Assembly: GCF_014084125.1 (NCBI RefSeq)
Contig: NZ_CP048405.1
Coordinates: 5,456,001 to 5,520,000, forward strand
Source of the DNA: Streptacidiphilus sp. PB12-B1b
GTDB taxonomy: Bacteria; Actinomycetota; Actinomycetes; Streptomycetales; Streptomycetaceae
Length of the DNA: 64,000 nt
Direction: 5' to 3'
The translations under genes were made by a program, and so were the position numbers. The notes under the pieces are model-generated. The model was not told the origin of the DNA. It saw only the letters and a list, made by a program, of their open reading frames with translations, and did no database searches. Of the stretch, positions 1-64,000 are shown in pieces (the stretch's first letter is position 1; every line of letters starts with the position of its first letter).

Positions 1-3000
1 TGGAGCGCAGGTGCTTCAGGACCTGCAGGCCGTAGCCGGTGTACCGGCTGTCCGGGGCCTCGTCCTCGGTGGTCAGCAGGAACACGTCGGCGTCGTCGCC
101 CCGCAGTAGGGCCGCCACCTGGGGCAGTCCTGCGAGCAGCACGGTCGGTCGCACGGCAGCAGGGCCGGCCGACGACGGGGCCGGTACGGGTCGGGGCCGC
201 CACTGTGGGCGCAGCAGGACCGTTGATCCGGAGTCGGCCCGGTCGGAGTGGTCACGGTCCGAGTCGGCCCGGTCCGAGTCGGCCAGGTCGAACGAGAGTC
301 CGCCGATCCGGACCCGGACCCGGCCCTGCTCGTCGGCCAGGTCGAGGTCGAACCCGGGGGCCCCCGCATCACCGGCCTGCTGTGCGCCGGGTCGGACCCA
401 GACCCACATCGAGGGCGTGCAGGCATCGAGAACGAGGACCTCGTCGATGGCGCGGACCACCGCGGGTCCACCGCCGCCGTACACCCGGTGCCGCCCGGCC
501 GACCCGCCGAGGACGTCGGAACACGCCTGCACCGCGGCCCCGAGCAGGCCCGGATGCAGCACGAGACCGTCCTCGGTGTCGCACACCGGGTCGGGCAGCG
601 CCATCTGGACCAGAGCGTGCCCGGATCCGGTCCAGATGTGCTTGACGGCGCGGAAGGCCGGCTCGTGCGCGAGTCCGTGATCGTGGGGGCGCCGGTAGTA
701 CTGCTCGGCGGTCAGGCCGGACCGCCCGCAGGCCCGCTGCAGCGCGGTCAGGTCGAGCACAGTCTCCTCGGCTCCGTCCGCGAAGTACAGGACGCCCTCG
801 CTGTGCACGACGGCGTCGGCGTCGCTGTCCCCGCCCCGCGGTGTGCTCCTGATCCGGAACCGGATGTCGCCGTCGTCGTCCGGACGCAGCCCGACGTGCA
901 CCTCGCGCAGGCCGTCGGCACGACCGAGCGGCCGCGCGAACACGACGTCGCGCAGTACCACCGGCGCCGAGGGCTCGACGGCGGCCCGGCTGCTGAGACA
1001 GCACGCGGCCACGGCCATCTCCAGGAAGGCGGCGCCGGGCACCGTCGGTGCGGCGCGATCGCCCAAGAAGCGTTCCTGTCCGGTGAGGACGGACGTGAAG
1101 CGCTGCTCGGTGAAGTCGGACGTGTTGACCTGAACCAGCGGATGCAGCGGCGCCGGTCCTCCGGGCGCGTTCGCCCCGGGGACGGACAGGCCGTCGAAGG
1201 CGGAGTACCGCTCGGCCGCGAAGGGGTAGGTCGGCAGCGCAACCCGCCGCGGAGTGCCGGTCGGGTAGAGCGACTGCCAGCTCACCGGCACACCGCTGAC
1301 CCACAGTTCGAGCAGCTTCTCGTATTTCCCCTTCTCGGCCCACGCCGCGATCATCACGTCGAGGTCGGAGTCCGACCCGAACAGCGTCAGGGTCCGGGGT
1401 GCTTCGGCGACCGAGCCGCGGATGATCTCACCGCCTGCCAGGTCGCCTGTCAGGAACTGCCCCAGCCTCTCGACCAGCTCCGGCACGGAGACGGCGACGA
1501 CACCGAGGCGTTCCTCCCGTGCTTCGCGTCCGACCTGGAGCGTGTAGGCGATGTCGGTGAGCGCGAGCTCCGCGTTCTCGGGGCGGCCCAGCCACTCCAC
1601 CAGGTGCTCGGCCCGCGCCCTCAGTTGCTCGGTCGTGCGGGCGGACAGCGGTATCACGGCCCGTGGCCCGGCGTCGGCCGACGGACCCGGCGCCGGGCTG
1701 TCCGGGACGTACTCCGCGATCACGACGTGGGCGTTGGAGCCCCCGGCCCCGAAGGCCGACACACCCGCGATGCGCGGCAAAGCAGCGCGGGTGCCGTCGT
1801 CCGATCCGCGGGCCGGCCACTCGGCCAGCTCCTGCTGCACCACGAACGGGGTCTGCTCGAAGTCGATGTGCGGGTTGAGCGTCGAGGCGTGCAGGGACGG
1901 GGCCAGCCGGCCGTGCCGGAGCTGGAGCAGAACCTTGGTGATGCCGGCGATGCCGGCCGCGCTCTCGGCGTGCCCGATGTTGCTCTTCACCGAGCCGATC
2001 GCGCAGAACCCCCGGTCATCGGTGTACGGGTCGAACGCCTTGCACAGCCCGGCGATCTCGACCGGGTCGCCCAAGGAGGTGCCGACGCTGTTCGCCTCGA
2101 TGTAGCTCACGTCCCGTGCGTCCACACCCGCCCGCCTGAGGGCCTCGCCGATGACGTCGGCCTGCCCCAGCGGTTCCGGTACCGAGTAACCGCTGGTCCT
2201 GCCACGGTGGTTGGCGGCGGTGCCCTTGATGACTCCGTAGATCCGGTCGCCGTCCGCGATCGCCCGCGCCAGCGGCTTGAGCAGGACTGCGCCCACGCCC
2301 TCCCCCGGCGCGTAGCCGTCGCCCCCGGCGCCGAAGCTGGCGCAGCGACCGTCGCTCGACGCGAGTCGGCCCTGGCTGAGGAGCAGGTACTTGTTCGGGT
2401 GCAGCGAGAGATTCACTCCACCGGCGACCGCTGTGTCGCAGTCGCCCGACCTCAGGCTCTGACAGGCCAGGTGCACGGCCATCAGCGACGACGAGCACAT
2501 CGTGTCGACGCTCATGCTCGGGCCCCGGAAGTTGAACACGTGTGACACCCGGTTCGCTACGGACGCGGAGCTGCCCGAGACAGCCGGCGCCGCGCCGACA
2601 TCCTGCGCCGGGGCACCGTGGAGCTGGTACTCCTGGTACATCACCCCGGCGAAGACGCCCACCCGCCCGTCGAGCAGGTTCCCGGTACGGTCCTTGCCGG
2701 TGTCCCGGACGTACCCGGCGTCCTCCAATGTGTCGTGCACGCACTGGAGGAACAGCCGCTCCTGCGGGTCCATGACCTCCGCCTCGCGCGGGGAGATGTT
2801 GAAGAACTGCGGGTCGAAGTCGTAGGCGCCGTCGAGGAATCCGCCCCACTTGCTGTAGGACTTCCCCGGGGTCCCCTTGTCCGGGTCGAAGAAGCGCCCA
2901 TGGTCCCAGCGGTCACCTGGGATCTCGGTGACGCAGTCCGTGCCGGCGGCGAGGTTCTGCCAGAACTCCCCCACGTCGCAAGCCCGGGGGTAGCGGCCCG

Positions 3001-3030
3001 CCAGTCCGATGATCGCCGTGTCACCGCTTT
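1..3030 (-). other. PKS module 9 (incomplete): KS0 - inactive DH - KR start
   Basis: The KS keeps its nucleophile (DTMCSSSL, near 2497), but the first catalytic His motif reads EANSVGTSLGDP (near 2092) instead of EAHGTGTSLGDP, so it should not condense. The DH motif HxxxGxxxxP is destroyed: the sequence reads FLGDRAAPTVPGAAFLE (near 1060), with three residues missing and His replaced by Arg. The second DH motif reads HPGLLGAAVQ (near 560), with Asp replaced by Gly. Both DH catalytic residues are therefore absent. The last 300 nt encode the N-terminal structural half of a KR. This looks like a non-elongating relay module; its carrier protein lies beyond the window. Confidence 0.85.
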
Positions 3031-6000
3031 CCGCGCCTACGGCCGGGGCCGGGTCGGCCGCGCTCCCTGCCGGAGCAGCGGACGCCACCGGCCATGTTCG
3101 TCCGGCCCCCCGGGCGGGCTGCCCGGGGTCGGCCGGCGCGACGGCGGGTGCCTGCCGACGCCCGCCTGCCGGGGGGAGAAGCTCCCGGAGCTCCTGGGGA
3201 CGGGTCTGCAGGAAGTGGCGGGTCAGGGCGGCGACGGTCCGGTGCTCGAAGAAGAGGGTCTTCGGAAGCGAGCCGAAGACTCCCTCAAGGGTGCGGGTCA
3301 TTTCCATGGTCATGACGGAGTCGACGCCGTAATCCTCCAGTGACGCCTCGGCGTCGATCCTGGCGGCGGGCAGGTCGATGGCCGATGCCAGGAGCCGTTT
3401 GAAGTAGGCCACGGCCTGCTGCGCGGTGTTCTCGTCCGGGCTGTCCGCGGGGGCTGCCGCCCCGTTCCCGTCGGGCGCGGCGCCGTCCACGAGGAGTCCG
3501 GCCAGCAGGGTCCGCGCGATCCTCGGACGATCGCCCGAAAGCACCATCACCTGGTCGGACGGCGATGCCAGGGCCAGGTACAGGGCGCGCAGCCCCTCCT
3601 GGTCCGACAACGGCACGAGCCCGAAGCGCTCGTGCAGCGACCGCTCGGTCAGCGCGTCGACATGCATCCCGCCGTCGGCCCACAGGGGCCAGCCGACCGA
3701 CAGGGTCCTCCCCAGCCGCTCGCCGCGGGCCACCAGCGCGTTGCGGTGCGCCGCGAAGGCGTCCATGAACGCGTTCGCGGCCGCGTAGTCGGCCTGTCCG
3801 ACATTGCCCAGGGCCCCTGCGACCGAGGAGAAGGCGACCAGGAATTCGAGCTCCGTGTCCCGGGTGGCCTCGTCCAGGTGCACCAGTCCGGCGACCTTGG
3901 GCGCCAGCACCCGGGCGAACCCGTCCGCGTCCTTTCTGATGACGAACGCGTCGCTGGTGAATCCGGCGGCGTGCAGGATCCCGTCGATCCGGCCGTACCG
4001 CTCCTGGGTCTCCCGGACGAGCGTCATGACGTCGTCCCTGACCGCCACGTCGGCCTGCACGTACGTCGTCTCCGCGCCGTGCCGCCGCAGTTGTTCCAGC
4101 AGCGCGTCCTTGTGCGCGTCGCGGGGGGACCGGCCGGCGATCACGATCCGGGCCCCGCGGACCCGGCCCGCGATGTCGTGGGCGAAGACCGTGCCCAGGC
4201 CGCCGGCGCCACCGGTGATCAGGTAGACGCCGCCGTCCTTCCAGGGCGTCACCACCGACCGGCGGTCGACGTCCTGCTCGCGCCACTTGAGGACCTCGCG
4301 CAGGCCGCCGATGTACCGCACGCCGAAGTCGGCGAGCACGGCGCGGTCTGCCATCACCCGGGACGCGGCGCGCTCCGCCGCGTCCTGCGGGTCCACCAGC
4401 ACCATCTGGCCGAGCAGTCGCGGGTTCTCCAGTCCTGCGGACTTCAGGATGGCGGCCAGTCCGGTCCACAGCGACGGTTCGGCGGACTGGGCGACCAGTT
4501 GGACCCGGACCGGGTGCTGGGCGGGCTCCCCGAGCAGTCGTTTGACCTCGTCGAAGACCTGCAGCGCGTAGTCGGTGTAGCGGCGGCCGACGTCCGTGCC
4601 GCCCGATGTCAGCCGGACCACTCGCGCGGTGTCCTGTGCGTCGAGTGCCGCGGCGACTTCGGGGAGCTCCACGACCAGCACCAGGCCCTCGGGCGCCGGG
4701 GCGACGGCCGTCGCCGGGGCGGCGGCCACCCAGTGCGGAGCGGCGAACAACTCCCGGGCGGTCGTGGCAGCCGTACCGGCGCGCAGGGCGACGCCCTTGA
4801 GCCGGATCGCCACCCTCCCGTCGTCGTCGCAGATGTCGATGTCGATGCGACGCAGACCGTCGGCCTCCCGGCCCGCGCTGTCCCGCAACCAGGCCCATCC
4901 CTCCGGCGGGCAGGGGCCGAGGATCTCGACCTCGTCCAGCGCGAAGGGCAGCAGCAGCGGTTCCTCGGCGTCCGCCCCGGACAGCAGGCCCGCACACGCC
5001 TGCAGGCCGGAGTCCACCATCGACGGATGGAGCCCGTAGGCGTTCCGGGTTTCCCGCACGGTCGACGGCAGCACGATCCGGGCCAGGACCTGTCCCGGGC
5101 CCGTCCACAGGCGCTGGACGCCGCGGTGGCCCGGGCCGTACGCGATACCGCGCGCCTCAGCGGTCGCGTACAGCGCGTCGGCGTCTGGCCCGGGGGTCCG
5201 GCATGCCTCACGCAGTCGCGCCAGGTCGACGCGGACGTCGGCGGTCGCGGGCGCAGGCCGCGAGGTCACCCGTACCACGCCCTCGCTGTGCACCGCGTCG
5301 GCGGTTCCGGCGGCCGGGCCGTCCGGGCCGAGGATCTCGAATCGGACCTCGCCGTCCTCCTCGGGCCGCAGGCGTACCTGGACGGTCAGCCCCGGCTCGT
5401 GCAGGGTGACCGGCCGCGTCCAGACGACGTTCCGGATGCTCTCGACGCGGTACGGCTCGTCGAGCGAGGCCGCCACGGCGGCGCGCGCCAGTTCCAGACA
5501 GGCGGCACCGGACAGCACGCGCTCGCCCCTGACCCGGTGGTCCCGCAGGAAGAACTCCTCGCCGGTGAACACCGATGTGAAGCGCTGCCCCTGCAGGGTG
5601 GAGGTGTTGACGTGCAGGAGCGGATGGAGCTGCGCCGGAGCCGCCGCCGGGCCCGGTTCGGTCGCGGTGCCGCCGGCCAGCCAGTGGCGCTCGCCCTGGA
5701 AGGGGTAGGTCGGCATCGAGACCCGGCGCGGTGTGGACCCGTGGTGGAGCCTGGTCCAGTCCACCACGAGACCGTTCGTCCACAGTCTCACGAGTTCGCC
5801 GTAGGCGCGCTGCGCGAGCGCCGCGTCCAGCGTTCGTGCCTGGTCCGCGTCGGCGGTGAAGACGGCCAGGGTGCCCTGCCGGCGCTCCACCCGGCCCTGG
5901 TACAGGCCGGTGATCTCGGACTCGCCGTCCAGGAACGCCCGTAGTTTAACGGTGAGTTCACCGGTCGTGGCCGCGACGAGTCCGAGGCGTTCCTCGTATG

Positions 6001-9000
6001 CCTCCCGACCCGTCTGGAGGGTGTGGGCGATGTCCGCGAGCGGGGTCGCCGCGCCCTCGCCCTCGGTCGTCCAGCGCAGCAGCTGACTTGCCTGGGCCCG
6101 CAGGCCGGCTTCGGTCCGCGCGGACAGGACGACCGCGGCAGGAGCGCCCTCCGGGGGAGAGCATCCGCAGGGCGGGGAGCCGGGAGGTACTCCTCGACGA
6201 TGACGTGGGCGTTGGAGCCCCCTGCCCCGAAGGACGAGATGCCGGCGATACGCGGCGCCGCGGCGCCGTCGGCGCCTGTCGGGCGACTCCACGGTGCCAG
6301 TTTCCGGGCCACGTAGAAGGGGCTGCCGTCGAAGTCGATATGGGGATTGAGCACCTCGGAGTGCAGCGAGGGCGCGAGTTGGCCGTGCTTCAGCTGCAGC
6401 AGCACCTTCGTCAGCGCGGCGATGCCGGCCGCGCTCTCGGCGTGCCCGATGTTGCTCTTGACCGAGCCGATCGCACAGAACTGCGTCCGATCGGTGTGCT
6501 CGCGGAAGGCCCTGGTCAGTCCGGCGATCTCGATGGGGTCGCCGAGCGAGGTGCCGGTTCCGTGCGCCTCGACGTAGCTCACCGCTGCTGCGTCGACCCC
6601 GGCCTCACGCAGCGCGTGGCCGATGACGTTGTACTGCGCGCGGGGGTTGGGCACGGAGTATCCGTTGGTCTTGCCGCCGTGGTTGACCGAAGTCGCCCGG
6701 ATGACGCCGTAGACGGTGTCGTTGTCCGCGCGGGCGCGGTCGAGCGGCTTGAGCAGGACCGCGCCGACCCCCTCACCCGGGACGTAGCCGTCACCACCCT
6801 GTCCGAAGCTCTCGCACCGGCCCTTGCTCGACGCGAACTTGCCGCTGCCGAGCATCAGGAACTTGTTCGGGTGCAGCGAGAGGTTCACGCCGCCCGCGAC
6901 GGCCAGTTCGCAGCCGCCCGTTCGCAGGCTCTGGCAGGCCAGGTGCAGCGCGGTGAGCGACGACGAGCACATGGTGTCGACGGCCAGGCTCGGACCGTGC
7001 AGGTCGAAGACGTAGGACACCCGGTTGGCGATGGTCGACGCGCTGCCGGACAGCGTGACGTTACGGCCGCGCGCCTGCTCCTGGGCGCCGTAGAGCTGGT
7101 ATTCCTCGTACATCACCCCCACGAAGACGCCGACGTTGCCGGGCAGGCCGCGGTCCGCGCAGTGGCTCAGCGTCTCCCGTGTGTAGCCCGCGTCCTCAAG
7201 CGTCTCGTGCACGCATTCCAGGAACAGCCGCTCCTGCGGGTCCATGAACGCCGCCTCGCGCGGGGCGATGTTGAAGAAGAGCGAGTCGAAGCGGTCGACG
7301 GCGTCCAGGAAGCCGCCCCACTTGGTGTAGGTCTTGCCGGGCGCGTTCTGGTCCGGGTCGAAGTAGGGGCCGTGGTCCCAGCGGTCGGTGGGGATCTCGG
7401 TGATGCAGTCGCGGCCCTCGGCCAGGTTCCGCCAGAACTCCCTGATGTTCCGGGCCTGGGGATAGCGGCCCGCCAGTCCGACGACGGCGATCTGCGTGTC
7501 CGTGCCCGCCGGCTCCCGGCGGCCGCGCCGCACCACCGCCGGGCGGGTGTGTTCGGACCTCGTCCCGCCCGGTGCGGTGGCGCCGTCCGCGGAGGCGCCG
7601 GACGACTCCCGGACTTCCGCGGCCAGCAGCTCGACGAGGCGGGGCCGATGAGCAGCGAGGAAGTACCCGGACAGGGCGGCAATGGTCTGGTACTCGTAGA
7701 ACAGCGTCTTGGACAGCGACCCGAAGACCTTTTCGAGCCGGTTGGTCAGGTTCATCGCCAGGATCGAGTCGATGCCGTAGTGCTCAAGGGCGTCGTCAGC
7801 GTCGATCCGCTCCGCGGGCACGCGCAGCTCGGAGGCGAGGAAGCCGACCAGGTACTGGCAGGTCCGCTCCTCCAGCGTGCCGCCCGGCAGGGCGCCGCCG
7901 CTCGCCGCGGCGGCTGCAGCCGGGACCCGTGCGTCACCGTGCGGGGGTGTGCCGCCGGCCCGCTCGACGGGCGCCTGCGCCGCGTACGCCCTGGAGGTGA
8001 ATCCCCGAAGGCGGCAGCGCGGCGCACCGGCGTCGTCGAGGACGTCGATGTCCAGCTTGCGGATACCGAGATCGGGCTGATCGTCGTCGCTGTACCGGAC
8101 CCACGCCCACATCTGCGGAGTGCACGGCCCCAGGACGTCCAACTCGTCGAGGGCGAAAGGGAGGTGAAGCACGTCGGGGGCGGCGTCCGTGACGTCGCCG
8201 ACCCGGCCGAACAGTCCGACGGCGGACTGCAGGGCGGCGTCCAGCAGGCTCGGGTGGAGTACGTAGCCGTCGGCGTCGTCCGGCGTCCCGGACGGCAGCC
8301 GCAGCCGTGCCAGCGCCTGCCCGTCGCCGATCGCCACGCTCTCGATGCCGCGGTGCGCGGGACCGTAGTCGAGACCCATGGCCCGGTAGACGCGGTAGCA
8401 CTGCTCGGCGCCCAACCGGGCGACACCGCACGCCGCCCGCAGCGCGGCCAGGTCGACTGCCACCGACGCGTCGGCGCCGACGAGGGCCCGCAGCGTCCCC
8501 TGGCTGTGCACGACGGCGTCCGCGTCGGGATCGCCTCCCGGGACGCCGGAGATTTCGAAGGCCACCTCCCCGGCGGCTCCGGCCTGCGCGGTGTACAGCG
8601 TCGTCATGACGTGTACGGGGCTCTCATCGACCGTCAGGGGCTGGGCCCACACAACGTTGCGGAGCACGGTCCGACGCGTGCGCCCGTCGAGTGAGGCGTC
8701 CAGTGCCGCCCGGGCCATCTCCAGGTGCGCGGCGGCCGGCAGCACCTTGCGGCCGTTGACGACGTGGTCGGCGAGGAAGGACTCATCGCCCGAGAAGACC
8801 GAGCCGAATCGCTGGGCGTCGAGGGTGGAGGTGTTGGTGTGCACGAGCGGGTGGAGCCGGCCGGCGCCGGAGCCGACGGGGCCGGGAGCCGCGGCCAGGT
8901 CGCCCACCCAGTAGCGCTCGCGGGCGAAGGGATAACCGGGCAGCGGGAGCATCCGGGGGCGCCGGGGACCGTACAGCTTGCCCCAGTCAACGTTCAGGCC

Positions 9001-12000
9001 CTTGACCCAGAGGTCGAGCAGCCGGTCGAACTTGCCCTTCTCGATCCACATGTCGACGGTCGCGGCCATGTCGCCGTCGTCACCGAGGGCGGTGAGCGCC
9101 TCCCGGTGCTCCTTGACGTTGCCGAGGTGCAGGTCCTCGATGTCCTGCTCGCCGGCGACGAACGCGGCGAGTTTCCCGGTGAGGTCGGCGGGTGAGCCGA
9201 CGGGCAGGGCGAGCCGCAGGTCCATCGCCTCACGGCCGAGCTGAAGCGTGTGGGCGACGGCGCCGAGGTCGACCGCGGCGGGGTCCTGCGGGCGCAGCCA
9301 GTCGAGCAGGTCCCGGGCCCGCTCCCGGAGCCGCTCGGGGTCCTTCGCCGAGAGGACGATCAGGCACGGGCCGCCCGCGGGTGCGGGGACGGCCTCGGGG
9401 TCGACCCGGCGGTATTCCGCCACGACGACATGGGCGTTGGAGCCGCCGGCGCCGAACGAGGAGACCCCGGCGATCCGGTCGCCCTCGGCCGCACCCCCGT
9501 CGCCGCCGGTCATCGCGGGCCGGGTCCACTCGGCCGTCTCCCGCTGGAGCCGGAACGGCGTCCGGGTGAAGTCGATGTTGGGGTTGGGTTCCTGCGCGTG
9601 CAGGCTGGCCGCGATGCGCCCGTGCTGCATCTGGAGGACGGTCTTGAGCAGCCCGGCGATACCGGCGGCGGCCTCAAGGTGACCGATGTTGCTCTTCAGG
9701 GAGCCGATGGCGCAGCGCTGCCGGGAGCCGGTGTCCGACCCGAACGCCTGGACCAGCCCTTCGACCTCGATCGGATCGCCCAGTTCGGTGCCGGTGCCGT
9801 GCGCCTCCACGAAGCTCACCTCGTCGGCGCGGACGCCCGCGCGGGCGAGCGCCTCGCGGACGACCTCGGCCTGCGCGACCGGGTTGGGGACGGTGTAGCC
9901 GTGGGTCCGACCGCCGTGGTTGATGCTGCTGCCACGGATGACGGCCCGGATGTTGTCGTTGTCCCGCTCGGCGTCGGACAGCCGCTTGAGCAGGACGACG
10001 GCCACGCCCTCACCGGGCACGAAGCCGCTGCCGCCGGCTCCGAAGCTGCGGCACCTGCCGTCGTCCGACAGCATCCGCTTGCCGGACATCAGGGTGTAGT
10101 TCGACGGGTGCAGGTAGAGATTGACCCCGCCTGCGACGGCCAGGTCGCACTCGCCGCGGCGAAGGTGCTGGACCGCCTCGTGGACGGCGCTCAGCGACGA
10201 CGAGCAGAGCGTGTCGACCGGCAGACTCGGCCCGGTGAGATCGAGCAGGTACGACACCCGGTTCGCCACCGACGCGAACGACGTCAGGGGGTGCAGCTTC
10301 TCGTTCCGTTTCCACAGGTCGGGCCCGTACAGGTCGAACCCGGTCTTCGAGACGCCGGCGAAGACACCCACCCTCCGGCGATGTGCGTCGGCCAGGCGCT
10401 GCCGGGTGTAGCCGGCGTCCTCCAGCGCGTTCCAGGACTCCTGCAGGAACAGACGCTCCTGCGGGTCCATGCTCATCGCCTCCTGCGGCGAGATGGCGAA
10501 GAAGAGCGGGTCGAACTCGGCGAACCCGTCCAGGAAACCGCCCCATTTGCTGTAGCTCAGGCCCGCCGCCACCGCCTCGTCGCGGTCGGGGTGGTAGAAG
10601 CCGGCCAGCGGCCAGCGGCCCTCGGGGATCTCGGTGACGCAGTCGCGCCCGGCGTCCAGGTTCTCCCAGAACTCCCGCAGGTTCCTGGCCTGCGGGAACC
10701 GCCCGCTCATGCCGATCACGGCGACCGCGTCCTCGGCATGCTCCGAGGCGGGCGCGGCCGCCTCGGGCGCCGGCCGCTCGGCGACGGAGGCGTTCGTCGC
10801 CCCCGGCGCCGGAGCGGCCTGCGGGATGGCCGCCGTTCCCGTCCAGTCCAGGCATCCCCGCCGGTGTGCCCGGAGGAAGTAGCGCGCGAGCGCATCCAGC
10901 GAATTGAACTCGTACAGCAGCGTCTTGGGCAGATCCGGGAAGACGTCGGCGAGTTTCCGGTTGAGCCGGGTGACGACGATGGAGTCGATGCCGTAGGTCG
11001 CCAGCGGCGCCTGGGCGTCGATCTTCGCTACCGGGAGGCCGATGGCACCGCTGAGCATCTGCCCGAGCCTGCGGACGACCTTGTGGTGCAGCGCCTCCTC
11101 GCTGATGCCCTCGGCAACTGCCGGGGCGGGTACGGGGACCGGGGCGGGTACGGCGGCGGCCGCCGGCTGCCCGAGAAACGTCCGGCGGATGCGCGGCCCG
11201 TCGCCCTCGACCGCCATCACCTGGCAGACGTCCGACGCGAGGGAGTCGTGGAAGACCTTGAGGCCCGACTCGGTGCGCAGGGCGCACATGCCCGTCCGCT
11301 TCCGCAGCGCCTGCTCCGTCTCCGCGTCGACCGGCATCCCGCCCTCGGCCCACAGCGGCCAGTTGAGCGAGAGGCTGCGGCCCGAACGCAGGCCCTGCGC
11401 GACCAGACCGCCCCGGTGGTGCGCGAACGCGTCCAAAAACGCGTTGGCGGCGGCGTAGTCGCACTGGCCGACGTTGCCCGTGACCGCCGCCGTGGAGGAG
11501 AACAGGGCGAAGAAGTCCAGCGCGTCGTCCTTGCTGGCGGCGTCCAGATTGAGGGCGCCAGCCGTTTTCGGGGCGAGCACCTCGCGCAGTTCCTCGGCGC
11601 TCTTGTGCGACACGAAACCGTCCCGGAGCACACCGGCGCTGTGGATGATGCCGTGGATGGCACCGTACTCACGCCGCACGTCGGCCAGGAACGCCTCGAC
11701 ACCGCCCGGGTCGGCCACGTCGAGTCGTGCGTACTCCACCCGCGCGTGCGGACGGTACAGGCCCTCGAGCAGCCGTCGCCGGTTGCTGTCGAGTGCGGAG
11801 CGGCCGCTCAGCAGGACGGACGCGTTCTGCACGGATCGCAGCAGATCCCGGGCGAAGATCAGCCCGAGCCCGCCGAGGCCGCCGGTGACGACGTAGGTAC
11901 CGCCTTCCCGCCAGGGCGGGATCGTGTGCTCCGGGCTCGGCAGCTCGTCCCAAGCCAGTACCTCGCGGACGCCGTGGCGGAACCGCACGACGCGGTCACC

Positions 12001-12567
12001 GCTGTGCTCACGACTCGCCAGGATCTGGGCGGCGCCGGTGTGCGCCTCATCGGTGGCCGTGTCGACCAGCAGCAACTGGGGCACGATCGCGGGGTTCTCC
12101 AGGGCGGCGCTTCGGACCATGCCGATCAGACCCGAATCCAGGTTGTCCGCTCCCTCCCGGGAGCAGACGAGCTGAACCAGCGTGGCGGGCAGTTCCGGGT
12201 CGCCGGCCAGCGAGCGGAGCGAGCCGAGCACCTGGCCCGCGAGATCGGCGTAGCGGTCCGCGAGACCGGCGGCTCCGGCCCGCAGCAGGCGCACGTCGAT
12301 CGTCGCGTCCCGCTGACGCAGGGCATCCGCCAGGGCCGGTGGCCCGGCGAGGAGCACCACATGTCCCGGCTTCCGCCCGGTCGCGGGGCTGTCGGCCGCC
12401 CGCCAGACCGGGTGGCACCGCACCAGTTCGGGCGACGGACCCGGGTCCTGGGCGTCCGTGGGCGGTCCCGTTCGGATCCGACGGTCCTTCAGGAACTGCT
12501 TGACGTGCTCCTTGGAGACACGATCGGCCTTGAGATCCAGCAGAAGCCGTTCCAGTTGGCTGTCCAT
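1..12567 (-). CDS. Trans-AT type I polyketide synthase, second subunit (modules 6b-9; partial, one frameshift)
   Basis: This subunit continues the assembly line begun by the gene at 12570-35690 and starts 2 nt after its stop codon, so translation is probably coupled. The N-terminus (residues 1-30) is a helical, charged docking segment. Domains follow in the order KR-ACP, KS-DH-ACP, KS-DH-KR-ACP, KS-DH and the start of a KR that runs off the window. About 4,190 residues are visible. There is no AT domain: each KS is followed only by the short linker typical of trans-AT enzymes. The reading frame breaks near 6155, where one extra G in the G5 run at 6153-6157 restores an open frame to position 1, joining ...ADALP to PEGAPAAVVLSAR. 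I read this as one gene with a sequencing error or a very recent mutation. The product is unknown; confidence in the class is very high. Confidence 0.95.
231..290 (-). repeat. Four tandem 15-nt repeats in the linker after DH0
   Basis: Four consecutive imperfect copies (231-245, 246-260, 261-275, 276-290) have the + strand unit gagtcggcccggtcc. On the coding strand each copy gives about five residues of the type ADSDR, producing an Asp/Ser/Arg-rich stretch between the degenerate DH and the KR. Because the unit is 15 nt the frame is kept, so copy number could vary without breaking the PKS. Confidence 0.8.
3200..7505 (-). other. PKS module 8: KS-DH-KR-ACP (contains the frameshift)
   Basis: The KS has DTMCSSSL, EAHGTGT and SNIGHAES, so it looks competent. 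The DH reads LRDHRVRGERVLSGAAC (near 5540): the catalytic His is present, but the Pro of HxxxGxxxxP is Ser. The second motif is HPSMVDSGLQ, with the catalytic Asp kept. The KR has GGAGGLG (near 4215) and the FSSVAG...Y-A-A-A-N catalytic motif (near 3800). The ACP has YGVDSV (near 3330). Expected output is a reduced, possibly dehydrated extension unit. The Pro-to-Ser change makes full dehydration uncertain. Confidence 0.85.
6153..6157 (-). other. Frameshift site 1: G5 homopolymer, one base short
   Basis: The minus-strand PKS frame (codon first base at position 0 mod 3) is perfect down to this point, then becomes nonsense. The true frame resumes as codons starting at 1 mod 3 and is open to position 1. 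Adding one G to this run gives the natural post-KS linker ALP-PEGAPAAVVLSARTE. The homopolymer context points to a sequencing or assembly error. Confidence 0.8.
7600..10735 (-). other. PKS module 7: KS-DH-ACP, no KR
   Basis: The KS is intact (DTLCSSSL, EAHGTGT, SNIGHLEA). The DH has LADHVVNGRKVLPAAAH (His, Gly and Pro all present, near 8760) and HPSLLDAALQ (near 8240). The ACP has YGIDSI (near 7780). No ketoreductase lies between DH and ACP. A DH without its own KR needs a beta-hydroxyl made elsewhere, so this module probably works with a neighbour's KR or a trans KR. Confidence 0.85.
10850..12567 (-). other. PKS module 6, downstream half: docking-KR-ACP
   Basis: The segment after the N-terminal docking helix is a KR: structural half, then GGLGGLG (near 11885), then the FSSTAA...CDYAAANAF catalytic motif (near 11460). 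The ACP has YGIDSI (near 11000). There is no KS before it. The matching KS is the last domain of the upstream protein, so module 6 is split between two polypeptides. Confidence 0.88.
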
Positions 12568-12569
12568 GG

Positions 12570-14565
12570 TCAGCGCCCCCCGTTGTCAGTGGTCCGACCT
12601 GCGCCGTCGAGGACGGACCGTCGGATGTGCTCGGCGGCGGCTTCGACGCCGAGAGAGCCGCTCACCAGCTCGTCGAGGACGTCGTCGATCAGCGAATCCG
12701 ACAGGCCGTCCGTCGGCTCCCCGTCGACCGGCCGCTCCGCGATCCAGTACCGCTCCCGGGCGAAGGGGTACGTGGGCAGCGGGACGATGCGCGCCTCTCC
12801 AGCCGGGTGGAGGCTGCGCCAGTCCAGCTCGAAGCCGTTCACCCACAGGTCGAGCACCTTGGCGTACATGCCCTTGGCCAGCCACGTCCCGACGACCGCG
12901 CTCAGGTCCGCGTCGGCGGTCAGCGCCGTCAACGCGCGGTCGGCGCCTGTGGCACGGCCACGGTGCAGCCCGGTGCCGCCCCCGGGGTGGTCCAGGAAGG
13001 TCTGCAGCCGGTCCCGCAACTCGGCGAACGAGCGTACGACCGTGCCCAGTCGCTCACTCATGGCCTCGCGTCCGACCTGCAGGGTGTACGCCACATCGGC
13101 CAGGACCGCCCCGCTCCGCTCGGCTTCCGGGAGCGAGCCCAGCAGAGCACCGGCCTGCTCCCGCAGCCGCTCCTCGTCCTTGGCGGACAGGACGACCACG
13201 GCCGGCTCGCCGGCCCGGACGGCCCCGGGAGCCGGCCGGTCGCGGACGTACTCCTCGATCACCACGTGGGCGTTGGAACCGCCCGCGCCGAAGGACGAGA
13301 CACCGGCCCGGCGCGGCACCTCGGAGCTGACGCCGTCGACGGTGACGACCGGCCGCTTCCACACCGCGCCCTTGCGCTGGACGACGAACGGCGTCGCGTC
13401 GAAGTCGATGTGCGGGTTGGTCTCGTCGACGTGCAGGGTGGGGGCGAGTTCACCGTGCTGCATCTGCAGCACGGCCTTGAACACGCCCGCGATACCGGCG
13501 GCGGCCTCGGCGTGGCCGATGTTGCTCTTGACGGAACCGATCGCGCAGTACTGCAGGTCCCGGGTGTCCTGGGAGAACGCCCGGGTCAGACCGTTGATCT
13601 CGATCGGGTCGCCCAGCGCGGTACCGGTGCCGTGCGCCTCGACGTAGCTGATCGTGCGCGCGTCGACGCCCGCCCGGTCGAGCGCCTGCCGCACCACCCG
13701 GCCCTGTGCGACCGGATTCGGCACGGTGTATCCGTTCGTCGTGCCGCCGTGGTTGACGCTGGTGCCGCGGACGACGGCATGGATGTGGTCGCCGTCCCGC
13801 TCGGCGTCCTCCAGTCGCTTGAGGACGACCGCACCGACGCCCTCACCGGGGACGAAGCCGTTGCCGCCGGCGCCGAAGCTGCGGCACTTGTCCTCGTCGG
13901 CGAGCATCTGCAGGGCGCACAGATTGAGATAGCCCGACGGATGCAGGTAGAGGTTCACCCCACCGGCCACCGCCAGTTCGCAGTCGCCGCGGAGCAGGTG
14001 CTCGCACGCCTCGTGGAGCGCTGTCAGCGAGGAGGAGCACATGGTGTCGACGGGCATGCTCGGACCGTTGAGGTTCAGCTTGAACGAGACGCGGTTGGCC
14101 ACCGACCCGAAGGAGGTGTAGGGGCGGGCGGGGTCACCGCGAAGCCAACGCTCGGGGCCGTAGAGGTTGTGCTCGGCGCGGGTGATCCCCACGAAGACGG
14201 CGACACTGGACCCGTGTTCCTGCTCCAGGCGGCTGCGCGTGTAGCCGGCGTTCTCGAACGCCCGCCACGCCTCCTGGAGGAACAGTCGCTCCTGCGGGTC
14301 GATCTCCGTGGCGTCGTTCGGCGTCATCTCGAAGAACAGCGGATCGAAGTCGGCGAATCCGTCGAGGAAGGCGCCCCACTTGCTGTAGCTCCTGCCCTTG
14401 GCGGCGGCGTCCTCCTTGTCGGGCTCGTAGAAGCCGTCGAGTGCCCACCGGTCGGCGGGGATCTCCGTGACGGTGTTCCGGCCCTCGCGCAACACCGACC
14501 AGAAGGCGTCGAGCGTCTCGGCCTGGGGGAAGCGCGCGCTCATTCCCACGATTGCGACGCCGGCG
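12570..14565 (-). other. PKS module 6, upstream half: KS plus C-terminal docking segment
   Basis: An intact KS (DTMCSSSL near 14036, EAHGTGT, SNIGHAEA) is followed by the post-KS linker and then a short acidic, helical tail rather than a KR or ACP. It is the condensing half of a module completed by KR-ACP at the start of the next protein. Confidence 0.88.
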
Positions 14566-17500
14566 CTGTGCCCGGACGGCGGTACGGGACGAGCCGATGT
14601 TCGGCCGGGTGCGGGCCGCGCAGCGGCCTCGGCCCGCACCGTCGCGTCCGGGACGGCCGCCGAGTCGTGGCCCACGCCCAGGGCGCGGGCCACCGCCGCT
14701 CCCCGCTCGGTGACGAAGTACTCGGTCAGCGCCTCGATCGTGCGGTACTCGAAGAACAGGGTGCTGCTGGTCTCCCCCAGGTCCTTCTTGAGGCTGGTCA
14801 GCAGTTGCAGGATGAGGATGGAGTCGATGCCGTAGGCGGACAGCTGCTCGCGGGCGTCGATGGATTCGGCCGGGATCAACAGGGTCCGCGCGACCAGCTC
14901 CTTCAGATAGCCGCGCACGGCGTCGCCGAGCACTGCCCCGTCCACCCGGGCGGCGGCGGCCGGCGGTAGCGGCCGCGATGCGGCCTGCGGCCCGGGGACC
15001 GGATCGGCCGCGGACCACGGCTGTCCGCCGCGACTCTGGCGGATCACCCCGTCACTGAAGCCGACCACCACCTGCTGGCCGAGCCGGTGCGCGTCCCGCG
15101 CGGGGAATTCGACGCCTTCGAAGCCCTCCCACTCCAGCACCGACTGCCAGGTCTCGGGCCGCAGGCCGGGCCCCCCGGTTTCGCGCAGATCGCCGTCGTA
15201 CAGCCACCAGCCGTCCAACAGCGCGAACGTCAGCATGCCGAAGACGGTGTAGCCGTCGATCTCGTTGACGACCAACCCACCGCCGGACCGCAACAGCGCT
15301 TTGCTGTTCCGCAGTGACGTGCGGATCTCCTTGGTGGCGTGCAGCACGTTGGTTGCGATGACCAGGTCGTACCCACCCTCGTCGAATCCCTGCTCGACCA
15401 CGCTCCGACCCGCGTCGAAGATCTCGCAGCGCAGGAACGGATTCCGCGCGCCGAACTCCCGCTGACCGTGAATCAGGAACGCCTTGGAGAGATCGGTGTA
15501 GCAGTATTCGCCGATGTGCCGCTGGTACGGCTGAAGCCGGCCCATGACCGTGGCGGTGGTGCCGCCCGTACCGGCGCCGATCTCCAGGATCCGGATCCGG
15601 GCTTCGGGATCCTGCGCCAGCCTGCTCTCGACCAGTGCGGCGACACAGTCGCCGACCACGTCGTTGAAGTAGTCAGCGATCATGTTCCGCTTGTAGATTC
15701 CCTCGACGAGGTCCAGCGAGGAGCCGGGGAAGATCACGTCGACGGCGGGGACCGTGCCGGTGAGAACGTCCGGCAGTGCGCGCAGGGTCTTGTCGACCAG
15801 GTCGACGGACGCACGCAGTTCCGGGTCCGCGAGCCACTCGCGCCTGCTGCGTTCCCACTCGGCAGCGGTGGCGCCCGGGTCCACCGGGTCGGCCGCAGCG
15901 GCGTGGTAGCGGCCCGCGGACGCGCCCGCTCGGAGCCAGCCCTGCCGCGCGAACAGCTTCAGGGTCTCCGACGCCCAGCGGTCGTACCTGCCGAGAATCC
16001 CGCCGGACTGCCGGAGGGAGTCCGCGTCCACGGAGCCCGTACCGATCCAACCGCGCTCGCGCAGCGCGCACCACAGCAGCCGCAGGAGCAACCCGTCCAG
16101 CGTCCGCAGCTTGGACTTGGCCTGTGCCTCCACGGTCCGCACCTGCTCCCCCCGTGCGGGCAGCAGTGGGGCGAGCGGCTCGCTCCGCTGCTCCGCCGGG
16201 TCCAGCACCCGGATCGCCTCGCGGTCGGTGTAGCCCTCGAACCGCTCGGGTTCGCTGGTGTTGAGGTAAGCCACCTGCCCGAGCGGGGCAGCCAGCAGCC
16301 GCTCGACCGCGTCCATCGCCAGCACGGGGTCGATGTCGCCGAGACCCTCGCGCCGGTAGATGCGCTCACGGACGTGCTCCGGCACGTCGAGTCCGCTGCC
16401 GACGGCGCCCCAGTAGCCCCAGTTGACCACCTTCACGGCGTACCGGCGTGCTCCGGAGAGCTGGCGGGCCAGGGCGTCCTCGAAGGCGTTGCCCGCCACG
16501 TAACTGCAGTAGCCCATGCTCGGGTTGACCGATGCGATCGAGGAGAAGAAGAGCATGAAGTCGAGTCCGTCGGCGTCGAAGACCTCCGCCATGCACACGC
16601 TGGCGTCGACCTTCGCACTCAGGCCCTGACTGAACTGCTGCTCGGTCGTGTTGGGCAGGCTCTGGTCCACCAGGCCGAAGGCGGACTGCACCACGCCGTT
16701 GACGGTGCCGAACCGCTCCTGGATCCGGGCGTACGCAACCCGCAGCGAGTCCATGTCGGCGGCGTCGGCCCGGACGTACCACGGTGCCGGCCCGAGCGCG
16801 GCCAGTCGGTCGATCTCCGCCTGGATGCCGGTGTCCTTCTCCCGGCGACCGATCCAGACCACCTGGGCCCCGTAGCGCCGGATCAGGTCCTCGCTCCAGA
16901 GCCGGCCGATGCCGCCGGCCCCGCCCAGGACGACGTAGACCCCGCCCTCCTTGTACGGGGAGCGGACCGGTGCCGGCAGCTCCACCCGGTACAGGCCGCG
17001 ACGGAACCACTGGCCGTTGCGCAGCGCCCGCACGCTTCCGGCCGGGGCCGCGAGCAGGGTGCGGGCAGGGAACTGGTCGGACCCGCCCAGGTCGAAACAG
17101 GCCACGCTCCAGTTGGGCAGTTCCTTCGCCATGACCTCGGCCAGGCCCGGCACGCCCGCATCGGCGGGAAGCACTGACTCGCCCTGGAGCACGGGCTGGG
17201 TCTGGCGAGTCACCACGGTCCAGGTCAGCTCCTCGCTGCCGCGGCCCAGCTCAAGCAGCGCCTTGACCAGCCGGAAGAACGCGGTCACTCCGACGTGGGC
17301 GCGCCGCAGCAGCGCGTCCGGCCCGGTTCCCGCGTCCGCTGGGGAGATCCACACGAGGTGGCGGACGTTGCCCGCGCGCCGCAGCTGCTCGGTGAGCGAT
17401 TCGGTGCTCACCGGGCCGCTGTCGGCGAAGAAGTACGCGTCCGGGCATTCGGCTGCCAGGGCGGCGCGCTCCGCGGCACTACCCCCCACGACGATGACGC

Positions 17501-20500
17501 CGCTCGGGACGTCCGCCCCGGGGCCCGGCTCCAGGGCCTGTGCTTCGACCCACAGCGGCGCCAGCGCCAGATGGTCGGCCCCGGCGCCGGCCTGCGGGCC
17601 CGGCGCGGGCGTGCGGTCGGTGGGCCAGGCGGGCGCGGCGTGGCCGGACGCGTCCCCTGAGGGCAGCCAATGGCGCTGGCGTTGGAACGGATACGTCGGC
17701 AGGGGGACCCGACGATACCCGCCGCTCTCGAACAGCCGCTCGTAGCGGAGCTGGTATCCCTGCAGGTACAGGGCGCAGACGGCGTCCAGGTGGTCCCGAC
17801 GGGCGGTCCCGGTCGCGCCCTCGGCGCACTCCCGCAGGCAGTTGTCGCCGAACTGCTCCAGAGCGGGCTCCGGGCTCACCGCGTTCTCCGTGAGGTCGGC
17901 GATGCGCACCTCCCCCACCCGTCCGTCCGTGAGCCACCGGCCCAGCAGCGTCACCAGGTGGGCCGTGTCACGGGCCACACACGCCAGCCGGACGGGGCAG
18001 TGCCGCCGGCCCAGCACCAGGGTCGAGCTGATGTCTCCCAGCTCGGTGTCCGGGGACCGGCTCAGGTGCTGCAGCAGCTGTTCCGCCTGAGTCCGCACTT
18101 GCTCCGCGGACAGGGCGGACAGCACCACGAGGTGGTCCTGGACGCCCGCGCTGTCGCGGCGCGGCAGGTCAGGAGCCTCCTCGACCACCACGTGGGCGTT
18201 GGTGCCGCTGAAGCCGAAGGAGCTGAGCGCCGCGCGCCGCGGCCGACCCGGCTCGGCCGTCCAGGGGCGGTGCACCGTGTTCACGTAGAACGGGCTGCCC
18301 GCGAACTCGATGTGGGCGTTGCCCTGGTCGAAGTGGAGGCTGCGCGGCAGCTCGCGGTGGCGCAGGGCGAGCAGGATCTTGATGAGCCCGGCCATCCCCG
18401 AGGCCGGCGCCGCATGCCCGATGTTGGTCTTGACCGAGCCGATGGCGCAGTATTCCCACTTGTCGGTGTAGTGCCGGAACGCGCGGGTCAGCGCCTGGAA
18501 CTCGATGGGGTCGCCGAGCTGGGTACCGGTACCGTGCGCCTCGACCAACTGGATGCCGGCGGGGTCGATGCCGAAGCTGTCGTACACCTGGCGCTCCAGC
18601 CGCTCCTGTGACTTGGCGCTCGGCGCCGTGATGCCGTTGGAGGTCCCGTCCTGGTTGATGCCCGAACCGCGGACCACACCGTGGATGTGGTCGCCGTCGG
18701 CGAGGGCGTCCCGCAGCCGTTTGAGCATGACGACACCGGCGCCTTCGCCGGGGACGAAGCCGTCCGCGCCCTCAGCGAAGGTGTGGCACTGACCGGTCTC
18801 CGAGAGCATCCCGGCCTTGTGGGCATTGAGGTAGTAGTCGGGTGAGCACTGCACGGACACCCCCCCGACCAGGGCCGTCTCGATCTCGTACGCACGCAGG
18901 GCCTGGCAGGCGAGGTGGAGGGCGACGAGAGAGCCGGAGCAGGCCGTCTCGACGGCGATGGCGGGACCCTGCAGATCGAGGAGGTAGGAGACGCGGGCCG
19001 GGATGATCGCCTCGGCGTTGCCCCACATGGCCTGCGCGGGGGCATCCGCGCTGGAGCCGGGCAGGTAGTCGCTGACCTGGGTGCCGATGTAGACGCCGCA
19101 GGACCGGCCACGGATGGCGTCGCCCGCGTAACCGGCGTCCTCCAGTGCCTTCCACGCCTCCTCCAGCACGATCCGCTGCTGGGGGTCCATGTAACTGGCT
19201 TCGAGGCCGGATATCTGGAAGAACATCGGATCGAACCGGTCGATGTCGTCCATCAGCGAGGCATACCGGGGGTGGGGCGCGCCCGGCGCCACGAAGGCCG
19301 ACAGGTCCCAGCGGGTGATCTCGCCGACCAGGCTGCGGCCGTCGACGAGGTGCTGCCACAGCTGGTCGGTGTCCTTGGCCGTACCGAACCTCCCGCTCAT
19401 GCCGATGACGGCGATCGGCTCGCCGGTCGGGTCGGGGACGGCTGCGGACACGGCCGGCCGCGGCGTGCCGGTGACGGCGGGCACGGTCGCGGCGGCGGGC
19501 ACCGTCACCGGGGCGGCCTGCACAGTCACCGCGGCGGCCGCAGGAACCGCGGCCACGGCCGGGACCGGCGGCAACGCGTCGAGGTGCTGCTCCGCCACGT
19601 AGCGCGCCAGCGTGCGCACCGAGCTGTGGTCGAACAGGTCCGTGACGGCGAGCGAGATGCCCAGGTCGGCGCTCAATTGCTGGGTGAGCTCGACACCGAG
19701 GATGGAATCCACGCCGTAGTCGGCGAAGGAGTCCTCCTCGGACAACTCTCCGCGCTCCAGACCCAGCGACGCCTGGAGCCGTGCGACGATCACCGACCGC
19801 ACCCGCTCCTGCGCGTCGCCCGCACTCTGCGGTGCGGGTTCGCGCGCTCCGGCCCGCTCGCTGGTCCCGGCCACCACGATCTGGTGACCGGCGTCGTGCA
19901 CGGCGGCGGCGGGGAAGGACACGGCGGTGAAGCCCTCCTCCTCCAGCACCTGCTGCCAGGTGCCGGGGGCCAGCCCCGGGCAGCCCGGTATTCGCAGTTC
20001 GGCGTCCCGGTAACGCCACCAGCCGTCGAGAAGCCCGAAGGTCAGGTGCAGGAACGGGGTCCGCGCCGCCAGCTCGTTCAGGACGAGTGCGCCGTCCGCG
20101 GCCAGCAGCGCCCGTGCGTGCCGCGCTGCCGCCCGGATGTCGTGGGTCGCGTGCAGGACGTTGGTGGCGAGGACGATGTCGTACCCGCCCTCGTTCAGCC
20201 CCTGCTCTGCGGGGCCTCGCTCCACGTCGAACAGTTCGAACCGCAGATACGGATGGTCGGCGCCGAACTCCTGGCGCCCGTTGCGCAGGAAGTACTGGGA
20301 GACGTCGGTGTAGCAGTACTCCGCCACGCTGTCGCGGTACGGCGCCAACCGGCGCAGCACCTTCTCGCTCGTGCCGCCGGTGCCGGAACCGATCTCGAAG
20401 ATCCGGACCCGGTGGGCGGGGTTGCGGTCGAGCAGGGCTTCGACGCGGGCAGCCACCAGCTCGGCCGTGAGCTCGTTCAGCGCCGTGGCGCTGTCGCAGT

Positions 20501-23500
20501 CCCGGTACACACCTCGTACCAGGCTCATCGACGACCTGGGGAAGATCACGTCGGTCGCCGGCCGTCGGCCGGCAAGGACCTCGGGCAGCTCGCGGACCAC
20601 CGGCTCCAGCAGGTTGAGGTAGGGGTTGGCGCCTTCGCTCTCCCGGCACACCGCCTCCCAGCGCCGCCACACATCGGCGCCGTCGACCGGCGCCCTGCCG
20701 GTCGGGGTGTAGCGCTCGGAGTCGTGCTCCAGGTAGCCGTGCTCGGCCAGGATGCGCAGGCTCTCGGTGAGCCAGCGGTCGTAGCCGCCGCCCGGTTTCA
20801 GGGCGGCTCTCAGCTCGGCGACGGACCCGCCGGCGCGGTTCATCCCCAGCGACTGCAACTGCAGCAGCAGCAGTTCGCAGAGCAGGACGTCGTCGAAGCC
20901 CCGGGCGCTGCCGGAGTCCGCGAGCACCCGCCGCAGCCGCTGGTCGTCCGGATCGCCGGAATCGGCAGGGCCGGTGTCGCCGCCGACCCGCCGCGGGACG
21001 GTGGTCTTCTCCAGCGCGAGCTGGTGGTGGGGCCCGGAGAGCAGGAGGTCCAGCGCCGCCATGCCCTCAGCGGGTTCGATGGAGCCGATGCCGCTCTGCT
21101 CCATCCGCCGTTGGTACGCGGACGAGGCGACGACTCCGACGCTGCCCCAGTAGCCCCAGTTCATCACCTTCACGGTGGTGGGACGGCTCTGCTGCCACAG
21201 CCGGGCGAACGCGTCCTTGAAGACGCAGCCGCTCACGTAGTTGCTCTGTCCCGCGGATCGCTGGAACGAGTTGATCGAGGAGAAGAACAGCACGAAGTCC
21301 AGCGGCTCGTCCGCGAAGACCTGCGCCATGCGGACGCTGACGTCCACCTTCGCGCGGACGGCGGCCCGGAAGCGGTCCTCCGGCATCCTGGCCACGCTCT
21401 GGTCGAGCAGCACGAGCGCCGAGTGGACGACGCCGTTGATCTCAGGGAAGCGTGCCCTGATCCGCGCGACGGCGGCAGTCAGCTCCTCCCTGTCCGTGGC
21501 ATCGGCCTGCAGGTACCAGGGCGCCGGTCCCAGTCGGGACAGCTCGTCGATCCTGGCCCGGACCGCCTCGTCCTCGGCGCGGCGGCCGATCCAGACCACC
21601 TGCGCCCCGTAGGTGCGTACGACGTGCTCGCTCCAGACCGCGCCGAGGCCCCCGGCGCCGCCGATGACCACGTACACCCGGCCCCGCCGGTACGGCACCG
21701 CGTCAGCGGGAAGCGTCTCGAACGGCACCGGTGCCAGGGTCTGCCGGAACCAGCGCCCACCGCGGTGGGCCCAGGTGTCGCCGGACGGCTCCACCGGCAG
21801 GTGCAGCGCCTCCCTCAGCACGTCGTCCCGCAGTTCCGCCACATCCGCCGAGCGCACCCGCCACCGCGGGTTCTCCTTCGCCAACGACCCCAGCAGGCCG
21901 TGCACGCCGGCGTGGGTCGGGTCGATCCGGTCGGCGTCGACGACACCTTGGCTGCGGATCGTGAGGGTGGTCCACTCCAGGTCCCGCTTGTCGTAGCCGA
22001 GTGCGAGCAGCGCCTTGGCCAGTCGGAAGCCGGCGTACACCCCCACCTCCTGGCGGGTGATCAGCTCCTCGCTCTCCGGTGCCGTCGTACCGCCGCCCGC
22101 GATCCAGACGACGCTGTCGTAGTGGCCACCGCGCGCGAGCCGCTCCCGCAGACCGTCGACGGTGTCGTCGGCCCGCAGCAACAGGACGTTCACGTCGTCC
22201 CCGCGCCCGGTGAGGACCGAGGCAAGTTCCTCCGGGTCCGCGCCGACCAGCAGCGTCCGCCCGCGCGGCCGGTCGCCGTCCACCGGCAGTCCGGGCCGGG
22301 CCGGCTCCCAGCGCGGCTCCAGCAGCACCAGGCGCCCGTCGTCGGCGGGCTGCTCCGGCGCCGACGGCATCTCAGCCTCGGCGCGCAACGGCCGGGTACT
22401 GAAGGCCCTGAACCGCACACGGACCTCGCCCCGCGCATCGCACAGGTCGACATCGAACTTGTCGCCGCTCCCCGTGGTGCACCGGAGCCACGCCCACATG
22501 ATCGGCTCGCAGCGGCCGAGAATCTCCACCGCTTCGACGGCGTAAGGAAGATGGAGCCCGTCACCGCCGCGCCTCAGGCCGAAGGAGGCCTGCAGTGCGG
22601 CGTCCAGCAGACCCGGGGGCAGCACCGGAGTCCCCGGGCCGTACTCGGGCGCCTCGGGCTGCGCGAGTTCGGCGAGGACCTGGGCGTCTCCCACCAGGAG
22701 TCGCCTCAGTCCCCGGAAGGAGGGCCCGTACTCGATGCCCTGCCGCCGGTAGGCGAGGTACACCTCCGTCGCGGCTATCTCGTAGCGGCCGCACTCGGTC
22801 CGCAGTTCCGCGAGATCGAGCCGCGGCCGCGCCGCTCCGCCACCGGGCTCGATCCGCCCCTGGCTGGACAGGACGGGGCCGTCGGCGCCGGGCACCAGGA
22901 CGCGGTAGCGGGTTCCCGCGACGCCGTCCGGCTCCAGTTCGACGTGGATGTCGAGCGGGGTGTCCCCGACCCTCACCGGCCGCAACCACACGACGTCGCG
23001 GAACGTGACACCGGCCGTCGGTGCGTTCCGCTGCGCGGGGAGGGCGGCGTGGGCGGCGCGGGCCAGCTCCAGGTGGGCGACGCCCGGCAGGATCTGCTCC
23101 CCGGCCACGACATGGTCGCGCAGGAAGGACTCCGATCCGGTGAGCCTCGTGTCGAACCGGCGTCCGGTGGCGTCGGCCCGGCCGGGTGCGGCCGCGAACA
23201 TCCCGTCCGGTACCGGCACCGGCAGCGCCGTGCGCTGCCGCCACAGCTGCTTCCTGGCGAAGGGGTAGCCGGGCAGTGCGACCGGCACGGTGCGCCGGCC
23301 GCCGAACAGCCGCCGCCACGCCAGGTCGTACCCCTGGCAGTAGGCCCTCGCCACGGCGCGTAACGCGTCCCGGAGATCGGCGCCGTCGTGGTGCGGTCCG
23401 GCCGCCTCCGCCAGCAGTCGGTCGCCGGCCTGCCGGCCCTCGGCGCCCGGCGCGAAGTCCTTGGGCACCTCCCCGGTGAAGACGTCGGGGTCCTGACCGT

Positions 23501-26500
23501 CCGCGGCCTGTCGGCGCAGCAGGCGCACCGCCTCGGCGCCGTCCCGGGCCACAACGGCGCAACGGTGCCGGAAGTGGGGCCTCCCGTCCAGGAGCGTCGC
23601 GCTGACGTCACGCAGGTTGTGCGGGCGCCGGGGGTCCTCCAGGAAGTCGATCAGATCGGCGACGCGCTGCCGCAGCGACTCCCCCGACTTGGCCGACAGG
23701 GCCAGCAGGTGGGCGGGCATCTCCACGACCTCGTCCTCTCCGCGTGCCGGAAAACTCTCCACGACCATGTGCGCGTTGGTGCCGCTCATGCCGAAGGAGC
23801 TGATGGCGGCGATCCTTCTGCGCCCGGCGGCCTCGGGCCACGCCCGGTTCGCCTTGTTGACGAAGAACGGGCTGTTCTTCCAGTCGATGTACTCGTTCTC
23901 CTGCACGCAGTGCAGGGATCCCGGGATCGTCTCGTGGCGCATGGCCTGCAGGACCCCGATGAGGCTGACCAGCCCGGAGGCCGCGAGTGTGTGCCCGACG
24001 TTCGGTTTCACGGACGTCAGGGCGCAGTACTGCCGCTTGTCGGTGAAGCTCCGGAAGACCTCGTTGAGCGCATTGACCTCGACCGGGTCGCCGAGCCGCG
24101 TGCCGGTGCCGTGGGCGACCACGTACTCGATGTCGGCCGGGTCGATGCCGTGCCGCCGGTAGGTGTCGCGGACCAACGCGACCTGGGCGTCGCCGTTCGG
24201 GGCGGTGATGCCGTTGGACCTGCCGTCGTAGTTGATGCCGCTGGCGCGGATGACGCCGTGGATCCGGTCGCCGTCGGCCACGGCCGCCGACAGCCGCTTC
24301 AGCACCACGACGGCGACGGCCTCGCTGAGCACCATCCCGTTGGCGCGCTTGTCGAAGGCGTAGGTGACGCCGTCCTCGGACAGCATGCCCGCCTGCCGGG
24401 TACGGTTCAGCAGCTGCGAGGTCGTGATCAGGCTGACTCCCGCGGCCAGGGCGGCGTCGGACTCGCCGTTGCGGATGCTCGCACACGCCTGGTGAACGGC
24501 CACCAGCCCCGACGAGCACGCCGTGTTGATCGCCATCACCGGGCCGCTCAGGTCGAGCAGGTACGACAGGCGTGCGGCGAGGATGCCGTCGTGGTTGGCG
24601 GTGACGCTGCCCGCCTCAGGGTCCGGGGCGTCGTAGTCGCCCTGCTCGACCCCCACGAACATGCCGATCCTGCGGGTTGCCGCAGGCGTCCAGCCGGCGT
24701 CCTCGAGGGCGTGCCACGATTCCTGGAGCAGCAGCCGCTGGCGCGGGTCCAGGCTCCGCGCCTCGTTCGGGGATATCTCGAAGAACAGCGGGTCGAACTC
24801 GTCCGGGCCGGACACCTGGCCGACGCGGAACGCCGCGAAGGGGCTGTCGTGCGGCTCGCCCCACAGGTCGAGGCGCTCGCGGGCCACAGGGCTGACGACG
24901 TCGCGGCCCTCCGCGAGGACGGACCACAGCTCGGAGGGGTTGTCGGCGCCGGGGAACCGACCGCTCATGCCGATGACCGCGATGGCGTCGTCTTCCTCCG
25001 TACCCGGCTCCCGGGCGCCGCGGTCCGCGCTCGCGTCCGGGGCGGGCTCCACCGCGGCGGGCTCGGTGACGACGTCGCCGACGCCGCGATCGCCGTAGAA
25101 CGCGGCCAGGAGGTCCTTGTGCTCCGTGGCCAGGTACTCCCGCAGTTTTCGCAGCGTGGAGCGGCTGTAGAAGAGCGCGGGCGTGACCTCGACGCCGAAG
25201 TGCCTGCCCAGCCCGGTGGCCAGTCCGGCCAGGCTCACCGAGTCGAAGCCGTAGTCGGTGAGGTTGTCGTCCTCGTAGAGCCGGTCCGGGGAGAGGTTGA
25301 CCGCGCCGCTGACGATCTGCCGCAGGTCGTGTGCCAGACGTCCTTCGACATCGGGGGCCGATGCCGCAGCCGCCGCCGGCCGCTCCGGGATGGCGGCGGG
25401 CGGCATCAGCCCCAGGAAGCGCGCCACTCGGCCCGGCCTGCCGACCAGGATGATGTGCTGAGTGGCCTCCTGGGACAGCAGCCGCTCGAACAGGGCGATG
25501 CCGTCCGGTGTCTCCAGGAAGTCCTGGCCGCTCGACTTCAGCAGCGTCGTGGTGGTGTCGTGGTCGAAGCCCATGCCGCCCTCGCGCCACAGCGGCCAGT
25601 TGACGACCACGGTCCGACCGGACAGCCGGCCTGCTCGCACCTGGGCGTCACGGTGCCGTGCGTAGGACATCTGGAAGCGGTTGCCGACCGAGTAGTCGCA
25701 GCCGCCGAAGTCGCCGATGACGGCTGCGGTGGAGGAGAAGTAGCAGACGAAGTCCAGCTCTTCGCCCACCAGCGCCTCGTCCAGTGCCGTCGTTCCCCGG
25801 ACCTTGGGACCCAGGACGTCCTCGAAGGAACGCAGATCCTTCTCCAGGATGCTGCCCTGCCCCTGGACACCGGCCGCGTGAACGACGCCGTGCAGTGCCC
25901 CGAAGCGCTCGTGCGCCTGCGCCACGGCCCGCTCCATCGCGTCCGCGTCGCAGCTGTCCGCCTGGACGTACAGAATCCGGTCTCCGGCGTCGAGGCCGCG
26001 CAGCGCCTCCTGACGTGCCCCGTCCAGCGGGGAGCGGCCGGTCAGGACGAGATTCGCGGCGAAGTGCTCCGTGAGGTGCCGGGCCACGATCAGCCCCAGC
26101 CCACCACAGCCGCCTGTGATCAGGTAGGTGCCGCCGTGCCGGAGGGCGCCGACGCGGTCGTCGGCGAGCGTGGTCTCCCGGACGCGGCTCACGAAGCGGC
26201 CGCCCGAGTGGTACAGCGCGCTGACTGCCTGCTCCTGACGCAACTCGGCGAGCAGCCTGGCCAACCAGGCGGCGGCGTCCGCCGGCCGCAGCGGATCTGC
26301 GGCGTCCTGGAGCACGGCCACCACGGACAGCTTCGGCATCACCATCCCCAGCGAGCGCTCGAAGCCGAGATGCGCCTCAAGCAGCGCCCGTCCGAGGCCG
26401 TCCCGGTACTGCCCGGCCACCATGAAGCGCCGTGCGTCGAGCCCGGCGCCGGCGACCGCCTGGACCGTCAGCACGACGTCGCTGAAGTCACCGGTCGCAG

Positions 26501-29500
26501 CACCTGGTTCGAGCGCCTCCAGACTCACGACCGCGTCGATGGGGACCGGTCCCGCCGCGACGTCCCGGAAGGCGTCCAGGTAGTCCTGGGCCGCACCGCG
26601 GCGGACCTGGTAGCAGTGGGGGTCCAGCTTCCGGAAGGCATCCCCGTGGCCGATGAAGACCGCGCGCAGGCCGGGGTCGAGTGCCCGGGCGGCCTGTGCG
26701 ACCTCCGCCTGACGCGCCGCTCCGGTACAGAGGAAGACGATGCCGCGCAGCGCACGCGTCGCGCCCGCATCCAGCGCCGCGGGCTCCCAGTCCTCCACGA
26801 AGGCGAGCGGCCGGGCCGGTTCCCCAGCGGCGGGCCGGGACGCGGGCGCTGCGGTGCCGGCCGCCGCCGGTTCGGCCGGAGCCGCCGTGCGCGGCGGCTG
26901 GAGCGCGAGCGCGGGGGGCGCGTCGAGCCAGTGGCGCTCCTCGACGAACGGGTACGTGGGCAGGGGGATACGACGCGGCTCGGCGCCGCGGGCCAGGGAT
27001 GCCCAGTCCAGGACCAGGCCCTTCACCCAGACCTCGGCCAGCTTGTCGTACCGGGCCTGTGCGAGCCACTGCTGGACCAGTTCCCGCATCTCCTCGTCGG
27101 CTTCGAGGAGCGCAACGGCGTCCTTGTGCTGCCGCACGCCGCCACGGAAGACGTTCGCCGTCTCCTGCTCCCCGTCGAGGAACGCGTGCAGCTGCTCGCG
27201 CAGCGCGTCCTGCCCGTCGACGACCAGGGCCAGGCGTTCCTCCATGGCCTCGCGGCCGACCTGGAGGGTGTAGGCGAGGTCCGCCGGATCGGTGTCGCGG
27301 CCGGCACCGGCCAGCCACGTCAGCAGCGCCCGGGCTTTCTCCCGCAGCCGCTCGTCGTCCTTCGCCGACAGCACCAGCAGCTCCGGACGCGGAGCCCGGT
27401 CCGCGCGCACCGGCCGCTCCTGCCCGGGCGGGTACTCCTCGATGATCACGTGCGCGATGGCTCCGTGTGCGCCGAACGACGAGACGCCGGCGATCCGGGG
27501 CAGGGTCCGAAGCACGCCGTCGACCGTCCGCGTGGGCCGCTCCCACGGCTCCAGCCGGTGCTGTACGTAGAAGGGCGAGTTCGGAAAGTCGATGTAGGAG
27601 TTCAGCCGCTCGGAATGGAGCGAGGGCACGAGCATCCCGTGCCGCATCTGCAGCAGGACCTTGGTGACGGCGACGACACCGGCCGCGCCCTCCAGGTGAC
27701 CGATGTTCGATTTCACCGAACCGATCGGGCAGTACTGCTTCTTGTCGGTGTGCTTGCGGAACGCCCGGGTCAGACCGCTGATCTCGATCGGGTCGCCGAG
27801 GGCGGTGCCCGTGCCGTGGCCCTCCACGTAGCTGATGTCCTCGGCCGAGAGCCTGGCGTCCTCCAGCGCGGCGGCGACCATGTCCGCCTGCGCCAGGGGG
27901 TTGGGCACGGTCATGCCGTTCGTCCTGCCGCCGTGCAGCGTTGCCACGCCGCGGATCACACCGTGGATGTGGTCCCCGTCCTCGACCGCCTGGTCGAACG
28001 GCTTGAGCAGGACGCAGCCGACGCCCTCGCCCGGCACGTAGCCGGTGCCGCCCTCACCGAACGAGTGGCAGCGCCCGTCCTCGGCGAAGAAGTTCATCTG
28101 GCTGAGCGAGACGTACTTGTTGGGGTGCAGCGACAGGTTCGCGCCGCCGGCGAACGCCAGCGACGAGGAGCCGTTCCGGATGCTCTCGACCGCCATGGCG
28201 ATCGCGTAGAGCGACGAGGAGCACGCGGTGTCGACGGTCAGGCTCTGCCCGTGCAGGTTGAAGAAGTAGGAGACGGCGTTGGCGGCGGCGGCGCGGTCGG
28301 ACAGGACCACGTCCTGTCCGCTGTACAGCTGGTACTCGTTCCACATCATGCCCAGGTAGACACCGACCTTGCGGGCCTTGTCGGGGCTCAGGGACTGCCG
28401 GGTGTACCCCGCGTCCTCCATCGCCTCCCAGGCAGCCTGGAGGAACAGCCGGCTCTGGGGATCGGTCAGGGCGGCCTGGTTCGCCGACATGTTGAAGAAC
28501 AGCGCGTCGAAGTTCTCGGCGCCGTCGATGAAGCCGCCCCACTTGCTGCTGCTCTTGCCCGGTGTCTTCTCGGCCGCGTAGAACGCGTCCTTGTCCCACC
28601 GGTGCGGCGGGATCTCCTCGATGCAGTCCTGGCCGCGCTCCAGCACCTTCCAGAACTCGTCGAGGTTCCGCGCCTGCGGGTAGCGGCCGCTGATGCCGAT
28701 GACGGCCACGTCGCGCGGGCGGCCCCCGGGCCGGTCACCGGCCTCCTTGGCCGGCGGCACCTCGCCGGGGCCCGGAGCCCCGTGCCGGAACTCCGCGAAC
28801 CGGTTCTGCGGCGCGACCGGCCGGGCGGGCACGGCGGCAGCGGGCGCACGCTCGGCCACCGCCGCCGGAGCCACCACAGCGGACTGCTCCAGCCCCACCA
28901 GCTGGGTCAGGCGCCCTGCCTGGTGCTCGGTGAAGTACTCCGCCAACTCGTTGATCGTTCGGTACTCGAAGAACAGCGTCCCCGGGATGGAGTCGAAGTC
29001 CTTCGTCAGAAGCCGCATCAGCTCCATGATCTGGATCGACTCGATGCCGTACTCGCCCAACTCCGCGGAGGCGTCGAGCCGCAGCTTCGGAATCCGGAAG
29101 ACCTGCGACAGCCGGTCCCTCAGGTACTCGACCGTCCGGGTGAACAGTTCACCCGAGCCCTGCACGGGCACCGGTTCCCCCGGACTTGCCACGGCCACGG
29201 GCTCGTTCGCGGCCACCGGCGCCGCGACGCGCAGCACCTTCTCGATCTTCTGACGCTCGCCCTTCGTGACGACGACCTGGGTCTCGTCGGACATCAGGAT
29301 CTGCAGCAGCGCCCCGATGCCCTCCTCGGTCCGCAGTGGCCGCATGCCCGAGTGGTCGCGGTAGAGGGTCGTCGAGGGGCCCTCCCCGGCGAGCTCGCCA
29401 AGCATGCCGCCCTCGTCCCAGTACGGCCAGTTGACCGATATGCTCCGGCCGTGCCGCAGTCCCTGCGCCCGCAGCTCCTCCCGATGCCGGACATAGCCGT

Positions 29501-32500
29501 CGAGAAAGCGGTTGGCAGCGGCGTAGCTTCCCTGTCCGAAGTCGCCGACGTAGGCGGCGATGGACGAGAACATGAAGAAGAAATCGAGCGGGTCCGCGGC
29601 GGTCAGTTCGTCCAGATGGACGGTCCCGTGCATCTTCGGCGCCAGCACCGCCCCAAAACCGGCCCAGTCCACCTCCATGACGCCCGTGTCGCCGATGACA
29701 CCCGCGCCGTGGAAGACGCCGTCCAGCGCGCCGAACCGCTCCCGCGCCGCAGCGAGGGCAACGACCATGCCGTCGCGGTCGGCCACATCACAGGCGAGGT
29801 AGAGGACCTCGGCGCCGGCGGCCTCCAGCGCGGCGGTCTTCTCCCGCAGCGAGGCATCCAACTCCCTGCGGCCGAGCAGGACGAGTCTCGCCCGGCAGTG
29901 CTGGGCGAGGTAGCTGCCGAGGTGCAGTCCCAGCGCTCCGGCACCACCGCTGATCAGGTAGACGCCGCCCTCCTTCAGAGGCAGCTCCGAGGCGGCGCGG
30001 CGGGTACCGGCGGTCCACGGCCGCAGCACCCGCTCCGAGCGGATGCCGTCGGCGTGCCGGATCTCGTGCCAGCCCCGCGGTACGACGCCTTCCGCCATGC
30101 CGAGTTCACGCAGCGCGCCGTCGACAGCGGTGTCCGTGTCCCGTGCACCGGCGACCTGGAGGCTCTTCACCCGGAAGCGGTGGTTGACCGCCGTCATGGC
30201 ACGGCCGAAGCCTGAGAGCGCCTCCGCCGCCGCCCGCTGCGGCCCCGGCTGGTCCGGCAGCACGGACAGGTGCTGGATCTCCTGCTCGGTGCCGGTCCGT
30301 TGCACGGCCCGGAACAGATGCAGCAGACTCTCCAGCTCGATCGTGAGGTCGGACGGGTTCCCGTTCAGCGGCCAGAAGTTGACGATCGCCTGCGGCAGCA
30401 GGTGCCTTTCCTCCAGGGTCCGCAGGAGCCGGTCGAAGTCGTCGGCGCTGCGGCGGTCCACGCTGAACAGATCCGGTCCCGATTCCTGGAAGGCGCTCCC
30501 GTGGCGCACCCGCACGACGCGGCCCGGGTACACCGTTCCGAGCAGGGTTCGGCGGGTGTCCTCGTCATCGAGGACGAGCAGGGTCCGCCCGGCCCCGAGG
30601 GGCTCCGCCTCGGCCTCTGCCTCGGTCCAACGCGGCACGTAGTAGTGCAACTTCTCGGTCTTGTCGGCCGCGAACTCCTTGAACACAAGGCCGGTGAGCC
30701 GAACGCACTCGGTACCGCTGTCGTCGCAGATCGCCAGGTTGACACTCATGGCGCCGTCACGGGCGATCCGGTGGATGGTGGCATGGCAATAGGACCGCCG
30801 CGGAATCGGCGCGAACACCACCAGCTCTTCGAGGCTGAACGGAATGCGCAGCACGCCGTCCTGCTCCCCGATGCCGCGCAGCGTGTTGAGCGCGGCGTCG
30901 AACAGCGAGGGGTGCAGGGTGAAGCGGCCGTACTCCTCGTCCAGGCCGTCGCCCAGGACGATCCGGGCCAGCGCCTCGGTCTCGCCGCAGTACAGCGTCT
31001 CCATGGCTTGGAAGGTCTCGCCGTACCCGAAGCTCAGCTCCCGGAGGCTCACGAAGATCTCGGCGTTTTCGCGGCGGCCGGTGCAGCGCGCCTTGATCGC
31101 GGGAATGTCGATCCCGCCCCGCACCCGCGTGGCCTGGTCGGCGGTGTAGCCGGCCCGGCCCTGGGAGAAGACGGTGCGTTTCCCTTCGCTCTCGTCATGG
31201 ATGACGAACTCCAGCACATCCTGTTCGAGCGGGGTCAGCTCGATGTGCACGGTCCTGGACGCACCGTCCATGACGATCGGATGGCCCCAGATGACATTGC
31301 GCAGGGTGACGCTGTCGGAGCCGGTGGACAGACGGGAGGCGGTGTATGCCATCTCCATGTGGGCGACGCCGGGCAACATGATCTTCCCGGCCACGACGTG
31401 GTCGCGCAGGAAGAACTCGCTCGCCGACAGGCGCTTGCTGAAACGCTGCGCGTGGAGGGTGGAGTCGTTGCTGTCCAGCAGCGGGTGCAGTACGGCGGAC
31501 GCGGGCAGGGCGGGCGGCAGCGCCGCGCGGCCGGACGTCGCCGTGTCGGCCCAGTAGGTCTCGCGCGCGAAGGGGTAACCGGGCAGCGACACGCACGGCA
31601 GCGGCCGGTCGTCGAACAAGTGCTCCCAGGCCAGCTCGTAGCCCTGGCAGTAGAGTTCGGCCAGGGCTCGGACCGCGTCCCGGTACCGGACGTTCTCGTC
31701 CCCCGCGTCTGCCGCGTCCGCCGCGCGGGCGCGGGCGATCAGCTCGTTCCCGTACTCGGTGAGCGCGTTCTGGGCGCGGAAGTCCCGCCCGGACACCCCA
31801 CGGAACACCTGGGGGTCCTTCTTGCCGTCGAGAACCTGCTGCAGCCTCAGCTCGGCCTCCTCGGGGGTGGCCGCGACCAGCGCGCAGCGGTGCGCGAAGT
31901 GGTGCCGCCCGGCGAGCAGCGTGCTGCTGATCCGCGCGAGCCCCGCGTCATCGGCATCACCGGCTCGGAAGAAGGCGAGCAGGTCCGTCACCCGCGCCCG
32001 TAGCGCCGCGTCGGTCTTCGCCGACAGCGCGAGCAGGTAGGAGGGCCGGGAGACAACCGGATGCGTGGCCGATCCGTCGCCGTGGCTCTCCAGCACGACG
32101 TGCACATTGGTCCCGCTGATGCCGAAGGAGCTGACGGCGCCCAGCCGCTCGCGCCCCGGTTCGGCCGACCAGGACCGGGCCTCCTTGTTGACGTGGAACG
32201 GGCTGCGCGTCCAGTCGATGTACTCGCTCTCCTGCTCGGAGTGCAGGCTCGCGGGCACCGTCCGATGGCGCAGGGCCTGCACCAGGGCGATCAGGCTGAC
32301 CACGCCCGAGGCGGCCAGGGTGTGCCCGATGTTGGTCTTGACCGAGGTCAGCGAGCAGTACTGGGTCCTGTCGGTGTACCGGCTGAACGCCTCGGTCAGC
32401 GCGTTCACCTCGATGGGGTCGCCCAGCCGGGTACCCGTGCCGTGGGCGACCACGTGCTGGATGTCGGCCGGTTCGACGCCGAACCGCCGGTACACGGAGT

Positions 32501-35500
32501 CGAGCAGGGCGACCTGTGCGGGCTGGCTGGGCGCGGTGATGCCGTTGGTCCGGCCGTCGTGGTTGAGGCCACTCGCCGTGATGACGGCGTGCACCCGGTC
32601 ACCGTCCGCGAGAGCCTTAGCCAGCGGCTTCAGCACGACGGCGGCGATCGCCTCGCCCATCACCATGCCGTTGGCACGCTTGTCGAAGGCGTAGCAGACC
32701 CCGTCGGGCGACAGCATCCCGGCCTGGGTGGCGTGCTCGTAGAACCGGGGCCCGGCCAGCAGACTGACACCCGCCGCGACCGCGGTGTCGCACTCACCGC
32801 TGCGAAGACTCAGGCACGCCTGATGCACGGCTGCCAGTCCGGCCGAGCAGGCCGTATTGACGGTCAGCACCGGCCCGGAGAAGTTCAGGAAGTAGCTGAG
32901 ACGAGCGGCCAGGATTCCGTCGTGCCCGGAGGTCAGCGTCTGCTCGTTCCCGGCAAGATCCGGGTAGTCGCTCTGTTCGGCGCCGACGAACATGCCCATG
33001 GTGTTGTCGCCGAGCTGCTTCGCCCCGTACCCGGCATCCTCCAGGGCCCGCCATGCCTCCTGCAGCAGCAGCCGCTGCCGGGGGTCCATGTGCTCGGCTT
33101 CCCTGGGGGATATCTCGAAGAAGAGCGGGTCGAACTCGGCTTCGCCGGGCAGCCATCCACCCCTGACCTCCGACGCGCCGTCGACGCCGGCCCAGTTGCC
33201 CAGCCGGTGCGCGGGTATCGGCGTGACCGCCTCCCGGCCCTCGGCGAGCAACTGCCAGAACTCCTCGACCGTGCGGGCCTGCGGAAAGCGGCCGCTCATA
33301 CCGATGACGGCTATGCGGTGGTCACGGTCGGCACCGGCACCGGCACCGGCTTCGGAAGGCGCCGCGGGCCGGGGCCCGGTGACGGGTTCCTCCCCCACGA
33401 CGGCGGACGCCTCCGCCTCGGCGCGGACCGTCCCGCCGGCGGTGTCCTCGTCGGCAGCCGCGTACTTCGCCACCACGGCGTCGGCGTACCGCTCCTCGAG
33501 CAGATGGTCCCTGAGCATCTCCAGGGTGAAGTACGTGTAGAAGAGCGACGGCGCGGTGTCGATGCCGTAGTGCTCGCTCAGCCGGAGGGCGAGCAGCGTG
33601 TTGCCGACCGAGTCGCACCCGAGGTCGGTCAGCCGGTCCCGTAACTGGATCTCGTCGGCCGCGAGCTTCAGCACACCGCTGACGAGACTCCTGAGGTCCG
33701 CCTCGACACTCTCCTGGACGTCGGCGCCCGCCCGCCCTCTGCGACGTGTTTGCGTGGTCATGTCCGACACGAGTTCTTCCTGCTCGATTGCGGGCGTCGA
33801 CTCTTCGCTCGGCGCGGACGTCGACGTCCTGACGGCGTCCGGTGTGATCCAGAAGCGGTGCCGGTCAAACGCATAGGTCGGCAGTCGAAGCCGACGTCCC
33901 GAGACCGATGTGAACAGGTCCGCCCATCGGTGGCTGCCTCCCCCCGCGAAGGACTCCGCCAGGGCCGTCAGCCGCTCCCGGTACTCGGCGGCGGAGAGAT
34001 CGGCGACGATGTCGCACGCAACCCCGGCAGCGAGCCGCGGTGCCCCGGTCCGCTCACCGCCCGCAGGGTCGTGGAAGCAGTCGTCGGCCCGCCCGGTTTC
34101 CAGCAGCAGGGTCAGCTTCGCCCGGAGGTCGTCCCGGTCGCGCACCACCAGCGCGGTCCGGCGGTCGAGGTGCTCGCGCCCGAGGAGCAGCGTGGCACTG
34201 AGGTCGGTCAGGTCGGCCTGGGAACCGTCGCCGTCGAGCCATCCCCGCACGTCGTGGATCCGCCGCCGGAGCGCCGTGCCGGTTCGGGCAGACAGACAGA
34301 CGAGGTAGGCGTGGCGCTCCTGTGGAGCGGCCGGCGGAGTGGCCGACGGGGTGGCCGGCGCCTCTTCGAGCACGACGTGCGCGTTGGTGCCGCCGATGCC
34401 GAACGAGCTGACACTCGCGCGACGCGGCAGCGGCTCGCCGGTCTCCGACCGCAGCGGCTTCCACTCACGCAGCCGGTCCACGATGTAGAAGGGCGTGCCG
34501 TCCAGGTCGATTCGCGGGTTCAGCCGCTGGAAGTCCCGCAGACCGGGTAGCTGCTTGTGCTCCATCGCAAGCAGTACCTTGATCAGGCCGGCGATCCCGG
34601 CGGCGGCTTCGAGGTGGCCGATGTTGGGCTTGACCGAGCCCAACCCGCAGAAATTGTGCTGCCGCAGGTCCGCCGTCTCGCCGCGCGCTCTGCGGAAACC
34701 CTCGACCAGCCCTTCGAATTCGACCGGATCGCCGGTCGGCGTCCCCGTGCCGTGCGCCTCCACGTACCCGATGGAGTCCGGGGCGACGCCGGCCCGGCCG
34801 ATGGCGTCCGCGATGACCTGCGCCTGCGCCTCATCGCTGGGGAAGGTGAGAGTGCGTGTCCTGCCACTGTGGTTCACGGCGCTGCCCCTGAGGACGCCGT
34901 AGACGCTGTCACCGTCGCGCACGGCATCCGCGAGGGGCTTGAGCAGGACGATGCCTCCGCCCTCCCCCCGCACGTAGCCGTCGGCTCTCTCGTCGAAGGG
35001 ATGGCACGAGCCGGTGGGCGACAGCATGCCGGTCTTGGCGAACGAAGTATGCCGGGCAGGGGTCAGTACGAGGTTGATCCCGCCGGCGAGCGCGATGCTG
35101 CATTCGCCGTGTTGAAGGGACTGGACCGCGAGGTGGACAGCGTGCAGGGAGGCGGACGACGCCGTGTCGACGACCACACTGGGCCCATGGAAGTCGAAGA
35201 AGTGGGAGACCCGGTTGGCGATGACCGCCCCCGCCGTTCCCGTGGAGTGGTGCGCCGCGACTTCGCGCAGCTGTCTCTCCTGAAGCTCCTTGTAGTCCAG
35301 GTTGAACGAGCCGAAGAACACTCCGACGTCCCGTCCGGACAGCGCACCGGGCGCGACGGCCGCGTCCTCGATGCAGGACCAGGCGAGTTCCAACATGATC
35401 CGCTGCTGCGGGTCGACGCTTTCCGCCTCCAGCGGGGAGAGGTGGAAGAACTGCGCGTCGAAGGCGTCCACATCGTCGATCAGGCCAGCCCATCTGATGG

Positions 35501-35690
35501 TTCGCGGCTGCCCCGTACCTCCGCCGGAGACATCCGACGCCTCGCCTCGCTCCATGTCCCAACGGGCCTGGGGCACTTCGCCGACCTGCGACCGGTCCTT
35601 GCTGATGACATCCCAGAACTGGCGGTGGTCGTCCGCCCCGGGAAAACGGCACGCGATTCCAATGACGGCAATGGGGACGTGCTGCGGCAT
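12570..35690 (-). CDS. Trans-AT type I polyketide synthase, first subunit (modules 1-6a), 7706 aa
   Basis: This is the first subunit seen of the assembly line; it builds and tailors a polyketide on tethered carrier proteins in the cytoplasm. Domain order is KS(Ser)-ACP, KS-DH-KR-ACP, KS-KR-ACP, KS-DH-KR-cMT-ACP, KS-KR-cMT-ACP, KS. No AT is embedded, so malonyl units must come from a discrete acyltransferase not present in this window. The ATG at 35688-35690 is preceded by GAGGGGAG about 10 nt upstream. The C-terminus (about residues 7660-7700) is a helical docking segment (SLIDDVLDELVSG) that should pair with the start of the next protein. Two in-frame TTA codons, 33642-33644 (codon 683) and 23361-23363 (codon 4110), suggest dependence on the bldA tRNA. 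I cannot name the product. Confidence 0.97.
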   Translation of the reverse strand: MPQHVPIAVIGIACRFPGADDHRQFWDVISKDRSQVGEVPQARWDMERGEASDVSGGGTGQPRTIRWAGLIDDVDAFDAQFFHLSPLEAESVDPQQRIMLELAWSCIEDAAVAPGALSGRDVGVFFGSFNLDYKELQERQLREVAAHHSTGTAGAVIANRVSHFFDFHGPSVVVDTASSASLHAVHLAVQSLQHGECSIALAGGINLVLTPARHTSFAKTGMLSPTGSCHPFDERADGYVRGEGGGIVLLKPLADAVRDGDSVYGVLRGSAVNHSGRTRTLTFPSDEAQAQVIADAIGRAGVAPDSIGYVEAHGTGTPTGDPVEFEGLVEGFRRARGETADLRQHNFCGLGSVKPNIGHLEAAAGIAGLIKVLLAMEHKQLPGLRDFQRLNPRIDLDGTPFYIVDRLREWKPLRSETGEPLPRRASVSSFGIGGTNAHVVLEEAPATPSATPPAAPQERHAYLVCLSARTGTALRRRIHDVRGWLDGDGSQADLTDLSATLLLGREHLDRRTALVVRDRDDLRAKLTLLLETGRADDCFHDPAGGERTGAPRLAAGVACDIVADLSAAEYRERLTALAESFAGGGSHRWADLFTSVSGRRLRLPTYAFDRHRFWITPDAVRTSTSAPSEESTPAIEQEELVSDMTTQTRRRGRAGADVQESVEADLRSLVSGVLKLAADEIQLRDRLTDLGCDSVGNTLLALRLSEHYGIDTAPSLFYTYFTLEMLRDHLLEERYADAVVAKYAAADEDTAGGTVRAEAEASAVVGEEPVTGPRPAAPSEAGAGAGADRDHRIAVIGMSGRFPQARTVEEFWQLLAEGREAVTPIPAHRLGNWAGVDGASEVRGGWLPGEAEFDPLFFEISPREAEHMDPRQRLLLQEAWRALEDAGYGAKQLGDNTMGMFVGAEQSDYPDLAGNEQTLTSGHDGILAARLSYFLNFSGPVLTVNTACSAGLAAVHQACLSLRSGECDTAVAAGVSLLAGPRFYEHATQAGMLSPDGVCYAFDKRANGMVMGEAIAAVVLKPLAKALADGDRVHAVITASGLNHDGRTNGITAPSQPAQVALLDSVYRRFGVEPADIQHVVAHGTGTRLGDPIEVNALTEAFSRYTDRTQYCSLTSVKTNIGHTLAASGVVSLIALVQALRHRTVPASLHSEQESEYIDWTRSPFHVNKEARSWSAEPGRERLGAVSSFGISGTNVHVVLESHGDGSATHPVVSRPSYLLALSAKTDAALRARVTDLLAFFRAGDADDAGLARISSTLLAGRHHFAHRCALVAATPEEAELRLQQVLDGKKDPQVFRGVSGRDFRAQNALTEYGNELIARARAADAADAGDENVRYRDAVRALAELYCQGYELAWEHLFDDRPLPCVSLPGYPFARETYWADTATSGRAALPPALPASAVLHPLLDSNDSTLHAQRFSKRLSASEFFLRDHVVAGKIMLPGVAHMEMAYTASRLSTGSDSVTLRNVIWGHPIVMDGASRTVHIELTPLEQDVLEFVIHDESEGKRTVFSQGRAGYTADQATRVRGGIDIPAIKARCTGRRENAEIFVSLRELSFGYGETFQAMETLYCGETEALARIVLGDGLDEEYGRFTLHPSLFDAALNTLRGIGEQDGVLRIPFSLEELVVFAPIPRRSYCHATIHRIARDGAMSVNLAICDDSGTECVRLTGLVFKEFAADKTEKLHYYVPRWTEAEAEAEPLGAGRTLLVLDDEDTRRTLLGTVYPGRVVRVRHGSAFQESGPDLFSVDRRSADDFDRLLRTLEERHLLPQAIVNFWPLNGNPSDLTIELESLLHLFRAVQRTGTEQEIQHLSVLPDQPGPQRAAAEALSGFGRAMTAVNHRFRVKSLQVAGARDTDTAVDGALRELGMAEGVVPRGWHEIRHADGIRSERVLRPWTAGTRRAASELPLKEGGVYLISGGAGALGLHLGSYLAQHCRARLVLLGRRELDASLREKTAALEAAGAEVLYLACDVADRDGMVVALAAARERFGALDGVFHGAGVIGDTGVMEVDWAGFGAVLAPKMHGTVHLDELTAADPLDFFFMFSSIAAYVGDFGQGSYAAANRFLDGYVRHREELRAQGLRHGRSISVNWPYWDEGGMLGELAGEGPSTTLYRDHSGMRPLRTEEGIGALLQILMSDETQVVVTKGERQKIEKVLRVAAPVAANEPVAVASPGEPVPVQGSGELFTRTVEYLRDRLSQVFRIPKLRLDASAELGEYGIESIQIMELMRLLTKDFDSIPGTLFFEYRTINELAEYFTEHQAGRLTQLVGLEQSAVVAPAAVAERAPAAAVPARPVAPQNRFAEFRHGAPGPGEVPPAKEAGDRPGGRPRDVAVIGISGRYPQARNLDEFWKVLERGQDCIEEIPPHRWDKDAFYAAEKTPGKSSSKWGGFIDGAENFDALFFNMSANQAALTDPQSRLFLQAAWEAMEDAGYTRQSLSPDKARKVGVYLGMMWNEYQLYSGQDVVLSDRAAAANAVSYFFNLHGQSLTVDTACSSSLYAIAMAVESIRNGSSSLAFAGGANLSLHPNKYVSLSQMNFFAEDGRCHSFGEGGTGYVPGEGVGCVLLKPFDQAVEDGDHIHGVIRGVATLHGGRTNGMTVPNPLAQADMVAAALEDARLSAEDISYVEGHGTGTALGDPIEISGLTRAFRKHTDKKQYCPIGSVKSNIGHLEGAAGVVAVTKVLLQMRHGMLVPSLHSERLNSYIDFPNSPFYVQHRLEPWERPTRTVDGVLRTLPRIAGVSSFGAHGAIAHVIIEEYPPGQERPVRADRAPRPELLVLSAKDDERLREKARALLTWLAGAGRDTDPADLAYTLQVGREAMEERLALVVDGQDALREQLHAFLDGEQETANVFRGGVRQHKDAVALLEADEEMRELVQQWLAQARYDKLAEVWVKGLVLDWASLARGAEPRRIPLPTYPFVEERHWLDAPPALALQPPRTAAPAEPAAAGTAAPASRPAAGEPARPLAFVEDWEPAALDAGATRALRGIVFLCTGAARQAEVAQAARALDPGLRAVFIGHGDAFRKLDPHCYQVRRGAAQDYLDAFRDVAAGPVPIDAVVSLEALEPGAATGDFSDVVLTVQAVAGAGLDARRFMVAGQYRDGLGRALLEAHLGFERSLGMVMPKLSVVAVLQDAADPLRPADAAAWLARLLAELRQEQAVSALYHSGGRFVSRVRETTLADDRVGALRHGGTYLITGGCGGLGLIVARHLTEHFAANLVLTGRSPLDGARQEALRGLDAGDRILYVQADSCDADAMERAVAQAHERFGALHGVVHAAGVQGQGSILEKDLRSFEDVLGPKVRGTTALDEALVGEELDFVCYFSSTAAVIGDFGGCDYSVGNRFQMSYARHRDAQVRAGRLSGRTVVVNWPLWREGGMGFDHDTTTTLLKSSGQDFLETPDGIALFERLLSQEATQHIILVGRPGRVARFLGLMPPAAIPERPAAAAASAPDVEGRLAHDLRQIVSGAVNLSPDRLYEDDNLTDYGFDSVSLAGLATGLGRHFGVEVTPALFYSRSTLRKLREYLATEHKDLLAAFYGDRGVGDVVTEPAAVEPAPDASADRGAREPGTEEDDAIAVIGMSGRFPGADNPSELWSVLAEGRDVVSPVARERLDLWGEPHDSPFAAFRVGQVSGPDEFDPLFFEISPNEARSLDPRQRLLLQESWHALEDAGWTPAATRRIGMFVGVEQGDYDAPDPEAGSVTANHDGILAARLSYLLDLSGPVMAINTACSSGLVAVHQACASIRNGESDAALAAGVSLITTSQLLNRTRQAGMLSEDGVTYAFDKRANGMVLSEAVAVVVLKRLSAAVADGDRIHGVIRASGINYDGRSNGITAPNGDAQVALVRDTYRRHGIDPADIEYVVAHGTGTRLGDPVEVNALNEVFRSFTDKRQYCALTSVKPNVGHTLAASGLVSLIGVLQAMRHETIPGSLHCVQENEYIDWKNSPFFVNKANRAWPEAAGRRRIAAISSFGMSGTNAHMVVESFPARGEDEVVEMPAHLLALSAKSGESLRQRVADLIDFLEDPRRPHNLRDVSATLLDGRPHFRHRCAVVARDGAEAVRLLRRQAADGQDPDVFTGEVPKDFAPGAEGRQAGDRLLAEAAGPHHDGADLRDALRAVARAYCQGYDLAWRRLFGGRRTVPVALPGYPFARKQLWRQRTALPVPVPDGMFAAAPGRADATGRRFDTRLTGSESFLRDHVVAGEQILPGVAHLELARAAHAALPAQRNAPTAGVTFRDVVWLRPVRVGDTPLDIHVELEPDGVAGTRYRVLVPGADGPVLSSQGRIEPGGGAARPRLDLAELRTECGRYEIAATEVYLAYRRQGIEYGPSFRGLRRLLVGDAQVLAELAQPEAPEYGPGTPVLPPGLLDAALQASFGLRRGGDGLHLPYAVEAVEILGRCEPIMWAWLRCTTGSGDKFDVDLCDARGEVRVRFRAFSTRPLRAEAEMPSAPEQPADDGRLVLLEPRWEPARPGLPVDGDRPRGRTLLVGADPEELASVLTGRGDDVNVLLLRADDTVDGLRERLARGGHYDSVVWIAGGGTTAPESEELITRQEVGVYAGFRLAKALLALGYDKRDLEWTTLTIRSQGVVDADRIDPTHAGVHGLLGSLAKENPRWRVRSADVAELRDDVLREALHLPVEPSGDTWAHRGGRWFRQTLAPVPFETLPADAVPYRRGRVYVVIGGAGGLGAVWSEHVVRTYGAQVVWIGRRAEDEAVRARIDELSRLGPAPWYLQADATDREELTAAVARIRARFPEINGVVHSALVLLDQSVARMPEDRFRAAVRAKVDVSVRMAQVFADEPLDFVLFFSSINSFQRSAGQSNYVSGCVFKDAFARLWQQSRPTTVKVMNWGYWGSVGVVASSAYQRRMEQSGIGSIEPAEGMAALDLLLSGPHHQLALEKTTVPRRVGGDTGPADSGDPDDQRLRRVLADSGSARGFDDVLLCELLLLQLQSLGMNRAGGSVAELRAALKPGGGYDRWLTESLRILAEHGYLEHDSERYTPTGRAPVDGADVWRRWEAVCRESEGANPYLNLLEPVVRELPEVLAGRRPATDVIFPRSSMSLVRGVYRDCDSATALNELTAELVAARVEALLDRNPAHRVRIFEIGSGTGGTSEKVLRRLAPYRDSVAEYCYTDVSQYFLRNGRQEFGADHPYLRFELFDVERGPAEQGLNEGGYDIVLATNVLHATHDIRAAARHARALLAADGALVLNELAARTPFLHLTFGLLDGWWRYRDAELRIPGCPGLAPGTWQQVLEEEGFTAVSFPAAAVHDAGHQIVVAGTSERAGAREPAPQSAGDAQERVRSVIVARLQASLGLERGELSEEDSFADYGVDSILGVELTQQLSADLGISLAVTDLFDHSSVRTLARYVAEQHLDALPPVPAVAAVPAAAAVTVQAAPVTVPAAATVPAVTGTPRPAVSAAVPDPTGEPIAVIGMSGRFGTAKDTDQLWQHLVDGRSLVGEITRWDLSAFVAPGAPHPRYASLMDDIDRFDPMFFQISGLEASYMDPQQRIVLEEAWKALEDAGYAGDAIRGRSCGVYIGTQVSDYLPGSSADAPAQAMWGNAEAIIPARVSYLLDLQGPAIAVETACSGSLVALHLACQALRAYEIETALVGGVSVQCSPDYYLNAHKAGMLSETGQCHTFAEGADGFVPGEGAGVVMLKRLRDALADGDHIHGVVRGSGINQDGTSNGITAPSAKSQERLERQVYDSFGIDPAGIQLVEAHGTGTQLGDPIEFQALTRAFRHYTDKWEYCAIGSVKTNIGHAAPASGMAGLIKILLALRHRELPRSLHFDQGNAHIEFAGSPFYVNTVHRPWTAEPGRPRRAALSSFGFSGTNAHVVVEEAPDLPRRDSAGVQDHLVVLSALSAEQVRTQAEQLLQHLSRSPDTELGDISSTLVLGRRHCPVRLACVARDTAHLVTLLGRWLTDGRVGEVRIADLTENAVSPEPALEQFGDNCLRECAEGATGTARRDHLDAVCALYLQGYQLRYERLFESGGYRRVPLPTYPFQRQRHWLPSGDASGHAAPAWPTDRTPAPGPQAGAGADHLALAPLWVEAQALEPGPGADVPSGVIVVGGSAAERAALAAECPDAYFFADSGPVSTESLTEQLRRAGNVRHLVWISPADAGTGPDALLRRAHVGVTAFFRLVKALLELGRGSEELTWTVVTRQTQPVLQGESVLPADAGVPGLAEVMAKELPNWSVACFDLGGSDQFPARTLLAAPAGSVRALRNGQWFRRGLYRVELPAPVRSPYKEGGVYVVLGGAGGIGRLWSEDLIRRYGAQVVWIGRREKDTGIQAEIDRLAALGPAPWYVRADAADMDSLRVAYARIQERFGTVNGVVQSAFGLVDQSLPNTTEQQFSQGLSAKVDASVCMAEVFDADGLDFMLFFSSIASVNPSMGYCSYVAGNAFEDALARQLSGARRYAVKVVNWGYWGAVGSGLDVPEHVRERIYRREGLGDIDPVLAMDAVERLLAAPLGQVAYLNTSEPERFEGYTDREAIRVLDPAEQRSEPLAPLLPARGEQVRTVEAQAKSKLRTLDGLLLRLLWCALRERGWIGTGSVDADSLRQSGGILGRYDRWASETLKLFARQGWLRAGASAGRYHAAAADPVDPGATAAEWERSRREWLADPELRASVDLVDKTLRALPDVLTGTVPAVDVIFPGSSLDLVEGIYKRNMIADYFNDVVGDCVAALVESRLAQDPEARIRILEIGAGTGGTTATVMGRLQPYQRHIGEYCYTDLSKAFLIHGQREFGARNPFLRCEIFDAGRSVVEQGFDEGGYDLVIATNVLHATKEIRTSLRNSKALLRSGGGLVVNEIDGYTVFGMLTFALLDGWWLYDGDLRETGGPGLRPETWQSVLEWEGFEGVEFPARDAHRLGQQVVVGFSDGVIRQSRGGQPWSAADPVPGPQAASRPLPPAAAARVDGAVLGDAVRGYLKELVARTLLIPAESIDAREQLSAYGIDSILILQLLTSLKKDLGETSSTLFFEYRTIEALTEYFVTERGAAVARALGVGHDSAAVPDATVRAEAAARPAPGRTSARPVPPSGHSAGVAIVGMSARFPQAETLDAFWSVLREGRNTVTEIPADRWALDGFYEPDKEDAAAKGRSYSKWGAFLDGFADFDPLFFEMTPNDATEIDPQERLFLQEAWRAFENAGYTRSRLEQEHGSSVAVFVGITRAEHNLYGPERWLRGDPARPYTSFGSVANRVSFKLNLNGPSMPVDTMCSSSLTALHEACEHLLRGDCELAVAGGVNLYLHPSGYLNLCALQMLADEDKCRSFGAGGNGFVPGEGVGAVVLKRLEDAERDGDHIHAVVRGTSVNHGGTTNGYTVPNPVAQGRVVRQALDRAGVDARTISYVEAHGTGTALGDPIEINGLTRAFSQDTRDLQYCAIGSVKSNIGHAEAAAGIAGVFKAVLQMQHGELAPTLHVDETNPHIDFDATPFVVQRKGAVWKRPVVTVDGVSSEVPRRAGVSSFGAGGSNAHVVIEEYVRDRPAPGAVRAGEPAVVVLSAKDEERLREQAGALLGSLPEAERSGAVLADVAYTLQVGREAMSERLGTVVRSFAELRDRLQTFLDHPGGGTGLHRGRATGADRALTALTADADLSAVVGTWLAKGMYAKVLDLWVNGFELDWRSLHPAGEARIVPLPTYPFARERYWIAERPVDGEPTDGLSDSLIDDVLDELVSGSLGVEAAAEHIRRSVLDGAGRTTDNGGR
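14660..19425 (-). other. PKS module 5: KS-KR-cMT-ACP
   Basis: The KS has ETACSGSL (near 18940), EAHGTGT and TNIGHAAP. The KR has GGAGGIG (near 16915) and FSSIAS...CSYVAGNAF (near 16500), so Ser, Tyr and Asn are all present. The methyltransferase has the SAM motif ILEIGAGTGGT (near 15580). The ACP has YGIDSI (near 14830). Expected unit is an alpha-methyl, beta-hydroxy extension. Confidence 0.88.
19570..24990 (-). other. PKS module 4: KS-DH-KR-cMT-ACP
   Basis: The KS has NTACSSGL, VAHGTGT and PNVGHTLA. The DH has LRDHVVAGEQILPGVAH (near 23110) and LPPGLLDAALQ (near 22600). The KR has GGAGGLG (near 21655), but its catalytic segment reads SNYVSGCVF (near 21235), with Cys where Asn is usual in Y-x-x-x-N. 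The methyltransferase has IFEIGSGTGGT (near 20390). The ACP has YGVDSI (near 19715). Expected unit is an alpha-methyl enoyl if the KR is active. Confidence 0.87.
25080..28720 (-). other. PKS module 3: KS-KR-ACP
   Basis: The KS has DTACSSSL (near 28220), EGHGTGT and SNIGHLEG. The KR has GGCGGLG (near 26110) and FSSTAA...CDYSVGNRF (near 25690). The ACP has YGFDSV (near 25245). There is no DH, so the expected unit is a beta-hydroxy extension. Confidence 0.88.
28900..33315 (-). other. PKS module 2: KS-DH-KR-ACP
   Basis: The KS has NTACSAGL (near 32848), VAHGTGT and TNIGHTLA. The DH has LRDHVVAGKIMLPGVAH (near 31395) and HPSLFDAALN, where the usual Gln is Asn. The KR has GGAGALG (near 29945) and FSSIAA...SYAAANRF (near 29525). 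The ACP has YGIESI (near 29040). Expected unit is an alpha,beta-unsaturated extension. Confidence 0.88.
33400..35690 (-). other. PKS module 1: KS with Cys-to-Ser at the active site, then ACP
   Basis: The KS is otherwise well formed, with EAHGTGT and PNIGHLEA histidine motifs, but the nucleophile motif reads VDTASSASL (near 35157) where DTACSSSL is expected. The nucleophilic Cys is therefore Ser. After a post-KS linker comes an ACP with LGCDSV (near 33612). A KS-ACP pair at the very start with an altered KS fits a loading module, for example one that decarboxylates a malonyl starter. That role is inferred. Confidence 0.8.
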
Positions 35691-36227
35691 CGGTGGAGAC
35701 TCCCCTCATCGTTCGCGAAGTTTTGGCGCAGCGCCATGGCCGCCCACTGCCGAACCTGGGCACGCCGAACCGGCAGGACCTTCTCCTGGACTGTTTCCAA
35801 CGGTGAATGCCGCCCTGGACCGCGACCAGAACTCGTGAACTCCGCGCGGCAACGGCGGCCGATTTCTCTGGAGGCGCGCGCTTTCACCGGTCGCATTCCG
35901 GGCGTCCCGGTTGCGGACCGGGAGACCAGGAGGTGCGCCGGAGACGGCATGGCCTCTGCGGCCCGGGGTCATCGCCATAGGCAATCTGCAGGCATGGCGA
36001 AACCGAACTCTGTGATGTCGCAGGACACGGAGCCAACGCGGCGTCCCGCCCCGGCTACCGGGTGAACGCCTGCCGCTCGGTGTGCGTCCCGAGCGGCCGT
36101 TCAGCAGAGACCGGGATCAGATGTACAGGCCGACGCAGTTTCGATTGCGCCGCGCCGGGGGGCCGAACGGCCCGTGCCCACTCCGGGACCCGCTGGCGAC
36201 CCGCTGTGCCCCAAGGTCGCGCAAAGG
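35691..36227 (-). promoter_or_regulatory. Intergenic region upstream of PKS A, 537 nt
   Basis: No convincing gene lies here on either strand. It must carry the promoter of the PKS genes. The only clear signal is the ribosome binding site GAGGGGAG just before the start at 35690. I could not pick a reliable -35/-10 pair. Confidence 0.5.
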
Positions 36228-36620
36228 TCAGGCGTGCAGTCCCCGCGCCTTGGCGCCTGCGGCCTCCAGGCGCGCGTCGAGGGCTTCGACGTCGGGCAGG
36301 AACCAGATATGACTGGCCGAATTGGATTCATGGACCAGGGCACGCAGCGCCGCACTGGCCTCCAGATGGCGGGAGATGTCGCCGATCACGGCCAGTCGCA
36401 GTCGGTAGTTGACGAACTTCTGCATGACGTCCCCGGCGAAACGGGTGCAGAGCAGGAAGAACTTCTCGTCCAGACGACTCGCCGGTACGGCCACGATCTC
36501 GGCGTCGAGGAGTGCCGCGCCGATCAGGTCAAGCGCATCCTGCTCCGTGGCGACGATGGGACCCGCCGGATCACACATCAAAACCTGTACTCCGTGGCGG
36601 TCCTGAAGTAAATCCGTCAA
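36228..36620 (-). CDS. DUF4180-family protein, 130 aa
   Basis: A small protein similar to the DUF4180 family, whose function is unknown. Recognisable family features are the DALDLIGAALLDAEIVAVPA stretch, the motif RFAGDVMQKFVNYRLRLAVI in the middle, and a C-terminal HESN...IWFLPDVEALDARL. The start is TTG at 36618-36620, preceded by GGGGAG with an 8-nt spacer; no upstream ATG fits. Codon 4 is TTA (36609-36611), so translation may depend on the bldA tRNA. It is oriented like the PKS and ends 537 nt before it. A link to the pathway is unproven. Confidence 0.75.
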   Translation of the reverse strand: MTDLLQDRHGVQVLMCDPAGPIVATEQDALDLIGAALLDAEIVAVPASRLDEKFFLLCTRFAGDVMQKFVNYRLRLAVIGDISRHLEASAALRALVHESNSASHIWFLPDVEALDARLEAAGAKARGLHA

Positions 36621-37360
36621 CTTACACTCTCCCCAGAAGATCCATCATGACCACAGGTAAGCATACGTCCGTTCTTGGGTCAATGGCGCTTCAGAGCGGT
36701 CGCGGACCCCAGGACCGTGCGGCTGGTCGGGTTGTGACCGGTTGGGACACATAACACGGTTGGCAAGGGTTTTGTGCTCATTGCACTGCCCGGGAAGAGG
36801 GGGTTGCCCGGCAACGGCTGGAAGCCCTGCAGGCCGATCTTCCGCAGGTGGAGGATGTGCGGGAGCGGTTGGTGAGCGACCGTCGGACCCGGGGCGGTGT
36901 CTACGCGGGGACCGCACCACGGGCCGTGGCAACCCTCCGCAATCTCGCCGTCGGCGAACACTCCCCATCCTGGGCACCATCAACGATTCGGACACACAAG
37001 GAACTTGATCGAGCCACGATGCCACTCGGACAGCCCGTCGGGCCGCTCGACCACCGTTGCCCCATGGCTGACGATGGCCGTGGACGGATGACGGTCGCCA
37101 GCCTTCTTTGTGTCTGAAAGCCGCCTCTCCCGCTCCCACCCGCAAGTCCCTTGGCAAACTCTGTCGATGCAGCTCAGAGGCATTCCCTGCTTTCTCGGCC
37201 GGCGTCTCGCACGAAAGCCCCAGGCCGGTTCCACGCGCCAGGGATGCCTTGCGGGCCACAGCCGATTGTGATCGACTACGCGCACCGGTGCCCCGTGCAA
37301 CTCGTTCATATATTGCGCACCGCGTCACTGCTGAGATCCGGTTGACCCACGGGAGGACAC
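36621..37360. other. Intergenic region between DUF4180 gene and P450 gene, 740 nt
   Basis: This stretch has no intact gene. It holds the divergent control regions of the flanking genes and, in its middle, a degraded transposase-like fragment. Open frames that cross it have poor codon use and no recognisable domains. The P450 ribosome binding site GGGAGG lies at its right end. Confidence 0.5.
36790..36965 (+). pseudogene. Remnant of an ISAs1/IS4-like transposase C-terminus
   Basis: In one + frame the DNA reads RGGVYAGTAPRAVATLRNLA near 36885-36950. This resembles the conserved C-terminal motif of ISAs1-family transposases, in which an R-T-G-x-A-P-R segment is followed by A-x-L-R-N-L-A-I. The upstream DDE region is missing and no inverted repeats were found, so this is a decayed fragment marking an old insertion. 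The assignment rests on a short motif and is tentative. Confidence 0.4.
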
Positions 37361-38590
37361 ATGCCCAGCGGCCACGACGGCGCAGCTCCACTCCAGATCG
37401 ACGAAAAGGAGTTCGAACACAACCCGCATGCGTTATATGACGTCCTGCGATCCGAGGCACCGGTCCGCGAGGTCATCGCACCGGGCGGAACCAGAGTCTG
37501 GCTCGTCACACGCTACGACGATGCGAAGTCCGTGCTGACCGACAATCGCCTGTCCAAGAACATCGAAGCCGGCCAGAAGGTCATCCAGCGGAACACCGAC
37601 GGGGAGACCGGCATGGTGTTCGCCAGCGAACTGGCAGCGCACATGATGAACGCCGACCCGCCGGACCACACCCGGTTGCGCAAGCAGGTCAACAAGGTGT
37701 TCACGCAGCGGGCGGTGGAGAAACTGGGTCCCCGGATCGAGCAGATCACCACTGACCTCCTCGATGCGATGGAGGGCCAGGATCAGGTAGACCTGATGCG
37801 CGCCTTCGCCTACCCGCTCCCCATGGCGGTGATCTGTGAGCTGCTGGGCGTTCCGGCCGACGACCAGGCGCGCTTCCAGGGTTGGGTCCCCACCCAACTC
37901 TCCGGCGGGGATCCGGAGAGCATGGCGCAGGCCACGATGGCGCTGCTCGGGTACCTGCACGAGCTGGTCGAGAGCAAGCGGGCCGAACCGGCGGACGACC
38001 TGCTCACCGGTCTGGTGCGGTCCAGCGACGACGGCAAGCTGAACACCCAGGAACTCGTGTCGATGGCGTTCCTGCTGCTGGTCGCGGGAAACGAGACGAC
38101 GGTCAACCTCATCGGAAACGGTGCGTTCGCACTCCTCCGCCACCCCGACCAGTTCGCCGCGCTGCGCGCGGACCGTTCCCTGCTGCCCGGGGCGGTCGAG
38201 GAGTTCCTCCGCTACGAGAGCCCGGTCAACACGTCGTCGCTGCGGTTCACGACCGAGCCGATCGAGGTGGACGGAGTCCTCATACCGGAGGGCGAACTGG
38301 TGGTGGTCGCCCTCACGTCGGCCAACCGGGACGAGTCCCAGTTCCCCAATGCCGGCAACCTGGACATCCATCGTCCGGCGGGCGCCAACCTGTCCTTCGG
38401 ACACGGCATCCACTACTGCGTCGGAGCACAGCTGGCCCGGCTGGAAGCACAGATAGCCTTCGACCGGCTCATCGAGCGGTTCCCGCACATCCGGCTGGCA
38501 GCCGACCCGGACGAACTCCGTTGGCAGCCGGGAACGGCGCTGCGTGGACTGCGGTCGCTGCCGGTGTGGCTCGGCCCCGAACAGGGCTGA
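37361..38590 (+). CDS. Cytochrome P450, 409 aa
   Basis: A soluble bacterial class I P450, expected to hydroxylate or otherwise oxidise a pathway intermediate with electrons from a separate ferredoxin and reductase. The I-helix motif VAGNETTV is near residue 240, the K-helix ExxR is in EEFLRYES, and the haem loop SFGHGIHYCVG carries the Cys ligand near residue 353. The length is typical for actinomycete CYP105/CYP107-type enzymes. ATG at 37361 follows GGGAGG closely. Codon 25 is TTA (37433-37435), again suggesting bldA control. Its position beside the PKS makes it a candidate polyketide tailoring enzyme. No ferredoxin gene is adjacent. Confidence 0.96.
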   Translation: MPSGHDGAAPLQIDEKEFEHNPHALYDVLRSEAPVREVIAPGGTRVWLVTRYDDAKSVLTDNRLSKNIEAGQKVIQRNTDGETGMVFASELAAHMMNADPPDHTRLRKQVNKVFTQRAVEKLGPRIEQITTDLLDAMEGQDQVDLMRAFAYPLPMAVICELLGVPADDQARFQGWVPTQLSGGDPESMAQATMALLGYLHELVESKRAEPADDLLTGLVRSSDDGKLNTQELVSMAFLLLVAGNETTVNLIGNGAFALLRHPDQFAALRADRSLLPGAVEEFLRYESPVNTSSLRFTTEPIEVDGVLIPEGELVVVALTSANRDESQFPNAGNLDIHRPAGANLSFGHGIHYCVGAQLARLEAQIAFDRLIERFPHIRLAADPDELRWQPGTALRGLRSLPVWLGPEQG

Positions 38591-38940
38591 ACCACATCGG
38601 TGAGACCGTCGGAGGTCGCTCCCGACCCGCCATTCGGCATGCGGTCAGCCGGGTCCTGGCGTTGACGCCTCCGGTCGGGGGCGGCCGCCGTACGGGAGGG
38701 TGAGCGCGGCGGCAACAACGTCGCGGTCCCGCTCCGACCCACGGGTCCGGAAAAGCTTTCGATATATCCGCGTCGAGTTGCAGCGCAATAGCCCGGCCTG
38801 AAAAGATCCGCGGAAAGCGCTGGCTCGGCCGCACCCGTCGTCCGGCTGGACAGGACGGGAGTCCGTGCTGACGTCCGCGGGTGCCCCGGCGGTATTCGCA
38901 CGTTACGGACACGAACCGAATGTGTGGGAGCAGGGCTACG
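38591..38940. other. Intergenic region, 350 nt
   Basis: No gene is supported here. An AT-rich patch, agctttcgatatatcc (near 38754-38769), could be part of a promoter for the next gene, but no matching -35 element is clear. No obvious terminator hairpin follows the P450. Confidence 0.4.
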
Positions 38941-39633
38941 ATGAGCCATGAATCAACACTGCGCCGGGTGGCCGCCGATCACATGATCGACCTGCCCGCC
39001 GGAGAGATCGCGCTGCGGGACGAGGGCACGATGACGGACTGGACGGTCGAGGTGGCCGCCTTCCGACTGGCCCCGTGTCCGGTCACCCGCGAGCTGTACG
39101 CCGCTGTGCTGGGCAAGGCGCCGGAGAGCTCCGCGGGGCCGCGGACGCCGATGACCGAGGTCTCATGGAAGGACGCCGTCCGGTTCTGCAATCTGTTATC
39201 GCAGGCTGAGGGGCTCGACCCCTGCTACTCGATGGGCGACAACCGCGACGCGGAGGACGTGGTCTGCGACTGGACAGTCGATGGCTACCGCCTTCCGTCC
39301 GAGGCGGAATGGGAGTTCGCCTGCCGGGCCGGGAGCTCGGACGTCCGCTACGGAGAGCTGGACAACATCGCGTGGTACCGCGGGAACTCCGGGGGCGAGG
39401 TGCACGACATCGCGACGCGGGAGCCGAACGCGTGGGGACTGCACGACATGATCGGCAATGTCTGGGAGTGGTGCTGGGACGTCTACGACCCCCGGGTCTA
39501 CGGCCCGTACCGCGTCTTCCGCGGCGGCGGTTTCTTCGACAAGCCCCGGGGGTGCCGGGCGTCGTGCCGCCGCAAGAGCCACCCGACCCTGGCCATCGAC
39601 GACCTCGGGTTCAGACTCGCCCGATCGCTGTGA
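38941..39633 (+). CDS. FGE-sulfatase (SUMF1-fold) domain protein, probably not a true formylglycine-generating enzyme
   Basis: The 230-residue protein matches the formylglycine-generating-enzyme fold: N-terminal CPVTRELYAAVLG, VSWKDAVRFCNLLS, RLPSEAEWEFACRAG, LHDMIGNVWEWCWDVYD and a C-terminal GFRLARSL. In genuine FGEs the RGGS-Y-L-C...C motif carries two copper-binding Cys. Here the segment reads RGGGFFDKPRGCRASC: the first Cys is Asp while later Cys are present. A different oxidative role is therefore likely, as with other members of this fold such as EgtB C-terminal domains or PvdO. ATG at 38941 is preceded by GGGAGCAGGG. Codon 86 is TTA (39196-39198). It lies between P450 and PPTase genes on the same strand. 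Confidence 0.85.
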   Translation: MSHESTLRRVAADHMIDLPAGEIALRDEGTMTDWTVEVAAFRLAPCPVTRELYAAVLGKAPESSAGPRTPMTEVSWKDAVRFCNLLSQAEGLDPCYSMGDNRDAEDVVCDWTVDGYRLPSEAEWEFACRAGSSDVRYGELDNIAWYRGNSGGEVHDIATREPNAWGLHDMIGNVWEWCWDVYDPRVYGPYRVFRGGGFFDKPRGCRASCRRKSHPTLAIDDLGFRLARSL

Positions 39634-39657
39634 GCGGCGCGAACGTGCGGTGTTGTT

Positions 39658-40578
39658 GTGATCGATGAGATATTGCCCTCGCCCGTCGGCACGGGCAGCA
39701 CGTTCGCTGATTACGACGCGGCGCTGACCGCCCTGTACCCGCAGGAGGCCGCCGCCATCGCGAGTGCCCGGCCGAAGCGTCGACAGGAATACGCGAGCGT
39801 CCGCATGTGTGCGCGCCGCGCCATGAGCGAACTGGGCGTACCGCCGGCGCCTGTGCTGTCGGGCGTGCGCGGCGAACCGCTGTGGCCCGGCGGCATCGTC
39901 GGCAGCCTGACCCACTGTCCCGGGTTCCGGGCCGCCGCCGTCGGCCGCTCCTCCGCGTTCGTGGGGATCGGCATCGACGCCGAACCCAACCTCCCTCTGG
40001 CAGAGGATCTGCTGGAGTTCATCTCGCTTCCCCAGGAGCGAGCGCGAGTGCACGCGTTGACGCAGTCCTCTCCCGAGGTCTGCTGGGACCGGCTGCTGTT
40101 CAGCGCCAAAGAGGCGGTGTTCAAGGTCTGGTTCCCGCTCGCCAAGTGCGAACTCGACTTCACCGAGGCGGTCATCCGCATCGACCCCGGCTCCGGAACC
40201 TTCTCCGCGCGACTGCTCGTCCCGGGCCCCACCGCCGACGGGGAACGCATCGAGGGGTTCGACGGCCGCTGGCTCTCCCGCCGGGGCATACTGCTTGCCG
40301 CGATCGCCCTGCGGCGGACCACGGGACAGGGCGAGGCGGGCGCTCTGCCGAGGGCCGGCGGCCTCGGACGTCCCGTCGATCACCTCGCTGACGGAGACCC
40401 CGGGGTTCTTCTGACCCACCCGCACCGCAGGGCGCGCTCGACGGAGTCCATGATGCCGTCGAGGTCTCCCTGGCCGAACACTCCGGAATTCGCAACCACC
40501 GACAGCACGATCGCGCTCGCCTGCTCGTCCACTCGGACGTCGATGCCCGGGGTCGAGGGCGCCAGGTCCAACTGGTAG
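39658..40578 (+). CDS. 4'-phosphopantetheinyl transferase (EntD/Sfp type) with unusual C-terminal tail
   Basis: Transfers phosphopantetheine from CoA to carrier proteins, so it could activate the PKS ACPs and the stand-alone ACP at 59119-59367. Visible motifs are GSLTHCPGF, GIGIDAEPN (metal-binding Asp/Glu) and LLFSAKEAVFKVW. Start is GTG at 39658, with only a weak SD; it lies 24 nt after the FGE-like gene. The enzyme normally ends near the ALRR motif (about residue 220), but this frame runs 80 residues further, through DNA that codes for the convergent condensation-domain gene. Either the natural stop was lost, or one base is missing near 40320, which would move the end to 40391. Confidence 0.92.
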   Translation: MIDEILPSPVGTGSTFADYDAALTALYPQEAAAIASARPKRRQEYASVRMCARRAMSELGVPPAPVLSGVRGEPLWPGGIVGSLTHCPGFRAAAVGRSSAFVGIGIDAEPNLPLAEDLLEFISLPQERARVHALTQSSPEVCWDRLLFSAKEAVFKVWFPLAKCELDFTEAVIRIDPGSGTFSARLLVPGPTADGERIEGFDGRWLSRRGILLAAIALRRTTGQGEAGALPRAGGLGRPVDHLADGDPGVLLTHPHRRARSTESMMPSRSPWPNTPEFATTDSTIALACSSTRTSMPGVEGARSNW

Positions 40579-41741
40579 GCGCCGGGCAGCAGAACGAGCG
40601 GGAGGGTTCCCTCCACCCCCTCCTCGAAGTAGCTCGCGTAACTCAGTGCCAGGGATCTGACGAACCCTGTGCCGGGCCCTCGGGAGAGTTCCTGCTGCGA
40701 CGCCACCAGCGCCCGCCCGTCCACATGGCGTCGTGAGACGGCGTTGAGCAGTTCGGCCGCGGAGCTGTGCAGCAGGGAGCCGCCCTCGGCCGACGGTCGG
40801 TCGAGGACCACCGGCAGGTTGATGGCAAACATGCCAACGATGTCCTGCTCGGAGCGCAGCCGGGTGTCCACAGGGACGTGGACGGCGATACGGTTCTGCC
40901 GGGTCAGCCCGAACACCACCTCGGCAAAGATCGCCAGGACCGCCTGGAAAGTGGTGCGTCCACGAGAGTCACAGTCGTCCCTGAACCTGCTGAGGTCGTC
41001 GCCGGACAACTGGATCTGCCGGAGCGCGGCGCCGGCGGTCCCCTCCGCGGGTGGTCCCGCGGCGGACGCGGTCACGAAGTCGCACCCGTTCGGCATGGAG
41101 GCGATCCGTCTGCGCCAGTAGTCGGCGTTGCCCGCCACTGCCCGGCTGCCGAACCGTTGCCACTGGCCCTCGACCGCGTCCAGGAAAGGCGTGGAGGCGG
41201 TGGGGCCGGGGACGGCGGATGACGGTCGGGCGGCGAGAAGCTCCGCGTAGGCACTCCACAGGTCCCGCATGAGGATCGCGCACGAGCGCCCGTCCACAGC
41301 CAGGTGCGAGAAGCTGGCCAGGAAGGCGTGGCGGGTGCCGGAGAAGCGAATCAACCGGAACCGAAAGGGGCGGTCGTGATCGAGCCGCCACTCGCCGAGT
41401 GCGTCGTTCGCCAGCGTCCTGGTGACAAACCGGTGGAACTGGTCGGGCGAGTTGGATCGCACCGCCTGGAGCCGCACCAGCGGGCCCTCGGGAACACCCC
41501 GGTCCCGCTGGCCGTGCGCGCCGCCGTCCACGGGCGCCAACTCCAGGCGCAGCGCGTCGTGCCGGACCACCAACTGCCGTACCGCCCGCACGAACACCGT
41601 CGGGTCCAGGTCCCCCCGGATCTCGTAGGAGAAGTACACCGGGGTCCGCGAACCGGCCCGAGCGGCCAAACCGAGCAGATGGGCCTGCTGGGCGAACCCC
41701 AGGCGGACCGGATCCACCCGCCCGGCCCGGGTCGCCGTCAC
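40380..41741 (-). CDS. Free-standing condensation-domain protein, 453 aa
   Basis: Member of the NRPS condensation-domain (chloramphenicol-acetyltransferase-like) superfamily, standing alone without carrier or adenylation domains. The core motif reads SHLAVDG (about residues 142-148): the first His of HHxxxDG is Ser, but the catalytic second His and the Asp-Gly are kept. Such proteins form amide or ester bonds with a carrier-bound acyl donor. The GTG start at 41741 overlaps the stop of the upstream flavoprotein gene (GTGA), with GAGGGGG just before it, so the two are coupled. It belongs to the same transcription unit as the small precursor-like ORF at 42847-42975. Substrate is unknown: it may act on that peptide, on the polyketide, or link the two. 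Confidence 0.88.
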   Translation of the reverse strand: MTATRAGRVDPVRLGFAQQAHLLGLAARAGSRTPVYFSYEIRGDLDPTVFVRAVRQLVVRHDALRLELAPVDGGAHGQRDRGVPEGPLVRLQAVRSNSPDQFHRFVTRTLANDALGEWRLDHDRPFRFRLIRFSGTRHAFLASFSHLAVDGRSCAILMRDLWSAYAELLAARPSSAVPGPTASTPFLDAVEGQWQRFGSRAVAGNADYWRRRIASMPNGCDFVTASAAGPPAEGTAGAALRQIQLSGDDLSRFRDDCDSRGRTTFQAVLAIFAEVVFGLTRQNRIAVHVPVDTRLRSEQDIVGMFAINLPVVLDRPSAEGGSLLHSSAAELLNAVSRRHVDGRALVASQQELSRGPGTGFVRSLALSYASYFEEGVEGTLPLVLLPGAYQLDLAPSTPGIDVRVDEQASAIVLSVVANSGVFGQGDLDGIMDSVERALRCGWVRRTPGSPSAR

Positions 41742-42700
41742 CGCGCCCCCTCGGCACGTACCGCGGTGGCGGGCGCCGCCGGGGCAGCCTCGGTCAACAG
41801 CAGGTCCTGGTCGATGCCGAACCCGGCCTGGGCACCGGCCGCGACCGCGCCGGCCACGCTCCGGGCCACATGCTCGGCGCCTGCCATCTTCGCCATGTCG
41901 CCCGCGGCATAGACACCCGCGACGCTGGTGTGGCCGAACTGGTTCACCCGGACCCTGCCCTGCGCCGAGATCGCGCAGCCCAGGGCCTCGGGCAGCGCCG
42001 ATCCCTGGACCGACCACTGCGGCACGAACAGCCCACCGAGGAGCAGCGGGCAGGCACCGCGCAGCCGCACCTCGACGCCTCCGCCCGGCGCCGGCGCGAC
42101 CCGGGTCACCTCCGCCGGATCGACCCGGATCCGGAATCGGGAGAGCAGGTCCTCGGCCTCTTCCGACGCGTCCGTGCTTCCCTCCGTGAGCAGGACGACG
42201 TCATCGCTGAACCGGCGCAGATGGACGGCCAGGCGAACGGATCCGACAGCGCCGCCCAGCACGGCCAGGGGCAGGCCCCTCAACTCCCAGGCATGACAGT
42301 AGGGGCAGCTGAACACCCCTCGCCCCCAGACCGCCTCCACCCCGACGAGCGGGGGCAGGCGGTCGAGCAGGCCGGTGGCGAGCAGGAGCCGGCGGGATCG
42401 CACCGTCGACCTGTCGGCCAGCGTCACTTGGAACCCGTCGTCCAGCGGGGCGACGGCGCCCACCCCGCTCCCGCGCACCTCGATGCCGGGATATCCCGAG
42501 AGCTCCCCGAGGGCCAGCGATCGGAAGTCCTCGACCAGCACCCCGTCCCGGGTCGGGTAGCCGTGCATACGCCTCCCCGCCGGGGTCCGACCGGCCTCGA
42601 CCGGCGGGTCCGCCAGCAGGCAGCGCCGCCTCATCCGCCCCAGGCTCAAGGCCGCGCTCAGTCCGGCCGGGCCCGCTCCCACCACCACCGCATCCAGCAT
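41738..42700 (-). CDS. Thioredoxin-reductase-like FAD oxidoreductase with CPYC motif, 320 aa
   Basis: A two-dinucleotide-fold flavoprotein: GAGPAGLSAAL binds FAD at the N-terminus, CPYCHAWE (near residue 131) is the redox-active dithiol, a second Rossmann segment starts at LAVLGGAVGSVRLA, and GVYAAGDMAKM is the C-terminal FAD motif. The CPYC-H-x-W-E form is shared with thioredoxin-reductase-like dithiol oxidases that make disulfides in natural products (GliT, HlmI). I chose ATG at 42700 because GGGGAG lies about 10 nt upstream; a GTG at 42718 would swallow that site. It sits between the small C-X3-C peptide gene and the condensation-domain gene. Oxidising the two peptide cysteines is an attractive but inferred role. 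Confidence 0.88.
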   Translation of the reverse strand: MLDAVVVGAGPAGLSAALSLGRMRRRCLLADPPVEAGRTPAGRRMHGYPTRDGVLVEDFRSLALGELSGYPGIEVRGSGVGAVAPLDDGFQVTLADRSTVRSRRLLLATGLLDRLPPLVGVEAVWGRGVFSCPYCHAWELRGLPLAVLGGAVGSVRLAVHLRRFSDDVVLLTEGSTDASEEAEDLLSRFRIRVDPAEVTRVAPAPGGGVEVRLRGACPLLLGGLFVPQWSVQGSALPEALGCAISAQGRVRVNQFGHTSVAGVYAAGDMAKMAGAEHVARSVAGAVAAGAQAGFGIDQDLLLTEAAPAAPATAVRAEGAR

Positions 42701-42749
42701 CACGCCGAAACTCCCCACTGAACGACTCCGTCCCGCTCCACAGCTCGCA

Positions 42750-42785
42750 GGGGCGCACGCCCGGGCCGGCCCGGGCGTGCGCCCC
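42750..42785 (-). terminator. Perfect 36-nt palindrome after the small peptide gene (attenuator or terminator)
   Basis: The left arm GGGGCGCACGCCCGGGCC (42750-42767) is exactly complementary to the right arm (42768-42785), giving a stem of about 16 bp with a 4-nt loop. It lies 61 nt after the stop of the 42-residue ORF and 49 nt before the flavoprotein start. There is no U-tract. Partial read-through here would give far more precursor mRNA than enzyme mRNA, an arrangement common in RiPP operons. Confidence 0.75.
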
Positions 42786-42846
42786 CGATATCCGGGCGCC
42801 GGGTGAACGGCCGGGAAACCGCCGTGTCACCCGGCGCCCGGGTCCA

Positions 42847-42975
42847 TCACAGGCAGGACGTCAGGCACAGGACACCGGACGGCGCCGCCGAGCCTCCGAA
42901 GAGGTCGTCGAGCTCGTCGTCGGACAGCGCGCTGATGTCCGTCGAGTCAAATTCGTACTCGAATTCTCCAGTCAT
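42847..42975 (-). CDS. Candidate RiPP precursor peptide, 42 aa, leader ending FGG and core with C-X3-C
   Basis: The small ORF starts ATG at 42975, with the very strong SD AGGGGAGGG about 8 nt upstream, and ends TGA at 42847. It begins MTGEFEYEFDSTDISALSDD, continues ELDDLFGG, and ends SAAPSGVLCLTSCL. The acidic, helical leader with a double-Gly ending is the classic substrate of C39 peptidases, and a C39 exporter is encoded 286 nt away on the other strand. The predicted core of 14 residues has two Cys three residues apart and no other reactive side chains except Ser/Thr. Neighbouring enzymes are a CPYC flavoprotein and a condensation-domain protein. No lanthipeptide synthetase, YcaO, B1/B2 lasso or SPASM-type maturase is adjacent. 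I know of no described family that matches. Confidence 0.82.
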   Translation of the reverse strand: MTGEFEYEFDSTDISALSDDELDDLFGGSAAPSGVLCLTSCL

Positions 42976-43007
42976 AATATTTCCCTCCCCTCGTCAATTG
43001 AATTACT

Positions 43008-43036
43008 ACTCTAACTATCGTCGGTCAACCGGTCAA
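43008..43036 (-). promoter_or_regulatory. Promoter of the small peptide operon, with tandem TTGACC repeats
   Basis: On the minus strand TTGACC (43036-43031) is followed after exactly 17 nt by TAGAGT (43013-43008), a good sigma-70-type -35/-10 pair that places the transcript start about 25 nt before the ATG. A second TTGACC lies 8 nt downstream of the first, giving the direct repeat GTTGACCG GTTGACCG. The repeat overlapping the -35 could be an operator. Confidence 0.6.
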
Positions 43037-43260
43037 CGGCCCTCTTTTGAACACCTGGGACCGGAGTGCGCCACCATCCGCGACGCTTGACTGGTGGATT
43101 TCCGTGAGCTTGGCTGTCGGTGCCCCGATAATTCTGGGACAACGGCCCGGCGAAGAGAACCGGCACATACGTCCTCAATGTCTCCATCAGCAAAGGGGGG
43201 TTCGACGATGCCTGGGAAGACCCGCTCCACGAACGGGACGACATACGACAGGACGACGCG

Positions 43261-45630
43261 ATGAGCGATGACGAGGCCCCCCGCGGGGAGTACGGTCCCG
43301 CGGACCGCCGGTCGGGAGGGCCCGGCAGGTTCCGCCGGAAGGCTCTCTCCGCCCGCGGCGCGTCCCGCGAGTACGGGCCGGCCGTCGGGTCCGGCCGCCT
43401 GATCCGGCTGTCGCACCGCTCAGGCAGCGGGCGGACCGGGGCGACGGCACGACGGTGGCAGCGGCGCTCCCGGCAGCGGGTACCGGTCCGCCTGCAGGCC
43501 CAGACCAGCGACTGCGGCGCTGCCTCCCTGGCCATGGTGCTGGCCTTCCACGGCCTCGACGTGCCGATCAAGGACCTGCGCCGGGCCACGCAGACGGGGC
43601 GCGACGGCGTATCGGCCCGTCAACTCCTGGAAGCCGCACGCACCTACGGCTTCAACGCGCGCGGAATCCGGTCCACCCTCGACGGATTGCGGGATCTGCC
43701 GCCCGCCACCGTGCTCTTCTGGGACTTCACCCACTTCGTCGTGCTGGAGCAGGTGAAGGGTCGCTGGGTGCACATCGTCGATCCGAGGCTCGGGCGCCGC
43801 CGAGTGGCTCTGGAAGCAGCTGGGGAGGCCTTCACCGGGGTCGCCCTGCAGATCACCCCCGGCCTGCGCGCACCGGCCGACCGCAGCCCCCGGCCCGTGG
43901 TGTCCCAGCAGGGCGCCGTCAGCCCGTGGCGGTATCTCCGGCGCTTCTTTCCGTCCGGTCGCCGCTGGACGCCCTTCGTCCTCTGTTCGCTGCTGCTCCT
44001 CGGGTTCAACCTGGCCATGCCCCTGTCCACGCAGTACGTGGTGGACCACGTCGCCGCCGGGCGGCGGACAGCCGGGGCACCCGCGCTGTGCCTCGCGGTG
44101 ACCGCGCTGGCAGCGGCGTTCTTCGCGCTGCAGTTCATCCGTTCGCTCTCGGTCCTGGCCATCCAGGCGACCGTGGACGAGAGCGTGACCCTGGGAATCC
44201 TCAACCGCCTCTTCTCGCTGCCGCACGAGTACTTCGCCAGTCGCAGCCCGGGCGAGCTGGTGCAACGCGTCCGGACCAGTACGGCGATCCGGCAGGTGAT
44301 CTCGGTCTCCGCCCTCTCCAGCGTCTTCGACGGGATCCTGATCCTTTTCTACATGGCGCTGCTGCTGCTCGCGGATCCGACCCTGGCCCTGCTGGTGATC
44401 GTGCTGGCCCTGCTCCAGGTGGGCCTGCTGCTGGTCTCCTGGCGCAAGCACCAGTACGCCAGCGCCGACGCCGTCGAGGCCCGGACCAGGGCGGGGGCCG
44501 AACTCGCCGAGATCCTGGAGGGCATGACCACGCTCAAGGCGGCGGGGGTCGAGGGCCCGGCCGGCCGGCGCTGGAGCCACAGCCTCGCCGACGAACTGAA
44601 CACCCGGCTGCGCAGCCGTCGGCTGCTGACGGTCTCCTCGACCCTCAGTTCGGCCCTGCAGCTCGCGGCACCGCTGGTGGTACTGCTGGTCGGCTCGCTC
44701 CGGGTCGCCTCGGGCGCGCTCTCGCTCGGTGAGGTGCTCGGCTTCAGCGTCCTGGCCATGGGCCTGCTGGTACCGGTCGCCAACCTGGTCCAGATCGGGC
44801 TCGAAGTCTCAGGTCTGCGAGCCGAGTTGGCGAGGCTCGGCGACATCATCGAGGCGACCCCGGAGAAGAGGGCCGGGGACCGCGCCATCAGCGTGCACGG
44901 CGCACTGGAGGTGGACGACGTGTCCTTCGCCTACGGCGCCGGAGGGACCCGGGTGCTGTCCGAGGTGTCCTTCAGCGTTCCGCAAGGCACCTTCACGGCC
45001 CTGCTCGGCGGCTCCGGATCGGGCAAGTCGTCCTGCGCGCTGCTCCTCGCCGGGCTGCACTCCCCGACCGCCGGGAGCGTCCGCGTCGACGGGCACGACC
45101 TGGAGGACGTGGACACCTCCGGCTACCGCCAGTCCATCTCGTTCATCAACCAGGATTCCCGGCTCTTCTCCGGCTCCATCCAGGAGAACATCGCTTTCGG
45201 CGGTCCGGACGTCTCCGAGGCCGAGGTGATCGAGGCCGGCCGGTTGGCCTGCATCCACGATGATGTGACCCGTATGCCGATGGGGTACGCCACGCTGCTC
45301 GGCTCCGGCGGCGGCGGGGTCTCCGGCGGCCAGCGCCAGCGGATCATCCTGGCCCGGGCCCTGGTCAGGCGACCGAAGATCCTCATCATGGACGAAGCGA
45401 CCAGTGCGCTGGACCCGGTTCTCGAAGCCCGGATCTTCGAGCTCATCAGCGGTCTGGGGATGACGCTGATAGTGGTCGCCCACCGGCTGACCGCCGTTCG
45501 AAGCGCCGATCAGGTGGTCGTCCTGGACAGCGGCCGGATGGTCCAGTGCGGCGCGCCGCAAGAGCTGTCCAGGGCGGCCGGCCCCTACCGGACGCTGGTG
45601 GCCCCGGGCCCGGCCGACCTGGTCGGCTGA
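43261..45630 (+). CDS. C39-peptidase-containing ABC exporter (PCAT), 789 aa
   Basis: Exports a peptide across the membrane while cutting its leader after a double Gly. An unusual, Arg/Gly-rich N-terminal extension of about 75 residues comes first. The C39 peptidase follows with QTSDCGAASLAMVLAFHG (nucleophile Cys near residue 85), catalytic His in FTHFVVLEQ (near 158) and Asp in HIVDPR. A six-helix membrane domain spans roughly residues 225-500. The ATPase has Walker A GGSGSGKSS, signature VSGGQRQR, Walker B ILIMDEATSALD and the H-loop VAHRLT. All catalytic residues are present. The gene diverges from the 42-residue GG-leader ORF, its obvious substrate. ATG at 43261 follows AGGA; a start further in, closer to the peptidase, is possible. 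Confidence 0.95.
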   Translation: MSDDEAPRGEYGPADRRSGGPGRFRRKALSARGASREYGPAVGSGRLIRLSHRSGSGRTGATARRWQRRSRQRVPVRLQAQTSDCGAASLAMVLAFHGLDVPIKDLRRATQTGRDGVSARQLLEAARTYGFNARGIRSTLDGLRDLPPATVLFWDFTHFVVLEQVKGRWVHIVDPRLGRRRVALEAAGEAFTGVALQITPGLRAPADRSPRPVVSQQGAVSPWRYLRRFFPSGRRWTPFVLCSLLLLGFNLAMPLSTQYVVDHVAAGRRTAGAPALCLAVTALAAAFFALQFIRSLSVLAIQATVDESVTLGILNRLFSLPHEYFASRSPGELVQRVRTSTAIRQVISVSALSSVFDGILILFYMALLLLADPTLALLVIVLALLQVGLLLVSWRKHQYASADAVEARTRAGAELAEILEGMTTLKAAGVEGPAGRRWSHSLADELNTRLRSRRLLTVSSTLSSALQLAAPLVVLLVGSLRVASGALSLGEVLGFSVLAMGLLVPVANLVQIGLEVSGLRAELARLGDIIEATPEKRAGDRAISVHGALEVDDVSFAYGAGGTRVLSEVSFSVPQGTFTALLGGSGSGKSSCALLLAGLHSPTAGSVRVDGHDLEDVDTSGYRQSISFINQDSRLFSGSIQENIAFGGPDVSEAEVIEAGRLACIHDDVTRMPMGYATLLGSGGGGVSGGQRQRIILARALVRRPKILIMDEATSALDPVLEARIFELISGLGMTLIVVAHRLTAVRSADQVVVLDSGRMVQCGAPQELSRAAGPYRTLVAPGPADLVG

Positions 45631-45743
45631 CCTTTCGGCTCCGGCGACGGCCGTCCCACTCCGGGCAACCATCGATCACGAAACGTAGATTCCAGGCATT
45701 CCGCTCGGGCCCTGCATTGGCGGCGCACCGATCCTTTAATGGG

Positions 45744-45770
45744 TTGACAGTTGACATGGACAGGTATTAG
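45744..45770 (+). promoter_or_regulatory. Putative promoter of the StrR-like regulator, with tandem TTGACA
   Basis: The sequence GTTGACAGTTGACA (45743-45756) carries two -35-like hexamers 7 nt apart, followed by TATTAG (45765-45770) at a 15-nt spacing from the first. The tandem TTGAC arrangement resembles that upstream of the small peptide gene (43022-43037 region), so one regulator might recognise both. The -10 match is moderate. Confidence 0.45.
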
Positions 45771-45811
45771 CTGAATGCCGGTACTGAACACAGCACGGGG
45801 GGTAAGTCATT

Positions 45812-46903
45812 TTGGATGTCGATTCAGTCATGCCTGAAAAAGACGCGCCCAGGTCCGTCTACGAACTCCACGACAGCTGGGACAACGGGTTTTTCTCCGA
45901 TACCAGAACCGAGCCGGCCGAACGTGACCCCAGAAATTTATCCACGCCCTGGTCGAACGTTCCGGCGCCGTCCTTCGAACCGACTCGCGGGCGCGTCACG
46001 CGCGTACCGCTCGACCGACTGCTGGACGCCGAGTCGCCGAGGCTCGGGGGGCTCGACGAGAGGCACCTCTCCACCCTGCTCGACGTCGAGGACGACCTGC
46101 CCCCGATCATCGTGCACGGCCCGACCATGCGGGTAATCGACGGTATGCACCGTCTGCACGCGGCCCGGCTCAGGAACCGCGAGACCATCGACGTGGTCTA
46201 CTTCGACGGCTCCGAGAAGGAGTCGTTCGTCCTGGCCGTCGAGGCGAACGTCCGGCACGGCCTGCCGCTGACTCTCGCGGAGCGGAAGGAGTCCGCCAAG
46301 AGGATCCTCCGCAGCTATCCGGAGTGGTCGAACCAGGCGATCGCAACCAAGACCGGGCTGTCCTCCAAGACGGTGGGCATGCTCCGCCGGGACGACGGAG
46401 CAGCCGAGACCCAGCCCACGGTCAGGATCGGGAGGGACGGGCGGGTCCGCCCGCTGAGCGTCGTCGAGGGCCGACTGAGGGCCCGCGAGGTACTGGCCCA
46501 GAACCCGGACGCCTCACTGCGGGAGATAGCCAGGGAGTCCGGCATCTCGGTCGGAACCGCGCGGGACGTGCGGGAGAGGCTGAGCAAGGGGGAGAGCCCG
46601 ATTCCGGGGAGCCGGGCGGCCGCGGCGGAGGCCGAGCCCCGACCGGCGGAGCCCGGCCCCTCGTCAGAGCTGGTCGACTTCGCCATCGTCCTGGACTCGC
46701 TCCGCAAGGATCCCGCCCTTCGGTACAGCGATGAGGGACGTGCGCTCATCCGCTGGCTGGAGACCCGCACGGTGCGCCGGGAGGAGATCAACCTGGTCGC
46801 GCAGGTGCCGGCGCACCAGGCGACCAGACTCGCCAACATGGCCCGGGCCTGCGCCGCGCACTGGGAGGCCATCGCGGTCGCCCTGGAACGCCGGGGCGGC
46901 TGA
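45812..46903 (+). CDS. StrR-type ParB/HTH transcriptional regulator, 363 aa
   Basis: Resembles the StrR family of pathway-specific activators (StrR, Bbr, NovG). The N-terminal ParB-like domain contains VTRVPLDRLL, the segment DDLPPIIVHGPTMRVIDGMH and RLHAARLRN. It is followed by two helix-turn-helix stretches, SNQAIATKTGLSSKTVGMLR and ASLREIARESGISVGTAR. Start is TTG at 45812, with GGGGGG about 9 nt upstream; the later ATG at 45830 lacks an SD. Codon 43 is TTA (45938-45940), so synthesis probably depends on the bldA tRNA, linking the cluster to development. It lies 182 nt after the C39 exporter and is the best candidate for the local activator. Its exact targets are unknown. Confidence 0.85.
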   Translation: MDVDSVMPEKDAPRSVYELHDSWDNGFFSDTRTEPAERDPRNLSTPWSNVPAPSFEPTRGRVTRVPLDRLLDAESPRLGGLDERHLSTLLDVEDDLPPIIVHGPTMRVIDGMHRLHAARLRNRETIDVVYFDGSEKESFVLAVEANVRHGLPLTLAERKESAKRILRSYPEWSNQAIATKTGLSSKTVGMLRRDDGAAETQPTVRIGRDGRVRPLSVVEGRLRAREVLAQNPDASLREIARESGISVGTARDVRERLSKGESPIPGSRAAAAEAEPRPAEPGPSSELVDFAIVLDSLRKDPALRYSDEGRALIRWLETRTVRREEINLVAQVPAHQATRLANMARACAAHWEAIAVALERRGG

Positions 46904-46921
46904 GCGGACCGGGGGCCGAGG

Positions 46922-47569
46922 TCAGAGCACGGACTCGCGCGCGGACAGTTCGGCGATCGCGTCGAGGGCCGCCTGCACGCACTCTTCGGCGCTCCGCCGG
47001 TCCGTGTCGACCGTCAGGACCCGCCCCCGGGCCGCCGCCCAGGAGCGGTAGAGCAACTGCATCTCCCCCTGGTAGCGGAGGAAGTCCGCCTCGACATCGG
47101 ACGTCCGTCGATAGTCGCGGCCGCTGTGGTACCCGCCCAGCACCTTGCCCAGGCGCTTCCTCCGCTCCAGCGTGACTGCCGGCGGGCACTCGACCAGGAT
47201 GGTGAGCGCCTCCCTCGGAGCGAAGTCGAACACCCTTGACGCCAGCGCCGGTTCGACTCCGCGGATGACCGAGCGGGCGATTCCCGACGCTACGTGGCGG
47301 TCGGCGAGCACGACTCCGCCGCGGTCCAGATCTGCCCCCAGTGAGGTCTCGCAGCGATGGGCCAGGTCCGCGGCCTCCGCGAAAAGCAGCGAGTGCGGAC
47401 CCAGTCGGCCGTCGCGCTTCCACTCCGGGATGTGCGCGCCGACGAGGTCGGACGAGTTCCAGTCGGTCATGGAGACCGGACGCCCGGTGAGCGCCCCGAG
47501 CCTCGGCAGAATCCCGTCGATCAGAGTCGACTTGCCCACGGAGTAGATCCCGTCGATTGCAATCAGCAC
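46922..47569 (-). CDS. Thymidylate-kinase-like P-loop protein, about 215 aa
   Basis: A small nucleoside-monophosphate-kinase-fold protein. The P-loop is AIDGIYSVGKST; LADRHVASGIAR corresponds to the DRY-type motif of dTMP kinases; ILVECPPAVTLERRKRL matches the conserved beta-strand and LID entrance. The start is uncertain. GTG at 47569 has AAAGG 7 nt upstream and puts the P-loop at the normal distance from the N-terminus. ATG at 47599 and ATG at 47641 would extend it by 10 and 24 residues. It ends 18 nt from the regulator, convergent with it. It could be a housekeeping-like nucleotide kinase or a kinase recruited to the pathway; the sequence does not decide. Confidence 0.7.
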   Translation of the reverse strand: MLIAIDGIYSVGKSTLIDGILPRLGALTGRPVSMTDWNSSDLVGAHIPEWKRDGRLGPHSLLFAEAADLAHRCETSLGADLDRGGVVLADRHVASGIARSVIRGVEPALASRVFDFAPREALTILVECPPAVTLERRKRLGKVLGGYHSGRDYRRTSDVEADFLRYQGEMQLLYRSWAAARGRVLTVDTDRRSAEECVQAALDAIAELSARESVL

Positions 47570-47823
47570 GCGGATGCCTTTCGGATTCGGACCGGTCATC
47601 GGCCGGAGGCCGGCGGAGAAGCACGCCTCACTCTCGCCCATGGGGTCCGGTGTTCAATAGCGCCGCACGCGCCGCCGGGCTGCCGAAACGTCCTGCTTGC
47701 GCCTCACTCCCGGGTCCCACAGGATGTCCGGTGCCCAAGTCCCCATCACCAAAGGTCGGTTGTTGTTCCGCACCGCGAACACGCGGCCAGTGGAGACGCG
47801 CCGAGAGCTGGAGAGGCCAGACC

Positions 47824-49733
47824 ATGGACCCGAAGACCGCCGACCACCAGGAGCCCGGCCGGGTGAGCCCCCCGAGGTGCGAGATCCCCCGGGCGGGTAC
47901 CGGCAGTTCCTCCGGGTGGCCCTGCGGGCCGGTCCCGCGCTGTGCGCGCTGTGCGCGGTTTGTGCCCTGGTCTCCGCCGGGGCCCCGCTGGTCGTGGCGG
48001 CCGCCGTCGGCGGAGTGATCGGTCATGTGCCGGCGCTGACCGCGCACGGCCTCGGCTCGTCCGCCGGGCGGGCCGCCCTGTGGTGGGCGGTCGTGGCCGG
48101 CCTCTGCCTGCTGCTGCTGTGGATCGCGGGATCACTGAGGACGGCGACGGCCACCGCCCTCGGCGATCGGATCGACGCCGCACTGCAACGGGATCTGATG
48201 GACGCGGTGATGGCGCCACAGAGCATCGCGCATCTGGAGCAGCCGAAGACGCTCGACCTGGTCAACGTCGGCAGGGAGACCTTTCGCGGCTCCTGGGGAC
48301 GGCCCGGGCGGCTCGCCGCGACCATCAGCGGGCTGGCGACCGGACAGGTCATGCTGCTCGGCTCATGCCTGCTGCTGGCCCGCTTCCATCTGCTGCTGGG
48401 GGCGGCGTTCCTGATGGTCGGCCTCTGGGCCGCGCACGAGGAGAAGGCCGCCTCCCGGGTGGAGGCGGCGCACCACTACGGCAGCAGCGAGGCAGCCCGG
48501 CGCCTGGACTACTTCTACGAGTTGGGGGCGACACCGCCCGCCGCCAAGGAGGTCCGGGTGTTCGGGCTCTCCGGCTTCCTGCACGACCGGTTCACCGACA
48601 CCTGGCGGCGGTCGATGGATCAGGTGCTGACGCCGCTGCCGATCCGGCCGCTGTCCGCCACCGCGGCGCTGGCCTGCGTCGTGCTCGCCGGGCTGGGCTG
48701 GGTCGCCGCCGACGCCGCGGCCGGACGACTCAGTGCCGGATCGGCCGCCGTCCTCGCCCAAGCCCTGGCGGTCGGGGTCGCCGGTGTCCAGCAGGCCTCT
48801 TGGACGGGCCTGCAGACCGAACTGGCTCTGGCCACCCTGGTCCGCTACGGCGAGGCCGTGGCCGTAGTCCGCGAAGCCGGTTCCTCGACGACGACCGGCG
48901 CCGGCCTGCCGGCGGACGGCCTGCCCGGCAAGGAGATCCGCTTCCAGGGGGTGTCCTTCCGCTACCCCGGCTCTTCGGGCGCGGCGCTCCAGGACCTGGA
49001 TCTGGTGGTCCCGGCCGGACGGTCGCTGGCCGTGGTCGGCGTCAACGGCGCGGGCAAGACCACCCTGGTGAAGCTGTTGTGCCGGCTGTACGAGCCGACG
49101 TCCGGCCGCATCACCGTCGACGGCGCCGACCTGGCCGTGCTCGATCCGGTCGCCTGGCGTCAGCGCGTCGCCGCGGTCTTTCAGGACGCCACCCGGTTCG
49201 CGCTCACGGCACGCGACAACGTCGCCTTCGGCCACGTCGGCTCCGCCGCCGACGAGGACGGCATCCGGGCGGCCGCCGCCACTGCCGGTGTGGCCGACGT
49301 CATCGACTCGCTCCCGGCTGCCTGGAACACCGTCCTGTCCGCGGAGTTCCCCGACGGAGCCGACCTGTCCGGGGGCCAGTGGCACAAGGTCGCCCTCGCC
49401 CGCGCCCTGTACGCCGTCGATCGCGGCGCGGGCGTGCTCGTCCTGGACGAGCCCGCCGCCCACCTGGACGCGCGCGCCGAGGCCCGGCTCCACGAGCAGT
49501 TCCTGGAACTGACCGAGGGGCTGACCACCATCGTCATCTCGCATCGCTTCTCCACGGTCCGACAGGCGTCGTCCATCGCTGTCCTGGACGGCGGCAGGGT
49601 CGTCGAGCAGGGCACCCACGACGAACTGACAGCCCTCGGCGGCGCCTACGCGGACATGTTCCGCGTGCAGGCCGCGCGTTTCCGGGAGTCCGACGACACC
49701 GCCCCCGAGCAGCAGGAGGTCCCCCAGCCGTGA
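47824..49733 (+). CDS. ABC exporter half-transporter 1 (probable frameshift near the start)
   Basis: A fused membrane-ATPase half-transporter, forming a heterodimer with the next gene. After the N-terminus, membrane helices begin at FLRVALRAGPALCALCAV. The ATPase has Walker A VNGAGKTT, signature LSGGQWHK, Walker B VLVLDEPAAHLD and H-loop ISHRFS. The best start is ATG at 47824, with GGAGAGG 7 nt upstream, but it is one base out of frame with the transporter. Adding one C to the C6 run at 47868-47873 joins MDPKTADHQEPGRVSPP to EVRDPPGGYRQFLRVAL and gives about 636 aa. Without the correction, translation would have to begin at GTG 47790 or TTG 47697, which lack an SD. Substrate unknown. Confidence 0.88.
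47868..47873 (+). other. Frameshift site 2: C6 homopolymer, one base short
   Basis: The well-placed ATG at 47824 and the transporter body are in different frames. One more C in this run unites them. The same kind of single-base loss in a homopolymer occurs at 6153-6157 and 55743-55746. Confidence 0.6.
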
Positions 49734-51508
49734 AGTCCTGGCTCAGCACCTGGCGACTGCTCCTCGACATCGGCCGTGAGATCGGCCCGCTCGTCTGCGC
49801 GCTCTACATCGTCGTCAGCGCGACCGCGTTCGTGTCTCCGCTGCTCTTCGCGCTCGGCCTGCAACCGCTGGTCGACGGCGCCTCCGCCCACCATGCGGGC
49901 CAGATCGCCACCGGTGCGGTGGTGTCCGGACTGGCGCTGCTGCTGACGGGTCTCTCCCCGGTCGGCTACCGCTGGGCCACCATCCGGATGCGGGAGCGCT
50001 CGCACATGGTGGTCCAGCGCCGCCTGCTGGACCTGTCGGCGGGGGCGCCCGGGCTGGAGCACTTCGAGCGGGCCGAGTTCCGGGACCGGCTGGAACTGCT
50101 CAAACGCGGCTCCGAGGACTTGGCCAACGGCATGGCCCTCGGCCTCGTGGCCCCCGTGGTGACGGCCCAACTCGTCCTCACCGCGGTGCTGCTGGGGCGC
50201 CTGCAACCGGTTCTGGCGCTGGTGCCGGTGATCGCCCTGCCGGCCACCTGGCTCAGCCGCCGGGCGGAGGCCCTCAAGAGCGCCGCCGAGCTGCGCACCG
50301 CCGCCGACCGCCGCACGGCCCAGCACCTGTTCACCCTGGCGACGACCTCCGCCTCCGGCAAGGAGCTGCTCCTGTACGGGCTGCGGGACGAGCTGACCCG
50401 GCGGCACCGCCGGGCGACCGGGGCGGTGCACCGCGCCACCGAGGCGGCCCTGCTGCGCTCCACCGTGGCCACGGCCGGCAGCTGGCTGCTCTTCGCCGCC
50501 GCCTATGTGGGCGCCCTGCTGCTGTTGCTGCGCCAGGCGGCCGACGGACACGCCACTCCCGGTCAGGTGGCCCTGACCCTCGGCCTGGCGGCGGCCGTGG
50601 TCAGCGCCTGCGGGCGGCTCGCCGACCTGACCGGCTCGGCGCTGCGGGTGCGTACCGTGGCCGACCACTACCGCTGGCTCCAGGGCCAGGCCTCGCCGGT
50701 CGGGAGGGCCGAGCACATCGCGCCGCCCGCGCGGCTGGAACGCGGTATCCAGCTCGACCGGGTCAGCTTCACCTACGCGGGCGCCGAGCGACCCGCCCTC
50801 GCCGAGGTCAGCCTGTTGCTGCCGGCCGGCGCCGTCGTCGCCCTGGTCGGCGAGAACGGCGCGGGCAAGACCACTCTGGTCAAACTGCTCACTGCGATGT
50901 ACCCGGTGACCAGCGGCCGCATCCTGGTCGACGGCGCCGACCTGTCCGCCCTCGACGTCGACGGCTACCGCCGTCGGCTCACCGCCGGGTTCCAGGACCA
51001 CGCCCGCCTCGAAGTGTCCGTCCGCGAGAACGTGGGTGTCGGCGACCTCACCCGGATGGACGACCGGGACGCTGTGAGCGCCGCCCTGGACAAGGCCGGT
51101 GCCGACTTCGTCCAGGCCCTCCCGCAGGGGCCCGACACCTCGCTCGGTACCTCCTGGGAGGGCGGCGTGGACCTGTCCGGCGGTCAGTGGCAGCGGCTGG
51201 CGGTGGCCAGGGGGATGCTCCGGCCCTCACCGCTGCTGGCGGTCTGGGACGAGCCGGCCGCCTCACTCGACCCGCAGGCCGAGCACGCCCTGTTCGAGCA
51301 GTTGGAGGTCGAGTCCCGCCGGGGCCGGGCCGACGGACGGATCACCCTGCTGGTCTCCCACCGCTTCTCCACCGTCCGCATGGCCGATCTCATCATCGTC
51401 CTGGCCGAGGGCCGGGTGGTCGAGCAGGGCACTCACGACCTGCTCATGGCGGACGGCGGGGGCCTGTACTCGGAGCTGTACCGGCTCCAGGCCCGCGCCT
51501 ACCGCTGA
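49730..51508 (+). CDS. ABC exporter half-transporter 2, 592 aa
   Basis: Partner of the preceding half-transporter. GTG at 49730 overlaps the upstream stop (GTGA), with AGGAGG about 11 nt upstream, so the two are coupled. A membrane domain (about residues 15-310) precedes an ATPase with Walker A GENGAGKTT, signature LSGGQWQR, Walker B LLAVWDEPAASLD and H-loop VSHRFS. Both partners appear catalytically competent. Likely role is export of, or self-resistance to, one of the products made here. Confidence 0.94.
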   Translation: MKSWLSTWRLLLDIGREIGPLVCALYIVVSATAFVSPLLFALGLQPLVDGASAHHAGQIATGAVVSGLALLLTGLSPVGYRWATIRMRERSHMVVQRRLLDLSAGAPGLEHFERAEFRDRLELLKRGSEDLANGMALGLVAPVVTAQLVLTAVLLGRLQPVLALVPVIALPATWLSRRAEALKSAAELRTAADRRTAQHLFTLATTSASGKELLLYGLRDELTRRHRRATGAVHRATEAALLRSTVATAGSWLLFAAAYVGALLLLLRQAADGHATPGQVALTLGLAAAVVSACGRLADLTGSALRVRTVADHYRWLQGQASPVGRAEHIAPPARLERGIQLDRVSFTYAGAERPALAEVSLLLPAGAVVALVGENGAGKTTLVKLLTAMYPVTSGRILVDGADLSALDVDGYRRRLTAGFQDHARLEVSVRENVGVGDLTRMDDRDAVSAALDKAGADFVQALPQGPDTSLGTSWEGGVDLSGGQWQRLAVARGMLRPSPLLAVWDEPAASLDPQAEHALFEQLEVESRRGRADGRITLLVSHRFSTVRMADLIIVLAEGRVVEQGTHDLLMADGGGLYSELYRLQARAYR

Positions 51509-51526
51509 GCCGGCGAGAGCGATCCG

Positions 51527-51567
51527 ACGGGAGGCCGCCCACCGGGGCACGGTGGACGGCCTCCCGT
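51527..51567. terminator. Strong bidirectional hairpin terminator
   Basis: Arms ACGGGAGGCCG and CGGCCTCCCGT, extended inward by CCACCG/CGGTGG with one mismatch on each side, enclose the loop GGGCA. It lies in the 85-nt gap between the convergent ABC exporter and ANL ligase genes, so it can end both transcripts. Confidence 0.85.
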
Positions 51568-51593
51568 GCGAGGCGCCGTCGTTCGAGGCCGGA

Positions 51594-53057
51594 TCAGCCC
51601 ACCTCGGCGGCCAGCTCCCGCAGCCGCGCCCGGTCGACCTTCCCATTGCGGTTCTCAGGCAGCTCATCCACCACCACGACCTGCCCCGGCGACTTGTGCG
51701 CGCCGAGTTCGCGGGCCAGGGCGCGCAGGATGTCCGCGCGCGGGCGGTCACTGACCACGAAGACGACCGGGTCCGGGTGCCCGGACCGGCGAACCACGCA
51801 GACCGCGGTCGTCCCGTCGATCCGCATGGCCGCGCTCTCGATCTCCGCCGCACCGACGCGTACGGAGCCCACCTTGTAGGTGTCGTCGGCACGGTGGGAG
51901 AAGCAGAACCGCCCGGCCTCGTCGATCCAGCCGAAGTCGCCGCTGTACAGGGCGGTCCCCTCCGGCGTGGTCCGGAACCGCCGGCGCGTCTCCTCCGGCC
52001 TGCCCCAGTACCCCACCATCACATGCGGCCCGTGGACGACCAGTTCCCCGGTCTCGCCGGGTCGGCACGGCCTGCCGTCCTCGTCCCGAACCTCCAGGGC
52101 GGTACCGGGCAGCGGGAGCCCGACCGCGTCCGGCGCGTCCAGGTCCTCGTCCGGCTCACTGATCGAGACCCGCTTGCACTCAGTCAGTCCGAACATGCGG
52201 ACGACGCCCGCTCCGGGGAAGCCCCGGCGCAGGCTCACGCAGTCCTCCGGTGTGAGCGCGTCGCCGGTGTTGGTGAACAGCCGCACGGGCGGACGCCGGG
52301 CGTTCGGCCGACCCGCGAGCAGGCAGAGCCTCCGCGCCAGGCCCGGGACGACCGGGACGACCGTGGCTCCGGCCCGGTGGGCCCGCGCCAGCAGCAAAGG
52401 ACCGACTCCGCTGGGCGCGAGGACCAGGTCACTGCCCCCGTGCAGCGCCAGGAACAGCTGGTACAGCCCGTAGTCGAAACTCATCGGCAGGCAGCTGAAG
52501 ACGACGTCGCCCGGACGGTAGCCGAGCCGGTCGGCGATCGCCCGGACCGCGAACTCCGCCTGCCGGTGCGGGCACACCACACCGCGTGGCGCGGCCGTTG
52601 AACCCGAGGTGTACATGATGAGCGCGATGTCGTCCGGCTCGACGGCAGGCGCGGGCTCGGCCGTGGCCGCCGGGGGCCCGAGAGCGAAGGCCGGATCCGC
52701 CGGCAGGAACCGTACCGGCGGATCCCCGGCCGGTGCTCCGTCCGGCCTCGAAGCGTCGACGACCAGCAGCGCGGGACGGCAGTCACGCATGATGTCGTCC
52801 AGTTGGCCGAGTGGGGTGCCGGGGTGCAGCGGCACCGGAACCAGGCCGGCCCGCAGCGCGCCGAGCAGCGCGGCGGCCAGTGTGACGCAGTTGGGCAGCA
52901 GGAAGGCCACCCGGTCACCGCGGACCGCGCCCCGGTCCGTCAGCAGACCGGCCCAGGCCTGGGTCTCCACGCCGAACTCCCTTACCGTGCAGCTGCGGTG
53001 GTCGTCCGAGAGGGTCGCTGCCGGGTTCGCGGCGTCGAGCAGGTCATGCAGTGCCAT
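51594..53057 (-). CDS. ANL-superfamily acyl/amino-acid adenylating ligase, 487 aa
   Basis: Activates a carboxylic acid as an adenylate and passes it to a thiol. Motifs: phosphate loop MYTSGSTAAPRGV, the aromatic segment FGLTEC, YSGDFGWID, hinge-proximal FSHRADDTYKVGS, and the catalytic C-terminal Lys in ENRNGKVDR. No carrier domain is attached, so the stand-alone ACP at 59119-59367 in the same operon is the likely acceptor. It overlaps the upstream glycosyltransferase gene by 14 nt and is the last gene of the operon, ending at the hairpin at 51527-51567. Substrate cannot be read from the sequence by eye. Confidence 0.92.
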   Translation of the reverse strand: MALHDLLDAANPAATLSDDHRSCTVREFGVETQAWAGLLTDRGAVRGDRVAFLLPNCVTLAAALLGALRAGLVPVPLHPGTPLGQLDDIMRDCRPALLVVDASRPDGAPAGDPPVRFLPADPAFALGPPAATAEPAPAVEPDDIALIMYTSGSTAAPRGVVCPHRQAEFAVRAIADRLGYRPGDVVFSCLPMSFDYGLYQLFLALHGGSDLVLAPSGVGPLLLARAHRAGATVVPVVPGLARRLCLLAGRPNARRPPVRLFTNTGDALTPEDCVSLRRGFPGAGVVRMFGLTECKRVSISEPDEDLDAPDAVGLPLPGTALEVRDEDGRPCRPGETGELVVHGPHVMVGYWGRPEETRRRFRTTPEGTALYSGDFGWIDEAGRFCFSHRADDTYKVGSVRVGAAEIESAAMRIDGTTAVCVVRRSGHPDPVVFVVSDRPRADILRALARELGAHKSPGQVVVVDELPENRNGKVDRARLRELAAEVG

Positions 53058-54081
53058 GGGGGCTCACCTGTCCGGATCCCGCGCCGCCGGCGAGGGCGCG
53101 TCGGTAGTCGGCTATCAAGCGGTGGTAGCCCTGCCCGAAGTACTCATGCAGACGCGTGACCTCGGGCCGGGGCCAGCGCTCGGCCAATAGGGCCAGTCCG
53201 CTGGTATCCGCGAAGGACCGGAGATTGCGCCGATGCTCCAGCAGGACGCTGGCCGCCGCCGGTTCGAAGTGGATGCCGACGCCCGCTTCGAGCAGCTTCA
53301 GGCCGAGGTCCTGATCCGAGTTGCCGCTCGGCACCGTCTCCTCGACCCCGCCGATGTCCAGCAGCGTGGACCGGGCGACCGAGTGGTTGCCCATGCGGAC
53401 GCACAGCCAGCGCAGGTCCGCGCGATCGCTCCGCAACTCGTTGTACATGTCCTGGAAGCCGGGCGTCAGCGCCGCGGTCCGGGACAACTCGGCGTATCGG
53501 TACCGGACGTCGTCGGGGGTGATCGTCCAATCAGTGAGGCCCAACTGCTCAGCGGTCGCCCGGATGTCAGCGAAGCCGAGCAGGCTGCCGAAGGCCCGCA
53601 CGGCGAGGTCGCCGCGCGGGTGCAGGGCACCGGTGATGATGTCGCGGAAGAGGATGCCGTAGGCGTACTGCCGCTCCGTCCCGCACAGATAGGCGGCCGA
53701 CGCCCGGCGGGCGTGGCCGCCGAGATGGGCCTCGACCGCGTCCGGTGCCAGCAGTGAGTCGTCGGTGGTGAGCAGGACGTATCGGCCGCGGGCGGCCTCG
53801 ACTCCGACGTTGTAGGCGGCGGACTGGCCGCGGGAGGGCCCGTCACCGCGCAGGACGCGCGGCCGGATCCGCAGCCGCCTGCGGGCGAACTCGTCCACCA
53901 GGTCAGCGAGCCGGACGTCGCTGGAGTCGTCGACGACAACGACCTCGAAGGCGGACGCCGCCGCCGTCTGGGCGTCCAGGGCCACCAGGCACAACCGCAG
54001 CAGCGCCCACCTCATCTCGGTACCGACTGCTCCGGAGAGCCGGCACGGAAGGACCACCGACAGCTCGGGCCGCTCAGACAT
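53044..54081 (-). CDS. Family 2 glycosyltransferase, 345 aa
   Basis: Inverting GT-A-fold transferase using an NDP-sugar. The N-terminus has ELSVVLPC, then FEVVVVDDSSD (first Asp motif), GPSRGQSAAYNVGVEAARG and YVLLTTDDSLL (DxD-type metal site). ATG at 54081 overlaps the stop of the upstream WbqC-like gene by 8 nt. No membrane segment is obvious. Probably transfers a sugar made with help from the dehydratase at 55931-56932. Acceptor unknown. Confidence 0.9.
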   Translation of the reverse strand: MSERPELSVVLPCRLSGAVGTEMRWALLRLCLVALDAQTAAASAFEVVVVDDSSDVRLADLVDEFARRRLRIRPRVLRGDGPSRGQSAAYNVGVEAARGRYVLLTTDDSLLAPDAVEAHLGGHARRASAAYLCGTERQYAYGILFRDIITGALHPRGDLAVRAFGSLLGFADIRATAEQLGLTDWTITPDDVRYRYAELSRTAALTPGFQDMYNELRSDRADLRWLCVRMGNHSVARSTLLDIGGVEETVPSGNSDQDLGLKLLEAGVGIHFEPAAASVLLEHRRNLRSFADTSGLALLAERWPRPEVTRLHEYFGQGYHRLIADYRRALAGGAGSGQVSPHGTA

Positions 54082-54946
54082 ACGCGCTCCTGACCGAGGG
54101 CACGCGCACGGTGACTCCGTCCGCCGTGGCGGGTGCCCCGGGGACCGTCTCCAGGACGGCCGGGGCCCCGCTCGCGGCGAGGGCTTCCAGGAGCGCCTTC
54201 CTGGTGGCGTTGCCGGCCAGCAGCGCCGCGGTGCTTTCGGCGCCGACGTTGAACAGCAGGTCCACCACGGAGAGGTCGGGGATGAACCCGCCGTGCCGCT
54301 GCTGGTACACGGGCCCCCGGTAGCGCTGGTAGAAGACCGAGATCCCGCGGTCCAGGAACTCCTGCTCGCGTAGGTAGTCATGCCCGTTGACACCGGACAC
54401 GTACACCGTCGCGGACGTGCGCCTGCAGTGGTCGAGCACGATCCGGGACTTCCGGCCCTCCCAGCCCAGTTCGCTGGCCCGCACGAAGTCCACCTCGATC
54501 CGCAGGGCTGCGGCCAGCCGTCGCAGCAGGTGGGCGTTCAACTCCACGAGGCTGGTCCAGCTGTGCCCCAGGAGGGCGTCCTCGAAGATCGGCGCATAGC
54601 TCCGCCAGTGGTCCGCCTGCGAGTAGGCCTGGCTCAGGCTCGTCCAGTGCGCGCGCTGCCAGTCGGTCCTCGTGGCGCACACGCCGGGCGCTATGGCGAT
54701 GTCGCACAGTCGGCGGGACGCGGAACCGCGCGAGGAGAGCGGGACGGTGAGCCAGAAGGAACCGTTCGGGCCCTTGATGCGGTTCCGGTTCTGCCAGCCT
54801 CGGCGGGAGTAGTCCACCGTGTCCATCAACACGATGACGTCGGCCAGTGCCAGCTTGTGGAACAGCCCCGCCCAGGGCAGGTAGGTGGGCTGGTGGCAGG
54901 TGACGATGCGCGGCACCGGGGCGTGGAAGGCAGGTCGGCCGCTCAT
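54074..54946 (-). CDS. WbqC-like family protein, 290 aa
   Basis: Matches the WbqC-like family found in polysaccharide and specialised-metabolite clusters, whose chemistry is poorly defined. Family hallmarks are the N-terminal IVTCHQPTYLPWAGLFHKLA, then VDYSRRGWQNRNRIKGPNG, the central RIVLDHCRR, and a C-terminal VVDLLFNVG. The ATG at 54946 overlaps the upstream stop (ATGA). Its position between an oxygenase and a glycosyltransferase fits a role in modifying a sugar or acyl-sugar. The reaction is unknown. Confidence 0.85.
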   Translation of the reverse strand: MSGRPAFHAPVPRIVTCHQPTYLPWAGLFHKLALADVIVLMDTVDYSRRGWQNRNRIKGPNGSFWLTVPLSSRGSASRRLCDIAIAPGVCATRTDWQRAHWTSLSQAYSQADHWRSYAPIFEDALLGHSWTSLVELNAHLLRRLAAALRIEVDFVRASELGWEGRKSRIVLDHCRRTSATVYVSGVNGHDYLREQEFLDRGISVFYQRYRGPVYQQRHGGFIPDLSVVDLLFNVGAESTAALLAGNATRKALLEALAASGAPAVLETVPGAPATADGVTVRVPSVRSAYV

Positions 54947-55901
54947 CCGATCGTGTGGCCCGCGTCGGCCAGCAGGCTGCCTCGGGCGTTCTCGGCGATG
55001 CCGTGGGCCGCCGTCGGATCGAAGAACAGCGTCTCGTCGAAGAGCCAGGGCCGGTCGCCGCCCTCGGCCAGGTGCCGCTCCCGCAGCAGCCGGTGGGAGC
55101 CCCCGTAGCCGCCGGGCCATCGGATCCCTCCCTGGCAGTAGGAGCCATCCAGGAAGTACCGGGGCTCGGCCTCCCCTCCCGGCCTGGGGATGCGGGCGTG
55201 GAACATGGCCGAGTTCATCAGCACGGCCCCGCCCGGCGGGAGGCGGTCGATCACCACCGCGTCCGGCAGTCGCTGCCAACCCAGGTGCCATAGCGCCCGC
55301 TTGCTCGCCACCGACCGCTGCGTCCCCGGTGCCAGCAACAGGTCGCCGACCGTGCCGTTGAGCCCGTTCAGGTAGATCAGCACGTGCACCATCAGGTGCG
55401 ACCGGTTCGTCTGCGGGTACTGGTCGTAGTCGTGGTGCCAGGGGAGCCCCGGGGTGCCGGCGTCGTGGCGGGCCGCGTTGAGGTGGTGGAACACGTAGCG
55501 GGAGCGGTCCGGTTCGTCGGGGAGGTCGAGTACCGGCGGCACGCCGCCGGAGAGCGTCCACTCGGCCCGCGGACGCCAGGCCGCCATGAGCTGGTCGAGC
55601 ACACCGGTGATCCGCGGATGCCAGACGAGCCTGCCCAGGTTCGGCAGCTCGTGCGCCCGCCGCCGCTCGGAGGGCAGTTGGTGCAGCAGCGGCGACCGCA
55701 CCAGGCGGCTCAACCGCTCCCTCGCCTGCGGGGAGAAGCCTTCCCCAGATTCTTGGCCCGCCCTGACTCCGCGGTGAGTTCGTCGATCTCCTGCTTCAGC
55801 GCCTCGGTCTCGTGGGGGTCGAGGATCTGCCTGACGAGATAGCCCCGCTCGTCGAAGGCCTGGAGGTCCCCTTCGGTGAGTTCTGCGTCCTGGTACTGCA
55901 T
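54943..55901 (-). CDS. PhyH-family Fe(II)/2-oxoglutarate dioxygenase (one frameshift near the start)
   Basis: Non-haem iron oxygenase of the phytanoyl-CoA dioxygenase family. The iron ligands HxD appear in LPWHHDYDQY and the distal His in AMFHARIPRPG. Because Asp is kept it should hydroxylate rather than halogenate. The N-terminal part, MQYQDAELTEGDLQAFDERG, begins at ATG 55901 but shifts out of frame at the C4 run at 55743-55746. One more base there gives NLGEGFSPQARERLSRL and a normal 319-residue protein. Otherwise only a truncated form starting at TTG 55713 would be made. It sits in a coupled operon with the WbqC-like and dehydratase genes. The family includes enzymes acting on carrier-protein-bound acyl groups, which suits the nearby ACP. 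Confidence 0.85.
55743..55746 (-). other. Frameshift site 3: C4 homopolymer, one base short
   Basis: The N-terminal and main frames of the PhyH gene meet here. Adding one base restores KNLGEGFSPQARER across the junction. It has the same signature as the sites at 6153-6157 and 47868-47873. Confidence 0.7.
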
Positions 55902-55930
55902 GGAATCCTCCCCTGCGGGCCGGTGCCCGG

Positions 55931-56932
55931 TCAGTCGCGTGTCAGTCGGCGGAGTTCGTCCACCTGGATCCAGTCCGTATTGGTGTCGCTGCGGTATTCG
56001 AACCCCGTCGGGACCGGTCGGCCGACCTGGTCCGCATAGACGTCCGACGGCTTGAGCCCCCAGGACTCCTGAAAGGCCGACTGGATGGCGAAGAAGTCCT
56101 CGAATTCCAGGGTCTGCGCGGACTCGTCGGCGGGGATGAGCACCTCGTGGATCTTCTCGCCCGGCCGGACGCCGATGACCTGCTGCTCACACCCGGGACC
56201 GACGGCCGACGCCAGGTCCACCATCCGCATGCTGGGCTGCTTCGGGATGAAGACCTCGCCGCAGTTCATCATGGAAAGGACCCTGAGGACGAACTCGACT
56301 CCGTTCTCGATGGTGATCCAGAAGCGCGTCATCCGGGTGTCGGTGATCGGGAGCTTTCCCGACCGTCTGCGCTCCTTGAAGAACGGGATGACGCTTCCCC
56401 GGGATCCGACAACATTCCCGTAGCGCACCACGGAGAACCGCGTCCCGGTCTGGCCGGAGAGGCCGTTGGCGGCGATGAAGAGCTTGTCCGAGCAGAGCTT
56501 CGTGGCGCCGTAGAGGTTGATCGGGTTCGTCGCCTTGTCCGTGGACAGGGCGACCACCCGCTCGACTCCGGCGTCGATGGCGGCGTTGATGACGTTCTCA
56601 GCGCCGAGGACATTGGTCCTGATGCATTCGATGGGATTGAACTCGGCGGTCGGCACCTGCTTCATGGCCGCCGTGTGGATCACCACGTCGACGTCGGCGA
56701 AGACCCGTTGCAGCCGGCTCGGGTCCCGCACGTCGCCGACCACGTAGCGGACCGTCGGGCCGTTCACCCGTTCGGCCATCTGGAACTGCTTGAACTCGTC
56801 GCGGGAGAGCACGGTGAGGCGTCGCGGGCAGAACTCCGCCAGGACACGCCGCACGAAGACTTCGCCGAAGGAGCCGGTACCGCCCGTCACCAGAACGGAC
56901 TTGCCATGGAGGTCGTACGTGGGACTGATCAC
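55931..56932 (-). CDS. UDP-N-acetylglucosamine 4,6-dehydratase-like SDR (PseB/FlaA1 type), 333 aa
   Basis: Extended short-chain dehydrogenase that converts a UDP-HexNAc to its 4-keto-6-deoxy form in PseB-like enzymes. Seen: TGGTGSFGEVFVRR (NAD(P) loop), VVIHTAAMKQVP, STDKATNPINLYGATKLCSD with the catalytic Tyr and Lys, VRYGNVVGSRGSVIPFF and TRFWITI. The MKQVP and KATNPINLYGATK strings are typical of the PseB/CapD/FlaA1 group. It supplies the first step toward an unusual amino sugar. The PIG-L deacetylase and two glycosyltransferases nearby fit this idea. No matching aminotransferase is seen in the window. Confidence 0.92.
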   Translation of the reverse strand: MISPTYDLHGKSVLVTGGTGSFGEVFVRRVLAEFCPRRLTVLSRDEFKQFQMAERVNGPTVRYVVGDVRDPSRLQRVFADVDVVIHTAAMKQVPTAEFNPIECIRTNVLGAENVINAAIDAGVERVVALSTDKATNPINLYGATKLCSDKLFIAANGLSGQTGTRFSVVRYGNVVGSRGSVIPFFKERRRSGKLPITDTRMTRFWITIENGVEFVLRVLSMMNCGEVFIPKQPSMRMVDLASAVGPGCEQQVIGVRPGEKIHEVLIPADESAQTLEFEDFFAIQSAFQESWGLKPSDVYADQVGRPVPTGFEYRSDTNTDWIQVDELRRLTRD

Positions 56933-56992
56933 GGATGCTCGCTTCCCTGAGAGGACTCATATCGGCTGGGGCCGGTCGTCGGCCCGCGGGTC

Positions 56993-58108
56993 CTAGACCG
57001 GGGACTGGGACGTGGCGCCAGGGCGCTCGTCGGAGAAGAGGCGCTCGGCGATGTCGGACGCGGCCCACCTCAGCGGTGTCGCCAGATCGATGCCGCCGTA
57101 CTCGTGCAGGAAGTCCCGGCCGATCGCGCCGTCGGCCGCGATCCGGTCGAGCACCTCGCCCGGGACCGTCGAGGGGAACAGCCGCTCGGCGTTGGCGAGC
57201 GCGAAGTACACGTTGCGCAGCGCGCCGGCCTCGGCCGCCACCGCGGTGAGCAGCGCCCAGTCCAGGTCGGGATTGGCCCGCACGACGGCCACGATGTCCA
57301 CGTACTGCAGCAACCGCTGGTGCTTCCCCTTTTCGATGTAACGCAGCGTCGTGGACTCCTTGTGCAGGTGCGCGGCCACGTCGAGGAGGAAGTGCTCAGG
57401 ACGGAAGACCGGCAGCGTCCCGCCGTCCGACTCGAAGGGCGACGCCTGGTCCAGGAGTCGCCGCGCGGGGAGTCGGACGCCGCTGGCGGGGAGGAAGAGG
57501 TCCCAGCAGACGTCGACGGCGATCGAGGGCAGGCAGGGATCGCCGGAGGGGCGGTGATGCGCGGGGAGGTTGTTCACATGGACGTTCCAGAAGACAGACT
57601 GACGCCTGGTCAGCGGAATGATCCGGTTCTGGGTGTCGATCCGGCCCGGGAGGTACCCCTCCGCCTTCAGCAGTGCGGCCACCTCCTGCGCCGCGGCACG
57701 GTCCACGAAGAGGTCGATGTCGTTCATCGGCCGCAGCCCGGGATCCCGGTAGACCGCCGGGGCGAGGTACGCGCCCTTGCGGACCGCGACCTGGACACCC
57801 TGCCCGAGGAGGAGGCCGACAAGTCGCACCGCCTCGGCGACCAGCAGCCGGTTGCGCCGCTCGTTCAGGGTGTGGGCGCCGAGCAGGGCATCGAGCACGT
57901 ACTCCCGGCGGCTCTCGTACTCGATCCCACGGACGCCCGCGAGGGACCGCCCCACCAGCGCGGCGACCCGGTGCCGGAAGACCGTGTCGAGCACGAACCC
58001 CCAGTCGAACCCGTCGAGGTCGGTGTCTGCGGCGAGGTCCCCGCCGAACGGCGTCGAGGCCCGGAGGATGAATTCCTTCTCACGCTGCTTCTCCGGCCGC
58101 GCGCTCAT
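56993..58108 (-). CDS. Nucleotidyltransferase-fold protein, 371 aa
   Basis: Resembles the family of uncharacterised nucleotidyltransferases often found with carrier-protein and polysaccharide genes. The diagnostic segment is RDPGLRPMNDIDLFVDRAAA (DxD metal site), preceded by VRKGAYLA and followed by VDVCWDLFLP and LLDVAAHLHKE. ATG at 58108 overlaps the stop of the upstream oxygenase (ATGA). It could transfer a nucleotide to a sugar, peptide or protein. Nothing in the sequence fixes the substrate. Confidence 0.82.
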   Translation of the reverse strand: MSARPEKQREKEFILRASTPFGGDLAADTDLDGFDWGFVLDTVFRHRVAALVGRSLAGVRGIEYESRREYVLDALLGAHTLNERRNRLLVAEAVRLVGLLLGQGVQVAVRKGAYLAPAVYRDPGLRPMNDIDLFVDRAAAQEVAALLKAEGYLPGRIDTQNRIIPLTRRQSVFWNVHVNNLPAHHRPSGDPCLPSIAVDVCWDLFLPASGVRLPARRLLDQASPFESDGGTLPVFRPEHFLLDVAAHLHKESTTLRYIEKGKHQRLLQYVDIVAVVRANPDLDWALLTAVAAEAGALRNVYFALANAERLFPSTVPGEVLDRIAADGAIGRDFLHEYGGIDLATPLRWAASDIAERLFSDERPGATSQSPV

Positions 58109-59115
58109 GTCGGGCTCCCGGTCGACCTCAGCCGTCTGAGGGGGCTGCTCGCCGCCAGGGAGTGCCGGCCGAGGTGGTCGATCGGGCCGTCGACGAAGTC
58201 CGCCCAGACCTCCAGCCCCGCGCTCTCGAACAGCGGCGCCGCGGCCGCCGGCAGTTCGACGGCGTCTCCGGGGAAGCGCCAGAGCGGGTCGTAGGTCAGC
58301 GCCAGCATGAAGCGGCAGCAGTCCGAGGCGTTGGGCATGCCCCGGTGCCAGAGTCGGGAGTCGCGGATGATGACGCTCCCCGCCTCGGTGACCGCCCTGA
58401 CCGGTGGCCGCTCCGTGCGGCGCTCCCCCGTCATCGCCTCGGGCACGGTCAGCCCCACCCTGCGGTTGACCGTGCTCCCGGCCCCGGCCCGCTTGGCGGC
58501 CCGGAGGTACCGCAGTGCCTGGTCGACGCCGCCGCTCGGGCTCCCCGCGTGCTGGCACATCCGCGGGTCCAGGTGGGTACCGGGCCACAACTCGATGGCA
58601 CCGCCCGCCGTGTCGGTGTTGCGCAACGGGATGTTGACGATGAGCCGGGCCGCGGGGTGGGCCCGGGGCAGGCCGGGCCAGCGCTGGCCCTCGTCGACGT
58701 GCACCGGCTGCGGCTCCGATCCGGGGAGGTTGCTGTTGTTCGAGTAGGAGCTCAGCCGTACGGGCTGTTGGAGCGTCCGCCTGCACACCTCCAGCACGAA
58801 CGGGTGAGCCAGCACGTCCGGCCACAGGTACCCGGTCTCCGCCGGCGGATCCTGCTGCAGGTGTCCCGGGGCGAAGTTCTCCGCTCGGTCCGGCCGGCGC
58901 AGCAGGATGTCGAGGTCGTCGAGCATCCGGGACCGGAGGCGTTCGAGAAGGGCCCGGTCGACCACGCCCTCCAGGATCACCGCCCCGTCGTCCCGCATCG
59001 CCGCGACAGCGGCGGCAACCGCCCCGGCGTCCGGGGGTACCGCACCGCGCGCCCCCTCGCCGGGGTCCACCCGGACTATGCCGTCCACACCGTCCGCCCT
59101 CCGCAGCCTTTCCAC
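58105..59115 (-). CDS. PhyH-family Fe(II)/2-oxoglutarate dioxygenase, second copy, 336 aa
   Basis: Second phytanoyl-CoA-dioxygenase-type enzyme of the operon, only distantly similar to the one at 54943-55901. Iron ligands: HxD in PQPVHVDEGQRW and the distal His in SRLWHRGMPNAS; the Arg/Ser region follows at CCRFMLALTYDP. The HxD triad predicts hydroxylation or related oxidation, not halogenation. It starts 3 nt after the ACP gene stop, so the ACP may carry its substrate. Confidence 0.9.
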   Translation of the reverse strand: MERLRRADGVDGIVRVDPGEGARGAVPPDAGAVAAAVAAMRDDGAVILEGVVDRALLERLRSRMLDDLDILLRRPDRAENFAPGHLQQDPPAETGYLWPDVLAHPFVLEVCRRTLQQPVRLSSYSNNSNLPGSEPQPVHVDEGQRWPGLPRAHPAARLIVNIPLRNTDTAGGAIELWPGTHLDPRMCQHAGSPSGGVDQALRYLRAAKRAGAGSTVNRRVGLTVPEAMTGERRTERPPVRAVTEAGSVIIRDSRLWHRGMPNASDCCRFMLALTYDPLWRFPGDAVELPAAAAPLFESAGLEVWADFVDGPIDHLGRHSLAASSPLRRLRSTGSPT

Positions 59116-59118
59116 CGG

Positions 59119-59367
59119 TCACGCCCCGGACTGGATACGGGAGACGAGCAGCGAGACGCTGCCGACGGTGCTGAAGTTCTCTGCCAGCATCTCGCCGTCG
59201 GGGATCATGATTCCGAACCGCTGCTCCAGGTCGATGATGAGCTCGACCAGGCGCAGGGAGTCGATTCCGAGGTCCACCAGTTTGTCGTCCGCACCCAGGG
59301 ATCCGGCCGGGGGGACGTCAGCGGCATGGATGCGCAGGACGCCCAGGATGTCTTCGTCAATGGTCAT
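59119..59367 (-). CDS. Stand-alone acyl carrier protein, 82 aa
   Basis: A discrete carrier protein with the phosphopantetheine site in LVDLGIDSLRLVELIIDLEQ; length and the acidic helix are typical. The ATG at 59367 overlaps the end of the radical SAM gene by 11 nt. It can be primed by the PPTase at 39658 and loaded by the ANL ligase at 51594, giving a tethered substrate for the two PhyH oxygenases or the radical SAM enzyme. Confidence 0.93.
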   Translation of the reverse strand: MTIDEDILGVLRIHAADVPPAGSLGADDKLVDLGIDSLRLVELIIDLEQRFGIMIPDGEMLAENFSTVGSVSLLVSRIQSGA

Positions 59368-60853
59368 CGCACATGTCCTCTTCGAGTCCGCTGGGAGAGT
59401 TCGGGTTATGGCCGCTGTCGTGCTGCGCGAAGACGGCGAACCGAAGGTGGGCCGCGACCGACTCGGTCTCGTGCACCGAGAGCGGCCGGGCGGACCTGAG
59501 GCGGACACCGTCCGCGGAGATCCGGAAGCTCGCCGGGATGCCCGTACGGGCGAGCACGGAGCGCACGGTGTCCGGCTCCGGGACCGGGGGGTGGCCGCAG
59601 GCCGCGAGTTGGTCCGCCGGGCACAGGGCCATGCATTTGGGCCGCCGCCCCGGTACGGAGTCGTACATCTTGACAGCTTCGACGTTCGGCACGGCCGTGC
59701 CCCGGTCCCGCGACAGCATGACGGTCAGCCCGCAGGACTGGTCTCCGACGATGGTGCTCGTCAGCCCCAACCGTCGATGGACCGTCAGGATCCGGCCGAC
59801 GAGTTCGTCCGGGAAGTGCTTCTCCTCGCCCGCACCCTTCGCCACCACCGGCAGGCTCAGGCCGCGCCGCAGGCTGCTCTCCGGCAGGTGGGGCACGCCC
59901 TTCAGCCCGCCGATCACCGTCAGTCCGAGCGGTTCGCCGAACGAGAGGGCCTCCGCGATCTGCTCGTCACCGTCATTCCAACCCGGGACGATGGGCCGGT
60001 AGTAGTGGGCGGCCAGCAACCGCGGATGGCCGGCCAGGAGTTCGACGGTGCGCTGCTTCCGCGCCAGGAACCCGGGCGCCGCCCCCATCGTCTCCATCTC
60101 GGCGGGCGCCGCGTTGTGGGTGAGGAAGAGCATGATCTGGAACGACCGGTAGCCGCTGAGCCGCTCGACGTCCTTGTCCCGCACGAAGTGCTTCGTGATG
60201 ATCATGACATCGTTGCCCCATCCGCGTTCCTCCAGCAGATCGAGGAGCCGGAACGTGCTCTCCCGGACCTGCGGCAGGAACGGTTCAGTGGTGGCCGTGT
60301 GCAGTCCGATCTGCGTCAGTCCCGGGATGAACAGCGGATGCCGTTCCAGCCGCTCGATGACCGCCTCCTCCTCGATCACCTGGGTCGGCCGCCCGTTGAG
60401 GAACCAGTCGACGCTCTCCCGCTGCTCGTCGGCCCGGAAGCAGTAGACACAGCCGAAGCTGCAGCCGAGCATGGGATTGAGGATCAGCATCCCGGCGTGC
60501 GGCCAGACCGGGGCGACGCTGTTGATGTCCTCGTAGAGCCCCAACTCGCTCAGGACGTGCAGGGTCCGCGCGCTCAGCGTCCTGCGCAGGCCGGTCCCGA
60601 GCACCGTCCCGTCCCCGCGGACCCGGCGCGCTGCGGGGTCGCCCGCCACCGAGCGGGCCAGCTCGACCAGCCGGGCCACCAGGGTGGGCGCGGTGGCACT
60701 GCGGTTCACCGCCTTGTCCGCTATCTCCATCGCCGCCTTGAAGACGACGCGCTCCTGGCCGCTCAGCGCTGCTTCGTCCTCCTCGAAGCGACGCAGCAGT
60801 CCCCCGGAATCCAGGCCCGCGCGTTCAGCGAGCCGTTCGAGGTCCAGAGCCAT
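59357..60853 (-). CDS. Radical SAM enzyme with CxxxCxxC and extra C-terminal cysteines, 498 aa
   Basis: The motif LGCSFGCVYCFRAD (about residues 130-143) is the [4Fe-4S]/SAM site. An N-terminal helical region of about 120 residues precedes it. After the barrel, the C-terminal part carries KCMALCPADQLAACG (C-x3-C-x7-C), which might bind an auxiliary cluster. It does not look like a standard SPASM peptide maturase or a B12-dependent methyltransferase. ATG at 60853 overlaps the deacetylase stop (ATGA). It lies directly upstream of the ACP, so the substrate may be ACP-bound or a sugar. Function unknown. Confidence 0.9.
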   Translation of the reverse strand: MALDLERLAERAGLDSGGLLRRFEEDEAALSGQERVVFKAAMEIADKAVNRSATAPTLVARLVELARSVAGDPAARRVRGDGTVLGTGLRRTLSARTLHVLSELGLYEDINSVAPVWPHAGMLILNPMLGCSFGCVYCFRADEQRESVDWFLNGRPTQVIEEEAVIERLERHPLFIPGLTQIGLHTATTEPFLPQVRESTFRLLDLLEERGWGNDVMIITKHFVRDKDVERLSGYRSFQIMLFLTHNAAPAEMETMGAAPGFLARKQRTVELLAGHPRLLAAHYYRPIVPGWNDGDEQIAEALSFGEPLGLTVIGGLKGVPHLPESSLRRGLSLPVVAKGAGEEKHFPDELVGRILTVHRRLGLTSTIVGDQSCGLTVMLSRDRGTAVPNVEAVKMYDSVPGRRPKCMALCPADQLAACGHPPVPEPDTVRSVLARTGIPASFRISADGVRLRSARPLSVHETESVAAHLRFAVFAQHDSGHNPNSPSGLEEDMCDDH

Positions 60854-61557
60854 CAGGCCTCCCTCTCTTCCTGTGCGACCGCCTCCGCGCGGATCGATCG
60901 CATGAGCTGGAACGCCTCGGCGGACTCCAGGCCCGCGGTGCTGCCCCGGTACCGGGCGAGGGCGCGCAGCGCCTCCGGGGACCGGGGGTGCGGGAAGGCC
61001 CGGCGCTCCGACCGGTAGCTCTCCATCGCCCGCACCTTGGTCTCGATCGTCTCGCTGACGTCCACGAAGACGTTGGGGGTGAACCCCGGGGCGACCCCGG
61101 CGAAACCCCATTCGGTCGAGGAGGGCACCTCGAAGCAGTAGAGATCCCGCACCGGGCAGCCGTCGACCGGGCGGGTCGCGGTGAGCACGGCGCGGGACGT
61201 CAGCTGGTGGTCCCGGTTGAGGTCGCCGGGGTGGTGCGTGAACACGGAGGCAGGCCGGATCTCCCGCAGCACCCGCTCGACCCGCCAGACGATCTCCAGC
61301 AACGGAAGCGTGTCGAACCGCAGGTCCGGAAGGCGCTCGAAGGTCACCGACGCCGCGCCCAACAGGGTCGTGGCCGCCTCGGCGTCGGCGTAGAGCGCGT
61401 CGGCCGCCGCCCGGTCGTGCCGGGACGCCTCCCTGGCCGTGATGCCGTCGCCCAGGACCACGATGTGCACGTCCTCGGTGGCCGCGAGCTTGGCGATGGT
61501 CGCTCCGCACCCGAGCGTCTCGTCGTCGGGATGGGCGGCGAATACCGCGATCGTCAC
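60853..61557 (-). CDS. PIG-L-family N-deacetylase, 234 aa
   Basis: Zinc-dependent deacetylase of the PIG-L/MshB type, which removes acetyl from N-acetyl-sugars. The zinc and catalytic motif is FAAHPDDETLGCG at the N-terminus and the second zinc motif is THHPGDLNRDH. Length is normal for the family. It overlaps the upstream oxygenase gene (ATG at 61557, stop at 61554). With the UDP-GlcNAc 4,6-dehydratase-like enzyme and the glycosyltransferases it points to an amino sugar exposed as a free amine. Confidence 0.93.
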   Translation of the reverse strand: MTIAVFAAHPDDETLGCGATIAKLAATEDVHIVVLGDGITAREASRHDRAAADALYADAEAATTLLGAASVTFERLPDLRFDTLPLLEIVWRVERVLREIRPASVFTHHPGDLNRDHQLTSRAVLTATRPVDGCPVRDLYCFEVPSSTEWGFAGVAPGFTPNVFVDVSETIETKVRAMESYRSERRAFPHPRSPEALRALARYRGSTAGLESAEAFQLMRSIRAEAVAQEEREA

Positions 61558-62585
61558 TGCGACCGCCCCTCCCCCGACCCCGCGAGCCGCTTCACCTTCG
61601 CCGCCTTGAACGGATTACCGTCCGGCAGCGGGAAGGGCAGCTGGAGCGTTCCCTCGTGCAGGGCCGCCCGCAGGTGCGGGAGATGACGGACCCGCAGCGC
61701 GGTCAGATGCCGACCCGCGTGGAGCTCGGGGTAGCCGGGGGCGCCGTCCGGGGCCTGCTGCCTCCGGGGCGCGGTCGGCGCGATCACCTCGTCGAAGTCG
61801 GGCCCGTAGAAGTATGTCAGCGAGTGGCGGTCGGGGTCGCGCGGTCTGACCCAGTGCAGGGTCGACTCGATGCGACCGCCTGTCAGCAGTTCGAGCAGAT
61901 CTCCCACGAGCACGGTGATCTGGTCGGGAGCGGCCGGGACCAGATGCACCCCGCCGTCGCGGCCGTACACCTCCAGCCCGGGCCCGGAGTGCCAGATGAG
62001 GGTGAACCACTCGTAGTCGGTGTGCCCGTTCGGCGGCTCCTCCAGATCCTGCGCCGGCGCCGGGTAGTGCAGTAGGCGCAGCAGCGAGATACCGCGCCGG
62101 GATCGGCGCTCCAGATAGTCGGGCTCCAGCCCGCAGACCCTGGCGAGCATCTGCGAGACCGCCCGCGCACACGCGGAGACGGCCTGGTAGTAGGCCTCCA
62201 CGGCGTCCCGGAAGCCGGTAAGCTCGGGCCACAGGTTCGGCCCCAGGAGAATGGACTCGACCGGGCCGCCGTCGCTCTCCGCGCCGATGTCCAGGGACGC
62301 GTAGTCACGGACGACACGGCGCGTGCCCGTGCCCGCCGGGCCTGGATCTGCCGGGATGAACCCCTTGTTGCCGAGGGAGAGCGCCATGGCGCAGCGCTGC
62401 TTGCGCTCCAGCTCCTGATCGTTGAAGGCCCGTGAGGCCGCGACGCACTCCTCGATGACCGCAGCCGGAATCCCGTGGTTCACCAGGCTGAAGCATCCGA
62501 CTTCCAGTAGCGCGGACTCCCAGGCCCGCACCACGTCGTCGGACGGGACAGCAGCTTCGCTCAGGTCCAGAACCGGTATACCCAT
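61554..62585 (-). CDS. Isopenicillin-N-synthase-like Fe(II)/2OG oxygenase, 343 aa
   Basis: Member of the IPNS/DAOCS-like plant-type oxygenase family. The N-terminal motif is IPVLDLSEAA with LLEVGCFSLVNHGIPAAVIE. Iron ligands are HxD in NGHTDYEWFT and His in STLHWVRP; the 2-oxoglutarate-binding RxS is in RHSLTYFYG. ATG at 62585 follows GGAGGTGGG about 7-10 nt upstream. It is the first gene of the minus-strand operon that runs to 51594, and the third non-haem iron oxygenase in it. Confidence 0.92.
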   Translation of the reverse strand: MGIPVLDLSEAAVPSDDVVRAWESALLEVGCFSLVNHGIPAAVIEECVAASRAFNDQELERKQRCAMALSLGNKGFIPADPGPAGTGTRRVVRDYASLDIGAESDGGPVESILLGPNLWPELTGFRDAVEAYYQAVSACARAVSQMLARVCGLEPDYLERRSRRGISLLRLLHYPAPAQDLEEPPNGHTDYEWFTLIWHSGPGLEVYGRDGGVHLVPAAPDQITVLVGDLLELLTGGRIESTLHWVRPRDPDRHSLTYFYGPDFDEVIAPTAPRRQQAPDGAPGYPELHAGRHLTALRVRHLPHLRAALHEGTLQLPFPLPDGNPFKAAKVKRLAGSGEGRSQ

Positions 62586-62751
62586 ATGAGTCCCACCTCC
62601 GACGCACCAAGATGCCACGAACGGGGAGCGTGCGAGATTCGGCGTCAACCAGTTCGTGTATGACCAGGGAAAATTCCCGGGTTGCACACCCGGAACCGCG
62701 CGCACCCGGCAGCGGTTGCCTGCCGCCTCCCTCGCGGGCAATACTGCGCGA
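62586..62751. promoter_or_regulatory. Divergent intergenic region, 166 nt
   Basis: It lies between the oxygenase operon (minus strand) and the glycosyltransferase (plus strand), so it must hold two promoters. On the minus strand GGTTGACGCC could be a -35, but no convincing -10 follows. The only firm element is the SD before 62585. Confidence 0.45.
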
Positions 62752-63975
62752 ATGCGGATCCTCTTCACCTGTGTGTCCGGGTACTCTCATTTCTACAATA
62801 TTGCCCCGCTCGCGTTCGCGGCCCGGAGCAGCGGTCACGAGGTCGCATTCAGCTCGGCCCAGGAGATGTCCCCCGGCGTCGAGGCGGCCGGCTTCCCGTT
62901 GCTGCCCGCAGGCCCGGGACGCCTTCGGATGCGTACTGAGGTGCTGCGTTCCTACGGCCACGAGATCTCGGCGGACATCCGTGACTGGCGTTCCGGGGCC
63001 CGAATGTTCGGACAGATCGCACCCCGCCTGCGCTGGGAGCAGCTCTCACGGGTGGTCGCGGATTTCTCCCCCGACATCCTGGTCACCGAGGCCCTCGAAT
63101 TCGCGGGACCGCTGGTGGCGCGACTGCACGGCGTTCCGCATTATTTCCTGAGCATCGGCCCCTTTTACGCCGATTCACTGGAAACCGTCTGGGACCGTGC
63201 GGAACCGCTCTACCGAGAGCATTTCGGACACGGGGTCGGCATTTCCGACGTCGTCGAACCGTATATCGACGTCTGCCCGCCGGCACTGCAGACCGGGGCC
63301 GGCCGGGCCGTGGTGGATTCCCTGGCCATCGGGATCCGCGCCTACCACGGGCACGGCGGTCCTTCCCGGAACGTCGGCGGCGCGACCACGGAGTCCAGGC
63401 AGCCGCGGGTGCTCATCACCTTCGGTACCGTCGCCAACGGCGCGATCTCCTCGTTGGACGACTCGGCGGCCGAGTTGGGCAGGCTCGGCATGGAGGTGAC
63501 GATGACCCTCGGCCCGCATGGCTGGTTCGACTGGTCGAATCCCTCGGCACAGGCGCCGGGCCCACAGACGCCGGGCCGGTCCCTGGGCCGCAACGTCCAC
63601 GTGGTCGGGTACGTGCCGCTGGACGAGGAGTTGCGGAGGACATCGGTGATGATCCATCACGGGGGAAGCAACACCACCCGCGCCGCGATCGAGGCCGCCG
63701 TGCCCACGCTGGTGATCCCCCAGGGCGCGGAGCAGTACCGGAACGCCTGTTGGGTGGAGCAGCACGGCCTGGGCCGGATGCTCATGCCGGCCGACGCCAC
63801 CCGGGAGGCCGTCGTCGGCGCCGTGGCGTCCCTGCTCACGGACGCGGAGACGCGGAACCGCCTCTCCGCGGCGCGTGCGGCGTGGTCGGCCGCGCCGGAC
63901 CCGGCGGGAACGCTGGCTGAGATGGAGCGGCGCCTGACCGGTCGGACGAGCCCGGGGGCGCACCCCGGGCGATGA
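62752..63975 (+). CDS. GT1-family (macrolide/UGT-type) glycosyltransferase, 407 aa
   Basis: GT-B-fold transferase of the type that glycosylates polyketides and other aglycones. The N-terminus MRILFTCVSGYSHFYNIAPL is characteristic. The donor-binding half has VLITFGTVANG, then VVGYVPLDEELRRTSVMIHH and GGSNTTRAAIEAAVPTLVIPQ followed by GAEQYRNACWVE. The ATG at 62752 starts immediately with the family N-terminus; earlier in-frame codons add unrelated residues. It diverges from the oxygenase operon. It is the best candidate to attach an NDP-sugar to the polyketide or to the product of the adjacent operon. Confidence 0.93.
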   Translation: MRILFTCVSGYSHFYNIAPLAFAARSSGHEVAFSSAQEMSPGVEAAGFPLLPAGPGRLRMRTEVLRSYGHEISADIRDWRSGARMFGQIAPRLRWEQLSRVVADFSPDILVTEALEFAGPLVARLHGVPHYFLSIGPFYADSLETVWDRAEPLYREHFGHGVGISDVVEPYIDVCPPALQTGAGRAVVDSLAIGIRAYHGHGGPSRNVGGATTESRQPRVLITFGTVANGAISSLDDSAAELGRLGMEVTMTLGPHGWFDWSNPSAQAPGPQTPGRSLGRNVHVVGYVPLDEELRRTSVMIHHGGSNTTRAAIEAAVPTLVIPQGAEQYRNACWVEQHGLGRMLMPADATREAVVGAVASLLTDAETRNRLSAARAAWSAAPDPAGTLAEMERRLTGRTSPGAHPGR

Positions 63976-64000
63976 CCCCGGGGCGACGGCCGCGCCCGCC

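Follow-up and report, generated by a model that had tools for sequence, protein, structure and literature searches.

A double-glycine leader peptide gene that recurs with a stand-alone condensation protein and a C39 exporter: a possible route to NRPS-type decoration of ribosomal peptides

Gene organization of the locus

The window analyzed here is a 64,000-nucleotide stretch of the Streptacidiphilus sp. PB12-B1b genome, and all coordinates refer to it. Its relevant features, with the evidence for each, are as follows.

39658..40578 (+): 4'-phosphopantetheinyl transferase (domain match)
40380..41741 (-): free-standing condensation (C) protein (Pfam Condensation; fold model; start analysis)
41738..42718 (-): thioredoxin-reductase-like CPYC flavoprotein (Pyr_redox_2; structure matches)
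42750-42785 and 42792-42806/42827-42841 (-): two perfect inverted repeats (z -5.5)
42847..42975 (-): precursor peptide gene (translation; leave-out leader profile; profile search)
43008..43036 (-): promoter of the peptide operon, sigma-70-like, TTGACC-17-TAGAGT (consensus scan)
43261..45630 (+): C39-peptidase ABC exporter (Peptidase_C39, ABC_membrane, ABC_tran)
45812..46903 (+): ParB-like, HTH-bearing protein, likely the cluster regulator (relatives in loci L041 and L057)
51594..53057 (-): candidate partner, an adenylating ligase resembling VinN (in five other loci, relatives adjoin C and C39 genes)
59119..59367 (-): candidate partner, a stand-alone carrier protein (inside or adjoining the ligase operon)

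The precursor gene is a 42-codon ORF whose product consists of an acidic 28-residue leader with GG at its end, MTGEFEYEFDSTDISALSDDELDDLFGG, and a 14-residue core, SAAPSGVLCLTSCL, with cleavage expected after the GG. This ORF is a real gene, as the preliminary description had held: with the window's row withheld from the leader profile, it scored 37.3 bits, against 2.4 bits for the runner-up among 1025 window ORF segments and a best of 4.8 bits across 20 Markov shuffles. A GGGGAGGG stretch precedes its ATG, and the promoter scan returned a single sigma-70-like site matching 9/12 consensus positions (mean of 0.0 in shuffled controls). Directly 3' of the peptide stop, before the flavoprotein gene, lie two strong hairpins (42750-42785 and 42792-42841), which may have an attenuator or processing role.

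The flavoprotein, likely initiated at an ATG near 42700, contains a Pyr_redox_2 domain and the motif SCPYCHAWEL. Its best solved-structure matches are 4fk1, 4ntd and DepH (4nte and 4jn9), and GliT (4ntc) is matched as well; it is a thioredoxin-reductase-like, CxxC-bearing relative of DepH and GliT. The GTG of the C gene overlaps the flavoprotein stop as GTGA. Because this GTG at 41741 is the likely start, the C protein is likely the 453-residue product of 40380-41741 rather than of the longer ORF. It matches Pfam Condensation (PF00668, 1.3e-26), and its structural model displays a complete condensation fold (pLDDT 84.7) with a TM score of 0.77 to Txo2; SgcC5 (4znm) was also matched by Foldseek. 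Sequence and modeled fold together thus assign it to the condensation domain family, and its motif SHLAVDG retains the second His of HHxxxDG.

The exporter gene is divergent from the peptide operon. Its peptidase carries the DCG, HF and DP positions that are invariant across 13 aligned peptidase domains, and its best NCBIfam match, NHLM_micro_ABC1, falls under the cut-off (560.6 of 853.3 bits). At the far end of the C gene, the tail of the 4'-phosphopantetheinyl transferase ORF overlaps it; this enzyme would prime carrier proteins and may be tied to the peptide system.

The candidate ligase and carrier are located 9 kb and 16 kb from the peptide locus, respectively, in a different operon. The best solved match of the ligase is VinN (3wvn, 1.3e-98). 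We infer that both belong to the peptide system, although they could instead serve a sugar-like operon or a polyketide synthase. Another operon encodes, at 59370-60853, a protein in which a CxxxCxxC motif of radical-SAM-like appearance was recognized, by eye only.

Recurrence across genomes

The lone C protein matched 18 of 394 family-level genomes, and the peptide profile, to which 13 of these 18 had contributed rows, matched the identical 18. Across the 32 C-bearing loci, which include a second one in the source genome 110 kb from the window locus, a peptide scoring at least 15 bits was called in 32/32 (13 of them without a row in the profile) and a C39 exporter was present in 31/32. Neighboring proteins included an AMP-forming ligase in 29/32 and a stand-alone carrier protein in 24/32, as judged within the fetched stretch of each locus; many of the ligase matches are weak (80-124 bits), a level that any adenylating enzyme would reach. 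The peptide gene usually adjoins the C or C39 gene directly, while in L057 it lies ~7 kb from the exporter. Loci of the L058 and L060 type are compact, their peptide, C39, C, carrier and ligase genes forming one uninterrupted run. The single locus lacking a C39 exporter, L035, showed none within the 20 kb fetched. Two C proteins that are 96% identical (L070 and L043) were counted separately, and an Actinocrispum locus (L056) with a close C39 exporter but neither a C match nor a peptide was left out of the 32.

A set of 392 further Streptomyces genomes yielded 5 matches, all at loci already included; the class-level search matched 5/394 genomes, three of them at only 21.5-24.3 bits and taken as chance; and 58 more distant C39 loci contained no C match and no leader score above 12.0 bits. 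Querying plasmids with the exporter sequence at 1e-100 gave no match. These findings bear out the grouping of GG-leader peptide, C39 exporter and lone C protein originally proposed for the window, and no C-bearing locus kept the enzymes while lacking the small ORF.

Core residues and the condensation histidine

The 34 distinct cores span 5-15 residues. Exactly one Cys occurs in 24/34, and Cys or Lys is found at position -2 or -3 from the C-terminus in 24/34; L039 encodes two distinct cores with neither residue. The second His of HHxxxDG is missing in 22/31 C proteins, suggesting that catalysis may be lost or different in these, and is kept in 9/31, the window protein included. All five cores with Lys and no Cys are paired with His-keeping C proteins, compared with 4/26 of the others (2x2 counts 22/4/0/5). 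This association stays a hint, since the tree gives only 3 independent pairs and the test was not significant.

Proposed pathway and its alternatives

That a ribosomal peptide family accompanies a stand-alone C protein suggests that NRPS-type enzymes decorate ribosomal peptides. In our leading explanation, held tentatively at a little under an even chance, the peptide serves as the acceptor for discrete NRPS-type ligase, carrier and C proteins and is then cleaved and exported by the C39 protein. The leader, gene company, folds and motifs are observed; each chemical step and the attachment site are proposed from them. The ligase would adenylate a small acid and load it onto the stand-alone carrier protein, and the C protein would transfer the carrier-bound acyl or β-aminoacyl group to a Cys or Lys side chain of the leader-bearing precursor, located at position -2 or -3 in the majority of the family. 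The C39 exporter would then cut after the GG and secrete the resulting short conjugate. With the VinN-like ligase of the window, an aspartate- or 3-methylaspartate-like β-amino acid would be attached. The FDYG Asp and the ECKR Lys-Arg, which a review links to β-amino acid binding in VinN (PMC11253843), are conserved in six VinN-like ligases. The initial idea that the C protein joins the peptide to a carrier-bound chain gains likelihood from the ligase and carrier frequencies; the frequent absence of the second His speaks against transfer by the C protein.

That absence could also mean that the C proteins are non-catalytic docking platforms, holding the leader or carrier and recruiting P450 or JmjC oxygenases. 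The X-domain of glycopeptide synthetases recruits tailoring enzymes in this manner; an X-domain structure (4tx3) ranks eighth among the closest folds to the C model, and JmjC proteins and P450-like matches occur in 12/32 and 7/32 loci, respectively. We nevertheless regard such a platform as unlikely, given the nine proteins that keep the His, the window's among them, and the ligase and carrier genes that accompany the C gene in most loci, which a mere platform would leave unexplained.

Alternatively, the peptide may be a scaffold, with the carrier and C enzymes assembling a small molecule on its Cys or Lys and the peptide acting as a handle, as a peptide end does in PEARL systems. The short cores, the one conserved nucleophile near their end and the surrounding ligases and oxygenases would suit this arrangement. 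The peptidase motifs, intact in all 13 aligned domains, suggest instead that the core itself is meant for export, and no releasing enzyme was identified, leaving the scaffold improbable. A comparably low probability attaches to an unmodified exported signal or bacteriocin, in which the C, carrier and ligase proteins would make a separate small molecule sharing only the exporter or regulator with the peptide. Such independence would fit the loci in which the fetched stretch holds no ligase (3/32) or no carrier (8/32); it sits poorly with the occurrence of peptide and C protein in the identical genomes and with the usual adjacency of the peptide to the C or C39 gene.

The preliminary description had instead placed the defining step in oxidation of the C-X3-C pair by the CPYC flavoprotein. 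DepH, GliT and HlmI form disulfides in secondary metabolites (PMC5721475). Kinship to DepH and GliT, a shared operon with GTGA overlap of the C gene and two core Cys make a disulfide plausible for the window alone. As shared family chemistry it was rejected: the flavoprotein is confined to the window locus and absent from the other 31, C-X3-C occurs in 1/34 cores, and most cores have a single Cys. We therefore consider a disulfide-defined pathway very unlikely and the flavoprotein a local extra at most, which probably oxidizes the Cys pair or shields it before export. In the window core, a Cys-Cys disulfide and Cys acylation would be mutually exclusive.

Finally, a class II lanthipeptide reading, with the synthetase acting in trans, is hardly credible and was rejected, since none of the 18 genomes (several of which are in many contigs) has a LANC_like match (PF05147) on the locus contig at a distance of 80 kb or less and 7/34 cores lack Ser/Thr and 7/34 lack Cys, the window core having both; this is despite a leader similar to those of lantibiotics, with weak peptide matches to NF040664 (8/26, best E 0.0013) and PF04604 (6/26, best E 0.0033) and some LANC_like match in 18/18 genomes. 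In the source genome the nearest such match is 141 kb from the second locus and farther from the window locus. The absence of a classical RiPP maturase, claimed earlier, hence holds for LANC_like, the only maturase family checked. Beyond these weak matches, the precursor peptides hit no curated family in the two general family libraries scanned.

Comparison with known systems

A close parallel to the acceptor pathway is the SgcC1/SgcC2/SgcC5 trio of C-1027, which attaches a β-amino acid to an acceptor that is not carrier-held. The window C protein has the same fold as SgcC5 (4znm), likewise a free-standing condensation enzyme (PMC10212144, PMC12304814). In contrast to that trio, a GG-leader peptide of ribosomal origin is the proposed acceptor here, and the second His is missing from most of the C proteins; ligase, carrier and C genes occur together in most loci, but the window ligase and carrier reside in another operon. 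VinN feeds a polyketide (vicenistatin), whereas five of the six VinN-like ligases adjoin C, C39 or peptide genes.

Lipidated RiPPs likewise combine a ribosomal peptide with an acyl group, as proposed here, either N-terminally (microvionin, goadvionins, lipoavitides) or on a side chain (selidamides, nostolysamides). In selidamides the acyl group sits on Orn/Lys side chains (PMC13060382). In those systems GNATs acylate lanthipeptides; here the candidate transferase is a C protein, with no lanthipeptide synthetase near as judged by LANC_like matches within 80 kb. Leader type, GG site and C39 exporter are common to double-glycine bacteriocins and class II lanthipeptides, from which the present family differs in its cores of 5-15 residues and the C, carrier and ligase proteins alongside. 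The known substrates of DepH, GliT and HlmI are non-ribosomal metabolites (PMC5721475), whereas the likely flavoprotein substrate, at the window locus only, would be a ribosomal peptide.

Implications

With less confidence than in the pathway itself, we see here a possible new RiPP class, as already raised for the window, in several actinomycete families: a core of 5-15 residues would receive an acyl or β-aminoacyl group on a C-terminally placed Cys or Lys from discrete NRPS-type ligase, carrier and C proteins, the catalytic His being dispensable for a thiol nucleophile. No report of this peptide/C-protein/C39 system was found in the open-licence PMC papers searched. If correct, ribosomal and non-ribosomal peptide logic would be joined in one small pathway, pairing a gene-encoded, easily altered acceptor peptide with an exchangeable ligase, carrier and condensation set and giving condensation enzymes a genetically encoded substrate. 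The family would also provide a natural test of the role of the HHxxxDG histidine with thiol versus amine acceptors, and would point genome miners to precursor peptides left unnamed by the two general libraries.

Architecture of the peptide locus

The locus singled out in the preliminary description, in which a short peptide is combined with a CPYC flavoprotein, a free-standing condensation (C) protein and a C39 exporter, is confirmed here, and its recurrence strengthens the observation beyond what that description could have shown. On the minus strand, the peptide ORF is followed by the flavoprotein gene and then by the C gene, whose GTG start shares a GTGA with the flavoprotein stop; the stretch separating the peptide ORF from the flavoprotein gene holds two strong hairpins, and a ParB-like regulator gene comes after the exporter.

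42847-42975, minus strand: precursor peptide ORF; leader MTGEFEYEFDSTDISALSDDELDDLFGG, core SAAPSGVLCLTSCL, with a presumed cut after GG
43261-45630, plus strand: C39-peptidase ABC exporter, divergent from the peptide operon

Scored with a leader profile lacking the rows of the window and of the genome's second such locus, the window peptide reached 37.3 bits, against 2.4 bits for the runner-up among 1025 ORF segments and 4.8 for the best of 20 Markov shuffles; its match is not due to chance. The C gene (40380-41741) overlaps a phosphopantetheinyl transferase ORF (39658-40578) tail-to-tail by ~200 bases, and an FGE-sulfatase-domain protein (38881-39633) adjoins that transferase and a P450. Judged from ORF sequences, ~78 kb of large PKS-type ORFs lie upstream of the peptide locus (window 1-35690 and G000:C1:5413646-5456000, on the window's own contig), one of them 7706 aa long (window 12570-35690), with stand-alone acyltransferase-like ORFs near G000:C1:5420861-5427277.

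The genome is a single contig of 7.67 Mb, on which the window occupies G000:C1:5456001-5520000. The second locus lies 110 kb upstream of the first; there the peptide ORF stands directly in front of genes encoding a C39 exporter and a C protein as well as a carrier domain and an AMP ligase.

G000:C1:5388437-5388532: second-locus peptide; leader MENTQVDIAALSDEELDDIVGG, core HGVHVDKACI

Adjoining it (L009:5310-10194) are a class III aminotransferase, which carries a long N-terminal extension, and an S66 LD-carboxypeptidase, a pair also found close to the C gene in two other fetched loci, L048 and L049. S66 enzymes can give self-immunity (MccF).

Recurrence across actinomycetes

Relatives of the window C protein at E 1e-25 or better occurred in 18 of 394 family-level genomes, and the peptide leader profile A4 matched the same 18 of 394, apparently the same sample. 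Recovery of 13 of the 18 by A4 is not independent, because those genomes supplied its rows; the absence of any match in the remaining 376 is independent of row origin. In a C39-domain scan of a public genome collection, from which the best 80 of 354 relatives were kept, the nearest 22 actinomycete loci (L050-L070, L092) carried a C protein in 20 and a peptide in 21, and the other 58 of the 80 gave no C match at 1e-6 and never exceeded 12.0 bits with the leader profile.

The 32 C-bearing loci (duplicates merged, L056 excluded) span Streptomyces, Kitasatospora, Saccharothrix, Nonomuraea, Streptosporangium, Verrucosispora, Kutzneria, Actinoplanes and others. None of them keeps the C gene without a small ORF: a peptide was present in 32/32 and a C39 exporter in 31/32, several of the underlying queries having come from the window itself. 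The remaining counts cover no more than 20 kb of each record, or 26 kb in the case of the window, and contig ends shorten some of these stretches: an AMP-ligase match was found in 29/32 (some weak, at 80-124 bits), a stand-alone carrier protein in 24/32, JmjC in 12/32, a P450-like match in 7/32 and a ParB-like protein in 3/32.

Core peptides and the condensation protein

Family libraries gave the 26 peptides scanned no name, with only weak bacteriocin- or lantibiotic-leader matches (best E 0.00074 in NCBIfam; 0.00031 in Pfam, to DUF5841, in 2/26); Pfam matches of ten peptides scanned singly all fell below cut-off. The 34 distinct cores are 5-15 residues long, with exactly one Cys in 24, more in three and none in seven, and in 24/34 a Cys or Lys stands second or third from the C-terminus, which suggests a single reactive side chain near that end. 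Tandem precursors occur in L060 (three, identical core; 9266-9748, Kutzneria sp. CA-103260) and L039 (four, cores differing, two distinct ones without Cys or Lys; 4145-4809).

The window C protein is modeled as a complete condensation fold (mean pLDDT 84.7, pTM 0.85) matching Txo2 (TM 0.77), the teicoplanin X-domain and SgcC5, which is likewise free-standing and is described as forming ester and amide bonds (PMC10212144). HHxxxDG is degenerate across the family, the second His being kept in 9/31 proteins and lost in 22/31; the leading alternative to catalysis is that this protein serves in docking. All five loci with Lys-and-no-Cys cores (L037, L042, L052, L054, L055) keep this His, as do four of the remaining 26 (window, L034, L035, L039). 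Chemically, the pattern would make sense if amine acceptors required a base and thiols did not; on the tree the link comprises only three independent pairs, placing significance out of the test's reach.

Candidate ligase and carrier protein

51594-53057, minus strand: candidate ligase, 41-45% identical to ligases of L051, L033/L053, L054, L055 and L057
59119-59367: candidate stand-alone carrier protein

The best solved-structure match of the ligase is 3wvn, VinN, in which, according to a review, the key residues for the beta-amino acid are D230 and K330/R331 (PMC11253843). At the corresponding positions the six ligases retain FDYG and ECKR, and an aspartate-like beta-amino acid is therefore the likely group handled by this subclade. 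Ligase and carrier, 9 and 16 kb from the peptide, sit in an operon with sugar-type genes; by analogy with the relatives they would belong to the peptide system, the neighboring polyketide synthase being a possible alternative user. The minus-strand run at 51594-62768 also encodes a 2OG-oxygenase, a PIG-L deacetylase, two PhyH oxygenases, a glycosyltransferase, a Polysacc_synt_2 epimerase and, by eye, a WbqC-like and a radical-SAM-like CxxxCxxC protein. L033/L053 and L051, whose C39 is close to the window's, have in common a protein resembling inositol-1-phosphate synthase (judged by eye) together with other genes, a hint that a sugar or cyclitol moiety may be involved there.

Possible disulfide formation and the overall reading

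The mechanism proposed previously, oxidation of the C-X3-C pair by the flavoprotein, now ranks as no more than a local addition: flavoprotein (1/32 loci, over the stretches covered) and C-X3-C (1/34 cores) are the window's own, and with one or no Cys in most cores an intrapeptide disulfide is impossible for most members. Locally it is plausible, because a DepH/GliT-like flavoprotein, of a type described as making disulfides in secondary metabolites (PMC5721475), accompanies a core with two Cys; the disulfide and an acyl group would be rivals for the same Cys, unless acylation took place at another residue.

Lanthipeptide synthetases are not near these loci: of the LANC_like matches listed for 18 genomes, none shares a contig with them at a distance of 80 kb or less. 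Lipidated RiPPs described to date rely on GNAT enzymes (PMC13060382). We found no report of the peptide, C39 and lone C combination in the open-licence literature. The best reading is a ribosomal peptide to which discrete NRPS-type proteins would add an acyl or aminoacyl group.
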